A stretch of 56,651 nt of DNA from an uncultured Pelagibacteraceae bacterium. GTDB taxonomy: Bacteria; Pseudomonadota; Alphaproteobacteria; Pelagibacterales; Pelagibacteraceae. The stretch is from contig CACPFY010000008.1 of NCBI GenBank assembly GCA_902633335.1, positions 1 to 56,651 on the forward strand, given 5' to 3'. The position numbers were made by a program, and so were the translations under genes. Below, piece by piece: positions 1 to 56,651 of this stretch; the stretch's first letter is position 1, and each line of letters begins with the position of its first letter. The notes beneath the pieces are model-generated. The model ran no database searches. It was given only the letters and a program-made list of their open reading frames with translations, and was not told the DNA's origin.

Positions 1-215
1 AAATTTTCCATATTGCTACTGACATTAAAATATATAACGTTGTCCAAACAGGTCCGAAAACCCATGCTGGAGGATTAAAAGGTGCTAGTGTTAATTGTGA
101 GTACCAAGGTTCTTTAAAAGCCGAAGTAGTAAAACCGCCAATTGCAGAGGCTAAAAAAGTAATGGTTAATATTATAAATAATGATAAATATTTATTATTC
201 ATTATTAAAATATAA
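1..215 (+). CDS. C-terminal end of an unrecognised protein (5' truncated)
   Basis: An open frame runs in from the left edge (first full codon at base 3) and stops with TAA at 213-215. It encodes about 70 residues, including a polar stretch with GPKTHAGG and a hydrophobic, Ile-rich last 15 residues. Third-base bias towards A/T looks like that of the neighbouring genes, so I take it as the tail of a real gene whose start lies outside the window. I do not recognise the family. It ends 7 bases before the ATG I chose for the next gene, which suggests co-transcription on the plus strand. Confidence 0.5.
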   Translation, partial: IFHIATDIKIYNVVQTGPKTHAGGLKGASVNCEYQGSLKAEVVKPPIAEAKKVMVNIINNDKYLLFIIKI

Positions 216-222
216 ACTTTAT

Positions 223-975
223 ATGTCAGAAAAACAGAAAAAAATTTGGATAACTGGAGCAAGTAGCGGGATAGGAAAATCAGTTGCTGAAAAATTCGCT
301 AATGAGGGTTGGAAAGTTGCAGTATCAGCTAGAAGAAAAGAACTTCTTGATGAATTAGCTAAAAATCCTAATATAGTATCTTTTCCTCTGGATGTTACAA
401 ATCGAAATCAAATTAATGAAGTTTTTAAAAATATTTTAGATAATTTTGGCAACTTAGATACATGTTTATTTTCTAGCGGCACATATGAGCCAAAAGACGA
501 ACAAAATATAGATCCTGACAAAATTAAAAATGTAATAAATGTAAATTTTTTAGGTGTAATCGATTGTGTAAAATCTGTTGAAAGATATTTTAAAGATAAG
601 AGGTCTGGACATATTTCAATAGTTTCATCTATTGCAGGTTATAGAGGGTTACCAAATTCAAGCGGATATGGACCATCTAAAGCTGCCTTAACTAACTTTA
701 CTGAGAGCATTTATTTTGATTTTAAAAAATTTGGAGTGAGGGTTTCAGTTGTATCACCCGGGTTTATAAAAACCCCATTGACTGATAAAAATGAATTTCC
801 GATGCCATTTTTAAAAACTCCTGAGTATGCAGCAGAAAAAATTTTTAATGGCTTAGTAAAAAGTAGTGCTTTTGAAATCCATTTTCCAAAAGGATTAACT
901 TTGACCTTAAAATTTTTAAGAATATTACCTTATAGACTATATTTATTCTTAGTAGATAAATTAGTAAAGCGCTAA
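223..975 (+). CDS. Short-chain dehydrogenase/reductase (SDR family)
   Basis: A 250-residue classical SDR using NAD(P)H. The cofactor-binding TGASSGIG lies at residues 11-18, NVNFLG near 107, a catalytic serine in VSSIAG near 136, and the YGPSK Tyr/Lys pair at 149/153, followed by SPGFIKT. An in-frame ATG at 181 would add 14 residues and overlap the upstream gene. The ATG at 223 begins the usual short polar SDR N-terminus (MSEKQKK), so I prefer it. The substrate cannot be read from sequence. It converges on the CFA/DUF1365 cluster, in which SDRs are common partners in other proteobacteria, so a lipid role is possible. Its stop shares four bases with that of the DUF3833 gene. Confidence 0.85.
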   Translation: MSEKQKKIWITGASSGIGKSVAEKFANEGWKVAVSARRKELLDELAKNPNIVSFPLDVTNRNQINEVFKNILDNFGNLDTCLFSSGTYEPKDEQNIDPDKIKNVINVNFLGVIDCVKSVERYFKDKRSGHISIVSSIAGYRGLPNSSGYGPSKAALTNFTESIYFDFKKFGVRVSVVSPGFIKTPLTDKNEFPMPFLKTPEYAAEKIFNGLVKSSAFEIHFPKGLTLTLKFLRILPYRLYLFLVDKLVKR

Positions 976-1496
976 TCTTTAACAAACATTACAGTTAACT
1001 CTGCAACTTTAATTCCGAACTTAGTCATTGTAGCTCTGTTTATTGCTACTCGCTCATCTTGCATAAAAATCCAATCATCGAAAGTAATTTTAATATTTTT
1101 ACCTTTTACTGGTACAAGTAAAACATATTCAAATTTAAAAGCAGGGCCATATGAATAGCCTTTTGCAGTTCCAACTACATCCGAAGCGGTGCCCTCATAA
1201 TTATGTTCGTCTAGTTTATTGATTGTCCATTGTCGGGTTTGTCTTTCTCCGTCATTCCAATTAAATACCTCGTCTAAAATTAATTTCGAACCATCCCACT
1301 TTCCGTTTAAATCTGCTTTGAATTGCCTTGTAACCTTTCCAGATCTATTCTGTAATACTCCCCAGGCTTTTACATTGCCTGATAAATAATTTTCTATGAC
1401 TAATCTAGGTTTTTGGTCTTTAAAATCAGTTGGTTTCATTTTATTTGCACATCCTGTTATAAGTATTAGTAAAAAAAGTCCTATAAATTTTTTCAT
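972..1496 (-). CDS. DUF3833 family lipoprotein
   Basis: A 174-residue protein with a lipoprotein signal: a short hydrophobic segment ending in the lipobox LITGC, giving a lipidated Cys16. The body matches DUF3833 by pattern: WGVLQNRSGKVTRQF, LDEVFNWNDGERQTRQW, DVVGTAKG and FDDWIFMQDERVAINRATMTKFG. The family has no established biochemical function but regularly accompanies CFA-synthase-like and DUF1365 genes. It is the last gene of the minus-strand cluster and overlaps the stop of the methyltransferase gene upstream by 4 bases. Its periplasmic or outer-membrane location would suit a role close to lipids. The family call is firm and the function is unknown. Confidence 0.8.
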   Translation of the reverse strand: MKKFIGLFLLILITGCANKMKPTDFKDQKPRLVIENYLSGNVKAWGVLQNRSGKVTRQFKADLNGKWDGSKLILDEVFNWNDGERQTRQWTINKLDEHNYEGTASDVVGTAKGYSYGPAFKFEYVLLVPVKGKNIKITFDDWIFMQDERVAINRATMTKFGIKVAELTVMFVKD

Positions 1497-2683
1497 GAAA
1501 AATATCTATTCGACATAGAGAATTGAATCAAGTTAATGTTTCTAGACTTAAAGCCACCCTCACAATAAGATAGATAAAATTCCCACATACGTTTAAAATA
1601 ATCATCAAAACCAAGTGGGCTTATTTTGTCCCAGACACCTAAAAAATTTTTTCTCCAAGCAGATAGGGTTCTGGCATAATCATCAGAATAAGTATTTATT
1701 TTCTCAAGTTTGAGGTTATTTTTTTTTATAAGTTTTTCCATAAAATTTATTGAGGGTAAAAAACCGCCAGGAAAAATATATTTTTGAATGAAATCTTCAT
1801 TTGCTCGATACCTTTCAAATAACTCATCTTTTATAACAATACCTTGAAGTGCAGCAGTACCATTATTGTTTAAAACTTTTTTTATAGTTTGAAAATATTT
1901 GTCCATATAGTTTTCACCTACAGCCTCTATCATCTCTATTGAAGCAACATGGTCATATTTATCTTTTAAGTCTCTATAATCTAAAAATTTAACGTTAACT
2001 TTATTATTCAGGCCTGACTTAAATATTCTTTTTTTTGTATAATCATATTGGTTTTTTGAAATCGTTATACAATCAACACTTACATCATATTTCTTTGCTA
2101 AATATTCAGCAAAACCGCCCCAGCCACAGCCAATTTCTAATATCTTATTTCCTTCTTTAATATTTAGTAAATTAATAAGTTCTTGAAATTTATTTTTTTG
2201 TGCTTTTTCTAGATCATCTTTTTCGTCTTTATAAACTGCACTAGAGTAAGTAAGAGTTTTATCTAACCATAATGAAAAAAAATCGTTACCTAAGTCATAA
2301 TGCTTTGAAATATATTTTATACTTTTAGATTTGGTATTGGACGCAAATATTTTTTTTAAAAAATTCTTTATTTTTTGTAATTTTAAACTTCCTGAAAAAG
2401 AATAAATAGTGTTAATATTTCTTGCAGTAAGTTCGATTAAATTAGTTAAATTTGATGTGTAAAAATCTCTTTTTATATGTGCTTCGCCTAAAGCTGAGCT
2501 TCCGCCTAGTATAACATTTAAGTAAAAACTTGGGTTATTAATTTTGATATCTGTAGACAGTTTACTTTCTAAATCCCCAAAATGAAAAACTTTTCCATCG
2601 TAATTAATTAATTTTAAATTTCCTTGTGAAATATTTTTTAATTTATTTAAAACAAATTTTTCAGAAATTTTAGTTAAGCTCAT
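1493..2683 (-). CDS. cfa: Cyclopropane-fatty-acyl-phospholipid synthase family methyltransferase
   Basis: A 396-residue SAM-dependent methyltransferase of the CFA synthase family, close to the usual length of about 380-420. The fatty-acyl-site pattern HYDLGNDFF lies at 128-136, the SAM-binding ILEIGCGWGGF at 181-191, and IEMIEAVG follows near 250. The N-terminal 110 residues form the non-catalytic lipid-facing domain. CFA synthases methylate double bonds of membrane phospholipid acyl chains. Family members in DUF1365/FAD-oxidoreductase clusters are alternatively linked to methylated or furan fatty acids, so the exact product is open. The start codon shares one base with the stop of the DUF1365 gene (both at 2683), indicating translational coupling. 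Confidence 0.85.
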   Translation of the reverse strand: MSLTKISEKFVLNKLKNISQGNLKLINYDGKVFHFGDLESKLSTDIKINNPSFYLNVILGGSSALGEAHIKRDFYTSNLTNLIELTARNINTIYSFSGSLKLQKIKNFLKKIFASNTKSKSIKYISKHYDLGNDFFSLWLDKTLTYSSAVYKDEKDDLEKAQKNKFQELINLLNIKEGNKILEIGCGWGGFAEYLAKKYDVSVDCITISKNQYDYTKKRIFKSGLNNKVNVKFLDYRDLKDKYDHVASIEMIEAVGENYMDKYFQTIKKVLNNNGTAALQGIVIKDELFERYRANEDFIQKYIFPGGFLPSINFMEKLIKKNNLKLEKINTYSDDYARTLSAWRKNFLGVWDKISPLGFDDYFKRMWEFYLSYCEGGFKSRNINLIQFSMSNRYFS

Positions 2684-3441
2684 TAGTTTTCCTCAAAACT
2701 CAAATTATTTTTTAGTTTAACATCTCTTTTCCGATATATTGCTCCTTTTTTCCATAATAGTAATGCTTCATAATGTATCGAACTAATAATTTTTATAGTC
2801 ATTAATGGATACATTAAAAAATTAATTGCAAGCTGTTTATAACAAAATTCTTTTTTATCTCCCGTTTGAGTTGCAGTTAAAATTGTTCCATCAGCATCTG
2901 TTTGTTTTATAAAAACTGATAGTTTATCGTTTGGATCTATTAATTTAAAGTTGTAAAAAGTTTCCATATCCATAAACGGAGATACATAAAACTTTTTTCT
3001 ACATTTTTGAATTATTTCCTCATTGTTTTTAATTTTAAAAATATACGTATGTTGTTCATTGAATGTATTTTTTACCTCATAAAAAATTGCTACTAATTTA
3101 TCTTTTTCATAGCAATAAAAAATGCTCAAAGGATTAAAAACGTATCCGAGTATTCTAGGATAACAAAGCAATTTAATGTTTGTTATATTTTCTTTTATCC
3201 GGAATTTTTTTAGATTTGAAATTACCCAATCCTTCAAATTACCTCCATCTCGATCTCCATGATCTTTGTCATAAAAACTAAAAATATTGAATTTGTTATG
3301 TGAAAAAATACCTATTGATTTGTCCAAAATATTTATCTCATCTAAATCGATTAAAAGTGAAAAAGTTTTATATTTTAGAAAATGCCTAACAGGCTTAAAT
3401 CTTGTATGGGTAACTTCACCATTATAAATGCAAGAGTTCAT
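2683..3441 (-). CDS. DUF1365 domain-containing protein
   Basis: A 252-residue DUF1365 protein. Recognisable features are the opening SCIYNGEVTHTRFKPVRHFLKY, the central CYPRILGYVFNPLSIFYCY and KNTFNEQHTY, then KKFYVSPFMDMETFYNF. The family always travels with CFA-like methyltransferases and FAD-dependent desaturase-like proteins. In Rhodobacter, members of such clusters belong to the singlet-oxygen regulon and have been implicated in furan fatty acid formation. Here it lies between exactly those partners, with one-base overlaps on both sides. The enzymatic role is not established, so this is a family-level call. Confidence 0.85.
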   Translation of the reverse strand: MNSCIYNGEVTHTRFKPVRHFLKYKTFSLLIDLDEINILDKSIGIFSHNKFNIFSFYDKDHGDRDGGNLKDWVISNLKKFRIKENITNIKLLCYPRILGYVFNPLSIFYCYEKDKLVAIFYEVKNTFNEQHTYIFKIKNNEEIIQKCRKKFYVSPFMDMETFYNFKLIDPNDKLSVFIKQTDADGTILTATQTGDKKEFCYKQLAINFLMYPLMTIKIISSIHYEALLLWKKGAIYRKRDVKLKNNLSFEEN

Positions 3442-4667
3442 TAAATTTTAAAATTGTTTATTAATTCAATTGATGATTTTAATCCATCTTCATGGAAACC
3501 GTAACCGAAATAACTACCACAAAACCAGGTTCTTTTTTTACCTTGAATCTTATGTAAATCTTTTTGAAGTAGCGTATTCTCAGTGTTTAAGTATGGATGA
3601 GTAAAATTTATTTTTTTAACAATAAGGTTATCTTGAACATTATGAATAGGATTTAAAGTTAAAAAATAGTTTCTAGGTGTTTTTAAATTTTGAAGTTTGT
3701 TTAACCAATAAGTTATACATGTTCTTTTTCCATCTGAAATAGAATTCCAGCTGGACCAGGCTCTTTTTTTTTGAGGCATTAGACTTTCATCAGTATGTAA
3801 AATAGCTTCATTTTCAACATACTTAAATTTTCCCAAAATATTTTTTTCCTGTGTAGTCGGTTTTTCTAGCATTTCTAAACTTTCATCAGCATGTGAAGCT
3901 AAAACTACGTGATCATAATCTGTATACTCATTTCCAATTATAATTCGAATATTATCATCACTTCTAACTATTTTGCTCACTTTATAATTTTTAAATATTT
4001 CACCACTGATTTTATCAGTAACTTTTTTAACATAAGATCTACTTCTATTTGTAACTGTATACCACTGCGGTCTATTTTTTAATTTAAATAACCCGTGATT
4101 AATAAAGAAATTTAAAAAAAATTTTATTGGCATCTTTTTTGCTTTTTCAAACGGCATCGACCATATAGCAGCAACCATAGGTATTATGTGATAATCTATA
4201 AAATATTCTGAAAGTTTTTTTTTATTTAAAAAATCCCCTAAAGTTTGCTCTGTTATTTTATTTTTAAGTATTTGTGGTGCAGTTTTATAAAAGTAAATTA
4301 TCTCTTTTATCATAATTAAAAATTTAAAATTTAATAAATTAATTCTATTTGCAAAAATTCCACTAAGACCACTTCCACTATATTCTATGTTAGTATTTTT
4401 TATTGAAACAGAGAAAGACATATCACTTTTTTCATACGGAACATTTAGATCTTTAAAAAATTTAATTAAATTTGGGTAAGTTACTTCATTAAAAACAATA
4501 AAACCTAAATCAACTGGAACAATTTTATCATCTTCTTTGATATCATAGGTAAAAGAGTGTCCGCCAAAGTGATCAGCTTTTTCATATAAATCAACTTTAA
4601 ATTTTTTTGACAAAAAGTATGCAGAAGATAGTCCGGATATCCCAGAGCCAATTACTGCTATTTTCAT
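3441..4667 (-). CDS. FAD/NAD(P)-binding oxidoreductase of the amine-oxidase fold
   Basis: A 408-residue flavoprotein. GSGISG at residues 7-12 and the following ELYEKADHFGGHSFTY-like region form the ADP-binding motif of the flavin-containing amine oxidase/desaturase fold. The C-terminal WFCGSYFGYGFHEDGLKSS is the second FAD contact typical of this DUF1365-associated family. It probably acts as an oxidase or desaturase on a lipid substrate in concert with the two downstream genes. The start is 3 bases after the gcvP stop, so it should be co-transcribed with glycine cleavage. The next stop/start pair shares a base. Confidence 0.82.
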   Translation of the reverse strand: MKIAVIGSGISGLSSAYFLSKKFKVDLYEKADHFGGHSFTYDIKEDDKIVPVDLGFIVFNEVTYPNLIKFFKDLNVPYEKSDMSFSVSIKNTNIEYSGSGLSGIFANRINLLNFKFLIMIKEIIYFYKTAPQILKNKITEQTLGDFLNKKKLSEYFIDYHIIPMVAAIWSMPFEKAKKMPIKFFLNFFINHGLFKLKNRPQWYTVTNRSRSYVKKVTDKISGEIFKNYKVSKIVRSDDNIRIIIGNEYTDYDHVVLASHADESLEMLEKPTTQEKNILGKFKYVENEAILHTDESLMPQKKRAWSSWNSISDGKRTCITYWLNKLQNLKTPRNYFLTLNPIHNVQDNLIVKKINFTHPYLNTENTLLQKDLHKIQGKKRTWFCGSYFGYGFHEDGLKSSIELINNFKI

Positions 4668-4670
4668 TTA

Positions 4671-7538
4671 TTAAGCAGCTTCATCTTTATATTCATCCAT
4701 AGATGGGCAAGAACATACAAGATTTCTATCTCCATAAACATTGTCAACTCTTGCAACCGGAGGCCAATATTTATTATTTTTTACAAACTCGGTTGGAAAA
4801 GCCGCCTCTTCTCGGGTATATTTGTGACTCCAGTCATTTGAAGCTAGTTCAATGTAAGTGTGAGGAGCGTTTTTTAATGGATTGTCAATTTTATCAAATT
4901 TTGATGACTCCACTAGATCAATTTCTTTTTTTATTTTAATTAATGCATTACAAAACTTATCTATTTCTTCTAAATTTTCACTTTCTGTGGGCTCTATCAT
5001 TATCGTTCCTGCAACTGGCCAGGACATAGTTGGGGCGTGATATCCAAAATCGATTAATCTTTTAGCTAAATCTTCTTCTGAAATTCCTGAACTAGCTTTA
5101 ATTGGTCTAATATCTATTATGCACTCATGGGCCACGTTACCATTTTTACCAGTGTATAAAACTTTGTAGTCTTTAGATAATTTCTTTGAAATATAATTTG
5201 CGTTTAAAATTGAAATTTGTGAAGCTTTTTTTAAACCCTCAGCCCCCATCATCTTTATATACATCCAAGATATAGGTAAAATGCTTGAACTTCCCCACGG
5301 TGCAGCCGAAACAGCCCCCATTCCATTTTTTGGTCCTGCGTCTTTAATTATTTCATGAGTTGGAAGAAAATCAGCTAAATGTTTTGCGCACGCAATTGGT
5401 CCCATTCCTGGTCCTCCGCCTCCATGTGGTATGCAAAATGTTTTGTGCAAATTAATATGACAGACATCTGGTCCAAATTTTCCTGGTTTTGCAATGCCAA
5501 CTAGAGCATTTAAATTTGCTCCATCCATATATACCTGGCCACCATGTTTATGAATTACATCGCAAATTTCAATAATTTTTTCTTCAAATACTCCATGAGT
5601 AGAAGGGTAAGTAACCATTAAAGCGGCTAAATTTTTTGAATATTTTTCTGCTTTGTTTTTCAAATCGTCTAGGTCCACGTTACCGTCTTCATCACAGTTT
5701 ACTACAACCACTTTCATCCCACTCATTTGAGCACTTGCTGGATTAGTTCCGTGCGCTGAGTTTGGAATTAAACAAACATCTCGGGTACCTTGTCCGTTAC
5801 TTTCGTGAAATTTTCTTATTGTCATTAACCCTGCGTATTCACCCTGAGCACCAGAATTTGGTTGTAAAGAAACTGCATCATATCCAGTGATTTCTTTTAA
5901 ATCATTTATTAGGTCATCAAATAAAATTTTATACCCTTCCATTTGATCTGTTGGCACAAATGGGTGTGGCAAAGAAAATTCCTTCCAAGTAATAGGCATT
6001 AACTCTGCTGTTGCATTAAGTTTCATAGTGCAAGAACCTAGGGCAATCATTGATCGATTAAGTGCTATATCACAATCTTCAAGTTTTTTTAAATACCTTA
6101 GCATCTCTGTTTCTGAATGATATTTATTGAAAACAGGATGAGTCAGATACTTTGATGTTCTTAAAAGATTTTTAGGAAGATTATTAAGCTCAACTTTTAC
6201 ATCCTGATTTATTATTTTAGAAACTCCAAATACTTTTAACAATGTATTAACGTCGTTAAGTTTTTTTGCTTCATCAAATGCTACTGATATGTGTTTGTCA
6301 TCAACTTTTCTTAAGTTAATATTTTCACTTAAGGCCTTTTGATAAATAGAGTTTGTCTTGTCTTTTGTTTCAATTGTTACTGTATCAAAAAAATGGTCTG
6401 ACAAAATTTGAAAACCACCTTTTTTAATTTCATCAGCAAATATTTTTGCTAATTTTGAAGTCCTGTTAGCTATTTTAAGTATTCCATCAGGTCCATGATA
6501 AATAGCAAAGGCTGCAGATATTATTGCTAATAATGCTTGCGCTGTACATATGTTGCTAGTTGCTTTATCTCGTCTGATATGTTGTTCCCTTGTTTGTAAA
6601 GAAAGTCTGTATGCTTTTTTTCCATGTCTATCTTTCGATACACCTATAATTCTACCTGGCATAGATCTTTTAAATTCTTCTTTAGTAGCAAAAAATGCTG
6701 CATGAGGACCGCCATAGCCCATAGGAATTCCAAACCTTTGAGCACTACCAACAGCTATATCAGCGCCAAGTTCTGCAGGAGTTTTTAACCTAGCTAAAGA
6801 TAATAAATCACATATTAAAATTGCTTTTCCATTTTTTTTATGTATTTGACTTATGCTTTCGCTTGGATCTATTATTTCACCAAGAGTTCCAGGATAAGCT
6901 AAAACCCCGCAAATTATGTCTTGATTAATTTTTGATAACTCCTTTTTTTCGTCACCGATAATAAGTTCTAATCCAAAAGGCTTTGTACGAGTTTTAATAA
7001 GATCAATTGTCTGTGGGTTACAATTACTTGAAATAAATATTGTTTTTGCGTTTGTTTTATCTAATCTTTGGGATAAGCCGACTGCTTCTGCTGTAGCAGT
7101 TGCTTCGTCAAGTAAAGAAGCGTTAGCAATATCCATGCCCGTAAGATCAATTATTGTTTGTTGAAAATTTAAAAGCATTTCAAGTCGACCCTGAGCCACT
7201 TCAGGTTGGTAAGGTGTATAAGAAGTATACCATCCTGGATTTTCTAAGATATTTCTCAAGATTACATTTGGAGTAATAGAATTATAGTATCCCATACCAA
7301 TAAAGTTTCTAAAAATTTTATTTTTTTTAGATATAGATTTTAATTTTTTTAAAGCATCATTTTCGGACAACGGCTCATCTATATTAAGATCATCTTTTAA
7401 TAAAATTTTTTCTGGAACAGTATTTTTCATTAAATCTTCAAGCGAACTATACCCTACGTGTTGGAGCATTTTTGACTGTTCGTCAACTGAAGGCCCAATA
7501 TGTCTTTTTATGAATTCTTTTGAATTATCATCAATCAT
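4671..7538 (-). CDS. gcvP: Glycine dehydrogenase (decarboxylating), P-protein of the glycine cleavage system
   Basis: A 955-residue single-chain P-protein, the normal length for the fused form. It decarboxylates glycine with PLP and loads the aminomethyl group onto the lipoyl arm of GcvH in the cytoplasm. The N-terminus IKRHIGPS is characteristic. The first half carries NLTGMDIANASLLDE-type and GYGGPHAAFF motifs. The second half carries the PLP lysine in INLHKTFCIPHGGGGPGMGP near residue 700. It is the third gene of gcvTHP: its ATG directly abuts the gcvH stop. Expression is expected to depend on the glycine riboswitch ahead of gcvT. No truncation or missing key residue was seen. Confidence 0.97.
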   Translation of the reverse strand: MIDDNSKEFIKRHIGPSVDEQSKMLQHVGYSSLEDLMKNTVPEKILLKDDLNIDEPLSENDALKKLKSISKKNKIFRNFIGMGYYNSITPNVILRNILENPGWYTSYTPYQPEVAQGRLEMLLNFQQTIIDLTGMDIANASLLDEATATAEAVGLSQRLDKTNAKTIFISSNCNPQTIDLIKTRTKPFGLELIIGDEKKELSKINQDIICGVLAYPGTLGEIIDPSESISQIHKKNGKAILICDLLSLARLKTPAELGADIAVGSAQRFGIPMGYGGPHAAFFATKEEFKRSMPGRIIGVSKDRHGKKAYRLSLQTREQHIRRDKATSNICTAQALLAIISAAFAIYHGPDGILKIANRTSKLAKIFADEIKKGGFQILSDHFFDTVTIETKDKTNSIYQKALSENINLRKVDDKHISVAFDEAKKLNDVNTLLKVFGVSKIINQDVKVELNNLPKNLLRTSKYLTHPVFNKYHSETEMLRYLKKLEDCDIALNRSMIALGSCTMKLNATAELMPITWKEFSLPHPFVPTDQMEGYKILFDDLINDLKEITGYDAVSLQPNSGAQGEYAGLMTIRKFHESNGQGTRDVCLIPNSAHGTNPASAQMSGMKVVVVNCDEDGNVDLDDLKNKAEKYSKNLAALMVTYPSTHGVFEEKIIEICDVIHKHGGQVYMDGANLNALVGIAKPGKFGPDVCHINLHKTFCIPHGGGGPGMGPIACAKHLADFLPTHEIIKDAGPKNGMGAVSAAPWGSSSILPISWMYIKMMGAEGLKKASQISILNANYISKKLSKDYKVLYTGKNGNVAHECIIDIRPIKASSGISEEDLAKRLIDFGYHAPTMSWPVAGTIMIEPTESENLEEIDKFCNALIKIKKEIDLVESSKFDKIDNPLKNAPHTYIELASNDWSHKYTREEAAFPTEFVKNNKYWPPVARVDNVYGDRNLVCSCPSMDEYKDEAA

Positions 7539-7919
7539 TTAATTTGGATTCTCCTTACAAAATTTATCGTATTCATCTTTTGACATTAATGACTCAAGTT
7601 CACCTTTATCTTTAATCTTTAATTTAAAAAACCAACTCGCTCCCTCTGGATCTCCGTTAACACTTCCTGGATCATCAACTATAGTTTTATTTCCTTCTGT
7701 AACTTCACCTGAAATTGGTGAATAAACATCACTAGCTGCCTTAGTTGACTCTACAACAGCGGCCTGCCCTTCTTTCTCTATAGCTTTACCCGCGTCTGGT
7801 ACTTCAACGAAAACTATATCTCCAAGCATTTCAGTTGCATGTTTGGTTATTCCTACTGTTGCTATATCACCTTCTAAAGAGACCCATTCATGTTTTTTTG
7901 AAAATTTTTTTTCACTCAT
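7539..7919 (-). CDS. gcvH: Glycine cleavage system H protein
   Basis: A 126-residue lipoyl carrier that shuttles the methylamine intermediate among P, T and L proteins. The sequence begins [15 protein letters not shown] and carries the lipoylation motif [10 protein letters not shown] with acceptor Lys60. Then come YSPISGEV and the C-terminal SWFFKLK. A GTG six bases upstream is also in frame, but the strong ribosome site GGGAGG sits 5 bases before the ATG at 7919, so the ATG is preferred. The gene lies between gcvT and gcvP with no spare sequence. The L protein (lipoamide dehydrogenase) is not in this window. Confidence 0.96.
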
Positions 7920-7934
7920 TTTCACCTCCCATAA

Positions 7935-9029
7935 TTATTTAACATAACTTTTTTTATAAAATGGTAGTTCTGAAACTTTACCTTCATATTTTTTCCCTCT
8001 GACTTCAAGTTGTATTAAAGTTCCAATTTCAGAAAATTCCGATTTAACGTAACCCATGGCTACTGGCCTGTTTACACTTGGACCAAAAGTTCCACTTGTT
8101 ACAAAACCAATTTCTTCACCATTAGAAGAGAAAATTTTTGTGTTTTCTCTCGCTATAACCTTTCCCTCAGGTTTAATGCCTACTCTTATTTTTTCACTTC
8201 CGTTTGTTAATAAATTTTTAATTTTATTCCAACCATTAAAACCGCCCACCTCTTTCCTTTTTTTTGCAATTGCCCATTTAAGATTGGCTTCTATAGGATT
8301 AATTTTTTCATTTAAATCATGACCATATAGACATAATCCGGCTTCTAATCTTAATGTATCTCTTGCACCCAAACCTACAGGCTTCACTCCATTATTAATT
8401 AAAAAATCAATTAATTTTTTAACTTTTTTGTTTGAAATTGAGATTTCAAAACCATCTTCTCCCGTGTATCCAGATCTTGTAATGTAAAGACTTTCGCTAT
8501 CATAATTAAAATTATTACCTGTCATAAATTTTAATTCAGAAACACCTGGTATGAGTTTTTCCAAAATTTCTACTGACTTAGGTCCTTGTAAAGCTATCAA
8601 AGATAAATCATTGTTTAAAAGGTGTTTATGATTTTTACCTAAAAATTTTGATATATGTTTGATATCATTTTCCTTACAAGCCGCGTTTAAAATTATACAG
8701 AAACCTTTATTTGTTTTTGTAACTATTAAATCATCTATTATTCCACCATCGTCATTAAGTAAAAAAGAATATTTTGAATGGTTGACTTTTAATGATTTTA
8801 AATCTGAGGGAATAATTTTTTCTAAAGCTTCTACTAATGTTTCGTCTCCCTCTAAAAAAAATTGCCCCATGTGCGAAACATCAAAAAATCCAGCATGAGT
8901 TCTAGTCGAGATATGCTCTTTAACAATACCGTCCTTATATTGTATAGGCATCTCATAGCCGGCGAATGGAACAAATTTTGCTCCCAAACTTTTGTGCAAA
9001 TCGTATAAAGCTGTTTTTTGTACACCCAT
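7935..9029 (-). CDS. gcvT: Aminomethyltransferase, T-protein of the glycine cleavage system
   Basis: A 364-residue T-protein that transfers the one-carbon unit from aminomethyl-GcvH to tetrahydrofolate, releasing ammonia. Landmarks are FAGYEMPIQYKDGI, the GFFDVSHMGQ motif, SGYTGEDGFEI, the folate-site GLGARDTLRLEAGL and the C-terminal barrel around GFVTSGTFGPSV. The length is normal. It is first in gcvTHP and follows a tandem glycine riboswitch. The start at 9029 has a plausible ribosome site (AAGGG) 6 bases upstream, close to the riboswitch 3' end. That leaves room for translational control, since no terminator hairpin was seen between riboswitch and start. Confidence 0.96.
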   Translation of the reverse strand: MGVQKTALYDLHKSLGAKFVPFAGYEMPIQYKDGIVKEHISTRTHAGFFDVSHMGQFFLEGDETLVEALEKIIPSDLKSLKVNHSKYSFLLNDDGGIIDDLIVTKTNKGFCIILNAACKENDIKHISKFLGKNHKHLLNNDLSLIALQGPKSVEILEKLIPGVSELKFMTGNNFNYDSESLYITRSGYTGEDGFEISISNKKVKKLIDFLINNGVKPVGLGARDTLRLEAGLCLYGHDLNEKINPIEANLKWAIAKKRKEVGGFNGWNKIKNLLTNGSEKIRVGIKPEGKVIARENTKIFSSNGEEIGFVTSGTFGPSVNRPVAMGYVKSEFSEIGTLIQLEVRGKKYEGKVSELPFYKKSYVK

Positions 9030-9046
9030 AATAACCCTTTTTTGTA

Positions 9047-9208
9047 CCCCATCTGTTTTGAAACCTGAGAGATTTACTCCTTCGGTGAGGCTAAGCCTGC
9101 TTTCCAGAGTTATTACGGCAACGGTCCTTTTGCCTGAGAGTTTCCGGGGTGGTTGCTCCTTCGGCGCTACAAAAAGTAGACTCTCCCGTTACAAACGGAC
9201 TCTCGTCC
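9047..9208 (-). promoter_or_regulatory. Tandem glycine riboswitch (two aptamers) upstream of gcvT
   Basis: Read on the minus strand, two copies of the glycine aptamer core follow one another. The first is about 9208-9123, with GGACGAGAG, CGCCGAAGGAGCAA and AAACTCTCAGGCAAAAGGAC. The second is about 9122-9047, with CACCGAAGGAGTAAA and TCTCTCAGGTTTCAAAACAG. A short linker joins them and no terminator follows. These are the hallmark conserved strings of the glycine riboswitch, which in most bacteria turns on gcv genes when glycine is abundant. It starts only 15 bases after the stop of the EamA gene on the same strand. I could not identify its promoter with confidence, so that promoter may lie inside the EamA coding sequence. 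Confidence 0.95.
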
Positions 9209-9223
9209 ATTATTCAGAAAAAG

Positions 9224-10099
9224 TCAATTATTTTTGTTGTTTATTTTCTTTGGTTTATCTGAACTTTTTAATATCACAGCAGAAATAATTATTGCTCCAC
9301 CCACAAATACACTAATTGGTGGTACTTCATTAAGGAAAAGCCAAACCCAAACCGGTGCAAAAATTGTTTCTAATAACATTAACAATCCAACTGTAACGGC
9401 CGGTGTCGTTTTAGAACCGATAGTCACACATATAAAACCAAAGGCTAATTGAGGAACACCTAGAAAAAAACCCATTAATATGTCATTTGGTGAAAAAGAT
9501 AAATTACTTGCTAAAGTTATTCCGTACAAGCCACTAAATATCCCAGAGTAAAAAATTGCAGGAACCATATCTAGCTCAGGAAATTTTCTAATAATCATTA
9601 CTAATATTGTAAAATTAATAGGAATCGCAAATGCAACGATATTTCCAAATAAAGTGCCTTGATTAATTGAGTCTCCTAGCATCACAATTAAACCAGCAAA
9701 AGCCAGAGCGATAGAGATAAAGCCTTTTAATGTTATCTTTTCTTTAAGAAATAAAAAACCAAAAACCGCTAAAAAAATTGTTTGAGTGCTTATAATAAAA
9801 ACAACATTAGCTACTGAAGTTTTGGACATGGCAACAATATAAGCAACGAAACTTAAAGATAAGAATAATCCTGCAGTGACAGCTGGAATACCTGATTGTT
9901 TAATAACTTCAACTGTATTTCTTTTATATGTAAAAACTAAAAAGATTATTAAAGCAATTATAAAAAAAAAGGATCTAATAGTAAGTATTTGCCAAATATC
10001 TGTAGTATCAAAAGATCTAATTATCAAACCGCCCCAACTTAAAAAAAAGCCACCTAGCAAACATAATATATACCCAGGAATTTTATAAATTGAATTCAT
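9224..10099 (-). CDS. EamA/DMT-family transporter
   Basis: A 291-residue integral membrane protein with about ten hydrophobic segments in two repeats, the drug/metabolite transporter (EamA) architecture. SWGGLIIRS and the repeat-end segments around LAVFGFLFLKEKITLKGFISIALAFAGL and LLMLETIFAPVWVWLFLNEVPP are typical. Such proteins usually export amino acids or metabolites, but the substrate cannot be inferred. The start overlaps the MATE gene's stop by 4 bases, so the two exporters are co-translated. It ends just ahead of the glycine riboswitch, with no terminator between, so read-through into gcv is possible. Confidence 0.85.
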   Translation of the reverse strand: MNSIYKIPGYILCLLGGFFLSWGGLIIRSFDTTDIWQILTIRSFFFIIALIIFLVFTYKRNTVEVIKQSGIPAVTAGLFLSLSFVAYIVAMSKTSVANVVFIISTQTIFLAVFGFLFLKEKITLKGFISIALAFAGLIVMLGDSINQGTLFGNIVAFAIPINFTILVMIIRKFPELDMVPAIFYSGIFSGLYGITLASNLSFSPNDILMGFFLGVPQLAFGFICVTIGSKTTPAVTVGLLMLLETIFAPVWVWLFLNEVPPISVFVGGAIIISAVILKSSDKPKKINNKNN

Positions 10100-11430
10100 T
10101 TAAACTTTTTCAAAATTTGTGGAAAGTAAAAATGTAAAGTTGCTGCTCTCAAAATCATAAATAATGTTAAAGCAAACCAAATTCCATAATTATGAATCTC
10201 TTTAATAATAAATAGAGATAGAGTAAGATAAATAACTACAGATACTATCATGCTATTTCTCATTTCTTTAGTTTGAGTAGCGCCTATAAATATTCCATCT
10301 AATTGATAACAAAAAGATGCTATAGGGGGTATTATAATTACCCACAAAGCATACTTATATGATAAATATCTTAGAAGCTCTATATCAGTGATTAAGTTTA
10401 TAATTTCTTTAAACGACAAAAGATATACTAAACTTATCGCTACTCCAGTAGTGAAGCTAAGTATAATTGAATTTTTCACACAAGATAAAAACATTTTTTC
10501 TGATCTCTTTCCCACTGAATAACCAATTATGCCTTCAGTAGAAAAAGCATATGCATCAAGAAAAAAAGATGAAATAATGACTAATTGAATCAAAATTGCG
10601 TTTATTGCTACGTATTTTTCTCCTAAAGTTGAGCTTAAATAGGTTATCCAAAAAAAAGAAAAAGTTAAAAGAATAGTTCTTACAAATATATTAAAATTTA
10701 TATTAAAAAGTTTAAATAATTTTTTATGGTTAAAAACACTTTTACTATTAAACCTTGGTATTACGTTGAACTTTTTAATTATGAAATAATAAGTATAAAT
10801 TAAAAAAGAGATAGCTGTAAGATATGCAGCTATAAATGTGCCTAGAGCTACACCTGTAACATTTAAATTTAATTCCTTTACGAAATAAATGCTAAATAAT
10901 ATATTTGATAAACTTAAAATTATGATTAATAAACTTGAAATGAATGTTCTTTGTATCCCTAAGTAAAAACCAACTAAAACATAGATCACTAATTCAGCAG
11001 GAGCAGAAAGTACTCTTATGGAAATATAATCGTCTATTAGATTTTTTGTTTGAACAGATGTTTGAAAGATTTCTCTTAAAACATGTATTAATAATGGTTT
11101 AAAAATTATGATTAACAATGATATAAAAGTTGCGATGATGATATTTCTTAATATTATATAAACTAATTCTCTATAATCAGCTTTTCCAAGTGCCTGGGAT
11201 ATAAGACCAACAGTTCCCATTCTCAAAAACCCAAAACTCCAGAAAATCATTGTTAAAAAAGTAGCAGATATACTTACCGCTATAAGAAATTTTTCACTTT
11301 CTAAATGACCCATTAGACCTGTATCCACAATACCAACAAGCGGAATAGCTAAATTAGAAAAGAAAATGGGTATTGAAAGTCTTAATATCTGCCATTTTGT
11401 AATATTAACAGTTAACCTCATAGCGGCCAT
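10096..11430 (-). CDS. MATE-family efflux transporter
   Basis: A 444-residue protein with twelve predicted membrane segments in two homologous halves, as in MATE (DinF-like) cation-coupled exporters. The start region has LRLSIPIFFSNLAIPLVGIVDTGLMGHL, the classic first helix of the family. The second half contains FFLDAYAFSTEGIIGYSVG. MATE proteins extrude organic cations or metabolites, and the substrate here is unknown. A second ATG three codons in is possible as start. It is divergent from the TerC gene across 59 AT-rich bases. Its stop overlaps the EamA start (ATGA). Confidence 0.88.
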   Translation of the reverse strand: MAAMRLTVNITKWQILRLSIPIFFSNLAIPLVGIVDTGLMGHLESEKFLIAVSISATFLTMIFWSFGFLRMGTVGLISQALGKADYRELVYIILRNIIIATFISLLIIIFKPLLIHVLREIFQTSVQTKNLIDDYISIRVLSAPAELVIYVLVGFYLGIQRTFISSLLIIILSLSNILFSIYFVKELNLNVTGVALGTFIAAYLTAISFLIYTYYFIIKKFNVIPRFNSKSVFNHKKLFKLFNINFNIFVRTILLTFSFFWITYLSSTLGEKYVAINAILIQLVIISSFFLDAYAFSTEGIIGYSVGKRSEKMFLSCVKNSIILSFTTGVAISLVYLLSFKEIINLITDIELLRYLSYKYALWVIIIPPIASFCYQLDGIFIGATQTKEMRNSMIVSVVIYLTLSLFIIKEIHNYGIWFALTLFMILRAATLHFYFPQILKKFK

Positions 11431-11489
11431 ATCAATGAATAAATTATTCTTTATATAGAAACAATTAAATTATATAAGAAATTAATAAA

Positions 11490-12110
11490 ATGGTTGAACA
11501 GTTCATAATCGCTATACAGATCATACTAATTGATATCGTAATGGCTGCGGATAACGCGATCATTATAGGTTTAATAGCTGCAAATTTTGCTCCGCAAAAT
11601 AAGAAGAAAATTATCGCTTGGGGAGTTGCTGGAGCATTTATCTTTAGAATATTTTTTGCATTTGGTACCGAGTATATGTTGGAATATGCATGGATAAAAA
11701 TAGTCGGTGGATTAGCTCTTTTATGGATAGTTTATAATATTAGACAAGATTTATTTGGAAAAAATAAGATTAGATCACCGGAGGTCAAATCAAAAGAGCC
11801 AGTTTCTTTTAAGACTGGTGTTTACAGAATTTTAATAGCAGATATTACTTTGAGTTTTGACAACGTTTTAGGAGTAGTTGGTGCTGCTAAAGACTATTAC
11901 TATTTAATGATAACAGGATTGCTTTTATCAGTTTTTTTAGTTGCTACACTTGCTACTTATTTTGCTAACTATATCAAGGAGCATAAATGGTTGGGTTATG
12001 TTGGTATATTTGTAATTATAATTGTAGCGTTACAGCTCATAATAGGTGGACTTGTAAATTTAGATGTTTTAACCATTAATGAAAAATACGAAGTTTTGTT
12101 TAGCGTATGA
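11490..12110 (+). CDS. TerC-family integral membrane protein
   Basis: A 206-residue membrane protein of the TerC/YjbE family. It has about seven hydrophobic segments, with the conserved acidic motifs ADNAIIIG near residue 20 and SFDNVLGV near residue 125 that define the family and probably bind metal. TerC proteins are linked to tellurite resistance, manganese export or membrane metal homeostasis. No tellurite genes are nearby, so a manganese or general metal role is more plausible here (inference). The stop overlaps the ATG of the following FAD protein (ATGA), giving a two-gene unit. Confidence 0.88.
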   Translation: MVEQFIIAIQIILIDIVMAADNAIIIGLIAANFAPQNKKKIIAWGVAGAFIFRIFFAFGTEYMLEYAWIKIVGGLALLWIVYNIRQDLFGKNKIRSPEVKSKEPVSFKTGVYRILIADITLSFDNVLGVVGAAKDYYYLMITGLLLSVFLVATLATYFANYIKEHKWLGYVGIFVIIIVALQLIIGGLVNLDVLTINEKYEVLFSV

Positions 12111-13099
12111 TAGATTTTTGCGTTTTGGGATCCGGTCTTTCAGGGTCTACAATTGCTAATCTCTTAAGCAAAAGATACTCAATTAAAATTTTAGAAAAAG
12201 CAAAAGGCATTGGTGGAAGGTCATCAACAAGCAAAATGGGTAATACTGTTAGGTTTGATCACGGTCTTCAATATTACTCTCCAAAAGATTTGGAATTTAA
12301 AAAGTTTGTTAACAGATTAATTAAAAAAAAAATATTAAAGATTTGGAACGGCGATCATTTAGATTTTACATTCAAAAATAAAGAGAGCTCTAGCAAAATT
12401 ATAGGAGCAAAAGGAAATAATGATCTAAATAAATTTTTATTAAAAAAAATAAAAAAAAATTTCAATCAACAAATCACTAATGTTAGATTCAATAAAACAC
12501 ATTGGGATATATACGGAAAAAATAAAAAATTTAAAGCTAAAAGTATAATTATTACTTTTCCCTTCCAACAAACAAAAAAACTTGTAAAAAAATATTTAAA
12601 TAAAAATTTCCTAAAATTGAAAGTCAAAATGACACCCAATATTACTTTATTACTTAAACAAAAAAGTAAACTTAAAATTCCAATTAGCAGTGTTAGGTTA
12701 AATAATAGAATAATTTCTTGGATAAGTAACGAAAATAGTAAAAAAAGATTTTTAAGTAAAGAAAATCATTGGACGGTTCAAACTTCTGAGAATTATTCCA
12801 CGAAGATAATCAATGTTTACAAAAATAAAAAAACTTTTTATTCAAAACAAATAATTAGAGAATTTTGTAAAATACTTAATCTTGATATCAGAAGTTTAAA
12901 GGTAATTAAAATACATGGTTGGAAATATTCATGGAATAAAATAGATACTGGAAAAACATGCTATTGGGATAAAAAATTAAGAATTGGTATCTGTGGTGAT
13001 TGGTTTATCGGACCTAAAGCTGACGCAGCTTGGATGAGCGCAAATAGTTTATATCAAAAAATAAAAAAAACCCGCCTAAAAAATTTTAAGCGGGTTTAA
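12107..13099 (+). CDS. FAD/NAD(P)-binding oxidoreductase, renalase-like
   Basis: A 330-residue Rossmann flavoprotein. GSGLSGSTIANLL follows the first strand, then EKAKGIGGRSST and FDHGLQYYS, a pattern shared with renalase-like amine-oxidase-fold proteins. The C-terminus has IGICGDWFIGPKADAAWMSAN, the second FAD motif. The substrate is unknown. It is exceptionally lysine-rich and basic. It overlaps the TerC gene by 4 bases. The last eleven codons lie within a strong hairpin terminator, so the protein's C-terminus (KKTRLKNFKRV) is shaped by RNA structure. Confidence 0.8.
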   Translation: MIDFCVLGSGLSGSTIANLLSKRYSIKILEKAKGIGGRSSTSKMGNTVRFDHGLQYYSPKDLEFKKFVNRLIKKKILKIWNGDHLDFTFKNKESSSKIIGAKGNNDLNKFLLKKIKKNFNQQITNVRFNKTHWDIYGKNKKFKAKSIIITFPFQQTKKLVKKYLNKNFLKLKVKMTPNITLLLKQKSKLKIPISSVRLNNRIISWISNENSKKRFLSKENHWTVQTSENYSTKIINVYKNKKTFYSKQIIREFCKILNLDIRSLKVIKIHGWKYSWNKIDTGKTCYWDKKLRIGICGDWFIGPKADAAWMSANSLYQKIKKTRLKNFKRV

Positions 13100-13109
13100 T
13101 TTTTTTTAA
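13067..13109. terminator. Bidirectional intrinsic terminator inside the 3' end of the FAD protein gene
   Basis: AAAACCCGC at 13067-13075 pairs with GCGGGTTT at 13090-13097. The stem is flanked by an A run upstream and a T run downstream (13099-13107), so the hairpin can end transcription from both sides: the TerC/FAD operon on plus and the beta-barrel gene on minus. The stop codon of the plus-strand gene (13097-13099) lies at the foot of the stem. Confidence 0.88.
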
Positions 13110-13121
13110 ATTTTAATTAAA

Positions 13122-13793
13122 TTAAAATTTATAGCCTAATGATCCCGAAATTCTCGTGACATTTAAATCTGCCTCGATTAAGTTATTCGTAGATACGCCT
13201 GCTCTAGCTACTCCAGATCTTATGCTAACATCATCATAGTCGATGTGTGTTAGTTCCACTCTTCCTACTGTTCCAGCATAAGCATCAAATTCTACGCCTA
13301 AGCCAGCTTCAATACCGTCAACTGTTACGTTGCCGTATGTAGATCCAGTAGATAAGGTTTCAAGAGTATTAAGATCAGCTTCAACATAACCTAATTTAGC
13401 ATATGTTCCGTTACCGAAACCGTATGTTACGTATAGTGTTGTGTGATCGCTAATTTCTGCTTGAGCTTTGTTTGTTCCGCTATCACCTTCTCCGTTAGCA
13501 TCTTCTCTTTGTCTTAAAGATGAACTTACGTCAGCTGAACCTGGAACGTGGTCAAGACCTATTGAGAATGCAGTTCCCATGATGTTGTTGTATTCTACAA
13601 ATATAGAACCAACACCAGCTGTGTTACTTACTTCTGCTGAAGTAGATTCTCCACCCTCTGTCTCTGTACCGCTCGCGTCAATCATGGCCATAGACCCTGT
13701 TATTCCTACTGTAACACCGTATTCGGCAAGCGACTGGCTTGAACCAAATAAAGCTAGTAAAAACACTAGAGTTATTGCTTTGATCTTTTTCAT
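13122..13793 (-). CDS. Outer-membrane beta-barrel protein (OmpA/opacity-like porin domain)
   Basis: A 223-residue exported protein. An ATG at 13793 is preceded by the ribosome site AAGGAG at 4 bases, and starts a clear signal peptide (MKKIKAITLVFLLALFGSSQ, cleavage after SLA). An upstream in-frame start at 13817 would spoil the signal and lacks a ribosome site. The mature part alternates hydrophobic and polar residues with many Gly, Tyr and Thr (VTVGITGSMA, YVTYGFGNGTYAKLGYVEAD, GLGVEFDAYAG). It ends in a terminal Phe (SGSLGYKF), the signature recognised by the outer-membrane insertion machinery. The role could be a small porin or structural protein. It is single and has its own upstream region of about 160 bases. 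Confidence 0.85.
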   Translation of the reverse strand: MKKIKAITLVFLLALFGSSQSLAEYGVTVGITGSMAMIDASGTETEGGESTSAEVSNTAGVGSIFVEYNNIMGTAFSIGLDHVPGSADVSSSLRQREDANGEGDSGTNKAQAEISDHTTLYVTYGFGNGTYAKLGYVEADLNTLETLSTGSTYGNVTVDGIEAGLGVEFDAYAGTVGRVELTHIDYDDVSIRSGVARAGVSTNNLIEADLNVTRISGSLGYKF

Positions 13794-13954
13794 AATTCTC
13801 CTTAGTAAATTGTACAATTAACTAGATCTTCTTTATGACATAAATTTATTCGTGTCTACTTTAAACGTTGTAAAAAAACTGAGTAAATCAACAAAAAATG
13901 CCTATTTTGTTGACTTTTTGTGTGATATAAAGGCAACACTAATTAGTTAATTTG

Positions 13955-15460
13955 CTAAAAAATTGAGTTATTTTGATACTTTTTATTTATCAAGTTTTTT
14001 TTAATCTTTGGGTTCAAATTTACTAAATCTCTAGCCTTTAGATTCTTAAGATTTTGAACCAGTTTTAAAAATTTATCAGACTCAGATTTTGTAATAATAC
14101 CTTCTGTTAAATTTTTAAATTTTTCAATATAATTAGATCTTCTAAAAGGCCTAAGTCCACTTGGGTGCGCATCAGCAACTTCTTTTTCTTCAGAAATAAC
14201 AGATCCATCTCTCATTTTAACAATTACTTTGCCACCAAATGATTTTTTTAGTGGGTCAGGATCGTGATATTTTTTTGTCCATTCAGCGTCTTCAAATGTT
14301 TCTATTTTTCGCCAAAGTTCAACTGTACTTTTTCTATTAGCCCTTTCAGGAGTATATGATTTAATATGATGCCAATTTCCATCTTCAAGTGCAACAGCAA
14401 ATATATACATTATAGAGTGATCTAAAGTTTCTCTGCTTGCTTTTGGGTCCATTTTTTGTGGGTCGTTTGAACCGGTGCCAATAACAAAATGTGTATGATG
14501 ACTTGTATGAATTTCAATTTTAGATATTAGTGACTTGTCTTTTATTTTTTTATTTAAACTTTTTGCTAAATCTATTAAAGCTTGAGATTGGTATTCTGCA
14601 GAATGTTCTTTTGTATACGTTTCTAAAATAGCTTTTTTTTCCTCATTTATATTCGGTAAAGGTACTGTGTATTCTTTATCAGGGCCAGATAGTATGTACG
14701 CAATAACACTATCTTCGCCTTCATAAATGGGGCTTGGAGCTCCTTCTCCTCTCATGCATCTGTCGACAGACTCGATAGCCATTTTCCCTGCATGAGATGG
14801 TGCAAAAGCTTTCCAGCTAGAAATTTCTCCTTTTCTAGATTGTCTTGTAGATATTGTTGTATGCAAAGCCTGTTGTATAGATTGATAAATAATATCTTTT
14901 TCTAATTTCAAAAGAGTACCAATGCCGGCTGCAACGCTAGGTCCTAAATGAGCTATATGGTCAATTTTATGTTCATGAAGACAAATGCCTTTCACAAGAT
15001 TTACTTGAACTTCATATCCAGTTAATATTCCTTTAATTAGATTAATTCCATCTATTTTTTTTTGCTGCGCTACAGCTAAAATAGCGGGAATATTATCTCC
15101 TGGATGACTGTAATCAGCTGCTAAAAAAGTATCATGATAATCTAACTCTCTTACAGCAGTTCCATTTGCCCAAGCAGCCCATTCACAATGAACTTTAAAT
15201 TTAGGATCAACCCCAAATAAAGTTGCTCCATTTTTTTTTGGATGAGCTAAAGCCATATCTCTTGCTGAAATTACAGGTTTTCTATTTAAAGATGCTATTG
15301 CTACTGATGCATTATCAATTATTCTATTTATAACCATTTCTATTGTTTCAGCTGACGGTCTAGACTTATCAGCTGCTATTTCAGCAATTTTCCAGGCTAG
15401 TTGATCTTCTTTTTTAAGCAAGGCTGAAGAGGGATGAGTTTTGACTTTTATTTCTTGCAT
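13955..15460 (-). CDS. prpD: MmgE/PrpD family protein, probable 2-methylcitrate dehydratase
   Basis: A 501-residue MmgE/PrpD-fold protein, near the length of PrpD. Landmarks are the N-terminal [29 protein letters not shown] with [38 protein letters not shown] and the C-terminal [13 protein letters not shown]. PrpD dehydrates 2-methylcitrate to 2-methylaconitate in propionate catabolism. The adjacent aconitase (1 base upstream) could rehydrate 2-methylaconitate, so the pair makes chemical sense. However, PrpB and PrpC are not in the window, and related family members act as cis-aconitate decarboxylases. The family is firm and the exact reaction is probable. Confidence 0.82.
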
Positions 15461-15461
15461 A

Positions 15462-18134
15462 TTAATTCAACATATTTCTAAGTACGTACTGAAGAATTCC
15501 GCCATTCTTATAATACTCAACTTCATTCTGAGTATCTATTCTACAAAGAACTTTAATGGTTTTACTTGTTCCATCTTTATATTTTATTTCACAAGATAAC
15601 TCGTCTCTTGGTTTAACACCTTTATCTATATCAACTATTGTAATGAGTTCAGAACCATTAATATTCAATTTTTTTCTATCAAAACCTTCTTTAAATTGAA
15701 GAGGCAAAACACCCATACCAATAAGATTTGATCTATGAATTCTTTCAAAACTCTCAGCTATTACAGCTTTAATGCCTAAAAGTTTTGTACCTTTAGCAGC
15801 CCAATCTCTAGAAGATCCGGTACCGTATTCTTTTCCAGCTATAACGACTAAATCATTATTTCTTTTTTTATATTCCATTGCTGCATCATAAACACTCATA
15901 ACTTTTCCATCAGGTTGTAGAGTAGTGAAACCACCTTCAGTTCCAGGAGCCATTTCGTTTCTTATTTTAATATTTCCGAAGGTGCCTCTCATCATTACTT
16001 CATGGTTGCCTCTTCTTGCTCCATAAGAATTGAAATCTTTTTGTTGTACTTGGTTTTTCATAAAATAATCACCTGTGGGGCTATCTTTTTTTATGTTACC
16101 AGCTGGAGATATATGATCAGTAGTAACCGTGTCAGCTAGTAAAAGTAATATTCTTGCATCTTTAATTGGTTTAAATCCCTCTGGCTCATCTGGTAAATCA
16201 TCAAAAAAAGGAGGTTTTTTCACATATGTAGAGTTATCTTCCCAATTATAAATACTACTATCGACTGTTTTAATAGATCTCCATTCTTTAGGTCCTTCAG
16301 AAATGTTTGAATAGCGATCGATAAACATCTTAGCATTAATTGATTTTAACATTATGTTTTCAATTTCTTTATTGCTCGGCCAAATATCTTTTAAAAAGAC
16401 TTCTTTACCTTCTTTATCAGCACCAAGGGAGCTTTTATATATATCAAAATTCATGTTTCCAGCTAAAGCAAAAGCGACTACAAGAGGTGGCGAAGCAAGA
16501 TAATTAGCTTTGACATCTGGACTTATTCTTCCTTCAAAATTTCTATTTCCAGATAAAACAGAAACCGCATATAAATTCTCTTTATGTATTGCATCGGAAA
16601 TATTCTTATTTAGCGGACCAGAATTTCCAATACATGTTGTACAACCATAACCAACTAAATTAAATCCAAGTTCATCTAAATATTTATTTAACCCTGCTTT
16701 TTCTAAATAGTCAGTAACTACTTTAGATCCTGGAGCCAAAGATGTTTTTACCCACGGCTTAATCTTTAAACCTTTTTCTATAGCTTTTTTTGCTAGTAAT
16801 CCTGCACCAATCATTACGCTTGGATTTGAAGTGTTAGTGCAAGACGTAATAGCTGCTATAACTATATCTCCGTCTTTGATTTTAAAATCAGCACCATCAA
16901 CATTTGCTTCAGAGGGTTTTTCTCTCTTAGTATTTTCTTTAAAAGCTTTAGCAAAGCTCTTGGCAGAATTTGTTAATAAAACTTTGTCTTGTGGTCGTTT
17001 GGGACCAGATATACTTGGAACTACGGTGCTTATATCTAAAGACAAAGTATCAGTGAATTCCATACCTTCACTTGCCCACAGACCTTGTTCTTTTGAATAT
17101 TTTTCTACAAGTTCAATCGTTTCATTATCTCTTCCAGAGAGTTTTAAATATTTTAATGTTTCTTCATCTACTGGAAAGAATCCGCATGTTGCTCCATACT
17201 CAGGTGCCATGTTTGCTATTGTAGCTCTATCAGCTAATGTAAGATTTTTTAAACCTTCGCCATAAAACTCAACAAATTTTCCTACCACACCTTTTTTTCT
17301 AAGCATCTCAACAATTGCTAATACTAGGTCTGTAGCTGTTAATCCCTCAAGTAGTTTTCCTTTAATTTCTACTCCAACAACTTCGGGAATTAACATTGAA
17401 ATAGGTTGGCCTAACATGGCTGCCTCTGCTTCTATTCCACCTACTCCCCAGCCTAAAACTGATAATCCATTAACCATTGTCGTATGACTGTCTGTTCCAA
17501 CTAAAGTGTCTGGGTAAGCATAAAGATCATTACCGCTTTTGGATGACCATACTACTTTAGCTAGATATTCTAAATTTACTTGATGACAAATACCTGTTCC
17601 TGGTGGAACAACCCTTAAATTATTAAAAGCTTTTTGACCCCACTTAAGAAATGCATACCTCTCTCCATTTCTAGAAAATTCTTTTTCAACATTTTGATTA
17701 AATGATTTTACAGATGCATACTCATCAACCATGACAGAATGGTCTATTACTAAATCTACTGTAGATAGTGGATTAATTTGATTGGGATCTTTATTTTTTT
17801 CTTTGACTGCATCCCTCATTGCTGCAAGGTCAGCAATGGCTGGAATGCCAGTGTAATCTTGTAGTAAAGTTCTTGTGGGTCTATAAGCTATTTCTGTATT
17901 AGATTTCTTATTTTTAAGCCACTCTTTAATTGCTAGAATCTGCTTCTTGTCTACCGTTGAGCCATCTTCATATCTTAGAAGATTTTCTAATAAAACTTTT
18001 AAAGATTTAGGAAGTTTTGATATTCCTTCTAAACCATTTTTTTCTGCAGTTTTTAAATTGAAAATTTTATAATTTTTACCTGATGAATTGATAGTTTCTA
18101 AAGAGTTAAACGAATTTTTACTATTAAATTTCAT
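15462..18134 (-). CDS. acnA: Aconitate hydratase A
   Basis: An 890-residue aconitase of the AcnA/IRP type, interconverting citrate and isocitrate in the TCA cycle. The 4Fe-4S ligands are visible as Cys in [11 protein letters not shown] near residue 430 and two Cys in [12 protein letters not shown] near 495. The substrate loop [10 protein letters not shown] and the C-terminal swivel domain [16 protein letters not shown] are present. The [12 protein letters not shown] linker is typical of AcnA rather than AcnD. It sits between a LysE exporter (3 bases upstream) and prpD (1 base downstream), so one transcript is likely. It may also serve methylaconitate hydration. Confidence 0.95.
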
Positions 18135-18137
18135 GCG

Positions 18138-18725
18138 CTATACATAGAACATAATAACACAAACGATAAGCAAAAAAGACATTGAGTAATTAAAATTCTT
18201 AATAAATTTATCACTTGTGGCGAATTTTCTCATGTATTTTCCCATTAAACACCACGCTGTCTGACTTCCAACAGCCATACAAAACCAAACTGATGTCAAA
18301 ATTATTGAGTCTCTTAAATAATTATTTTCAGTATCTATAAAAAGAGAAATAGAAGTCAGTCCAACAATAATGCTTTTTGGATTTACAAATTGAAACCAGA
18401 AAGTATTCAGAAAAGTTACTGGTTTTGGATCAATTTTTTGATTCTTTGTTTGCCCCCCAAAAGATAGTTTATACGCCATATATAATAGATAAATTGATCC
18501 AAGAATTTTAATTATGGTTTGAATAAATTGATATTTCTCAAAAACTGCAGCAGATGTTAATTGCAAGAGTATTATTAAAAGTGTCCATCCAATTATTACA
18601 CCAAGCATTGTAGGTATAGCTTTTCTAAAGCCAAAGTTAAACGCTGTATAAGATGTCATGATATTATTAGGTCCAGGTGAAAAAGCTGTAGCAATACCAA
18701 ATAATATTAATGGAAGAATTTGCAT
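18138..18725 (-). CDS. LysE-family translocator (first copy)
   Basis: A 195-residue membrane protein with about six hydrophobic segments. The N-terminal ATAFSPGPNNIMTSYTAFNFGFRKAIPT is the LysE/RhtB signature, followed by LGSIYLLYMAYKL and FWFQFVNPKSIIVGL. Members export amino acids and related compounds, and the substrate is unknown. The stop is 3 bases before acnA, so the exporter, aconitase and PrpD are probably one operon. This suggests relief of a metabolite that accumulates in that pathway (inference). A second LysE-type gene lies at 36681-37295. Confidence 0.85.
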   Translation of the reverse strand: MQILPLILFGIATAFSPGPNNIMTSYTAFNFGFRKAIPTMLGVIIGWTLLIILLQLTSAAVFEKYQFIQTIIKILGSIYLLYMAYKLSFGGQTKNQKIDPKPVTFLNTFWFQFVNPKSIIVGLTSISLFIDTENNYLRDSIILTSVWFCMAVGSQTAWCLMGKYMRKFATSDKFIKNFNYSMSFLLIVCVIMFYV

Positions 18726-18796
18726 TTTGTTTTTGTGGAATTCTTATTCTATCATTAATTCATAAACAATAATTCAAAATTATTTTTTTTCATATT

Positions 18797-19279
18797 TTAT
18801 ATTGTCATGAATATAGAGAATTTCCCATCAATTAATTGATAAACAACAAAAGGCTCCTCTTTTTTTCCAGGCATTCCTGGTGTCCCTATTGGCATTCCAG
18901 GTAAAGCTATACCATCAATATTAGGTTGCTCTTTTAATAACTTATTTACTGCCTCGAGTGGGACATGTCCCTCTATAAAATATTTGCCAATAATAGTAGT
19001 ATGGCATGACTGCATTTCTAGTGGAATATTATATTTTTGTTTTATCGAATGAAGACTTCTCATATCTGTCTGCTTAACATTAAATTTTTCTTTTTCTAAA
19101 AACAAAACATATCCGTAACAGCATCCGCAAGAGGGAGTTTTAAAAACCTCAACACTCAGTTTTTTATTATCTATATTAGCCAAAGCATATTTTTTATCTT
19201 CAATAAAATTAAAAGAATAAAAAAGTGATACTGATAAGATTAATACAATTATTGGCTTAACAAATTTTTTTAATAACAT
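18797..19279 (-). CDS. DUF411 domain protein, putative periplasmic metal-binding protein
   Basis: A 160-residue protein with an N-terminal membrane or signal segment (residues 7-25) and a DUF411 domain. The domain is seen as KTPSCGCCYGYVLFLE with three close cysteines, then MQSCHTTIIGKYFIEGHVP and ALPGMPIGTPGMPG. DUF411 proteins (CopG-like) often accompany copper-handling genes and are thought to bind metal through the CGCC cluster. No copper operon is nearby. It follows csaA at a 19-base interval on the same strand, downstream of the liv terminator. A copper or oxidative-stress role is inferred from the family only. Confidence 0.82.
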   Translation of the reverse strand: MLLKKFVKPIIVLILSVSLFYSFNFIEDKKYALANIDNKKLSVEVFKTPSCGCCYGYVLFLEKEKFNVKQTDMRSLHSIKQKYNIPLEMQSCHTTIIGKYFIEGHVPLEAVNKLLKEQPNIDGIALPGMPIGTPGMPGKKEEPFVVYQLIDGKFSIFMTI

Positions 19280-19298
19280 TTGATACCTCAGATTTAAT

Positions 19299-19634
19299 TT
19301 AAGCTATATCTAAACCATTATCAGTTTTCTGAGAAGGGTGCACTAGGACAACTTTTCCATCTTTTTCTATCGCACCAAGCACTAATACTTCTGATACAAC
19401 ACCAGCTATATTCTTGTTTGGAAAATTGCATACTCCAATAACTTGTTTTCCGATGAGATTTTCAGCGTTATAGTAATGTGTGATTTGAGCTGAAGATTGT
19501 TTAATGCCAATATCTTTTCCAAAATCAACTTTTATTATTAAAGATGGTTTTCTTGCTTTTTCATTTTTTTTTACTTCTAAAACTGTACCGACTTTGATTG
19601 AGACCTTTTTAAAATCTTCATAGTTAATTTCCAT
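19299..19634 (-). CDS. csaA: CsaA-type tRNA-binding domain protein
   Basis: A 111-residue single OB-fold tRNA-binding domain of the CsaA family, related to the C-terminus of methionyl-tRNA synthetase. It contains DFKKVSIKVGTVLEVKKNEKARKPSLIIKVDFG, GIKQSSAQITHYY and GKQVIGVCNFPNKNIAG. CsaA proteins behave as small dimeric chaperones or tRNA-binding proteins, and their cellular role is not settled. A good ribosome site (AAGGAG) lies 6 bases before the ATG. The liv operon terminator sits just upstream, so expression probably comes from terminator read-through or a weak local promoter. Confidence 0.88.
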   Translation of the reverse strand: MEINYEDFKKVSIKVGTVLEVKKNEKARKPSLIIKVDFGKDIGIKQSSAQITHYYNAENLIGKQVIGVCNFPNKNIAGVVSEVLVLGAIEKDGKVVLVHPSQKTDNGLDIA

Positions 19635-19645
19635 TTTATCTCCTT

Positions 19646-19676
19646 ATAAAAAAAAGGGGGCTTACGCCCCCTTTTA
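19646..19676 (-). terminator. Intrinsic terminator after livK
   Basis: On the minus strand AAAAGGGGGC, loop GTAA, GCCCCCTTTT and a further T run: a perfect GC-rich stem with a stable tetraloop directly after the livK stop. It partly insulates csaA and the DUF411 gene from the liv operon. Confidence 0.93.
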
Positions 19677-19694
19677 AATTTTTAAGTTAAATAA

Positions 19695-20798
19695 TTATAA
19701 TTGTTTATAATTACCTTTGCTCCACTCATAAAAAACGTAACCTGGTAAACTTACGTCACCTTTTTTATCAAAGCTTAAAGTTCCAAGCACTGTATTGAAT
19801 TTTCCTTTTTTCATTGCTTTAAGAACTTTTTTTCTATCAAGAGATCCAGCTTGAGTTGCAGCTTGTTCAAATACTTGTAACGCAGCATATGAATAAAGCA
19901 CGTAACCTTCTGGCTCAATTCCTGCAGCTTTGAACTTTTTAACTAATGGTGCAGCTTCTGGATTATTTCTTGGGTCTGGACTGAAAGTCATTAAAGTGCC
20001 TTCACCAGCATCACCAGTAATTTGCCAATACTCTGCAGTTACTAGTGCGTCTCCACTGATCAATTTAGTTTTCATACCTTGGTCTCTCATTTGTCTTACG
20101 ATTAGACCACCTTCAGTATGGTAACCTCCAAGATAAACAGCTTCGATACCGTTTGATTTAAGTTTTGAAACTAAAGCAGAATAATCTTTTTCACCTGCTG
20201 TAATAGCTTCGTACATAGTTTCTTTTAATCCACCTTTATTCATGTTTTTCTTAGTAGCATCTGCTAAACCTTTTCCGTAAGCAGTTTTGTCATGAATAAT
20301 TGCAACTTTTTTTCCACTGTATTCTTTTGCTAAGAATGCACCTGCAACTTCACCTTGCTGGTCATCTCTACCGCAAACTCTAAATACATTCGGTCCACCT
20401 TTGTCTGTGAACGCCGGATTAGTTGATGCTGGAGATACTTGGATTATACCTTCTTCAGTGTAAACTTTAGAAGCTGGTATAGAAGATCCTGAACAGAAAT
20501 GTCCAGCAACATAAGTTACTCCTTGACCTGCAAATTTGTTTGCTACAGCCACAGCTTGTTTTGGATCACAAGCGTCATCACCTATTACTAATTTAACTTT
20601 TTCTCCCAAAATACCACCCTTTGCATTAGTATCTTTTAACCACATTTCAGCACCAGCTTTTAACTGAGCACCAAAAGATGCATATTGACCACTCATTGGT
20701 CCAGCAGAAGCTACAACAACGTCAGCTTTTGCAGTTATTGATCCTAATAAAAAGATTGAAGCAATAATTGAAAGAATATTTTTCATAATCTTAAACAT
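19695..20798 (-). CDS. livK: Branched-chain amino acid ABC transporter substrate-binding protein
   Basis: A 367-residue periplasmic-binding protein of the Leu/Ile/Val (type I) family. An N-terminal signal peptide ends near AKA (about residue 25). The mature protein begins VVVASAGPMSGQYASFGAQLKAG, then YVAGHFCSGSSIPAS and KVAIIHDKTAYGKGLAD. The ATG at 20798 has an AGAGGA ribosome site 5 bases upstream; an internal ATG four codons later is less well placed. It is the last gene of livHMGFK with an 81-base leader of its own that holds a weak promoter and a TTAA repeat, then a strong terminator. That is consistent with extra expression of the binding protein. The ligand is a branched-chain or other amino acid. 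Confidence 0.9.
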   Translation of the reverse strand: MFKIMKNILSIIASIFLLGSITAKADVVVASAGPMSGQYASFGAQLKAGAEMWLKDTNAKGGILGEKVKLVIGDDACDPKQAVAVANKFAGQGVTYVAGHFCSGSSIPASKVYTEEGIIQVSPASTNPAFTDKGGPNVFRVCGRDDQQGEVAGAFLAKEYSGKKVAIIHDKTAYGKGLADATKKNMNKGGLKETMYEAITAGEKDYSALVSKLKSNGIEAVYLGGYHTEGGLIVRQMRDQGMKTKLISGDALVTAEYWQITGDAGEGTLMTFSPDPRNNPEAAPLVKKFKAAGIEPEGYVLYSYAALQVFEQAATQAGSLDRKKVLKAMKKGKFNTVLGTLSFDKKGDVSLPGYVFYEWSKGNYKQL

Positions 20799-20816
20799 AT
20801 GTTCCTCTTTTTGTTG

Positions 20817-20834
20817 TTAATTAATTAATTAATT
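20817..20834. repeat. TTAA tandem repeat in the livK leader
   Basis: Four and a half TTAA units in the untranslated leader of livK, starting 18 bases before its ATG. The same array stands in the same place before the second Liv-type binding protein (36617-36632). Confidence 0.8.
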
Positions 20835-20840
20835 TTGATT

Positions 20841-20869
20841 ATTCAACACTACCTTTAGTTTTTTGTAAA
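20841..20869 (-). promoter_or_regulatory. Candidate promoter for livK
   Basis: Minus strand TTTACA (-35), 17-base spacer, TTGAAT (-10). The match is weak, but the position relative to the TTAA repeat is the same as at the other binding-protein gene, whose elements are better. Start of transcription would fall at the edge of the repeat. Confidence 0.35.
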
Positions 20870-20881
20870 TATGGAAAAATG

Positions 20882-21601
20882 TTATTTTTTTCCACCACCC
20901 TCTAAATAAGCGGCTTGAATATCCTTATTTTTCAATAGGTCTTGACCGGTTCCTTCTAATGTAACATTTCCGTTGACTAAAACATAACCTCTATCCGCTA
21001 ACTCTAAAGCCTTTTTGGCATTTTGTTCTACTAAGAAAATAGTAACTTTTTTCTCTTTATTAATATTTTTTATTGCCACGAAAATTTGGTTAACAAGTTT
21101 TGGAGCTATACCTAAAGAAGGCTCATCTAAAAGAAGCATTTTTGGCTTGGCCATCAAGGCTCTACCTATCGCTAACATTTGTTGCTCACCTCCTGATAAT
21201 GTTCCTCCCCTTTGACTAAGTCTGTCTTTTAAAACTGGAAATAAATCGTAAACATCTTTTACGTCGTTATCAAAGTTTTTTCCTTTATCATTTGACGAAG
21301 CGCCTAATCTCAAATTATCTTCCACTGATAATCTTGAAAATATTCTTCTTCCTTCAGGAACTTGTGAAATGCCGAGATTAACGATGTCATGTGGTGGCAA
21401 ACTTTCAATATTTTTATCATCAAATTTAATTTCACCTGTAGCAGCTTTATTTACTCCACTAATTGTCATTAACAACGTTGATTTACCCGCTCCATTAGAT
21501 CCTATTAGTGAGACGATTTCTCCGCTATTCACCTTAACATTTACTCCTCTTAAGGCCTGTATATTTCCATAAAATGTTTCAACATTAGAAATTGATAACA
21601 T
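20882..21601 (-). CDS. livF: Branched-chain amino acid ABC transporter ATP-binding protein LivF
   Basis: A 239-residue ABC ATPase of the LivF type. Walker A is GSNGAGKSTLL near residue 34, the signature TLSGGEQQMLAIGRAL near 135 and Walker B LLLDEPSLGIAP near 157, with PEGRRIF typical of LivF. It energises amino acid import with LivG in the cytoplasm. The start codon shares base 21601 with the livG stop. It is the first of two LivF homologues in the window, the other being at 31820-32605. Confidence 0.93.
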   Translation of the reverse strand: MLSISNVETFYGNIQALRGVNVKVNSGEIVSLIGSNGAGKSTLLMTISGVNKAATGEIKFDDKNIESLPPHDIVNLGISQVPEGRRIFSRLSVEDNLRLGASSNDKGKNFDNDVKDVYDLFPVLKDRLSQRGGTLSGGEQQMLAIGRALMAKPKMLLLDEPSLGIAPKLVNQIFVAIKNINKEKKVTIFLVEQNAKKALELADRGYVLVNGNVTLEGTGQDLLKNKDIQAAYLEGGGKK

Positions 21602-22395
21602 TATTCCTCCGTACCTAAATAAGCCTCGATAACTTCAGGGCTATTTTTTGTTTCTTTAGCAGATCCTTGGAAAATCTTTTTCCCGTAATTTAAAACTACA
21701 ACATGATCTGATATTTCCATTACAACGCTCATATCGTGCTCTATTAGGAGAATGCCTGTTTTTTTTTCATTTTTTATAAATAAAAGTAATTTGTTTAACT
21801 CAGCGGACTCTTTAGCATTGAGCCCTGCAGCTGGTTCATCTAGACATAACAAATGTGGATTAATGCACATGGCTCTTACAATTTCTAATTTTCTTTGATC
21901 TCCGTAAGGTAAATCACCAGCATCGTCGTCTGCTCTGTGCGTTAAACCAATAATATCTAACCAGTATTTTGAAATTTCTACCGCTTCTTTTTCTTTTTTT
22001 ACAAAAGAAGGTGAGTTGAATAATCCAAGAATAGTAAAACCAGAAGCATCCATTAATTTGTTATGCTGAGCAACCATAAGGTTTTCCAAAACTGACATTT
22101 GTGGGAAAAGCCTTATATTTTGAAAAGTTCTGGCAACTCCAGCTTTTTGTGCCACTTTAAAATCAGAAAATTTTCTTAGGTTTAATCTTTCATTTTCTTT
22201 ATTTAAAAACATTGAGCCAGCAGTAGCCTTATAAAAACCTGTTAAGCAATTAAATACAGTTGTTTTGCCTGCACCATTTGGACCTATTATTGAAGTAATT
22301 TTATCTTTATCAGCAGAAAAAGATAAATTATCAATAGCAACTAGACCTCCAAATTTCATTGTTAAGTTTTCTACATCTAATAATTTTTGACTCAT
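21601..22395 (-). CDS. livG: Branched-chain amino acid ABC transporter ATP-binding protein LivG
   Basis: A 264-residue ABC ATPase of the LivG type: Walker A GPNGAGKTTVFN near residue 38, TFQNIRLFPQMSVLENLMVAQH, a signature in the reduced form AGDLPYGDQRKLEIVRA, Walker B LLCLDEPAAGLN, and the C-terminal EAYLGTEE typical of the subfamily. It pairs with LivF to drive the LivHM permease. It overlaps the livM stop by 4 bases and abuts livF. Confidence 0.93.
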   Translation of the reverse strand: MSQKLLDVENLTMKFGGLVAIDNLSFSADKDKITSIIGPNGAGKTTVFNCLTGFYKATAGSMFLNKENERLNLRKFSDFKVAQKAGVARTFQNIRLFPQMSVLENLMVAQHNKLMDASGFTILGLFNSPSFVKKEKEAVEISKYWLDIIGLTHRADDDAGDLPYGDQRKLEIVRAMCINPHLLCLDEPAAGLNAKESAELNKLLLFIKNEKKTGILLIEHDMSVVMEISDHVVVLNYGKKIFQGSAKETKNSPEVIEAYLGTEE

Positions 22396-23666
22396 TTTGA
22401 TGAACTCTTTTCCAATGTTATTGTTGGTTTTCTTGTTGCTAAAATTCCTCTTGGTCTAAAAATCATGATTAGAACCATGGCGCCACCAAATGCAATCATC
22501 CTATAAGACTCGAAGTCCCTAAAAACTTCAATTAGTCCAATTAAGAAAACAGTAGCTAGTACAACTCCAGTCTGTGAACCCATTCCTCCAAGAACCACTA
22601 TTGCAACTATTATAGCTGACTCAATAAAAGTAAAACTCTCTGGACTTATAAACGCTTGTCTAGTTGCGAAGAATGATCCTGCAAATCCTCCAAACATCGC
22701 TCCAATAGCGAAAGCAGTAAGTTTTGTATTTCTTGGATTAACGCCTAATGATTTACATGCGATTTCATCTTCTCTTAAAGCTTCCCAAGCTCTTCCAATT
22801 GGCAGTCTTCTTATCTTAATTGTAAAAAGATTAGTAATTAAAGCTAAAACCAGAATTAAATAATATAAAAAAATAATTCTTTGCATTGGATCATACTCGA
22901 TGCCAAAAAAAGTATGAAATGTTTGCTCCCCCTCATCTGGAAAACTTTTAAAAGGTAAGCCGAAAAAAGAAGGTCTTGGTATTCCCGTCAGTCCGTCAGG
23001 ACCTTTAGTAAGTTGATACCAATTTAAAAGCAAAATTCTGATCATTTCTCCAAATGCAAGTGTTACGATCGCTAAATAATCACCTCTTAATCTTAAAACT
23101 GGAAAACCTAAAAGAACTCCAAACATTGCTGCAAATATTCCAGCTATTGGTAAACAAATCCAGAATGACCAGCCAAAATGAATTGCAAATAATGCGTATG
23201 AATATGCACCTACTGCATAAAAAGCTACGTATCCTAAATCTAATAGACCTGCTAAACCAATTACAATATTTAAGCCCCACCCAAGCATAATGTAAGTTAA
23301 CATCATGATAGCGATATCCATTAGGTACCTGTCTGTAAAAGGAAGAAAAGGAAAAATTACTGAAAATATAATTGCTGTTAAAGCTATTTGATAACCTTTT
23401 GTATCTAAAAAATTACTAATTGATTTACCAATGCTTGATTGAATTCCAGTTTTTTGATCTCGATTGTAAACGTAAAGATTTGTAAGAAATCTCCCTACAG
23501 CGCAAACTATAACAATAATTAAAACAATAAACCATTTAGGATGAACTTCAAGAACTTCATTTTTTGCAACTGTCCTTAAACCTACAATCGGACCAAAAAG
23601 TGCTAGAGCTATTAAGCCTGTGAATAAACTGTCTTTGATTGACGTCTGAAAAAATTTTTTTTCCAT
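22392..23666 (-). CDS. livM: Branched-chain amino acid ABC transporter permease LivM
   Basis: A 424-residue inner-membrane permease with about ten hydrophobic segments. The LivM core is GWGLNIVIGLAGLLDLGYVAFYAVGAY and LRLRGDYLAIVTLAFGEMIRI, then the EAA-like loop GRAWEALREDEIACKSLGVN. An in-frame TTG at 23681 would start inside livH. The ATG at 23666 follows the livH stop by 1 base with AAGG 6 bases upstream, so I prefer it. It has a longer N-terminal extension (about 90 residues, two extra hydrophobic segments) than the second LivM in this window. Confidence 0.9.
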   Translation of the reverse strand: MEKKFFQTSIKDSLFTGLIALALFGPIVGLRTVAKNEVLEVHPKWFIVLIIVIVCAVGRFLTNLYVYNRDQKTGIQSSIGKSISNFLDTKGYQIALTAIIFSVIFPFLPFTDRYLMDIAIMMLTYIMLGWGLNIVIGLAGLLDLGYVAFYAVGAYSYALFAIHFGWSFWICLPIAGIFAAMFGVLLGFPVLRLRGDYLAIVTLAFGEMIRILLLNWYQLTKGPDGLTGIPRPSFFGLPFKSFPDEGEQTFHTFFGIEYDPMQRIIFLYYLILVLALITNLFTIKIRRLPIGRAWEALREDEIACKSLGVNPRNTKLTAFAIGAMFGGFAGSFFATRQAFISPESFTFIESAIIVAIVVLGGMGSQTGVVLATVFLIGLIEVFRDFESYRMIAFGGAMVLIMIFRPRGILATRKPTITLEKSSSK

Positions 23667-23667
23667 A

Positions 23668-24585
23668 TTAAACCTTTTCAATATCTGGTTTTCCTAAAAA
23701 ACCAGTTGGGAAAAAGATTAATACAACAACTAAAACTGTAAAAGCTGCAATATCTTTATATTCAATTGAAATATATCCTGACCAAAATACTTCAATTAAA
23801 CCTATTAATAATCCACCAAGCATAGCACCAGGAACAGATCCAATTCCTCCTAATACTGCAGCAGTAAATGCCTTGATGCCTGCTAAAAACCCTATGTAGA
23901 AATCTATTACGCCATAATACATGACGAACATCATTCCAGCTACCGATGCTAAGGAAGAACCGATTATAAATGTAATTGAAATTGTTCTATCTACATTAAT
24001 TCCCATTAATGCAGTCATTGTTCTATCTTGTTCACAAGCTCGTTGTGCTCTTCCTAAAGCAGTTTTAGTAATTAGTAAGGTAAAGATTGCCATTAAAACT
24101 ATTGTTACTAACACTATGAATATTTGAAGATAACTCAAAGAAACTGTAAATCCTGTATCTTCCATAAAAGTAAATCCACCTTGAATAACAGGTTGCAACG
24201 TTTTAATTCTAGCTCCTTGTGCAGCTTGAACATAATTTTGCAACACAATCGACATTCCTAAAGCAGAAATAAGTGGAGCAAGTCTAAAAGATTTTCTCAG
24301 TGGTTTATAAGCTAGTTTTTCAACAGTCCAGCCATAACAAGCTGTAAATACCATAGCGATTAGTAAAGTAAGTAACAAAACTATTGGTAGAGCAATACTT
24401 GTAAGTGCAAAAAGAATAAAAGAAATTAAAGCAATAAATGCTCCTACCATAAAGATGTCTCCATGAGCAAAATTTATCATTCCGATTATGCCGTAAACCA
24501 TGGTGTAACCAATTGCTATCAAGCCATAAACCGAGCCTAGCGTTACACCGTTTATTAACTGTTGTAAGAAATACGCTGTATCCAT
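23668..24585 (-). CDS. livH: Branched-chain amino acid ABC transporter permease LivH
   Basis: A 305-residue permease and first gene of the livHMGFK operon. LINGVTLGSVYGLIAIGYTMVYGIIGMINFAHGD is the diagnostic LivH start, followed by KLAYKPLRKS, the EAA-like loop GRAQRACEQDRTMTALMGINVDRT and a C-terminal GGIGSVPGAMLGGLLIG. About eight membrane segments are present. It lies 7 bases downstream of the ProC-like gene on the same strand, so the two may share a promoter located before that gene. Confidence 0.92.
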   Translation of the reverse strand: MDTAYFLQQLINGVTLGSVYGLIAIGYTMVYGIIGMINFAHGDIFMVGAFIALISFILFALTSIALPIVLLLTLLIAMVFTACYGWTVEKLAYKPLRKSFRLAPLISALGMSIVLQNYVQAAQGARIKTLQPVIQGGFTFMEDTGFTVSLSYLQIFIVLVTIVLMAIFTLLITKTALGRAQRACEQDRTMTALMGINVDRTISITFIIGSSLASVAGMMFVMYYGVIDFYIGFLAGIKAFTAAVLGGIGSVPGAMLGGLLIGLIEVFWSGYISIEYKDIAAFTVLVVVLIFFPTGFLGKPDIEKV

Positions 24586-24592
24586 AAAAAAT

Positions 24593-25351
24593 TTAAAATT
24601 TTTTAAAGATGCTATTTAAGACTTTTTGTTGGACTTTGTAAAATTTCTTTTTTTTGAGCTCTTTAAGCACGTAAGCATTGGTTCCCCCAGGGGTTTGAGA
24701 TTCTAGCACCAGTTGTTTTAGTGAAATTTTATTTTTGTTCATTGCATCCTCGGATAAAGCTAAAAAAAGTTCTCTAGTATAATTCTCTGCTTTATTTCTT
24801 TTTATTCCTTTAGAGACTAACCAGCTACTAGTCTCATTTAACAAATTATAAAAAGAAGCCATAAAAGACGAAGTTGCCCAAAAACTTTTGGATGTATTTT
24901 CGCTTTTTAATTCTATTACTTTCCCCAAGTATTTAAAAAAATTTTTTAATTTATTATCGTTTGGACAAATTATAATTGGTCCCTTTCTCATTCCTATAAA
25001 AGGCAAAGGAATTACTCTTGAAATATTTTTGTTTTTTGTAATTTTTTTTAATTGATTTATATTTATTGTTGAAATTAAACTTATTATCTTCTTAGATTTA
25101 TTAAATCTTAAACTTTTCAGTATTTTATTTCCTACATTTGGAGTAACAGCCAAGAATATCCAAGAAGAGCTATCTATTACTTGTTGATTGTTATTAGAAA
25201 CAATCACTTTTTTAAATCTTTTACTTAATTTTTTTGATATCAGTTTATTTCGAGGGGAGATGTAAATTTTTTTGATTTTTAGTTTTGATTTAAAAATACC
25301 TTCTATGATTGAAGATGTAATATGACCAGAGCCTAAAAATCCTATATTCAT
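24593..25351 (-). CDS. proC: Pyrroline-5-carboxylate reductase-like protein
   Basis: A 252-residue protein with the ProC fold: NADPH-binding GFLGSGHITSSII at the N-terminus, AVTPNVGNKIL, VIPLPFIGMRKGP (equivalent to the RxMPN region) and the C-terminal ESQTPGGTNAYVLKEL, whose TPGG motif is diagnostic. True ProC makes proline from pyrroline-5-carboxylate. This copy is divergent (RVIPLPFI instead of RVMPNTP) and very lysine-rich, so its substrate could differ. The start codon is separated from that of the divergent AbrB gene by only 5 bases. It lies 7 bases upstream of livH and may be co-transcribed with it. Confidence 0.75.
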   Translation of the reverse strand: MNIGFLGSGHITSSIIEGIFKSKLKIKKIYISPRNKLISKKLSKRFKKVIVSNNNQQVIDSSSWIFLAVTPNVGNKILKSLRFNKSKKIISLISTININQLKKITKNKNISRVIPLPFIGMRKGPIIICPNDNKLKNFFKYLGKVIELKSENTSKSFWATSSFMASFYNLLNETSSWLVSKGIKRNKAENYTRELFLALSEDAMNKNKISLKQLVLESQTPGGTNAYVLKELKKKKFYKVQQKVLNSIFKKF

Positions 25352-25356
25352 AAATA

Positions 25357-26430
25357 ATGCAGAATAACCAGTCTATACCAATTAATAAAGAAAATTTTAA
25401 ACTGATTTTTTCAAAAGAATTTATTCTAGTAATAGTATTTTCAATACCTGCAGCATTTACTGCAGATTATTTTAATATTCCATTAGCGTGGTTTTTGGGT
25501 CCAATGATTATTACGTCATTAATGTCTCTTTTTGGTTTAAAACTCATAATGCCTAGATTAGTCCTAAGTATAACACTAATTTTACTTGGTCTCTATATTG
25601 GAAACTACATCGACAAAAATTTATTTTCACAAATGCATCAATGGATTTGGACCTCTTTAATAATGCTGGGATACATCATTCTAAGTGTTTTACTAGTTTC
25701 AAAATACTTGGAAAAATTTTCTGGATATGAAAAAAAAACATCAATTTTTTCTGCAGCTCCAGGAGCTTTGGGTCCGCTTCTAATTTTAGCTGAGGATGAA
25801 AAATCTGATCTCAGTCAAGTTGCTACATCTCATTTAATAAGATTGATTATTATTATTACAGTGTTTCCATTTATTGTAGATAGTCTTTATGGTCAAAATA
25901 GAATGGAAAAGATAGATGAAGTTCTTGATCAAAACACTTACGAATTAATAATTTTAATTGTTTTATCTTTATTAATTATTTTTATTTTTGATAAAATAAA
26001 AGTCCCAGCAGCACTTTTGGCTGGCACACTTGTTGCTAGTGGACTATTACAGATTACTGAAGTTGCAAGCTATAAACTGTCTCCTGGTATAATTGATTTT
26101 TGTTTATTAATACTTGGATCATCAGTAGGCTGTAGATTTGCCAATAAAACATTTGGTGAAATTGGAAAAAATGCATTACATAGTTTTGTCGCTACTTTTT
26201 TTTTAGTCGTTCTAGGTCTTTTAGCTGCTTTTGTAGCTAGTTTAGTGATAGATAAAAATTTCTTTACTCTACTATTATCCTATTGCCCCGGTGGAATTTA
26301 TGAAGTTGCAGTAATTGCTATTTTTTTTGATCTAGACCCAGAATTTGTATCTTTTCACCACATTATTAGATTATTAATGATCTTGTTCATTGTGCCAGTA
26401 ATCTTGCGGTTAATGCAAAAAAAAACCTAA
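25357..26430 (+). CDS. AbrB-family (ammonia monooxygenase-like) membrane protein
   Basis: A 357-residue membrane protein with about ten segments in two repeats, matching the Gram-negative AbrB duplication family (unrelated to the Bacillus AbrB regulator). Landmarks are FNIPLAWFLGPMIITSLMSLFG, FSAAPGALGPLLILAEDEK and the second-repeat LLSYCPGGIYEVAVIA, the paired PGG/PGA motifs typical of the family. It is assumed to transport or regulate something at the membrane, and no substrate is known. It is divergent from the ProC-like gene with only 5 bases between start codons and no ribosome site, so the message may be leaderless. Confidence 0.8.
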   Translation: MQNNQSIPINKENFKLIFSKEFILVIVFSIPAAFTADYFNIPLAWFLGPMIITSLMSLFGLKLIMPRLVLSITLILLGLYIGNYIDKNLFSQMHQWIWTSLIMLGYIILSVLLVSKYLEKFSGYEKKTSIFSAAPGALGPLLILAEDEKSDLSQVATSHLIRLIIIITVFPFIVDSLYGQNRMEKIDEVLDQNTYELIILIVLSLLIIFIFDKIKVPAALLAGTLVASGLLQITEVASYKLSPGIIDFCLLILGSSVGCRFANKTFGEIGKNALHSFVATFFLVVLGLLAAFVASLVIDKNFFTLLLSYCPGGIYEVAVIAIFFDLDPEFVSFHHIIRLLMILFIVPVILRLMQKKT

Positions 26431-26480
26431 TTTTAACCTCTCATTTTTGACATTAATTAAAATTTAGAGTTAAATTTGTT

Positions 26481-26867
26481 ATGGCAAATTTTTTTGATCT
26501 GATTGGAAGAATAATGATTTCGGCTATTTTTTTATTTAGCGGAATTAATAAAATCTTTAATTATGATGGCACTGTAGGCTGGATGGAAGGTTTCGGTATA
26601 CCAGGATTTTTATTAGTGCCAGCAATTATAGTTGAAATATTATTCCCGCTAATGGTTATTGTTGGGTACTACACTAGAATTGCTGCAGGAGGTCTTTTGC
26701 TATTTTCATTATTAACTGCATTTATTTTTCACTTAGATTTCTCTAACCAAATGCAGGTAATTGCATTCCTTAAAAATATTGGTCTTGCTGGTGGAATGTT
26801 ATTTTTGGTAGTTCATGGTGCTAAAGATTTTTCTATGGAGAAGAAAAAAAAATACGTTCGTTTATAA
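26481..26867 (+). CDS. DoxX-family membrane protein
   Basis: A 128-residue protein with four hydrophobic segments of the DoxX/DoxD fold: GRIMISAIFLFSGINKIFNYDGTVGWMEGFGIPGFLL, then VEILFPLMVIVGYYTRIAA and FLKNIGLAGGMLFLV. Family members are linked to quinone or sulfur redox chemistry and membrane-associated oxidoreductases, but the role is unproven. It converges with tctA with only 5 bases between stop codons and no visible terminator. Confidence 0.85.
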   Translation: MANFFDLIGRIMISAIFLFSGINKIFNYDGTVGWMEGFGIPGFLLVPAIIVEILFPLMVIVGYYTRIAAGGLLLFSLLTAFIFHLDFSNQMQVIAFLKNIGLAGGMLFLVVHGAKDFSMEKKKKYVRL

Positions 26868-26872
26868 AAAAT

Positions 26873-28372
26873 CTATTTTTTTTTAAAATAACTATTATAT
26901 ATTTGCCAAAAAACAATAAACAAAATAGTTATCATAATACATAACGTTAATGGCCTATCCCAAAGAAACGCCCATGATCCATCACTTATCAGTAATGATC
27001 TCCTCAGGTTTTCTTCCATCAAACCTCCTAATACAAACGCTAATATTAAAGGTGGCATAGGAAATTCGTATAAGCGTAAAATTGTTGCTACAACAGCTAT
27101 TCCTATCATTAAATAAATATCAAAATTGTTAAAAGACATTAAATAAATGCCAGTAACTGAAAAAAATAGAATAAGAGGAATTAAAAAAGCTCTTGGAACT
27201 GCTAAAATTCTAGCTATGTATGGAATAAGAGGTAAGTTTAGAATTAATAAAATTACCATTCCGATATACATTGACATTATTACAGACCAAAAAATTTCAG
27301 GATTGGTTTGATAAAGTCTTGGTCCAGGCTGTATACCAAAACCTAGTAATGCTCCTAGCATAACAGCAGTGGTACCACTGCCAGGAATACCAAGTGTTAA
27401 TAAAGGAACAAAAGAACCAGAGCAAGCTGCGTTATTTGCAGTCTCTGGTGCAGATAAACCGTTGACACTACCTTTTCCAAATTTCTGTTTCTCTTCATCT
27501 TTAACGAAATTTCTTTCCATTCCATAGGCTAAAAAAGAAGCAATAGTCGAACCAGCTCCTGGTAATACACCTACAATGAAGCCGATTATTGAAGATCTAG
27601 GTATTGTTGTAACCATTTTTTTTGTTTCTTCTTTATCAAGTTTTATTGACCCAAGTTTTGATAATGAAATTTGTTTTGCAGCTTGTGTCGGGTCGCTTCC
27701 TTTAAAAATAATTGAAAGAGCCTCACTCATTGCAAATGTAGCCATAACTACAAGAACGAAACTTATACCATCTGCCAAATTCATATTATTAAAAACAAAT
27801 CTTGGTATATCCGATAAGGTATCTTGTCCAACTGAAGCTAACATTAGTCCCAGTACAACCATCATCATTGCTTTTAAAAAATGTCCTTTTGCAGAAAATG
27901 CTGATACTGCGGTTAAACCTAAAATCATTAGACCAAAATAATCTGGTGATCTAAAAGCTAAACTTACTTTTGATAAACTAGGTGCGGCAAATAATAAGAA
28001 AATTGCAGCGATCGTTCCTCCAGCAAAAGAACTATAAGCTGCGATCGCTAAAGCTTTACCAGCTTTTCCTTGTTGAGCCATTGGGTAACCATCAAAAGAT
28101 GTGGCTACAGTTCCTGGAATTCCGGGAGCGTTGATTAATATTGAAGATGTTGAACCACCAAAAACTGCACCGTAATAAACTCCCGCCATCAAAATTAATC
28201 CGGTTGAAGGTTCAAAACCATAAGTGATCGGTATCATTAAAGCTATTGCTGTCATCGGTCCCAATCCCGGAAGCATTCCAATTATAGTTCCAGCAAAACA
28301 CCCTATCATCACCATAATGATATTTTTTATTGATAGCGCGGTATTTAAACCGATAAGAATTCCTTCAATCAT
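26873..28372 (-). CDS. tctA: Tripartite tricarboxylate transporter permease TctA
   Basis: A 499-residue large permease with about eleven to twelve membrane segments. The diagnostic loop GTIIGMLPGLGPMTAIALMIPITYGFEP lies near residue 28, then GVYYGAVFGGSTSSILINAPGIPGT and the second-half counterpart GVLPGAGSTIASFLAYGMERN. Tct systems use an ion gradient to take up di- and tricarboxylates presented by a periplasmic TctC. The start overlaps the tctB stop (4 bases). Third gene of tctCBA; it ends 5 bases from the convergent DoxX gene. Confidence 0.93.
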   Translation of the reverse strand: MIEGILIGLNTALSIKNIIMVMIGCFAGTIIGMLPGLGPMTAIALMIPITYGFEPSTGLILMAGVYYGAVFGGSTSSILINAPGIPGTVATSFDGYPMAQQGKAGKALAIAAYSSFAGGTIAAIFLLFAAPSLSKVSLAFRSPDYFGLMILGLTAVSAFSAKGHFLKAMMMVVLGLMLASVGQDTLSDIPRFVFNNMNLADGISFVLVVMATFAMSEALSIIFKGSDPTQAAKQISLSKLGSIKLDKEETKKMVTTIPRSSIIGFIVGVLPGAGSTIASFLAYGMERNFVKDEEKQKFGKGSVNGLSAPETANNAACSGSFVPLLTLGIPGSGTTAVMLGALLGFGIQPGPRLYQTNPEIFWSVIMSMYIGMVILLILNLPLIPYIARILAVPRAFLIPLILFFSVTGIYLMSFNNFDIYLMIGIAVVATILRLYEFPMPPLILAFVLGGLMEENLRRSLLISDGSWAFLWDRPLTLCIMITILFIVFWQIYNSYFKKK

Positions 28373-28839
28373 CCTATTATTCCTAAATATTTTAAAAGTG
28401 GGTCACGTAGATAAATGTCTAATAGGCCATGTAAAAGAAACATAAAAATAGCCACAAAAGGAAAGGAGAGTGCAAAAACCCAAAACCATCTTTTTTCGCC
28501 AAGTGTTATGTAAGACAGAACCAAAAAAATTGAGGTTGAAAGAAAATAACCTGCCTTCAAAATTGTAACTCCGTAAATGATCATTAAAACGACAAGTGTA
28601 ATTGTCCTTTTATAATCTAAGACTGAAAGATTAACATTTGCAGGTCTTTTCTCAGGTAAAGCAATATAGAGACCTGAAAAGAAAATTCCAGCGTAACCTA
28701 ACAAAATTGGAAAAGTTTTCGCATTAAAAGGAGCGTTTTCATCAAAGGCAAAAACTCTAATTTGATATGCGTGATATAAATAAAATCCTGAAAAAACAAA
28801 GAAGAGCAGTGAAATAATCTTAACTGGACTTATTTGCAC
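28369..28839 (-). CDS. tctB: Tripartite tricarboxylate transporter small permease TctB
   Basis: A 156-residue protein with four hydrophobic segments and the TctB pattern: an early FFVFSGFYLYHAYQIRVF, the conserved AKTFPILLGYAGIFFSGLYIA, and GAYFLSTSIFLVLSYITLGEKRW towards the end. It is the small membrane subunit that pairs with TctA. It lies between tctC and tctA with a short gap and a 4-base overlap. Confidence 0.88.
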   Translation of the reverse strand: MQISPVKIISLLFFVFSGFYLYHAYQIRVFAFDENAPFNAKTFPILLGYAGIFFSGLYIALPEKRPANVNLSVLDYKRTITLVVLMIIYGVTILKAGYFLSTSIFLVLSYITLGEKRWFWVFALSFPFVAIFMFLLHGLLDIYLRDPLLKYLGIIG

Positions 28840-28862
28840 TGCTCCTCCTAATTAGTAAGTAA

Positions 28863-29843
28863 TTAAATTACTCCAAGTTTTTTCATTAGAGCTGTCATTT
28901 CTTTAGTTTGTGTTTTTAAAAACTTCACAAACTTTTTGTCTGGGTTATAGATATTAACCCAAGCATTTCTTTTTCTAACAGCTTCCCATTCTGGAGTTTT
29001 TTGAACATCACCTAACATTTTTGCTATTTTCTTTTTATCTGCATTACTCATGTTTGGTGGACCAAAGAATCCTCTCCAGTTTACGAACTGAACATCAAAG
29101 CCTTGTTCTTTAAGCGTTGGTACTTCTGGAGCATCTGCAACTCTACTAGGTGCAGTGATACCAATTATTCTTACTTGGTCTCGTGCTCCCATTACTTCTC
29201 CCAAACCAGTTGAAAGAATTTGAGTTTCTCCTGAAAGTAAACCTGCTAATGCTTTTCCGCCAGCATCGTAAGGTACGTATACAACTTTATTTGGATCGGC
29301 TCCTGCTTCTTGGAAAGCTAAAGCACCAATCAAATGGTCCATGCTTCCTCTTACAGATCCACCAGCCATCTTAACAGATTTTGGATTAGATTTATAAGCA
29401 GCAACTACATCTTTAAAGTTTTTATACGGTGAATTTTTTGCAACAGCGATTGCACCATAGTCACCTATTACTCCAGCTATTGGTACAACATCTTTGTATG
29501 AAAGAACGCCACTACCACTCACGTAACCTTTGTGTCTTGTGATTGATCTTAATACTAAAGGTGTTGATTGAACTAATACTGTACCAGTAGGTTTAGTATT
29601 AATCATGAATGATAAAGCTTTACCTCCACCACCACCTGACATATTTTCAAATGACGCGCTCTTTAAGAAACCAGCTTTTGTAAGCGCTTCTCCAGTTCCT
29701 CTAGCAGTTCCATCCCAACCACCACCAGCTCCACCGCCAATTACAAAGTGTAATTTGTCAATAGCAAAACTAGTTGATGAGATTGAAGTTAAAAGAACGG
29801 TAGCAAATACAAGACTGATAAGTTTTTTAAATTTACTTAACAT
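28863..29843 (-). CDS. tctC: Tripartite tricarboxylate transporter substrate-binding protein TctC
   Basis: A 326-residue periplasmic binding protein of the Bug/TctC family. The signal peptide ends SSTSFA near residue 27. The mature protein has FVIGGGAGGGWDGTARGTGEAL, ASFENMSGGGGGKAL, YKSNPKSVKMAGGS, VYVPYDAGGKALAGLLSGE and the C-terminal WRGFFGPPNMS. The Gly-rich opening differs from the usual P-loop of the family but keeps its position. A good ribosome site (GGGGGAAAC) precedes the ATG. The ligand is probably a carboxylate, and the neighbouring CsiD/GlaH-type hydroxylase makes glutarate-like diacids worth testing (inference). Confidence 0.9.
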   Translation of the reverse strand: MLSKFKKLISLVFATVLLTSISSTSFAIDKLHFVIGGGAGGGWDGTARGTGEALTKAGFLKSASFENMSGGGGGKALSFMINTKPTGTVLVQSTPLVLRSITRHKGYVSGSGVLSYKDVVPIAGVIGDYGAIAVAKNSPYKNFKDVVAAYKSNPKSVKMAGGSVRGSMDHLIGALAFQEAGADPNKVVYVPYDAGGKALAGLLSGETQILSTGLGEVMGARDQVRIIGITAPSRVADAPEVPTLKEQGFDVQFVNWRGFFGPPNMSNADKKKIAKMLGDVQKTPEWEAVRKRNAWVNIYNPDKKFVKFLKTQTKEMTALMKKLGVI

Positions 29844-29874
29844 TTGTTTCCCCCATTGTTTGTTAATTATTATG

Positions 29875-29903
29875 ATTAAAAATAATTAATGAGTAAGAGT
29901 CAA
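29875..29903 (-). promoter_or_regulatory. Candidate promoter for tctCBA
   Basis: Minus strand TTGACT (-35, 29898-29903), 17-base spacer, TTTAAT (-10, 29875-29880), about 30 bases before the tctC start. It sits in the 66-base gap after the glaH-like gene and would let tctCBA be expressed separately from the Liv/Azl/dioxygenase transcript. Confidence 0.45.
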
Positions 29904-29909
29904 TATGAT

Positions 29910-30806
29910 TTAATGGAAAAAAGTTCCTCTAATTCTTAATAGTTCTCTAGATAACCCAGAATGCTCTTTGAAAGCTTTTCTCCCATGGAGCCAGAAATAA
30001 TTATTTGAAAAAATTGTAGAACCTACTGGTAAAGGAAAAACTATTTTGTTTTTGCTCTCTTCCAATGCATCAGATAATTTTTGTAAGAACAAACCTTGTT
30101 GCATATTTTTGGGCTCAGGAAATTGATCAATATAAGAAATAATAGGTTTACCTTTCTCATCATTAGAAAATACTGGGTGTTCAACTTTATAATCTACGTT
30201 TTTACTCTTGGGTGAACTCCAAATAAAATTTTGTCTACCTATTGGATCTTTGCTTAAGTCTTCTAAATATTCCCAGTCATCTAAGTGCAGTATCACACTT
30301 TCTCCTCCTGAAACATTTTGCTCCTCCATCTTAGTCATTATTAACCAGTCTGTTTTTTCTTTTACGTAGGTTCCATCTGTATGAAGATCTAAATTGTTAT
30401 ACGCTTTTCGTAAATACGAGTCGCGTTGATCTACATGTTTCACCTCAAATCTTGCGTAGTATTTTCCTGACATTGAATCAAAATTAGGATTGCCTACAAG
30501 ATAGGCTAAAGATGTTGATAGTTTAACTAAGAATTCTTTATCAAATTTATTATTTTTCATCTCAGGTTCAATAATTACTGTTCCTGAATTTCTATCACTA
30601 AGAATTTTATTAAGTTGTTTGCTTAATTCATTTTTAAATAATTCATCTAAACTTTTAGCAATGGTAAACCTTGTAAAAGGTTTATACTCTAATGATGTAA
30701 TGGAGTGTTTTTTAAATGGAAATACCAATCTATCTAGATCTGCTTCGGGTATTTTTATAACCTTTACTCTCTTAGAATTCTTATGATCTTCAATTTTTAA
30801 ACTCAT
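29910..30806 (-). CDS. glaH: CsiD/GlaH-family Fe(II)/2-oxoglutarate dioxygenase (probable glutarate 2-hydroxylase)
   Basis: A 298-residue protein that follows E. coli CsiD/GlaH along its whole length. TSLEYKPFTRFTIAKSLDEL, GNPNFDSMSGKYYARF, DSYLRKAYNNLDLHTDGTYV, SGGESVILHLDDWEYL, YIDQFPEPKNM, NNYFWLHGRKAF and SRELLRIRG all have obvious counterparts. The iron ligands are His142 and Asp144 in HTDGTYV and His274 in WLHGR; C-terminal arginines near 287-293 would hold 2-oxoglutarate. GlaH hydroxylates glutarate to L-2-hydroxyglutarate, giving succinate and CO2. The usual partner L-2-hydroxyglutarate oxidase is not in the window. The start overlaps azlD (ATGA), so it is coupled to a Liv-type importer and AzlCD. 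A relative acting on another diacid is possible. Confidence 0.85.
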   Translation of the reverse strand: MSLKIEDHKNSKRVKVIKIPEADLDRLVFPFKKHSITSLEYKPFTRFTIAKSLDELFKNELSKQLNKILSDRNSGTVIIEPEMKNNKFDKEFLVKLSTSLAYLVGNPNFDSMSGKYYARFEVKHVDQRDSYLRKAYNNLDLHTDGTYVKEKTDWLIMTKMEEQNVSGGESVILHLDDWEYLEDLSKDPIGRQNFIWSSPKSKNVDYKVEHPVFSNDEKGKPIISYIDQFPEPKNMQQGLFLQKLSDALEESKNKIVFPLPVGSTIFSNNYFWLHGRKAFKEHSGLSRELLRIRGTFFH

Positions 30807-31129
30807 ATACTTGTCAAAACAGATAAAAGTATAGCAGAAAATATTGTTGGTATAACCAAATTTTTCTTCATTATAATGAAAATAAATATACAGCTAATAA
30901 GGACTATCAAACGTATTATGATGTCGGCATCAGCTAATACTCCAGCAGGAAAAATTATAATTCTACCAAGCAAAGCTGCTAGAGTTGAGTAGGCAACTAG
31001 ATTAAACCAATCAAAAAGTTTTGAACTAGAATCAACTCTCTCTGAAGTTATTGCTCCTAAAAAACGTGATATAAACGTTGCAACAGATGTTGCAATTATT
31101 GCTAATATTATAATTTTATTTGGATCCAT
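30803..31129 (-). CDS. azlD: AzlD-family branched-chain amino acid transport protein
   Basis: A 108-residue membrane protein with about four short hydrophobic segments, the AzlD pattern: an N-terminal helix ending FISRFLGAI, then FDWFNLVAYSTLAALLGRIIIFP and a hydrophobic C-terminus. AzlD is the small subunit of AzlCD exporters for branched-chain amino acids and analogues. It overlaps azlC by 14 bases and the glaH-like gene by 4. Confidence 0.85.
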   Translation of the reverse strand: MDPNKIIILAIIATSVATFISRFLGAITSERVDSSSKLFDWFNLVAYSTLAALLGRIIIFPAGVLADADIIIRLIVLISCIFIFIIMKKNLVIPTIFSAILLSVLTSI

Positions 31130-31823
31130 CTCTCACTCCAAATAAATATGATATTGAGCCCGCTGTTAAACCGGCAAAAAGAATAGCCCACTCACTTGAA
31201 AATAAATAAAATACAGGTCCTAGTGTAGTTCCTAATATAATAGCTAAAGAAATTTTTAAGTTATTCATTGCTCCAATCATCATGCAAAAGAAATAAACAG
31301 GATTTACGATTGCTAACCCTATAATAATATCTTTGTTGAGATAGTCTGCTAAAGTAAAACCTATTAAAGTTGTTACAATTGCAGTGGTCCATGTTCCAAA
31401 GCCTATACCCATCCAAAAGTCAATTCTGTATTTCTGATCAATTTTTTTATAAGTGTCTTTAGCTATGAGCCAAGATGAGATTGCAAGAAAATGACATGAC
31501 AAATAATATTTCCATCTAGGTTGAGACTTATGTTTAAGTAAAGGGAAAAGAGATACGGTCATTGGGTATAGTCTGAAATTTACTAACCAAACAGCTATGA
31601 AAATATTAATTATTGATGCGCCAATTAATAAAGACTCGGCCATAACAAGTTGACCTGGTAGAGCATAAGTAAAAAAACTTGATGCAGCGCTTTGATGTAT
31701 GTTTAAACCTGCATCCTTTAGTAAAGCTCCAAGTGCAATAAAGCATGCAGCTAATGGTATCGCTGGACTTCTTACTCCGATTAATGATTTAAGTCCTTTA
31801 AAAAAAATTTTTGAATTTATCAT
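31116..31823 (-). CDS. azlC: AzlC-family branched-chain amino acid exporter, large subunit
   Basis: A 235-residue membrane protein of the AzlC family with about seven segments. It shows GLKSLIGVRSPAIPLAACFIALGALLKDAGL, QSAASSFFTYALPGQLVMAESLL and FRLYPMTVSLFPLL, close to the family's canonical order. AzlCD-type pairs export leucine, valine and related compounds. Placement directly behind a Liv-type importer (4-base overlap) is unusual, since importer and exporter would be made from one message. It may limit intracellular accumulation or exchange one amino acid for another (inference). Confidence 0.86.
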   Translation of the reverse strand: MINSKIFFKGLKSLIGVRSPAIPLAACFIALGALLKDAGLNIHQSAASSFFTYALPGQLVMAESLLIGASIINIFIAVWLVNFRLYPMTVSLFPLLKHKSQPRWKYYLSCHFLAISSWLIAKDTYKKIDQKYRIDFWMGIGFGTWTTAIVTTLIGFTLADYLNKDIIIGLAIVNPVYFFCMMIGAMNNLKISLAIILGTTLGPVFYLFSSEWAILFAGLTAGSISYLFGVRDGSK

Positions 31824-32605
31824 CCTCCGAGGAATAATCTGCCTACGTCAGGATTTTTTAAAAGATCATTGCCTTTGCCAGCAATCGCTGTTTGACCGGA
31901 AACTAAAACGTATCCTATGTCAGCAAATTCTAAACCTTTTTTAGCATTTTGTTCAACTAAAATAATTGTTTTCTTTTCTGTTTTTTGTAGATCCTCTAAA
32001 ATTTCAAACACCATACTTATATACTTAGGTTCTAAACCAATTGAAGGTTCATCAACAAGTAGCACCGAAGGTTTCATGACTAGAGCTCTAGAGATTTCTA
32101 ATAGTCTTCTTTCTCCGCCTGATAAAACTTTTGCAGGTTGATTTCTTCTATTTCTTAGTCTGTCATATTTTTGAAAAATTCTTTCAGCTTCTTCGTAAGC
32201 TTCGTCTTGTTTATCTTTAATATATCCTCCCATTAAAAGGTTTTCCTCCACTGTCATGTCAGGGAAAACAGAATTATCCTGCAAAATATACGCAATACCA
32301 ACTTTACTTAATTTTTCTGCAGGAGTAAGCTTAGTAATTTCATTGCCTTCTAGTTCAATCTTTCCATCAAAGATATTTGTGAAACCATATATAGAGTGAA
32401 GAATTGTAGATTTTCCCGCACCGTTTGGTCCAATTAAGCATAACGATTGAGCTTTACTCACTGTTAAATCAAATTTATGAAGAATTTCCATCTTTCCGTA
32501 ACCTGCGTTAAGCCCTCTTATTGTTAAATGAACATCGTTAGGAGAAAGTTTATTTAATTCTTCTAACCCTGGAGCCTTTCCTAAAACATCATATTGATTA
32601 GCCAT
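31820..32605 (-). CDS. LivF-type ABC transporter ATP-binding protein (second system)
   Basis: A 261-residue ABC ATPase of the LivF class: Walker A GPNGAGKSTILH near residue 55, signature VLSGGERRLLEISRAL, Walker B VLLVDEPSIGLEP. It has a roughly 25-residue N-terminal extension (KAPGLEELNKLSPNDVH) compared with the first LivF copy, and the PEGRR-type motif is replaced by YILQDNSVFP. It overlaps azlC by 4 bases and shares base 32605 with the LivG-type gene stop. It probably drives uptake of an amino acid or amide-like compound. Confidence 0.9.
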   Translation of the reverse strand: MANQYDVLGKAPGLEELNKLSPNDVHLTIRGLNAGYGKMEILHKFDLTVSKAQSLCLIGPNGAGKSTILHSIYGFTNIFDGKIELEGNEITKLTPAEKLSKVGIAYILQDNSVFPDMTVEENLLMGGYIKDKQDEAYEEAERIFQKYDRLRNRRNQPAKVLSGGERRLLEISRALVMKPSVLLVDEPSIGLEPKYISMVFEILEDLQKTEKKTIILVEQNAKKGLEFADIGYVLVSGQTAIAGKGNDLLKNPDVGRLFLGG

Positions 32606-33339
32606 TACTGTGCTCCTAAATAAGCATCAACAACTCGCTTATCATTTTTAATTTGATCTGGTGAACCTTCTGCTAACATTTTTCCATGTGCTAGACAGAA
32701 TATTTTTTGAGCTAAGCTCATTATGACTCTCATATTATGTTCAATAACTAATAACGTAATTCCATAATCTTTGTTTATTTTAATTAACCTATCAATAATT
32801 CCATTAATTAACGTTGGATTTATTCCTGCCGTTGGTTCATCTAATAAAAGCATTTTCGGCTCATTCATTAATGCCATAGCTAATTCTAATAATTTTTGCT
32901 GTCCAAATGATAAATCTCCTGCTCTTAAATTTCTTTTCTGATATAGGCCAACAAAGTTAAGAAGGTTTTCCGCTTTTTCAGTCAACTCTAAAGGCACTTT
33001 TGCAAATATAAATCCGGAGTCACTAGCTTTATGGCTAATAAGCATATTTTCTACGCAATTAAGTTTCGAATAAATTCGTGTTTGTTGAAAAGTTCTTAAT
33101 AAGCCTAGTTTTGCTACTGCTGGTACAGGCATTTCAGAAACCTCGGTATTATCAAAGATAATAGATCCTTGATCTATTGGGTGAGTTCCTACAATCGAAT
33201 TAAATAAAGTTGTTTTACCAGAACCGTTTGGTCCTATTAAACCAACTATTGATCCCTGCTCTACTGAAACAGAAATGTCAACGTTGGCTTGGACACCGCC
33301 AAAAGATTTGCTTACATTTTTTACTTCTAAAATACTCAT
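32605..33339 (-). CDS. LivG-type ABC transporter ATP-binding protein (second system)
   Basis: A 244-residue ABC ATPase of the LivG class: Walker A GPNGSGKTTLFN near residue 37, TFQQTRIYSKLNCVENMLIS, a signature AGDLSFGQQKLLELAMAL, Walker B LLLDEPTAGINP, and C-terminal DAYLGAQ. It partners the LivF-type gene that follows. The start overlaps the LivM-type stop (ATGA). Confidence 0.9.
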   Translation of the reverse strand: MSILEVKNVSKSFGGVQANVDISVSVEQGSIVGLIGPNGSGKTTLFNSIVGTHPIDQGSIIFDNTEVSEMPVPAVAKLGLLRTFQQTRIYSKLNCVENMLISHKASDSGFIFAKVPLELTEKAENLLNFVGLYQKRNLRAGDLSFGQQKLLELAMALMNEPKMLLLDEPTAGINPTLINGIIDRLIKINKDYGITLLVIEHNMRVIMSLAQKIFCLAHGKMLAEGSPDQIKNDKRVVDAYLGAQ

Positions 33340-34400
33340 TTTAATTCCACCTGCGCTTTACGATCTTTTTCATCAATTACTTCACCAAATCTTTCAGGAT
33401 ATTTTTCTCTTAACCAACCCATTAGTCCCTCAGGGAAATAAATTACAATTACTACAATTAAAACTCCTAGAGCAACGTATTGCCAACCTAAGATTAAAGT
33501 CCAGAAACCCTCTTTTAAAAAATGGAATAAGGTTGCACCAATAACCGGTCCCCATAAAGTTCCTTTACCTCCTAGAATTGCCATTAAGACCATGAACACT
33601 CCCATTTCTCTTCCATCAAAAGCAACATCTGTTGAGTCTATGTAACCGATTAGTCCACCCATTATTCCTCCAGCAAGACCAGCAAAAAAAGCGGACACCA
33701 TCCATCCTACAATTTTATATTTCATTGTTTGAATACCCATCGCTTCAGCCTTATCTTCATTGTCTCTTATTGCATTTAAAATTAATTTGAATCTAGATCC
33801 ATAAATCCATTTGATAAAAACAAATGTACCAATTAATAAGACAAAACTTAAAAAATAGAAAAAATCTCCTCTAGCTCCAGGATCAACTATATCTTTTGGG
33901 AACGGCGGTGTAGTAAAGCCCTGGCCTGCTCCAATGATTTCAATCCCTCCAGCAATTTCACCTGCGGCAATACCTAAGCCTAAAGTACAAATAGCAAAAT
34001 AATGGCCTCTTAATCCTAAAATTGCGTAACCAATAGCGCCTGCAATAATAGTCGGAACTAACGCAGCAACTAATAAACCAACGCCCATACCTTGAAAATA
34101 TTGAGATGTAGTGTGTACAAATGTTTTCTCACCACCGCTTTCCGTCCATTCAGCTAATGGAAAAAACATTCCAACTTGAACCGATGCAGTTAGATACATT
34201 CCAAGACCATAAAAAAGAATGTTTCCAAAAGTATTATAACCCATTTCTCCACCTTGCAGATTCCATGTCATAGCTAATACTATTAAAACACAAAGTATTG
34301 TAAGCTGAACTTTAAAACCTGGGAATAAAAATGGAGCAGCTAGTCCTAAGATTATTAAGCCGGAGTATAAAATTAAATCTTTTTGTTTCACATTGTCCAT
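33336..34400 (-). CDS. LivM-type ABC transporter permease (second system)
   Basis: A 354-residue permease with about ten membrane segments. TWNLQGGEMGYNTFGNILFYGLGMYLTA replaces the canonical LivM core, then YAILGLRGHYFAICTLGLGIAAGEIAGG and the ATPase-contact loop LILNAIRDNEDKAEAMGIQTMKYK. It is shorter at the N-terminus than the livM at 22392-23666. It directly follows the LivH-type gene and overlaps the LivG-type gene. Confidence 0.9.
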   Translation of the reverse strand: MDNVKQKDLILYSGLIILGLAAPFLFPGFKVQLTILCVLIVLAMTWNLQGGEMGYNTFGNILFYGLGMYLTASVQVGMFFPLAEWTESGGEKTFVHTTSQYFQGMGVGLLVAALVPTIIAGAIGYAILGLRGHYFAICTLGLGIAAGEIAGGIEIIGAGQGFTTPPFPKDIVDPGARGDFFYFLSFVLLIGTFVFIKWIYGSRFKLILNAIRDNEDKAEAMGIQTMKYKIVGWMVSAFFAGLAGGIMGGLIGYIDSTDVAFDGREMGVFMVLMAILGGKGTLWGPVIGATLFHFLKEGFWTLILGWQYVALGVLIVVIVIYFPEGLMGWLREKYPERFGEVIDEKDRKAQVELK

Positions 34401-35294
34401 TTATTTCAAATACTCCCTTTTCTTTGAAAGTTTAAATCTTCTATAAACTAATATGAAAACTAGCAGCATAAACACTGCTCCAATTCTAAATTCTGTTCCT
34501 AAAATATAATCTGCAAATTCCTCAAAAAGTCCTAAACCCATTCCAGAAATTGCTACCGCAGGTAAATTTCCAAGACCTGCAACAATTACTATCATAAAAG
34601 ATCTAACCGTATAAGGAAGGCCTACGTAAGGGTGCAGGGTAAGTGTAATTGCAATTAAAGCACCAGCAATTCCACATAATGCTGCGTTTATACCAAAAGT
34701 TGCGGCATAAACTTTTTCTGTATCAACACCTAAAATTTTTGCAGCTCTAGCATTTTGTGCTGTGGCTCTTATAGCTCGTCCAAGTCTAGATTTTTTCATA
34801 TATATTACTAAAGCGATTGCATACAAAATACTTACTACTGCAGAGAAAATTTTTGAGTTAGGTAATGTTACTGAATTATCAAAAAGCATTGTTGTTCCGT
34901 ACTCTGATTGAGCAACAACAACATCTGCGCCAAAAATAAAATTCATTAATTGTTGAAATATAATAGCGATACCAAAGGTTGCTAAAATTGAGATAAATAA
35001 ATCGCGATCTACGACTTTATTAATAACTAATTTATATAGTGCCCATCCAACAAAAAACATTATAATTGGTGAAACAATAACTCCCCACGCTGGGTGAATT
35101 CCAGCAAGATACATTGTATAAGCAATATATCCTCCAAGAATTACTAGGTCTCCTTGTGCAATATTTATTATATTCATTACCCCCCATTGAAGAGCCATAC
35201 CATAGGCAATTAAAGCAAATAAAATACCTAGAAGAATTCCGTCCAAAGAAGCCTGGACCATAAGGATTGGAGCTTTAAAAATAAGAAAGTCCAT
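34401..35294 (-). CDS. LivH-type ABC transporter permease (second system)
   Basis: A 297-residue permease: ASLDGILLGILFALIAYGMALQWGVMNIINIAQGD is a LivH-class opening with IAQGD in place of FAHGD. Then come LVINKVVDRDLFISILATFGIAIIFQQL and the loop GRAIRATAQNARAAKILGVDTEKV. The IAQGD form is common in urea/amide and other non-classical Liv systems, so the ligand may not be a branched-chain amino acid. The gene starts after an intra-operon hairpin that follows the binding-protein gene. Confidence 0.9.
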   Translation of the reverse strand: MDFLIFKAPILMVQASLDGILLGILFALIAYGMALQWGVMNIINIAQGDLVILGGYIAYTMYLAGIHPAWGVIVSPIIMFFVGWALYKLVINKVVDRDLFISILATFGIAIIFQQLMNFIFGADVVVAQSEYGTTMLFDNSVTLPNSKIFSAVVSILYAIALVIYMKKSRLGRAIRATAQNARAAKILGVDTEKVYAATFGINAALCGIAGALIAITLTLHPYVGLPYTVRSFMIVIVAGLGNLPAVAISGMGLGLFEEFADYILGTEFRIGAVFMLLVFILVYRRFKLSKKREYLK

Positions 35295-35311
35295 AAAAAC
35301 CTAAAACTTAT

Positions 35312-35346
35312 AAAAGAAATGCCCCCTAAATACTAGGGGGCATTTC
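35312..35346 (-). terminator. Hairpin terminator/attenuator between binding-protein and permease genes
   Basis: Minus strand AAATGCCCCC, 9-base loop, GGGGGCATTT, then TTTCTTTTAT: a strong stem with a moderate T tract. It lies between the second binding-protein gene and its LivH-type permease gene. Partial termination here would make more binding protein than permease. Confidence 0.85.
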
Positions 35347-35361
35347 AAATCTAATTAGATA

Positions 35362-36603
35362 TTAGCTTCTTTCAGACCACTTAGGGATTGGGTGGTAGAA
35401 TTTGTCTGAAGCCCATTTTGTTGGAGCAACAACTTTATTCTCACACGTATCACCTTTACATCTTACTTGGAATAAAATCATAGGCTTAGCAGTGTTTTGT
35501 CCGCCAGGTCCAAATTTAATATTTCCATAGAAAGTTTGCATTTCAGTAGTTTTAAGAGCGTCTCTTACTTTATCTCCATCAAAAGAATTTGCTCTTTCGA
35601 ACGCATCTTTGAATACTAATAAAGCAGCAGAAGATTCAGCTGATTGGTATGGTGGAGCATAACCAAATTCTTTTTTAAAGTCTTTGTCATACTTCTTACC
35701 AGTTCCAAAAAACTTATCTTTATAGCTTAAGTTTTTGTGCCACTGTGATGCACATAACGCGTACTCTGATTTCTTTCCGTGTTGTTTAGAAAGTTTTGCA
35801 GCGTCGCAGTGTGTCATCGCTAACATAGGGACATCTACTTTCATTTCAGCTATTTGTCTGATTGCAGTCAATGCACCTTTTGTGTGACCTGATACGACAA
35901 GTACATCTGGCTTAGTAGCTTTTACTTTAGCTAGTGTAGCTGCCATATCATTAAGTTCTTTTGGTAATTTATCATCGATAATAATCTCTGATCCAGTTCT
36001 CTTTGCAGCATCTAAGATACCTAATCTCACGTCTTGTGAGAATGCATCCTGTTCAAATGCCTGAGCAATTCTTACTGGCTTACCACCGTTTTTCTCTACC
36101 GCTAAATCGATAGCTACTTCAAGGTATTGGTTAGCCGGTGATAACACAGCAAACAAATATTTATATCCTTTTGTAAATAAAGATCTAGATGCACCATTCG
36201 CTTCAACCATAGGAATTTTATATTTCTCGGTTACTGGTGCGATGGCTTTTGTTAAACCTGAACTGTAAGGTCCAAGCATATACTTAACGCCATCTTGGTT
36301 AATTAGTCTTTCAGCTAATTGTGCGGCTCTCTTTGGATTTGACTCATCATCGTAATAAATGATTTCAAATTTATATTTCTTCCCTTGAACTTCAACTCCA
36401 CCCATTTTGTTGATTCTGTCAACGGCTAAGTTGTAACCGTTTTGAGTGTGAACTCCATTTGAAGAATATTTTCCAGTTAGAGAAATTGCAGCACCTAATA
36501 CTATGTACTCACCATCAACTTTTGCAAAAGAAGATGACATGCTTGATAGCATTAATGTGATAGCTGAAATAAATGTAATAAATAGTTTTGTTAATTTATT
36601 CAT
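35362..36603 (-). CDS. Liv-type ABC transporter substrate-binding protein (second system)
   Basis: A 413-residue periplasmic binding protein of the type I (Leu/amide) family. The signal peptide ends SSSFA near residue 27. The mature part has YIVLGAAISLTGKYSSNGVHTQNGYNLAVDRIN, YYDDESNPKRAAQLAERLI, YMLGPYSSGLTKAIAPVTEKY and VRDALKTTEMQTFYGNIKFG. A four-Cys C-terminal region (VRCKGDTCENK) is not usual for LivK. It shares little with the livK at 19695, so the ligand is probably different. The gene has a clear ribosome site (GAGAGGAA) and its own promoter, and is followed by a hairpin. Confidence 0.9.
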   Translation of the reverse strand: MNKLTKLFITFISAITLMLSSMSSSFAKVDGEYIVLGAAISLTGKYSSNGVHTQNGYNLAVDRINKMGGVEVQGKKYKFEIIYYDDESNPKRAAQLAERLINQDGVKYMLGPYSSGLTKAIAPVTEKYKIPMVEANGASRSLFTKGYKYLFAVLSPANQYLEVAIDLAVEKNGGKPVRIAQAFEQDAFSQDVRLGILDAAKRTGSEIIIDDKLPKELNDMAATLAKVKATKPDVLVVSGHTKGALTAIRQIAEMKVDVPMLAMTHCDAAKLSKQHGKKSEYALCASQWHKNLSYKDKFFGTGKKYDKDFKKEFGYAPPYQSAESSAALLVFKDAFERANSFDGDKVRDALKTTEMQTFYGNIKFGPGGQNTAKPMILFQVRCKGDTCENKVVAPTKWASDKFYHPIPKWSERS

Positions 36604-36616
36604 TATTTCCTCTCTG

Positions 36617-36632
36617 TTAATTAATTAATTAA
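36617..36632. repeat. TTAA tandem repeat in the leader of the second binding-protein gene
   Basis: Four exact TTAA units, starting 13 bases before the ATG at 36603. It matches the array before livK (20817-20834) in sequence and placement. Confidence 0.8.
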
Positions 36633-36638
36633 TAAATT

Positions 36639-36667
36639 ATTAAAACAAGATTTTATAAAAATAACAA
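36639..36667 (-). promoter_or_regulatory. Candidate promoter for the Liv2/azlCD/glaH operon
   Basis: Minus strand TTGTTA (-35, 36662-36667), exact 17-base spacer, TTTAAT (-10, 36639-36644). The start of transcription would fall about 6 bases on, at the edge of the TTAA repeat, with a leader of roughly 28 bases containing the ribosome site. Confidence 0.5.
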
Positions 36668-36680
36668 CAGTTAGAATCTA

Positions 36681-37295
36681 TTAATAGTTTTGAGAAGCCG
36701 CGACATAAACTGCGATAATTATTAATACACACGCAGAGATTGTATTTAAAACTTTAGGATTATCTTTAAGCCAAATTGAAACTTTATTAGCTGCAAAAGC
36801 ATAAATCATTAAAGTAGTAAAATCTAAAATGACATAAGTAATTATCAAAATTAAAAACTGAGCGAAATAGTTAGATGAAAAGTCTATAAAAGAAGTAAAT
36901 ATTGTTCCAAAAAAAATTATTGATTTTGGACTAAGTCCAGCAACTAGAAAACCATCTCTGTAAAAAGAAAATATAGATCTTAAGTTTTTATTTCCGCTTT
37001 CAACGATCCTAATCCTAGATGTGTAAGTATCATAGGCTAAATAAATTAAATAAAGAATACCCGCCCATTTCAACATTTGTAATATATTAGGGTTATCACT
37101 TAAAAATGTACCAATAAAAAATACAACAAGTATTCCCTGACAAAAGTTTGCTGATATATCACCTATCGCAGTCCAAATTGACTTATTAATTCCATAATTC
37201 AAAGTATGAGAGACTATGACAACACGAGGTGGCCCTGGAGTAATAAACAAAAATAAAATTATTTGTAAAAAAATCAAAAAATCTGTGGGAAACAT
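36681..37295 (-). CDS. LysE-family translocator (second copy)
   Basis: A 204-residue membrane protein with about six segments: LIFLQIILFLFITPGPPRVVIVSHTLNYGINKSIWT is a LysE/RhtB N-terminus. The middle has WAGILYLIYLAYDTY and GFLVAGLSPKSIIFFGTIFTSFI. In-frame sequence upstream would add 30 residues, but those overlap the divergent DUF2805 gene, and the ATG at 37295 gives the normal family start. It probably exports an amino acid or analogue. It lies 77 bases downstream of the second binding-protein gene's start, on the same strand. Confidence 0.83.
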   Translation of the reverse strand: MFPTDFLIFLQIILFLFITPGPPRVVIVSHTLNYGINKSIWTAIGDISANFCQGILVVFFIGTFLSDNPNILQMLKWAGILYLIYLAYDTYTSRIRIVESGNKNLRSIFSFYRDGFLVAGLSPKSIIFFGTIFTSFIDFSSNYFAQFLILIITYVILDFTTLMIYAFAANKVSIWLKDNPKVLNTISACVLIIIAVYVAASQNY

Positions 37296-37320
37296 TATTT
37301 TTATGACTATATATGAATAT

Positions 37321-37617
37321 ATGAAGAAGAAAAGTTTTATTCCCCAAACCAAAGTTAAAAATCCTGAACCTAAAAAAAAAGGCACTGATTGGGTTATTTG
37401 GGCTGCTTGGGCAGACAGAATTACTTTTGAAGAAATAAAGGAGAAAACTGGAAATAGTGAGTCAGATGTAATTAAAATAATGAGAAAAAACTTAAAACCT
37501 TCTGCATTTAGACTTTGGAGAAAAAGAGTTCACAACACTAGTATTAAACATAGAAAAAAATTTAAGTTTGAAAGAAAAAAAATCAGAGAAAAAATAAGGA
37601 TAAGTGATATAAGTTAA
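37321..37617 (+). CDS. DUF2805 / TIGR03643 family protein
   Basis: A 98-residue basic protein. Its core DWVIWAAWADRITFEEIKEKTGNSESDVIKIMRKNLKPSAFRLWRKRVHNTSIKHRKKF matches the small conserved DUF2805 family, which resembles a helix-turn-helix and is therefore suspected to bind nucleic acid. The function is unknown. An in-frame ATG at 37303 would give six more residues and is an alternative start. Longer reading frames reach into the divergent LysE gene and are unlikely. It precedes the glutaredoxin gene by 2 bases. Confidence 0.82.
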   Translation: MKKKSFIPQTKVKNPEPKKKGTDWVIWAAWADRITFEEIKEKTGNSESDVIKIMRKNLKPSAFRLWRKRVHNTSIKHRKKFKFERKKIREKIRISDIS

Positions 37618-37619
37618 TT

Positions 37620-37874
37620 ATGAAAAAAGTTACCATGTATACTGGAAACCCATGCTCATTTTGTGAAGCTGCAAAAGCTCTTTTAAAAACAAAAAATGTT
37701 GAAATTGAAGAAATTGATATTTGGAAAGATCCTGCAAAAGCAAAAGAAATGTTGCAAAGAACCAATGGGGCAAGAACAATTCCGCAAATTTTTATTGGAG
37801 ACCATTACATAGGTGGTAATGATAATCTTCAGTTAGCAAATAGAAGTGGTGAATTAGATAAATTATTATCTTAA
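37620..37874 (+). CDS. grxC: Glutaredoxin 3
   Basis: An 84-residue class I glutaredoxin. The active site NPCSFC places the redox cysteines at 12 and 15, followed by the cis-proline region ARTIPQIFIGDHYIGGNDN that holds glutathione. It reduces protein disulfides and mixed disulfides with glutathione in the cytoplasm. It is two bases after the DUF2805 gene and converges with the ribokinase gene with 2 bases between stops. Confidence 0.94.
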   Translation: MKKVTMYTGNPCSFCEAAKALLKTKNVEIEEIDIWKDPAKAKEMLQRTNGARTIPQIFIGDHYIGGNDNLQLANRSGELDKLLS

Positions 37875-37876
37875 TC

Positions 37877-38776
37877 TTATTTTAAATCTGTCAATAAAGG
37901 CATCGAGTTACCTGCTCCAAGTTTTAAAGTTGATAAACCTGCCACTTGATTTGCAATATTTAAACACTCTTTAATACTTTTATTTTTTGACAAGGCATAT
38001 GCTAAACCACCATTAAAGGCATCTCCTGCACCTGTTGTATCTTCAACTTTTTTAAATGGTAGAGCCTTAATATAGATTTCTTCTTTACCGTCAGAATAAA
38101 AAAGTCCCTTTTCGCCTAAAGTAATTATTACCTTTTTAAGCCCTAATGCTAAAAGTTTTTTTGCACTTTCTTTTGCATCACTTTCATTTTTTATTTTAAC
38201 ACCGGTATAAAATTCTGCCTCAGCTTCATTTGGAGTAAAGTAATCAGCTAAACTAAAAAATTCTTTATCTAATTTACATGCTGGAGCAGGATTTAATATA
38301 TTAATTAAACCACTTTCTTTAGCTACTTTTAAACAATGCAATGTTACTTCTATTGGAATTTCTAATTGTGTTAAGAATATTTTTGATTTTTTTATTATAT
38401 TAATGTCTATGTCGCCTTTGGTAAAACTCGCCGGTGCCCCTCTGATAACAGTAATCGCATTTTGTCCAGTATTACTATCAACATGAATACCTGCTACTCC
38501 TGTTTGATGCTCTTTTGAAATTATAATGTTGGATGTATCTATCTTATTTTGTTTAAGAGAATTTAGAGCAAGTTTGCCGTAGTCATCATCCCCAATTTTA
38601 GAAATAAAATTAACATTACATCCTAGCCTTGCTAAAGCTATTGCTTGATTGCAGCCTTTACCACCCGGGCCAATATTATATTTATCACCAAGAATAGTTT
38701 CACCAGTTGTTGGAATTTTATTTGCTGAAAAACTTAAGTCTGCAACAAATATACCTAGAACAGTAACTTCACTCAT
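37877..38776 (-). CDS. rbsK: Ribokinase (PfkB family)
   Basis: A 299-residue sugar kinase of the PfkB family. Diagnostic segments are the first signature GGKGCNQAIALARLG near residue 38, LNPAPACKLDKE, and the second signature DTTGAGDAFNGGLAYALS containing the catalytic Asp near residue 250. It phosphorylates ribose at O5 using ATP; the closest alternatives are other PfkB sugar or nucleoside kinases, but the pattern fits RbsK best. No ribose transporter or pyranase is adjacent. It shares base 38776 with the ccdA stop. Confidence 0.88.
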   Translation of the reverse strand: MSEVTVLGIFVADLSFSANKIPTTGETILGDKYNIGPGGKGCNQAIALARLGCNVNFISKIGDDDYGKLALNSLKQNKIDTSNIIISKEHQTGVAGIHVDSNTGQNAITVIRGAPASFTKGDIDINIIKKSKIFLTQLEIPIEVTLHCLKVAKESGLINILNPAPACKLDKEFFSLADYFTPNEAEAEFYTGVKIKNESDAKESAKKLLALGLKKVIITLGEKGLFYSDGKEEIYIKALPFKKVEDTTGAGDAFNGGLAYALSKNKSIKECLNIANQVAGLSTLKLGAGNSMPLLTDLK

Positions 38777-39489
38777 TAACCAAGCTTAGTGAGAAAAGGA
38801 AAAGTTGTCAAAATATAATAGCTTATGACCTGTATTGAATTTGTAAGAATTAGAACACCAGTGATCAATAAAATTATTCCACCACCTTTTTTAACTTTTA
38901 AGTAATGCTTACTAAACCCCTTTTTGGAGTTTAGAAAAATTGTCATATAATATCCAGAAAGTATGAACGGTATTGCTAAACCAAGCGAATAAAAAGAGAG
39001 TAATATCACACCACTGACTATAGTTGTTTCAGTAGCTGACAAAGCTAAAATTGAACCTAATACAGGACCTATACAAGGCGTCCAGCCAAAAGCGAATGCG
39101 GAACCAACGACAAAAGGGAAAACGAAGTTATCTTTGTAACTTCCCGTGTCTATTTTTTTATCTTGATTAAGAAAATTAAAATTTAATATACCTATAAAAT
39201 TTAATGAAAATAAAATAATTATAATTCCAGCAGCTATCCTTAGTTCTTTGCCAAAAAAGATTAAAACATTTCCTAAAAATGAAGCAGCCATTCCTAAGCT
39301 AATAAAAACAAAAGAAAATCCTAATGCGAAAATAATTGTTTTGATTAAAACAATCTTTTTGTCTTTATCTATTTCATCAAGTTTTTTACCTGTAATGTAG
39401 GATATATAACCAGGTATTATAGGTAAAACACAAGGAGTTAGGAAACTGATAAAACCTGCACCGAACGCTAAGAAAGATTTAATTAACAT
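38776..39489 (-). CDS. ccdA: CcdA/DsbD-type cytochrome c biogenesis protein
   Basis: A 237-residue membrane protein with six segments. The two conserved motifs with the electron-transferring cysteines are FLTPCVLPIIPGYISYITG (Cys20) and FGWTPCIGPVLGSILALS. CcdA carries reducing equivalents from cytoplasmic thioredoxin across the membrane to periplasmic thiol proteins for cytochrome c maturation or repair. It fits with the secreted and membrane proteins around it, but no other cytochrome biogenesis gene is in the window. Confidence 0.92.
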   Translation of the reverse strand: MLIKSFLAFGAGFISFLTPCVLPIIPGYISYITGKKLDEIDKDKKIVLIKTIIFALGFSFVFISLGMAASFLGNVLIFFGKELRIAAGIIIILFSLNFIGILNFNFLNQDKKIDTGSYKDNFVFPFVVGSAFAFGWTPCIGPVLGSILALSATETTIVSGVILLSFYSLGLAIPFILSGYYMTIFLNSKKGFSKHYLKVKKGGGIILLITGVLILTNSIQVISYYILTTFPFLTKLG

Positions 39490-39512
39490 AATTTAATGAT
39501 ACAATTATCATA

Positions 39513-39854
39513 ATGATTATTAAATATGTAAGTTTTTTACTAGGGCTAATATGGTCCTACTCATTTATAAGAACACAATCAATTTTTAGTAATAAAACCG
39601 CATTATTGTTTAAAGTTTTTATTTCAAAAGTATCGTGGTTTACTTTTATTGCAGCGTGTTATTTTGGTTACAAAAACTTTTCATTTAAAGCAACATTAAT
39701 TGGAATTGCTGCAGCAGTAGTAATTGTTCACCTAAGTTTTTTCTTTTTATCTAATTATTTAAGTAAAAAAATAGGACAAGAAAACCTTCTTAAAATAAAA
39801 ACTGTATTTGAATACACTTTAATTGTCTTTATTGTATATTTTGTTTTCTTTTAA
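39513..39854 (+). CDS. Small membrane protein of unknown function
   Basis: A 113-residue protein that is almost entirely hydrophobic, with about four predicted segments (approximately 3-20, 36-52, 58-80, 96-113) and few charged residues outside KNFSFK and SKKIGQENLLKIK. I recognise no family. It diverges from ccdA across 23 bases and shares the four bases of its stop with the convergent histidine-phosphatase gene, so it is short but well placed for a real gene. Its base usage matches its neighbours. Confidence 0.65.
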   Translation: MIIKYVSFLLGLIWSYSFIRTQSIFSNKTALLFKVFISKVSWFTFIAACYFGYKNFSFKATLIGIAAAVVIVHLSFFFLSNYLSKKIGQENLLKIKTVFEYTLIVFIVYFVFF

Positions 39855-40402
39855 TCTGTAGAAATAGTGCTTAGCACATTAAATTTTTTATCTGTTATTA
39901 CTATTTCGCCTGAACTAGGAACTGCATTAGTAATAGCAGTTATTATGCTGTAATGAGTTATTAAAACTAAATTGCCTCCATCACCATCCCAGTTATTTAC
40001 AAATGTTTGAAGTTGTTTAAGTTGTTTTGGTTCATTTTTTGCAAAAGATGATTGAAAGGTTGAATTTAAAGCAGGAAACTCAAAATAATTTTTAAAAGCA
40101 TATTTTGCAGTATCTTTACATCTGCACCATTGGCTGCTTAAAACTTTATCTACAGGAATTTTGTTTTTTTTGAACAGTTTGCCTATAGCTTTTGACTGTT
40201 CAATTCCAACCTTATCTAAGTTTCGCTGTGTCTTACAATCTTCAATTTTAAATCCCGGTGGATCTCCACCACCTGGGGCTAACGCATGTCTAATTAATAT
40301 TATTTTATCCCCCTCTTTTGCTTCAGCCCATAAATCTTTTGCACTTAAATTTTGATAACTTAGGAGTTGAAAAAAAATTAGAAATAAGAAAATTTTTTTC
40401 AT
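39851..40402 (-). CDS. Secreted histidine phosphatase family protein
   Basis: A 183-residue protein with a signal peptide ([20 protein letters not shown], cleavage after SA) and the phosphoglycerate-mutase-like fold. It has the phospho-acceptor His in ILIRHALAPG, the Arg in SSQWCRCKDTA and the second His in LITHYSII. The RHA instead of RHG is a common variant in periplasmic members. The substrate is unknown, probably an external phosphoester. It overlaps msrB by 4 bases (ATGA). Confidence 0.82.
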   Translation of the reverse strand: MKKIFLFLIFFQLLSYQNLSAKDLWAEAKEGDKIILIRHALAPGGGDPPGFKIEDCKTQRNLDKVGIEQSKAIGKLFKKNKIPVDKVLSSQWCRCKDTAKYAFKNYFEFPALNSTFQSSFAKNEPKQLKQLQTFVNNWDGDGGNLVLITHYSIITAITNAVPSSGEIVITDKKFNVLSTISTD

Positions 40403-40776
40403 TTTTTAGGTTTGAAAACTAAACATGTGCCGTTATTACAATATCTTTTGCCTGTAGGCTTTGGACCATCATCAAATAAATGTCCGTGATGTCCTTTGCA
40501 ATTTTTACAATGGTATTCAGTTCTTGGATAACCAATTAAGTTATCAGTTTTTGTTTCAAATACATTCGGAAGTGATTTAAAAAATGATGGCCAGCCAGTT
40601 CCACTATCAAATTTCATACTAGAGTCGAATAATTTTATTCCACATCCAGCACAATGATAAGTGCCTTCTCTTTTTTCATTATTTAAAGGACTTGATCCTG
40701 GAGGCTCTGTACCCTCTTGCTTTAATATATAATTTTGCTCAGGAGTTAAATTGCTATCCCAATCTTTACTATTCAT
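40399..40776 (-). CDS. msrB: Peptide-methionine (R)-S-oxide reductase
   Basis: A 125-residue MsrB, cytoplasmic with no signal. Zn-binding cysteines are CAGC (42/45) and CKNC (90/93). The catalytic cysteine is Cys113 in RYCNNGTC, with Cys118 as a possible local resolving cysteine. [11 protein letters not shown] and [12 protein letters not shown] are canonical. It repairs methionine-R-sulfoxide in oxidised proteins. It overlaps cysE by 8 bases and the phosphatase by 4, so a three-gene sulfur and repair operon is likely. Confidence 0.95.
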
Positions 40777-41344
40777 CTTTTACTTTGTCATCAACGCCGT
40801 AAGGTTTGAATGTGCCTTTGTTTCCAATTTTAATTTCTTTAGCAGGAATTCCTATCACTGTTGCATTTTCTTTTACATCATTAACAACAACTGCATTTGC
40901 AGCTACTCTTGCGTTGTCTCCAATTTTTACTGGACCTAAAATTTGAGCACCTGATCCTATTACAACATTGTTTCCAATCGAAGGGTGTCTTTTTTCATGC
41001 CTTTGTCTCTCGCTATCGATACTAGGTGAAATACCTCCTAATGTAACGGCATGATAAATTGTAACGTTATCTCCAATTTCTGAAGTTTCACCTATCACTA
41101 CTCCCATTCCATGATCTATAAATAAATTTTTTCCAATTTTTGCTCCTGGATGTATTTCAATCCCTGTAAAAAATCTTGCTGTTTGAGAAATAATTCTGGC
41201 AATTAAATCAAATCCTGCAACAAAGAAAAAATTTCCTATTTTATGAAAAAATACAGCTTTCACACCTGGGTAAGTGAGAATGATACTCACTAAAGATTTT
41301 GCCGCAGGATCTCTAGATTTTATAGATTCTAAATAATCGATCAT
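40769..41344 (-). CDS. cysE: Serine O-acetyltransferase
   Basis: A 191-residue left-handed beta-helix acetyltransferase of the short (EpsC/CysE) type. The hexapeptide repeats hold [28 protein letters not shown] and [25 protein letters not shown]. It makes O-acetylserine from serine and acetyl-CoA for cysteine synthesis. The open frame continues to a TTG at 41410 that would overlap the divergent VOC gene. The ATG at 41344 ([16 protein letters not shown]) gives the normal family start. It is upstream of msrB and diverges from a gene preceding the SAM-controlled metY. Confidence 0.93.
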
Positions 41345-41364
41345 ACTATGTATATAATGACTAC

Positions 41365-41392
41365 TTGAAAAATTTAAAGAATTATTTATAAA
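41365..41392 (+). promoter_or_regulatory. Candidate promoter for the VOC gene
   Basis: TTGAAA (-35, 41365-41370), 16-base spacer, TATAAA (-10, 41387-41392). The ATG at 41403 lies only 10 bases past the -10, so the message would be leaderless or nearly so. There is no room for a ribosome site. Confidence 0.5.
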
Positions 41393-41402
41393 GTCACAAA
41401 TT

Positions 41403-41801
41403 ATGAGCAAACCATTTCACTTAGCTATCCCAGCAGGTAATTTAGATACCGCTATTGATTTCTATAAGAACGTTCTTGGGTGCAAATTAGGTAATGGAGA
41501 AAAAGATAAGTGGATTGATGTTGATTTTTGGGGCAATGAACTTACTCTACACAAAACTGAAACTAAGCTTCCAAGAGAGAGACATGACGTAGATATGGGA
41601 AAAGTTCCTGTTCCTCATTTTGGAGTTCATTTAAATTCAGATGTATTCGATAAAATTAAGAAAAATATAGAACAACACGATAAAGTTAATTATCTTGATA
41701 ATCCTTACACTAGGTTTAAGGGTCAAAAAGAGGAACAAGAAACATTCTTTATAGAAGATCCACACGGTAACGTTTTAGAGCTTAAAACGATGAAGAATTA
41801 G
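41403..41801 (+). CDS. VOC-superfamily (glyoxalase/bleomycin-resistance) protein
   Basis: A 132-residue VOC-fold protein. It begins [28 protein letters not shown], a standard VOC start with metal-ligand His6. Midway it has [19 protein letters not shown] with a second His, and it ends [16 protein letters not shown] with the family's acidic metal ligand. It could be a glyoxalase or dioxygenase-like enzyme; the substrate is not readable. No ribosome site precedes the ATG, consistent with a leaderless message. The metY promoter follows directly. Confidence 0.8.
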
Positions 41802-41804
41802 TCA

Positions 41805-41834
41805 TTGACTAGTATTCATTAAAATTGATATAAT
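41805..41834 (+). promoter_or_regulatory. Strong promoter for the SAM-controlled metY leader
   Basis: TTGACT (-35, 41805-41810), 18-base spacer, perfect TATAAT (-10, 41829-41834). It begins just after the VOC stop (41799-41801). Transcription would start about 41841, exactly at the first base of the SAM-II aptamer. Confidence 0.8.
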
Positions 41835-41841
41835 TATATAT

Positions 41842-41891
41842 AGCGCCGAGTTAAAACAAATTGCGGGCGCTTAACAAATCCAGCTAAAGCG
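41842..41891 (+). promoter_or_regulatory. SAM-II riboswitch aptamer
   Basis: AGCGCC pairs with GGCGCT (P1, about 41842-41847 and 41866-41871). The loop has the SAM-II-like GAGTTAAAAC and ATTGC strings, and the 3' segment AACAAATCCAGCTAAAGCG carries the conserved GCTAAA that closes the pseudoknot. The pattern follows known SAM-II aptamers such as the marine metX example. CUAAAGCG at 41884-41891 is perfectly complementary to CGCUUUAG at 41908-41915 in the next hairpin, forming an antiterminator when SAM is absent. Confidence 0.9.
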
Positions 41892-41902
41892 TTAAGTCTC
41901 AG

Positions 41903-41931
41903 ACCACCGCTTTAGTCGGTGGTTTTTTTTT
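41903..41931 (+). terminator. SAM-II controlled intrinsic terminator
   Basis: ACCACCG (41903-41909), loop CTTTAGT, CGGTGGT (41917-41923), then a run of T. The loop and left-arm bases 41908-41915 can instead pair with the aptamer's 3' strand (41884-41891). Ligand binding should therefore favour termination and the free state read-through. Confidence 0.92.
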
Positions 41932-41944
41932 AACAAAATTAAAA

Positions 41945-42001
41945 CCGGGTATTTGAACTATATTGTACACCTGACATTTCGTCGAAGTACTAAAAAAGGA
42001 G
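41945..42001 (+). promoter_or_regulatory. SAM-V riboswitch covering the metY ribosome site
   Basis: After the terminator a second, SAM-II-like motif appears: GGGTATTTGAAC, ATTGTACACC, and GTACTAAAAAAGGAG. GGU (41948-41950) can pair with ACC (41969-41971), and GUAC (41965-41968) with GUAC (41987-41990). The 3' strand runs directly into the AGGAG ribosome site (41997-42001), 7 bases before the metY ATG. This is the SAM-V arrangement described from SAR11, where ligand binding hides the ribosome site. Together with the upstream SAM-II it gives both transcriptional and translational control. Confidence 0.82.
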
Positions 42002-42008
42002 AAAAAAA

Positions 42009-43301
42009 ATGAGTAAAATAAAACATCCAGAAACAATAGGTTTGCATGGTGGCGAATATAGAGCTGACCCTGCAACAACATCTGTAGCTGTACCAATTTA
42101 CCAAACTACTTCTTATCAATTTAAAAATGCAGAAACAGCTGCGAATTTATTTGGATTGAAAGAATTTGGAAATATTTACACAAGAATAATGAATCCAACT
42201 TGTGATGTGTTAGAAAAAAGGGTTGCAGCTTTAGAAGGCGGAATGGCTGCTGTAGCAGTAGGTTCTGGTCAAGCTGCGTCAGCTTTTTGTGTTCAAAATG
42301 TTTGTCAGGCTGGTGATAATATTGTTTCTTCAACAGATTTATACGGTGGAACAGTAAATCTTTTCAAAAATACTTTAAGGATGCAGGGCATCGAAGTAAG
42401 GTTCGCAGATCCTGCTGATCCAAAAAACTTTGAAAAATTAACTGATGAAAAAACAAGAGCTTATTACGGTGAGTCTTGCCCTAACCCTTATTTAAGAGTT
42501 TTTCCAATTAAGGAAGTTGCTGACATCGGTAAAAAACATGGTATCCCATTAATTATCGATAACACTGCGGCACCTGTAATTTGTAGACCTTTAGAACATG
42601 GAGCGGCAGTAGTGATGCACTCTTTAACGAAGTACATCGCTGGACATGGTACTTCGATTGGAGGAATAATAGTTGATAGCGGAAATTTCGATTGGGTAAA
42701 AGATCCAAAGAGACAACCTTTGTTTAATGAACCTGATCCAAGTTACAATGGAGCAGTGTGGGGAAAAGATGTTCCGAAACTTACTGGAGCAAATATTCCT
42801 TTCGCAATTAGAGCTCGTGTAGTTTTGTTACGAGACTTAGGTGCTCCGCTTTCACCATTTAATGCTTTTCAAATTATACAGGGACTTGAAACTGTTGCAT
42901 TAAGAATGAAACAACATTGTTCGAACGCTGAAAAAGTGGTTAAATTTCTCGAGTCACAGAAAAAAGTGAAGAACGTAATTTATCCTACTAATCACCAGGG
43001 TGAAATCAGAGAAAGAGCTAAAAAATATATGAAAGGTGGCTACGGATCTTTAGTTGGTATGGATTTAGGAACTAAAGAGGCTGGTGCTAAATTTATAGAT
43101 AATTTAAAGCTGCTTTATCATGTTGCAAACATTGGTGACGCTAGAAGTTTAGCAATTCATCCAGCATCAACAACTCATAGTCAATTGAATGACAAACAGT
43201 TGGCTGAGGCTGGAGTAACACCAGGGTACGTCAGATTGTCCATTGGTATTGAACATCCTGACGATATTATTGCAGATATTGAACAAGCTTTAGCTGCATA
43301 A
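42009..43301 (+). CDS. metY: O-acetylhomoserine sulfhydrylase
   Basis: A 430-residue PLP enzyme of the Cys/Met metabolism family in the MetY length class. It has PIYQTTSYQFKNAE, the YTRIMNPTCDVLEKRVAALEGG segment, SSTDLYGGTVNLF and the PLP lysine in HSLTKYIAGHGTSIGG near residue 208. It forms homocysteine from O-acetylhomoserine and sulfide, or methionine with methanethiol. The SAM-II/SAM-V leader fits this role exactly, since SAM is the end product. The dimethylglycine-dehydrogenase-like gene follows after 65 bases with its own promoter. Confidence 0.94.
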   Translation: MSKIKHPETIGLHGGEYRADPATTSVAVPIYQTTSYQFKNAETAANLFGLKEFGNIYTRIMNPTCDVLEKRVAALEGGMAAVAVGSGQAASAFCVQNVCQAGDNIVSSTDLYGGTVNLFKNTLRMQGIEVRFADPADPKNFEKLTDEKTRAYYGESCPNPYLRVFPIKEVADIGKKHGIPLIIDNTAAPVICRPLEHGAAVVMHSLTKYIAGHGTSIGGIIVDSGNFDWVKDPKRQPLFNEPDPSYNGAVWGKDVPKLTGANIPFAIRARVVLLRDLGAPLSPFNAFQIIQGLETVALRMKQHCSNAEKVVKFLESQKKVKNVIYPTNHQGEIRERAKKYMKGGYGSLVGMDLGTKEAGAKFIDNLKLLYHVANIGDARSLAIHPASTTHSQLNDKQLAEAGVTPGYVRLSIGIEHPDDIIADIEQALAA

Positions 43302-43323
43302 TTGCTTTGTGAATTAGATTTGC

Positions 43324-43352
43324 TTGACGTGACAACATCTTCAAAATAAGAT
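43324..43352 (+). promoter_or_regulatory. Candidate promoter for the DMGDH-etf operon
   Basis: TTGACG (-35, 43324-43329), exact 17-base spacer, TAAGAT (-10, 43347-43352). The ATG at 43367 is 14 bases past the -10, so the leader would be about 8 bases, without a ribosome site. Confidence 0.55.
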
Positions 43353-43366
43353 TTCATATTATTTCT

Positions 43367-45799
43367 ATGAAATCAAAAGCTAAAGTAGTCGTAGTAGGTG
43401 GAGGTGTTGTTGGCGTCAGCACGCTTTATCATTTAGCCAAAAAAGGATGGTCAGACGTAGTTCTTATTGAACGAAAAGAGCTCACATCTGGTTCGACTTG
43501 GCACGCAGCTGGTTTATTGCCTTTATTTAATATGAGTTATTCTGTTGGTCAACTTCACAGATACGCTGTTCAACTTTATAAATCTTTAGAAAAAGAAACT
43601 GGAAAAAACGTTGGTTTCAGTGTGGTCTCAAATATACGATTAGCTCAAACTCAAGATAGGATGGATGAATATCATCAATACGCAGGTGTAGCGAAAACAA
43701 TTGGAGTTGATGTAAAATTTTTAAAACCAGAACAAGTAAAAGAAATTTGGCCTTTATGTAATATAGAGGGTTTAGTCGGAGCAATTCAGCATCCAGAAGA
43801 TGGGTATATTCAGCCAGCAGATTTGACACAAGCTATGGCAACGGGTGCAAGAAATCATGGAGCAGAAATTTATAGAAACACAACTGTCTCAGGAATAAAA
43901 CAAACCAAAGACGGTTGGGTAGTTAAGACAGATAAAGGGGATATCTCTTGCGAACATGTGGTTTCTTGTAGTGGTAACTTTGCAAGACAGACGGGGCGTA
44001 TGGTAGGATTAGAAGTTCCGGTTATGCCAGTCGAACATCAATACATAGTAACTGAACCACATCCAGAAATTCAAAAAAGAAAAAAAGAAGGTAAACCAGA
44101 GATGGGGGTTTTAAGAGATAGCGATAACTCTTGGTACATGAGAGAAGAAGCTGGCGGATTATTACTTGGTCCTTATGAAAAAGGCGCTCCATGTTGTTAT
44201 GTTGATGGACCTTCAAAAGATAGCGAGTACGAATTATTTCAAGAAGATTTAGATAGATTAGCTCCACATATAGAAGGAGCAATTAAAAGAGTGCCGGCAT
44301 TTGGAGAAGTTGGTGTAAAAAAAGTTTATAATGGAGCAATAGCTTACACGCCTGATGGAAATCCAATTGTTGGGCCTGCTTGGGGTTTAAAAAACTTTTG
44401 GATAAATGAAGGACATAGTTTTGGTATTACAGCAGCAGGTGGTGCCGGATGGCAATTAGCTGAGTGGATTATAGACGGAGAACCAACAATAGATATGTTA
44501 GGTGTAGAACCAAGAAGATACGGTGCTTACGTAACTAAATCTTATTTAAAAGAAAAAAATGAGGAAGCTTACGCAAATGTATTTACTGTTCACTACCCAG
44601 ATGAAGAGCGTGAAGCTGGTCGACCATTAAGACAAGCGCCTTGTTATGATAGATTAAAAAAACTAGGAGCTGTTTTTGGTCAAAAGTTTGGATGGGAAAG
44701 AGCAAACTTTTTTGCAGAAAAAGGAGAGAAACAAGAAGATGACTGGTCATTTAGAAGATCTAAATGGTTTAAAAATGTTGAGCGAGAATGTAAAAATGTT
44801 AAAGAAAATGTCGGACTGCTAGACATGACCGCATTTGGAAAATGTAGAATCAAAGGTCCTGGAGCTGAAGAGTTCTTAGATAAACTAGTTGCTAATAAAT
44901 TACCAAAAAAAATAGGAAGAATTAATCTTTGTCACGCATTAAATACAAAAGGTGGGGTTCATTCAGAGTTTACCATAATGAGAGAAGCTGAAGATAGTTT
45001 TTATTTAGTTTCCGCTGGTGCGTATCAAAGACTCGATCATGATTGGATACATAAATGGATGCCGGAAGATGGTTCTGTTCAATATGAAAATTTAACAAAT
45101 AGCATGGGAGTATTAGTAGTAACCGGCCCTAAAGCAAGACAATTAATGCAAAAGGTTTCAAGATCAGATTTTTCTAATGAAAGATTTAAATGGTTAAGTG
45201 CTCAAAATATTAATATTGGATTAGCGCCTTGTAATGCTATGAGAGTAAACTTTGTGGGTGAATTAGGATGGGAATTGCATCACCCGATTGAGTATCAAAA
45301 TCATATTTTCGATCAACTTATGGAGGCTGGAAAAGAATTTGGTATTAAGCCGTACGGTATAAGAGCTATGAATAGTTTAAGAGTTGAGAAATCTTACAAA
45401 CTAGTGGGTACAGAATTATCAATTGAATATTCTCCTTATGAGTCTGGTTTAGATAGATTTATCCATCCTAATAAGGGAGATTTTATAGGTCGTGCGGCAT
45501 TAGACAAATGGAGGGCAAAAGGCTTTTCAAATAAATTGGTAACTATGGAGATTCATGGTGTTACAGATGCCGATGTTTTAGGAAATAATCCAATTTACGA
45601 TAATGGATCAGTAGTTGGAAGAGCTACTGGTGGTGATTTTGGATTTAGGTTAAATAAATCGATAGCTTTAGGAATGGTTAAGCCTGAGCTAGCAAAAGTA
45701 GGAAAAAAATTAAAAATTGATATTCTTGGTAAAATGCATGAGGCTTCTATAGTAGAAGACTCTCCTTACGATGCCGAAAATAAATTACTCAGAGCCTAA
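43367..45799 (+). CDS. Dimethylglycine/sarcosine dehydrogenase-like flavoprotein
   Basis: An 810-residue DAO plus GcvT-domain protein. The N-terminal FAD domain begins [31 protein letters not shown] keeps the His (46) that binds FAD covalently in mammalian dimethylglycine dehydrogenase. GPYEKGAP and [18 protein letters not shown] follow. From about residue 420 comes the folate-binding aminomethyltransferase-like half ([53 protein letters not shown]). It should oxidatively demethylate a methylated glycine, handing the carbon to tetrahydrofolate and electrons to ETF, which is encoded next. Sarcosine versus dimethylglycine cannot be decided. It shares base 45799 with etfB. Confidence 0.88.
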
Positions 45800-46548
45800 T
45801 GAAAATCTTAGTAGCAGTTAAAAGAGTTATTGATTACAACGTTCAAATTAGAGTTAAAGAGGACGGCTCTGGTGTTCATACAGATAATGTAAAAATGTCA
45901 ACTAATCCACCTGATGATAATGCTGTGGAGGAGTCAGTAAAACTTAAAGAATCCGGCAAAGTAAAAGAAGTTGTCGCTATTTCAATTGGTGAAGATAAAG
46001 CACAAGAAACAATAAGAAAAGCTCTTGCAGTCGGCGCTGATAAAGGAATTCATGTTAAAGCTGATAACTACATAGAGCCCTTAGGAATAGCAAAAATATT
46101 AAAAAAAATTGTAGAAAAAGAAAAACCGGATATGGTTTTTTTGGGCAAACAAGCTATTGATGACGATTGTAATCAAACTGGTCAAATGTTAGCTGCAATG
46201 CTTAATTGGCCACAAGCCACTTTTACTTCTAAAGTAAATTTAAAAGATAAGTCTGTTGAGATAGTTAGAGAAATTGATGAAGGATTAGAAACAATTGAAG
46301 TTAATTTACCAGCTGTAGTTTCTTGTGACTTAAGATTAAACGAACCAAGGTTTGCATCTTTACCGAATATCATGAAGGCAAAAAAGAAACCAATGGAACA
46401 AATAAATGCAAAAGATTTAGGAATAGATCTTACGAATAGAATTCAGCAAATAAAAGTTGAAGAACCGCCTAAAAGAAAAGCTGGAATTAAAGTTGCAAAC
46501 GTTGCTGAGTTAGTAAGTAAACTTAAAAATGAGGCTAAGGTATTATAA
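45799..46548 (+). CDS. etfB: Electron transfer flavoprotein beta subunit
   Basis: A 249-residue EtfB. The N-terminus [20 protein letters not shown], then [16 protein letters not shown], the AMP/nucleotide site [22 protein letters not shown] and the recognition-loop region [20 protein letters not shown] are diagnostic. With EtfA it carries single electrons from flavin dehydrogenases to ETF:quinone oxidoreductase. It is TAATG-coupled to both the dehydrogenase gene upstream (45799) and etfA downstream (46548), so all are made together. Confidence 0.95.
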
Positions 46549-47501
46549 TGTCAGTATTATTAATTGCAGAACATGATAATTCAAAATTAAAACCATTTAC
46601 ACTGAATGCTATTACAGCTGCATCAAAAATTGATGGTGATGTTCATGTTTTAGTAGCTGGGGCAAATTGTGAAAATGTTACTAAAGAAGCGGGAAGTGTT
46701 CCGCTTGTTAAAAAAGTTTTATGGTGTGACTCCCCAAATTATCAAAATTATTTGCCTGAAAATTTAGCACCTTTAGTAACAAAGACTGCAGAAAAATATG
46801 ATCACATCGTTGCATCTGCAAATACATTTGGAAAAAATTTTATGCCAAGGGTAGCTGCTGCGTTAGATATTTCACAAGTAAGTGATATTATAAAAGTGTC
46901 TAGCCCTGATACTTTTATAAGACCTATTTATGCTGGGAATGCTTTTGCTACAGTCAAAAGCAATGACAAAAAGAAGTGCGTAACAATAAGACCAACTTCT
47001 TTTGACCCTGCTGAAAAAAATGGTGGCTCTGCGCAAGTTGAAAAAATTGAAGCTGTTGACGTGCCAAATACATCAAAATTTATTAAAAGAGAGGAAACAA
47101 AATCTGAAAGACCTGAACTTGGTACAGCAAGAATAGTTGTTTCAGGTGGTAGAGGATTAGAAAGTGGAGAAAATTTTAAATTAATTACAGATATTGCTGA
47201 TAAGCTTAATGCTGCTGTTGGCGCATCACGAGCTGCTGTCGATGCAGGTTACATAAGTAACGATCACCAAGTTGGGCAAACAGGTAAAGTTGTAGTTCCC
47301 GATTTATACATTGCTGTAGGAATCTCTGGTGCAATTCAACACTTAGCTGGTATGAAAGAGAGTAAAATAATTGTCGCAATTAACAAAGATGGTGAAGCTC
47401 CAATTTTTAGTGTTGCAGACTATGGTTTAGAAGCAGATTTATTTAAAGCTCTTCCTGAGTTTTTAGCTGAGTTGAACAAACTGAATACTATCCAAAAATA
47501 A
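46548..47501 (+). CDS. etfA: Electron transfer flavoprotein alpha subunit
   Basis: A 317-residue EtfA. The C-terminal FAD-binding domain is clear: [66 protein letters not shown], then [19 protein letters not shown]. The N-terminal domain has [20 protein letters not shown]. It forms the FAD-holding heterodimer with EtfB and is the shared electron carrier between the dehydrogenase upstream and the quinone oxidoreductase downstream. Confidence 0.95.
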
Positions 47502-47522
47502 TTAGTTTGATATAGTCATTTC

Positions 47523-49130
47523 ATGGCAAGAGAAGCAATGGAATATGATGTGGTTATCGTTGGTGCAGGTCCAGCAGGATTAACTACTGCGATTAAACTT
47601 AAACAACTCGACCCGAATTTAAGTGTTTGCATACTTGAAAAAGGTTCCGAAGTTGGAGCGCATATTTTAAGTGGAAATGTATTTGAAACTAAAGCTCTTG
47701 ATGAGTTAATTCCAAATTGGAGGAATGAAAATGCTCCAATTAAAACAAAAGTTTCAAATGAGAAGTTCCTATTTTTAGGTAAAAAATCATCTTTAAGTTG
47801 GCCGACTTGGCTTTTGCCAGCAGTTCAAAAAAATCATAAAAATTATATTATAAGTCTTGCTAATTTGTGTCGTTGGTTGGCAGAACAAGCTGAAAAACTG
47901 GGTGTGGAAATTTTTCCAGGGTTTCCAGCAAGTGAAGTTCTTTATAATGACGATGGATCAGTAAAAGGTGTTGCTACATTAGATATGGGTTTAGACAAAG
48001 AAGGTAATAAAAAAGATACCTATCAAGAAGGTATGGAATTGCACGCTAAAGTTACTGTTTTCTCTGAAGGTTGCAGAGGTCATCTAGGTAAACAATTAAT
48101 TAAAAAATTTAGTTTGGATGAAGGAAAAAACCCTCAGCAATACGGTATCGGACTTAAAGAAATTTGGGAAGTAAGTGAACAACAACATCAAGAAGGTTTG
48201 GTTATGCATACAGCAGGCTGGCCATTAGATAGCAAAACTTATGGCGGAAGTTTTATTTATCATGCAGAAAATAGACAAATATATTTAGGCTATGTAATAG
48301 GTTTAGATTATCAAAATCCTTACCTTTCTCCTTTTGATGAGTTTCAAAGATTTAAAACACACCCAGCGATAAGAAAAATGTTTGAGGGTGGTAAAAGAAT
48401 TTCTTTTGGTGCAAGAGCTTTAATTGAAGGTGGAATTCAAAGTTTGCCTAAAATGTATATGCCTGGAGCGTTGTTAATAGGTTGCGATGCTGGAACTTTA
48501 AATATGCCAAAGATTAAAGGTTCTCACACTGCCATGAAAAGCGGAATAGTTGCTGCAGAAGCAATCGTAGAAAATATAAAAAATAAAGCTGATCTATCAA
48601 TTTACGAAAAGAAATTTAAAGATAGCTGGGCATATAAGGAATTACATGCAGCAAGAAACGTTAAACCAAGTTTTAGTTGGGGATTGATATTAGGTATAAT
48701 TTTTACAGGTATCGATCAGATTTTATTTAGAGGAAAATTGCCATTTACTTTAAAGCATAAGCATGCAGACCATGAAGCTTTAAAACCCGCAAAAGAAATG
48801 CCTAAGATTGAGTACCCAAAACCTGATGGTAAACTAACTTTTGATAAGACAAGCTCTGTTTATTTAACAGGAACAAATCACACTGAAAATCAACCTGTCC
48901 ATTTAAAATTGAAGGACCCCGAATTACCAATTAAGTATACACTTCAAAAATATGATGAACCCGCTCAAAGATATTGCCCAGTTGGAGTGTATGAGGTCCA
49001 AAAAGAGAAGTTTGTTATTAATTCTCAAAACTGTATCCACTGTAAAACATGTGATATTAAAGAGCCTTCTCAAAACATCACTTGGGTTTGTCCTGAGGGT
49101 GGCGGTGGACCCAAATATGGCAATATGTAA
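47523..49130 (+). CDS. etfD: Electron transfer flavoprotein-ubiquinone oxidoreductase
   Basis: A 535-residue ETF-QO. The FAD motif VIVGAGPAGLTTAIKLKQ lies at about 11-28, then GSEVGAHILSGNVFE, GIGLKEIWEV and GCDAGTLNMPKIKGSHTAMKSG. The C-terminal 4Fe-4S cluster ligands are CPVGVYEV and QNCIHCKTCDIKEPSQNITWVCPEGG. It is a membrane-surface enzyme that passes electrons from ETF to ubiquinone, completing the route from methylated glycine to respiration. It begins 21 bases after etfA. The gene is also called etfDH or fixC-like. Confidence 0.95.
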   Translation: MAREAMEYDVVIVGAGPAGLTTAIKLKQLDPNLSVCILEKGSEVGAHILSGNVFETKALDELIPNWRNENAPIKTKVSNEKFLFLGKKSSLSWPTWLLPAVQKNHKNYIISLANLCRWLAEQAEKLGVEIFPGFPASEVLYNDDGSVKGVATLDMGLDKEGNKKDTYQEGMELHAKVTVFSEGCRGHLGKQLIKKFSLDEGKNPQQYGIGLKEIWEVSEQQHQEGLVMHTAGWPLDSKTYGGSFIYHAENRQIYLGYVIGLDYQNPYLSPFDEFQRFKTHPAIRKMFEGGKRISFGARALIEGGIQSLPKMYMPGALLIGCDAGTLNMPKIKGSHTAMKSGIVAAEAIVENIKNKADLSIYEKKFKDSWAYKELHAARNVKPSFSWGLILGIIFTGIDQILFRGKLPFTLKHKHADHEALKPAKEMPKIEYPKPDGKLTFDKTSSVYLTGTNHTENQPVHLKLKDPELPIKYTLQKYDEPAQRYCPVGVYEVQKEKFVINSQNCIHCKTCDIKEPSQNITWVCPEGGGGPKYGNM

Positions 49131-49175
49131 ATAATTCTTGTTGCTTTTGTATTGGATTGGTCTATACGGCTGGTA

Positions 49176-50498
49176 ATGTACAAGATCATAAAAAATTCCT
49201 GGGCTCTTTTCACCGGTTTTACAATTATCATTATTTCTCACGGATTTCAGGGAAACCTTTTAGGAATTAGATCAGTTTTAGAAAATTTTAATTATATAGC
49301 AACTGGAACAATGATGTCTGGTTATTTTACTGGTTTTTTTGTGGGAGCTTACATTATACCAAAACTAGTTTCTAAAGTTGGACATATAAGAGTATTTGCT
49401 GCATTTGCTTCGATGGCTTCATTAAGTTCTTTGGTGCATGTAGTTTTTGTTGACCCTTTAGTTTGGGTACTTGCAAGATTTTTAACAGGATTTAGCATGA
49501 TAGGTATATTTGTTATTGTTGAAAGTTGGTTAAATGATAGAGCAAATAATAAAACAAGAGGAAAAGTATTATCGTTATACATGTTCATTACTTTTGCTGG
49601 CCTCGCTCTTGGAAACCTATTGCTTAATGTAAGTAATCCAAAAAACTATGAACCATTTATTCTAATTTCATTATTATTTTCTATAGCTTTAATTCCAATA
49701 CTTTTAACAAAAAGAAAACCTCCGAAATTTAAAAAAACAACCTCAATAAAAATTAAAGAGTTGTTTAAAATCTCACCTTTTGGCAGTTTTTCTATGATTT
49801 GCACTGGCTTTATATTTGCGCCAATATTTACGCTTTTATCAGTGTACGCGATTACAATGAAGCTTTCTATATTTGAAACCTCTTTGTTGCTTGTTGGAAC
49901 GATGTTAGCTGGCGCTTTGTTTCAATGGCCTATTGGATCTTTGTCAGATAGATATGACAGAAGAATAATTATCATTGGATCTTCAATCGCAGCCTCGTTA
50001 TTTGCTATTTTTGCAGTAATCGTTTCTGGTGCTGGTGCTTCCATACCTAATCTATTTGTGGAGACTACAGTAAGTTTTAATTATTTCTCAACAACAATGG
50101 ATAAAACAAAACTCTTTTTATTTATTATACTTTTAGCTGGAACTACACTTCCTCTATTCTCATTGAATTTAGCTTTAGTAAATGACCAAATACCAAAAGA
50201 AAAATTTGTTGCTGCTGGCGGAGGACTAAATATTATATTTGGTCTAGGTGCAATAGCCGGACCTATAATGTGCTCAGCGCTGATGAATTTACTTGGGCCT
50301 AATGGGTTATTTATTCATTTTTTAATATTTTATTTTGCAATTATTATTTTTGGATTTTACAGATTAAATCAAAGAAAATATGAGGATAATCCTGACTCAA
50401 CTTTCACACCCTTACCAACAAATATTACTCCATTGGGTATTGAACTAGATCCTGAAACAGGAGTAGACTTGTCTAATACTGAAAATAAGAAAAATTAA
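49176..50498 (+). CDS. MFS transporter
   Basis: A 440-residue major facilitator with twelve segments. SHGFQGNLLGIRSVLENFNYIATGTMMSGYFTGFFVGAYI opens the first half. VESWLNDRANNKTRGKVLSLYMFITFAGLALGN is the YcaD-like loop. The second half has GTMLAGALFQWPIGSLSDRYDRR, the MFS motif A. An upstream TTG at 49152 would add eight residues, but the ATG at 49176 starts the usual short N-terminus. The substrate is unknown. Placement between the etf operon and sox operon hints at an amine or methylated amino acid, but this is speculation. The stop shares four bases with that of soxG. Confidence 0.85.
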   Translation: MYKIIKNSWALFTGFTIIIISHGFQGNLLGIRSVLENFNYIATGTMMSGYFTGFFVGAYIIPKLVSKVGHIRVFAAFASMASLSSLVHVVFVDPLVWVLARFLTGFSMIGIFVIVESWLNDRANNKTRGKVLSLYMFITFAGLALGNLLLNVSNPKNYEPFILISLLFSIALIPILLTKRKPPKFKKTTSIKIKELFKISPFGSFSMICTGFIFAPIFTLLSVYAITMKLSIFETSLLLVGTMLAGALFQWPIGSLSDRYDRRIIIIGSSIAASLFAIFAVIVSGAGASIPNLFVETTVSFNYFSTTMDKTKLFLFIILLAGTTLPLFSLNLALVNDQIPKEKFVAAGGGLNIIFGLGAIAGPIMCSALMNLLGPNGLFIHFLIFYFAIIIFGFYRLNQRKYEDNPDSTFTPLPTNITPLGIELDPETGVDLSNTENKKN

Positions 50499-51019
50499 TT
50501 TAAATTCGCAGAATCTTTAAATCTTTTTTGAAAATAATCTTCAAATGATTTATTACAAGTAATTAAATATTTATTTCCAAGATTATATATTGAACAATCA
50601 ACTCTTGCTAAAATAGTTTGCGCCATAGTCCCTTTTGGAAATTTTTCCTCTCTTAAATCAAAATGTGTCAATTTATTTAAAAACTCGTCTTTATTCTCTC
50701 CATGTATTTCAAAATAAACTTGTCCATATGAATAATCCGAAGCTAATAAGTCTTCATTTACATTTATTGAGGAAACTAAATTCAAAATTTGATTATGATT
50801 CTTTTTACCAGTTAAAATTAAACTCCATTGATCTGGGGAATTTTTGCCAAATAAATAGTTACTATCATATTTTATTTCTAAATTTATGGATGGGGGTTTA
50901 ATAGATGTTTTTTCTTCAATAATATTATTAAATTTTTCTGAGCCATTTCCTCTTATGATAATTTGATGAAAGTCTTTTTGTGTTACTTGTATTCCAGAAA
51001 TTGAAACTATTTTACTCAT
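50495..51019 (-). CDS. soxG: Sarcosine oxidase gamma subunit
   Basis: A 174-residue SoxG-like protein. It starts with ISGIQVTQKDFHQIIIRGNGSEKF and has LTGKKNHNQILNLV, YGQVYFEIHGENKDEFLNKLTHFDLRE and FPKGTMAQTILARVDCSIYN, which follow the family's aminomethyltransferase-like folding order. It is somewhat short (usual about 185-210). It belongs to the heterotetrameric sarcosine oxidase, where the gamma subunit completes the complex. The start overlaps the soxA stop by 4 bases. Last gene of soxBDAG, convergent with the MFS gene. Confidence 0.85.
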   Translation of the reverse strand: MSKIVSISGIQVTQKDFHQIIIRGNGSEKFNNIIEEKTSIKPPSINLEIKYDSNYLFGKNSPDQWSLILTGKKNHNQILNLVSSINVNEDLLASDYSYGQVYFEIHGENKDEFLNKLTHFDLREEKFPKGTMAQTILARVDCSIYNLGNKYLITCNKSFEDYFQKRFKDSANLN

Positions 51020-53997
51020 GAGGTTAACCTTTTGTTTTCGGGATCAATGAAAACTGGATTTACTATCTCTACAGGAATATTTTTTGTATTTCCTGACACT
51101 GTAACAAAAAATCTTTGACCAAGTAAATTGTTGCCTCCTTTTATCATCGCTAAACCGATTGATTTATTTAAGTTTGGGCTGTGATAGCTTGATGAAACGT
51201 GACCAAGATATTTAATAGGGTTTTTAATCTTATTTGGTAATTTATTAATTTCTACAATATGTTGTCCTTCTTCAATCATATCTGATTGATTTATTGGTAA
51301 TAAACCAACTAGTTGCTTTCTGTCATTTCTTGCAGTATCAGGTCTTGAAAGTGATCTTTTTCCTATGAAGTCCTTTTTATTCTTACCTATCATCCAATTA
51401 TAATTTAAATCTAGTGGAGTTACAGTTCCATCAGTTTCTTGGCCGACAACAATGTATCCTTTTTCTGCTCTCAATAAGTGCATTGTTTCAGTTCCGTAAG
51501 GGATTAAGTTGAAAACTTTCCCACAAGAAAAAATCTTTTCCCATAATTCTAATCCGTATTTTGGAGGTATATAAATTTCATAACCCAACTCCCCAGTAAA
51601 ACTTGCTCTCATTATTCTAATTTTAGTATCTTGATAATCGAAGTTTTTAAATGTCATGAATGGAAAAGCCTCATTGCTAAAATCTATATGAGGGAACACT
51701 CTGGCCATGATATCTCTTGTTTTAGGTCCACTAATATTGAACGTAGAGAATTGTTCTGTAATTGAATTTAAATAAACTTGCAAATGAGGCCACTCAGTCT
51801 GTAAATATTCTTCCATATCTGCTAAAACTTTAGGTGCGCCACTTGAGGTTGTTGTGGCAATAAAATGTTGATCACTTATTTTACAAATTATACCGTCATC
51901 TTTTATCATTCCATCTTCTCCAAGCATTAATGCATATCTCGAAGTCATTGGTTTCATTTTTGTGAAAGCATTAGTATACATAAGATTCATAAATTCTAAT
52001 GCATCTCTTCCTTTAATCTCTATCTTTCCAAGTGTGCTTCCATCTAGAATACCAGCTCCTTGCCTTAACATCTTTGACTCTCTTTGGACTGCTTGGTGCA
52101 TGGTCTCATCATTATTTGCTTTGAAATACCAGGGTCTTTTCCACTGACCAACATCCTCAAATACAGCATTATTTTCTAAATGCCATGAATGAATAGAAGT
52201 TTTTCTCTCAGGGTCATAAAATTCATATGTGCTTCTACCTGCTATCGCTGCAAAACTTAAAGGAGCATAAGGCGGTCTATAAGTAGTTGTGCCTACTTCA
52301 GCTATTTCTTTTTTAAGAAGTTTAGAGACAAGAGCTAGAGAGTTAATACTACTAATTTTTCCTTGATCAGTTCCCATACTGTTAGTCGTGTATCTTTTTA
52401 AATGCTCTATACGATCAAACCCCTCTGTAATTGCTTGTTTTAAATCATTTATAGTCACATCATTATGTAAATCAATAAATGACTTAGACCAATTAGAGTT
52501 TTTTTTCTTCTTAGTTTCCCATAACTCTCTAAGAGAAAATTTATTTGTTACATTACATTTAATTTCTAAATTGGCTTTTTTTGTTTTTAAAAATGATAAC
52601 TTTTGATTAATTTCATCACATAATTTTTTAAAATTATAATTACCGCTTACAGATCCCAATGTAAGTGTTCTTTGAAAAGATGTATCTGGTTTAAATGAGG
52701 CTATTAGCTTATCCCACTTTACTAAACCTTTTGATTGAGTAAATAAATGAATGTCAGGATTGAACCCACCTGAAACACAAAGCATTGAAGAATTTAATTT
52801 AAAATAGTTCTTTCCATTTCTTATAGTAATTTTTTCAACTTTTTTATTTCCATCGCATCCCTCGACTTCGGAGTCAAAATAAGAAGTTATGTTATTATTT
52901 TTTAAAAATTTTTTTATTTCGGTTTCGATTTCATCTTTTTTTCTTGAGTCTATATAGGCTTCGGGTTTGTATCCCAAACTTGTCATAGACTTTAGTAAAC
53001 TAAAAGTTGAAGAATTGTTTGTAAATATTACTGGTTTACTTTCAGGTATAACTCCATATCTATGAATATATTTTTCAAAAGATGACGCTAGCATGACCCC
53101 AGGTAAGTCATTATTTCTAAATGAAATAAATCTTTCTATGTGTCCATTAGATAAAATGGTAAGAGAAGTTCTTATTTTATGAAGAGTAAGTTCTGATTTT
53201 TTTAAATCAATTTTTCTACCTGAATATTTGTCCTCAAGAGCTACTAAGTGATTTGTAAAATTATAAGTTGTTACTAATGTATTTTTCAGGATAGTAATAT
53301 TTTTTGAATCAGATAATAATTCTTCTGTCTCTTTTATCCATTCTAATGGACTAATACCATTTATGCTGTCCACTTTATTTGAATTTTTTAATATACCCCC
53401 CAAAAAACTATCTTGCTCGATCAATAAAACTTTATATTTTGTATTAACAAATTTTCTTGCAGTAATTAACCCGCTTAATCCTCCACCTATTATAACGATA
53501 TCTGTATTATGATATTGGTGAATACTTTTTGATCTAAAGTTTTTCGGAGGTTTTCCTAATCCAGCTGATTTCCTAATTAGTGGCTCGTAAATATTTTTCC
53601 AAAATCCTTTTGGACCCATGAATGTTTTATAATAAAAACCTGCCGAAAAAATTGGTGATAAAATATTGTTTATAGCCCCTAAATCAAACTTTAAAGAAGG
53701 CCATCGATTTTGACTTGAAATTTCCATACCATCGTAAACGCGTTTAATTGTAGCTCGTGTATTGGGCTCATTGTGCTCACTTAAAATCTGCACTAAAGCA
53801 TTAGGTTCTTCAATGCCACAAGTATAAATTCCTCTTGGTCTATGATATTTAAAACTTCTTCCAACTAATCTAATATTATTTCTTAACAAAGCTGATGCTA
53901 TAGTGTCTCCTTCATATGCAGGGAGGTTTTTGCCATCAAAAGTGAAGTTTATTTTATTTTTTGATATATATGGACACTCGTTATTAATCGCCGTCAT
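51016..53997 (-). CDS. soxA: Sarcosine oxidase alpha subunit
   Basis: A 993-residue SoxA, the expected length of about 960-1000. The N-terminal domain (FTFDGKNLPAYEGDTIASALL, GRSFKYHRPRGIYTCGIEEPNAL) is the ferredoxin-like region without iron ligands. A Rossmann domain starts at DIVIIGGGLSGLITARKF near 172 and binds NAD. From about residue 600 follows a GcvT-like folate domain with STLGKIEIKGRDALEFMNLMYTN, MRASFTGELGYEIYIPP and MHLLRAEKGYIVVGQETDGTV. It transfers the sarcosine methyl carbon to tetrahydrofolate. It is coupled to soxD (1 base gap) and soxG. Confidence 0.95.
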   Translation of the reverse strand: MTAINNECPYISKNKINFTFDGKNLPAYEGDTIASALLRNNIRLVGRSFKYHRPRGIYTCGIEEPNALVQILSEHNEPNTRATIKRVYDGMEISSQNRWPSLKFDLGAINNILSPIFSAGFYYKTFMGPKGFWKNIYEPLIRKSAGLGKPPKNFRSKSIHQYHNTDIVIIGGGLSGLITARKFVNTKYKVLLIEQDSFLGGILKNSNKVDSINGISPLEWIKETEELLSDSKNITILKNTLVTTYNFTNHLVALEDKYSGRKIDLKKSELTLHKIRTSLTILSNGHIERFISFRNNDLPGVMLASSFEKYIHRYGVIPESKPVIFTNNSSTFSLLKSMTSLGYKPEAYIDSRKKDEIETEIKKFLKNNNITSYFDSEVEGCDGNKKVEKITIRNGKNYFKLNSSMLCVSGGFNPDIHLFTQSKGLVKWDKLIASFKPDTSFQRTLTLGSVSGNYNFKKLCDEINQKLSFLKTKKANLEIKCNVTNKFSLRELWETKKKKNSNWSKSFIDLHNDVTINDLKQAITEGFDRIEHLKRYTTNSMGTDQGKISSINSLALVSKLLKKEIAEVGTTTYRPPYAPLSFAAIAGRSTYEFYDPERKTSIHSWHLENNAVFEDVGQWKRPWYFKANNDETMHQAVQRESKMLRQGAGILDGSTLGKIEIKGRDALEFMNLMYTNAFTKMKPMTSRYALMLGEDGMIKDDGIICKISDQHFIATTTSSGAPKVLADMEEYLQTEWPHLQVYLNSITEQFSTFNISGPKTRDIMARVFPHIDFSNEAFPFMTFKNFDYQDTKIRIMRASFTGELGYEIYIPPKYGLELWEKIFSCGKVFNLIPYGTETMHLLRAEKGYIVVGQETDGTVTPLDLNYNWMIGKNKKDFIGKRSLSRPDTARNDRKQLVGLLPINQSDMIEEGQHIVEINKLPNKIKNPIKYLGHVSSSYHSPNLNKSIGLAMIKGGNNLLGQRFFVTVSGNTKNIPVEIVNPVFIDPENKRLTS

Positions 53998-53998
53998 T

Positions 53999-54349
53999 TT
54001 ACTTCTTTACCGCAAAATTCCCTGAGCCTACAGAGGGTTCTCCTGATGGAGACTTTAAAGTGTTTTCAAACTCGGTAAGGTCAGGTCTTTTTTCATTAAC
54101 TTTATATACTTTTAAAATCTGGTCCGTTGAGGTGTTCCTAACTACATTAAACCATTTTTTACATCCATGTGAATGTACCCATCTCTCATAAAAAATACCT
54201 TTAGGATTATTTCTATAAAAAACATACTCACCCCAATCTTTATCGGATAAGCTCTCTGGATTTTTAGGTCTAACTACGTGAGCCTCACCACCGTTTGCAA
54301 ACTCTGACTGATCTCTCTCTCCGCAATATGGGCATTTTATTAAAATCAT
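53999..54349 (-). CDS. soxD: Sarcosine oxidase delta subunit
   Basis: A 116-residue SoxD with the zinc site: IKCPYCGERDQSEFANGGEAHVVRP near the N-terminus gives two Cys and a His. The fourth ligand comes from the later HSHGCKKWFNVVRNTSTDQILKVYK. DKDWGEYVFYRNNPKGIFYERW is diagnostic for the subunit. It is a small structural component of the heterotetrameric complex. Two-base and one-base gaps join it to soxB and soxA. Confidence 0.95.
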   Translation of the reverse strand: MILIKCPYCGERDQSEFANGGEAHVVRPKNPESLSDKDWGEYVFYRNNPKGIFYERWVHSHGCKKWFNVVRNTSTDQILKVYKVNEKRPDLTEFENTLKSPSGEPSVGSGNFAVKK

Positions 54350-54351
54350 AA

Positions 54352-55602
54352 CTAATGTGCTACTGCTGCAGCACCGTGCTCGTCTATTAATCTTCCATCA
54401 GAAAATCTGCTTAAAGCAAAAGGAGCATTTATTTTATGTGGTTCATCTTTAGCAATAGTATGTGCAAATACATTTGCACTTCCCGGAGTAGCTTTAAATC
54501 CACCAGTGCCCCAACCACAATTAAAATACAAACCTTCAACATCACATTTACTGATTATTGGACTAGCGTCAGGACAGATATCAACAATACCTCCCCATTG
54601 TCTGAGCATTTTCATTTTTCCGAATATTGGATAAAGTTCAACTATAGCTCTTACAGTTTCTTCAATAACATCATATCCACCTCTTTGCGTAAAAGAATTA
54701 TAACCGTCTGTTCCTGCTCCAATAACTAATTCTCCTTTGTCGGACTGACTGACATAGGCGTGTACCGCATTAGACATTACAACTGTATTAATTATAGGCT
54801 TAATTGGTTCAGATACTAAAGCTTGTAAAGGTCTGCTTTGTAAAGGCAACCTTACTCCAGCTGTTGCTGCAAGTACGCTAGTGTGACCTGAAGCTACAAC
54901 ACCAATCTTCTTTGATTTAATAAAGCCTTTTGTTGTTTCTACACCCTCAACTTTATAATTATCTGTTCTAATTCCTTTTACTTCACAATTTTGTATTATA
55001 TCAACACCTAATTCATCAGCTCTCATTGCATACCCCCAGGCAACAGCATCATGTCTAGCCACTCCTCCTCTTGGTTGATAAGCAGCACCAAGAACTGGAT
55101 ATCTTAAGTTATCAGTATTCATAATTGGAACTAAATCTTTAACTTCCTTTTTGTCTAACCACTTAGTATCTAGTCCGTTTAATCTGTTAGCAGAAACTCT
55201 TCGTTTGATCTCTTTAATGTCATGCTCATTATGTGCCAAATTTAAAACTCCTCTTTGACTAAACATCATATTATAATTTAAATCTTCTGATAAATTCTCC
55301 CATAACTTAACAGCATGGTCGTAAAGATATGCACTTTCGTCCCATAAATAATTAGATCTTATAATTGTAGTATTTCTTCCAGTATTGCCACTGCCTAGCC
55401 AACCTTTTTCTATAACTGCTATATTTTTAATTCCGTGGTGCTTTGCTAAATAATAAGCGGTTCCTAACCCATGACCTCCTCCTCCAACTATAATAACATC
55501 ATAATGTTTTTTTGGATTTGGATTTCGCCACATCTTTCCCCAATTCTCATTATTTGAGAGTGAGTTTTTTACTATACTTGCTATAGAATATTTTTTTTTC
55601 AC
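54352..55602 (-). CDS. soxB: Sarcosine oxidase beta subunit
   Basis: A 416-residue flavoprotein that oxidises sarcosine. [22 protein letters not shown] is the FAD motif, then [28 protein letters not shown] carries the histidine (about residue 184) equivalent to the one that binds FMN covalently in characterised sarcosine oxidases. The C-terminus has [24 protein letters not shown]. The frame extends to a TTG at 55617; the GTG at 55602 gives the usual family start ([14 protein letters not shown]). It heads the soxB-D-A-G operon. It works together with gcv and with the dimethylglycine-dehydrogenase-like gene to harvest methyl carbons. Confidence 0.94.
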
Positions 55603-55641
55603 AACTAAAAGTACCAAAAAAATTTAATATCAGCCAGTGAA

Positions 55642-55983
55642 TTAATCTAAGATCTTAATTTTTGAACTTTTATTTATTTGGCTTTTTAATTCAGAAACTC
55701 TTTTTTTAAGAATTGAGCAAACTTCAGTTTCTGTGATTTCAAGAAAATTAACACATTTGATTTTTTCCCTCTCAGGGTTGTGTTTTTCTGCGAAGCCAAT
55801 AGCGTGTTCTATACTAGATTTTCCTGTCGACTTTTTAATTCCGTAATCAAGAGCAGAAGTGAAAGAAGATCTAGCTATATTTCCCCCGCCAGCAGCTGAA
55901 GATACCGGTCCCAGAAATGCAACAGTTTCAGCACACCCAGTGACAAATATAGTTAGTAATAAACTAATAAAAATTTTCTTCAA
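55642..55983 (-). CDS. Small putative lipoprotein
   Basis: A 113-residue protein with a lipoprotein signal: MKKIFISLLLTIFVTGC gives lipidated Cys17. It then has a Gly/Ser-rich FLGPVSSAAGGGNIARSSFTSALDYGIKKSTGKSS segment, reminiscent of small SAR11 lipoproteins, and a polar C-terminal half predicted helical (LEITETEVCSILKKRVSELKSQIN). I do not recognise a functional family. It has its own 100-base upstream region and a ribosome site (GAGGG), and is 39 bases upstream of soxB's start. Confidence 0.7.
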   Translation of the reverse strand: MKKIFISLLLTIFVTGCAETVAFLGPVSSAAGGGNIARSSFTSALDYGIKKSTGKSSIEHAIGFAEKHNPEREKIKCVNFLEITETEVCSILKKRVSELKSQINKSSKIKILD

Positions 55984-56090
55984 TTTTCCCTCTTTTATTT
56001 TTTAATGCTTATATGTTATTTGCCTCTCATAAAAACATTTATTTGCTCACATTGAGCTTATCAAAAACAACCAGAAATTGTAAAGCATTT

Positions 56091-56651
56091 TTACTTAATT
56101 TCTCGAATCGGCTTATTATTAATACATGAATTGAGGTTTTCTATCATCTGAAAATAAAACTTAGAATAATTTTCCACAGTTACATATCCTAAGTGCGGCA
56201 ATAAGAAAGCATTAGGTAAAAATCTAAGTTTATGATCTTGGGGTAAAGGTTCTTGATTATAAACGTCTAAACCTGCACCAGCGATTTCATCGTTTTCTAA
56301 AGCTTCTATTAAATCTTTTTCATTTATTATCTCGCCTCTAGAAGTGTTGATTAAAAAAGAGGACTTTTTCATTTCTTTAAATTCTTTTTTTGTAATTAAG
56401 TTTTTATATTTATCACCTAAAACAACATGAATAGATAAAACGTCTGAAGTTTTAATCAAGTCATCTTTGCTCATTGGTAAAACATTTAATTTATTAGCTT
56501 CGGATAAATTTAAATTTTCACTCCATGCAGAAACTTCCATACCAAAAGCTTGACCAATTTTAGCTACTTGGCTTCCGATTTTACCTAGACCTATAATTCC
56601 TAATCTTTTACCTTTTAGTTCATAACCAATAGTCGTTTGCCAGTATCCTTG
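56091..56651 (-). CDS. D-isomer-specific 2-hydroxyacid dehydrogenase (5' truncated by the window end)
   Basis: The frame runs off the right edge with no start in the window; 186 residues of C-terminal NAD-binding and catalytic domain are visible. The dinucleotide fold has GIIGLGKIGSQVAKIGQAFGMEV, followed by TSRGEIINEKDLIEAL with the catalytic Arg, DVYNQEPLP with Glu and LLPHLGYVTVENY with His, the standard triad order. The family includes SerA, glyoxylate/hydroxypyruvate and lactate-type enzymes. The substrate cannot be decided from the piece, and glyoxylate or phosphoglycerate would both fit serine and glycine metabolism nearby. It ends 107 bases upstream of the lipoprotein gene. Confidence 0.88.
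   Translation of the reverse strand, partial: QGYWQTTIGYELKGKRLGIIGLGKIGSQVAKIGQAFGMEVSAWSENLNLSEANKLNVLPMSKDDLIKTSDVLSIHVVLGDKYKNLITKKEFKEMKKSSFLINTSRGEIINEKDLIEALENDEIAGAGLDVYNQEPLPQDHKLRFLPNAFLLPHLGYVTVENYSKFYFQMIENLNSCINNKPIREIK

Follow-up and report, generated by a model that had tools for sequence, protein, structure and literature searches.

Background

Among the closest described counterparts of the locus reported here is the Escherichia coli operon glaH(csiD)-lhgD-gabD-gabT-gabP-glaR (NC_000913). Within SAR11 itself, the legend of a published polyamine scheme names glutarate 2-hydroxylase and L-2-hydroxyglutarate dehydrogenase, and a passage of the same paper has cadaverine likely being converted to succinate via the lysine degradation pathway (PMC8437039); to judge from that legend and passage, the placing of a glutarate 2-hydroxylase in the SAR11 cadaverine route is already in print. 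Literature searches on csiD with Pelagibacter, on azlCD with glutarate, on 8WCH and on SAR11_0655 returned nothing on the operon described below, and csiD is absent from the main text of the single paper found for csiD and Pelagibacter.

We report a bioinformatics analysis of a stretch of 56,651 nucleotides (contig CACPFY010000008.1, hereafter the window) from a genome of the Pelagibacteraceae (SAR11) that is 81% complete, in which a CsiD/GlaH-type dioxygenase is encoded behind a Liv-like ABC importer and an AzlCD-type exporter.

Organisation of the locus

The genes lie on a single (minus) strand in the order RhtB-LivJ-LivH-LivM-LivG-LivF-AzlC-AzlD-CsiD, followed by TctCBA:

36681..37385, minus strand: RhtB/LysE-family exporter (PF01810, 82.7 bits)
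35362..36603, minus strand: LivJ-like periplasmic binding protein (413 aa; PF13458, 184 bits)
34401..35294, minus strand: LivH-like permease (297 aa; PF02653)
33336..34400, minus strand: LivM-like permease (354 aa; PF02653)
32605..33339, minus strand: LivG-like ATPase (244 aa; PF00005 and PF12399)
31820..32605, minus strand: LivF-like ATPase (261 aa; PF00005)
31116..31823, minus strand: AzlC, large subunit of an AzlCD-type exporter (235 aa; PF03591, 85.5 bits, cut-off 32.1)
30803..31129, minus strand: AzlD, small subunit of an AzlCD-type exporter (108 aa; PF05437, 41.8 bits, cut-off 23.7)
29910..30806, minus strand: CsiD/GlaH glutarate 2-hydroxylase (298 aa; NF002814, PF08943)
28863..29843, minus strand: TctC-like binding protein of a tripartite tricarboxylate transporter (PF03401, 65.9 bits)
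28369..28839, minus strand: TctB-like small membrane subunit (named from its place between TctC and TctA; order the same in relatives)
26873..28372, minus strand: TctA-like large membrane subunit (named from its position and by eye; order the same in relatives)

A preliminary description of this DNA had given the places, strand and families of the genes from LivJ to CsiD, all of which are confirmed by the coordinates and by family scans. It had also described every junction from LivH onward as abutting or overlapping, and so they are in the window (LivH/LivM 0 bp, LivM/LivG -4, LivG/LivF -1, LivF/AzlC -4, AzlC/AzlD -14 and AzlD/CsiD -4). The genes that it listed stand as parts of the operon, but the run extends beyond them on both sides: RhtB precedes LivJ by 77 bp, and TctCBA follows CsiD after 66 bp.

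AzlCD proteins are amino acid exporters; here AzlC and AzlD both score above the cut-offs of their Pfam models and are encoded by adjacent genes, as an AzlCD-type exporter should be. The best solved matches of the TctC-like protein are tripartite-transporter and terephthalate-binding proteins, and TctCBA is another possible importer of carboxylates, a point against the reading proposed below.

The dioxygenase and its pathway partners

Judged by its sequence, the SAR11 dioxygenase is a true CsiD/GlaH. It scores 427.2 bits against the GlaH equivalog model NF002814, 94 bits clear of the cut-off of 333, and 446.3 bits against PF08943, and over 261 residues it shares 48% identity with E. coli GlaH. 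The iron ligands H142, D144 and H274, correctly described before as intact, correspond to His160, Asp162 and His292 of E. coli, while R291 is the 2-oxoglutarate ligand and G145 and R293 are those of glutarate; the equivalents of E. coli H160, D162, H292, R309, R311 and G163 are invariant in all 68 SAR11 rows aligned. The phylogeny, named beforehand as a possible refutation, places SAR11 CsiD inside the CsiD tree: in a midpoint-rooted tree of 21 rows, with long branches flagged by the program, the 13 rows from SAR11 cluster together (92/93), and their cluster joins the group containing E. coli ahead of G596 (83/83).

The canonical CsiD-LhgO glutarate pathway requires LhgO, which no genome of the genus studied here (g1) carries by the score of the LhgO model. 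The window had been said to hold no L-2-hydroxyglutarate oxidase and indeed holds none, the two matches listed on the contig, at 66 and 53 bits, being a sarcosine/dimethylglycine dehydrogenase-like protein and SoxB. The genome-wide check that had been suggested likewise leaves all 91 genomes of the genus below the cut-off, the window's own (best match 66 bits) and G052 (157 bits) included. Elsewhere in the family, two genomes of genus g12 exceed the cut-off (G241, 313 bits; G518, 312 bits), and none of the 181 genomes of genus g13 has a match at E 1e-25, CsiD having been sought in just two of these (present in G440, absent in G350). The GabT and GabD equivalogs stay below cut-off in all 11 genomes searched. 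SSADH-type aldehyde dehydrogenases match in all 11, again below cut-off (482.6 vs 646 bits in the window's own genome), and that genome, at 81% completeness, shows no GabT-like (GABA aminotransferase) match at E 0.001. With none of the 91 genomes reaching the LhgO model, either another enzyme acting on L-2-hydroxyglutarate or its release is to be expected.

A further way to account for the missing LhgO is that SAR11 CsiD has changed its substrate, acting on some other small acid brought in by the importer and yielding a product other than L-2-hydroxyglutarate. The position of E. coli Q310, between both substrate arginines, is consistent with such a change, being Ile in 66 of the 68 SAR11 rows and Gln in only the two rows from g12, whose genomes carry LhgO. 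Every reported glutarate and 2-oxoglutarate contact residue is nevertheless kept and the GlaH model is passed by a wide margin, and we regard a changed substrate as distinctly unlikely. The E. coli enzyme is reported to turn over glutarate well but none of its close analogues.

Conservation of the locus in SAR11

The gene order, whose conservation in SAR11 relatives was to be checked, is well kept. Sixty-four named SAR11 loci have 7 kb or more of sequence downstream of LivJ, and 62 of them show RhtB-LivJHMGF-AzlCD-CsiD with CsiD behind AzlD (RhtB being absent from the run, as it was counted, in two of these 62), which argues that the arrangement is not due to chance. In 78 out of 80 named loci RhtB precedes LivJ, and the core order is also present in g12 and g13, making three genera of the family in total.

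The spacing is less uniform. The preliminary description had CsiD 'welded' to the transporter genes, which is true of the 4-bp AzlD/CsiD overlap in the window but not as a general trait: the same overlap occurs in 17 of the 62 loci, 12 have more than 300 bp and, among the remaining 33, 22 have 75, 83 or 84 bp. Between LivH and LivM, 18 of 76 loci have gaps of more than 300 bp with inserted genes. The presence of TRAP, TctCBA and allantoin-type genes also varies between loci. The genes inserted between AzlD and CsiD encode allantoin-type and outer-membrane or secreted-looking proteins, several being named by eye for want of a Pfam match; none is LhgO or GabD, which rules them out as missing pathway steps. 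Inserts at both junctions, together with the gain and loss of the neighbouring transporter and allantoin-type genes, are what might be expected of a transporter hot spot in a streamlined genome, where importer, exporter and CsiD would share no joint function. We consider this very improbable in view of the core order maintained across three genera and of the one genome, described below, in which AzlC-AzlD-CsiD stay together behind a swapped importer.

Across 44 loci the distances of neighbouring proteins agree for AzlC-AzlD (0.81) and AzlD-CsiD (0.78), and less so at LivF/AzlC (0.33) and CsiD/TctC (0.44), though the borders of this block are blurred (AzlC-TctC 0.65, LivJ-CsiD 0.75) and such agreement arises anyway through shared ancestry and recombination tracts. 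LivJ and CsiD occur together in 57 of the 91 genomes of the genus, with 6 having CsiD only, 12 LivJ only and 16 neither (Fisher p 3e-6), an association that we do not count as proof, given that neighbouring genes go missing jointly in incomplete genomes. Three of the six CsiD-only genomes (G001, G010, G075) show Liv genes up to the contig border; in two more (G055, G088) the contig stops short of them. In the sixth, G024 (locus L220), a TRAP transporter, DctPQM, stands where the Liv genes would be, and 9 bp separate its end from AzlC-AzlD-CsiD; among solved structures, its binding protein is best matched by TRAP binders of dicarboxylates and C4-dicarboxylates. This replacement is seen in one of the 63 CsiD-bearing genomes of the genus and, given the many unrelated genes at the locus, may be a chance event. 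Eight of the 12 LivJ-only genomes reach the contig border before CsiD and one (G019) is rearranged after AzlC; the other three (G061, G043, G083) lack CsiD with Liv, AzlCD and the flanks present.

The importer and its binding protein

The operon permeases score 106 bits against the LivH model (cut-off 379) and 49 bits against the LivM model (cut-off 366), whereas the window's other Liv set lies above the latter (505 bits) and just below the former (347 bits); the LivF-like ATPase reaches no NCBIfam cut-off among the best 25 of 190 models. In the operon binding protein LIVBP pocket residues are replaced (F188, H240, T264 beside H265, Q320). The LIVBP positions changed are Y18, C53, C78, A100, T102, Y150, Y202, E226 and F276, and at C53, T102, Y150, Y202 and F276 the operon protein's own residue is identical in all 21 relatives aligned. 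Of the residues that we take to be the LIVBP ligand contacts, serine 79 is kept and A100, T102, Y150, Y202, E226 and F276 are replaced. The binding protein of the other Liv set retains all nine positions except for Y18->F, E226->D and F276->Y. With most ligand residues lost from the one and retained in the other, the importer bears little resemblance to a system for branched-chain amino acids, and its binding protein little to a binder of branched-chain or other alpha-amino acids.

On family scores and pocket residues together we reject branched-chain amino acids as the ligand, and urea too is rejected, the urea models being missed by a wide margin. The AlphaFold model of the LivJ-like protein (pLDDT 88) finds SAR11_0655 (PDB 8wch, L-pyroglutamate) as its top Foldseek match (E 1.4e-30, 24% identity). 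Our literature search met with no assigned ligand for this widespread SAR11 binding protein, and one may already be published. A study in Nature in 2024 reportedly dealt with SAR11 binding proteins. For SAR11_1361, the search yielded one table row of PMC5069961.

Close relatives of the binding protein occur in 28 genomes outside the SAR11 family, none of which is among the five CsiD-positive genomes drawn from the class. Neither AzlCD nor CsiD was seen in the 21 non-SAR11 Liv loci inspected (17 of which reach LivF), which makes it probable that the importer predates its link with AzlCD-CsiD; its ligand need not then be the substrate of CsiD. Inferring the ligand from these neighbours failed, since no metabolic neighbour recurs in the 21 loci; the largest shared group, respiratory-complex-type membrane subunits (by eye), is found in five.

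These relatives bring into play a possible, if rather doubtful, alternative, in which CsiD serves internal breakdown of lysine or cadaverine (through 5-aminovalerate and glutarate to L-2-hydroxyglutarate), in the manner suggested for other SAR11, and is parked behind an older Liv operon, sharing its transcription, with Liv carrying something else. The published scheme (PMC8437039), in which a glutarate 2-hydroxylase figures and cadaverine is likely converted to succinate, agrees with it, as do the loss of CsiD alone in three genomes, the loose AzlD/CsiD junction and the below-cut-off SSADH-type enzymes. It is weakened by the failure of GABA aminotransferase to reach its cut-off in the 11 genomes; moreover, with LhgO not found, this route likewise ends at L-2-hydroxyglutarate, and in the one case of importer change AzlCD-CsiD remains behind the new importer.

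Proposed function

Our preferred reading, to which we give slightly less than an even chance, is of a dicarboxylate-use operon that imports a small carboxylate, plausibly glutarate, and hydroxylates it to L-2-hydroxyglutarate. The Liv-like ABC importer would take in a small non-alpha-amino carboxylate, with glutarate or a close relative most plausible. Hydroxylation of glutarate by CsiD, at the expense of 2-oxoglutarate and oxygen, would yield L-2-hydroxyglutarate together with succinate and CO2. Genomes of one SAR11 genus could then use LhgO to turn L-2-hydroxyglutarate back into 2-oxoglutarate; in the genus studied here another oxidoreductase may handle it, or it may leave the cell, AzlCD being a candidate exporter even though its relatives are known to export amino acids. 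Glutarate would fit better as the ligand than lysine or 5-aminovalerate, also named in the preliminary description, because the pocket is not amino-acid-like and the TRAP transporter in one genome is of dicarboxylate type.

The earlier proposal of an uptake-and-hydroxylation route thus gains from the true CsiD, the kept order, the absence of LhgO, the altered pocket and the TRAP swap. As an exclusive route it is not established, in view of the Liv relatives without CsiD or AzlCD, the loss of CsiD in at least three genomes and the unrelated inserts. The fullest version, a Liv-class glutarate importer driven by ATP and dependent on a binding protein, in one operon with CsiD and AzlCD, working without LhgO and with L-2-hydroxyglutarate released via AzlCD or used by an undescribed oxidase, is in our estimate unlikely.

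Few cells in the sea are as common as those of SAR11, and what they take up shapes the ocean carbon cycle. Were the fullest version true, dissolved glutarate and 2-hydroxyglutarate would be turned over by bacteria that rank among the most abundant in the ocean. The analysis also gives a widespread SAR11 binding protein a concrete candidate ligand class, small carboxylates rather than branched-chain amino acids.

Comparison with known systems

SAR11 CsiD shares its catalytic and substrate residues with the E. coli enzyme, but in the window it has no adjacent lhgD, gabD, gabT, gabP or glaR and is preceded instead by the Liv-like ABC importer and AzlCD. The SAR11 polyamine scheme already sets glutarate 2-hydroxylase in SAR11 metabolism, and its passages on the scheme do not discuss the operon, the Liv-like importer, AzlCD or the missing LhgO (PMC8437039). 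The operon binding protein has the fold of E. coli LivJ and SAR11_0655 (HAAT/LIV-type) but differs from such proteins at the nine LIVBP positions compared, five of them uniform in its 21 relatives. The DctPQM of G024 occupies the same slot before AzlCD-CsiD as the Liv genes, although it belongs to an unrelated transporter class. Finally, E. coli KgtP (glutarate uptake) and YnfM (efflux) have the same supposed task as the operon transporters and, according to passages of PMC12622518, are proton-coupled, unlike the ABC importer or AzlCD of the SAR11 operon.

Conserved gene order of the operon

Coordinates and family scans place the genes where the preliminary description had put them and in the families that it had named. 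The same-strand run extends further than was described, with RhtB to the 5'- side of LivJ and TctCBA to the 3'- side of CsiD.

36681-37385, minus strand: RhtB, 77 bp before LivJ
35362-36603, minus strand: LivJ, the 413-residue periplasmic binding protein
29910-30806, minus strand: CsiD, a GlaH-type glutarate 2-hydroxylase
26873-29843, minus strand: TctCBA, 66 bp after CsiD
19695-24585: second, more typical Liv set (binding protein, LivF, LivG, LivM, LivH), about 5 kb downstream

The order is conserved in relatives. The named set comprises 80 loci labelled Pelagibacteraceae or Pelagibacterales, taken as the best 80 of 498 relatives. At least 7 kb of sequence follows LivJ in 64 of them, and CsiD lies behind AzlD in 62 of these and is absent there in two. 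Twenty CsiD-bearing stretches, chosen from other relatives' genomes but sharing some genomes with the named loci, so that the two sets are not independent, all carry LivJ-H-M-G-F-AzlC-AzlD-CsiD in order; TctCBA follows CsiD in 18, and the AzlD/CsiD interval holds an allantoin-type gene set in three and two other genes in two. The same order occurs in two further genera of the family, g12 (genomes G241 and G518) and g13 (G440), where AzlC and AzlD share just 26-57% identity with their counterparts in the window; neither LivJ nor CsiD was found in a second g13 genome, G350.

The two permease genes LivH and LivM are separated by more than 300 bp in 18 of 76 loci (within L055-L134, the named set) and mostly abut otherwise, the gap being 5 bp or less in 57. 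The inserts encode several unrelated proteins, secreted as judged by eye, and the three tested had no Pfam match; the junction thus repeatedly serves as an insertion site for cargo within the operon. Between AzlD and CsiD, three loci (L028, L036 and L040, of genomes G060, G062 and G014) hold an NCS1-type permease gene (PF02133 in the matching locus L091) and three genes that by eye resemble those of allantoin breakdown.

Identity and distribution of the dioxygenase

The identification of the window protein as CsiD/GlaH is firm. On the GlaH equivalog model it reaches 427.2 bits, against a cut-off of 333. It aligns with solved CsiD/glutarate 2-hydroxylase chains with E values of about 1e-82, and its identity to E. 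coli GlaH is 48% across 261 residues. In E. coli CsiD the iron ligands are His160, Asp162 and His292, Arg309 contacts the co-substrate, and Arg311 and Gly163 contact glutarate (PMC6265302). All six are identical in 68 of 68 SAR11 rows, in agreement with the earlier reading of an intact iron site; the position that separates the two arginines holds Ile in 66 rows and Gln in two. In a 21-row tree, in which the program flagged long branches, the 13 proteins from SAR11 cluster together (92/93) next to the group that contains E. coli, placing the dioxygenase within the CsiD clade. The CsiD of G071 (L025, contig G071:C32), a genome placed in g1, the genus of the window, with 7% contamination, groups in this tree with that of G440, and its contig may be foreign.

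CsiD exceeds 150 bits in 63 of 91 g1 genomes, and LivJ is found at E 1e-30 in 69 of the 91; in the neighbouring family f2, no genome has LivJ at that threshold and none of 53 has CsiD over its cut-off. A class-wide draw of 385 genomes gave CsiD at E 1e-30 in five, namely the window's own genome, three others of its family and G194, with a distant pair; a phylum draw of 398 gave eight. The G194 pair (L049 and L050) has identical scores, and its two members sit close to opposite ends of a single contig of 559 kb (G194:C4), where the ends of a circular replicon probably overlap.

LhgO, the usual partner of CsiD, did not reach its model cut-off (299) in any of 150 relatives. The best g1 score was 157 bits (G052), the other g1 matches listed being at or below about 67 bits; in many f2 genomes, which have no CsiD over cut-off, a similar protein scores around 200 bits. 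LhgO passes the cut-off in both CsiD-bearing g12 genomes, at 313 and 312 bits. In g13 it does so in neither G440 nor G350, and a search of 181 genomes, counted irrespective of CsiD, gave no LhgO match at E 1e-25. Neither GABA aminotransferase (GabT) nor succinate-semialdehyde dehydrogenase (GabD) passed its cut-off in any of 11 genomes; enzymes resembling the latter match in all 11 below the equivalog cut-off, and the window's own genome, 81% complete, has no GabT-like match.

The importer and its candidate ligand

The CsiD-linked permeases score poorly on Liv models (LivM 49 bits, cut-off 366; LivH 106, cut-off 379), whereas in the second set LivM is over its cut-off at 505 bits and LivH just under at 347. 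The second binding protein shares 42% identity with E. coli LivJ. Of the residues that have roles in LIVBP, it retains S79, A100, T102, Y150, Y202 and both cysteines, with an acidic residue (D) at 226. The CsiD-linked protein retains S79; the other LIVBP places carry N136, A138, F188, H240, T264 (beside H265; the alignment is possibly off by one here) and Q320, with serine at both cysteine places. In 21 of 21 aligned relatives A138, F188, H240, H265 and Q320 are identical, and position 136 is N or E. The best structural match of its predicted model (pLDDT 88) is SAR11_0655 with L-pyroglutamate, at 24% identity. Sequence and model speak against an alpha-amino acid as the likely ligand; a carboxylate is possible, and dicarboxylate import is a good working hypothesis. 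The best solved matches of TctC are tripartite-transporter and terephthalate-binding proteins, making Tct a second candidate carboxylate importer.

In G024 (87% complete), a TRAP set, DctP-DctQ-DctM, lies between RbsK/RhtB and AzlC-AzlD-CsiD, with no Liv genes (L220:1620-8287). DctM ends 9 bp before AzlC, CsiD is truncated by the contig end, and a divergent second TRAP-type set includes an NMT1-like binding protein. DctP scores 314 bits as a TRAP dicarboxylate-transporter DctP and 310 as a C4-dicarboxylate-binding DctP, and among 150 relatives it is found at E 1e-40 only in G024 and, at 51% identity, in G144, a genome of another taxonomic order. Such a swap would be expected if the upstream importer carries a dicarboxylate, but a single case is no proof of a shared substrate.

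Beside the second Liv operon lies pyrroline-5-carboxylate reductase (24593-25351). Genes for a dimethylglycine/sarcosine dehydrogenase-like protein, an ETF subunit, SoxA and SoxB at 43367-55617 suggest that methylated glycines are broken down.

Age of the linkage

In a class draw of 367 genomes, 28 from outside the SAR11 family hold a relative of LivJ with an E value of 1e-110 or lower. At 21 inspected loci of this kind (17 reaching a LivF match, two ending at a contig end and two with no further recognised Liv gene) neither AzlC, AzlD nor CsiD lies beside it, although a diverged AzlD could be missed. Protein distances, compared over 44 loci with all 12 genes, agree well for AzlC-AzlD (0.81) and AzlD-CsiD (0.78) and less at LivF/AzlC (0.33) and CsiD/TctC (0.44). 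Against a clean block, AzlC-TctC agree at 0.65 and LivJ-CsiD at 0.75, so that shared ancestry is a possible source of the agreement. CsiD alone is missing in G061, G043 and G083. A SAR11 ancestor probably added AzlCD-CsiD to an older importer.

Comparison with known systems

SAR11 binding proteins were reportedly surveyed in 2024. The literature searched, mostly at record level, yielded no description of this operon. The legend of a SAR11 polyamine figure in PMC8437039 names glutarate 2-hydroxylase and L-2-hydroxyglutarate dehydrogenase, and a cadaverine to succinate route is proposed there for SAR11. In G860 (L151), a genome of another class, CsiD has TctC and TctA matches one gene upstream and, behind it, genes that by eye are of LhgO and GabD type; Tct transporters thus occur near CsiD in two distant groups. 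The SAR11 arrangement of known parts is real, conserved and partly new.
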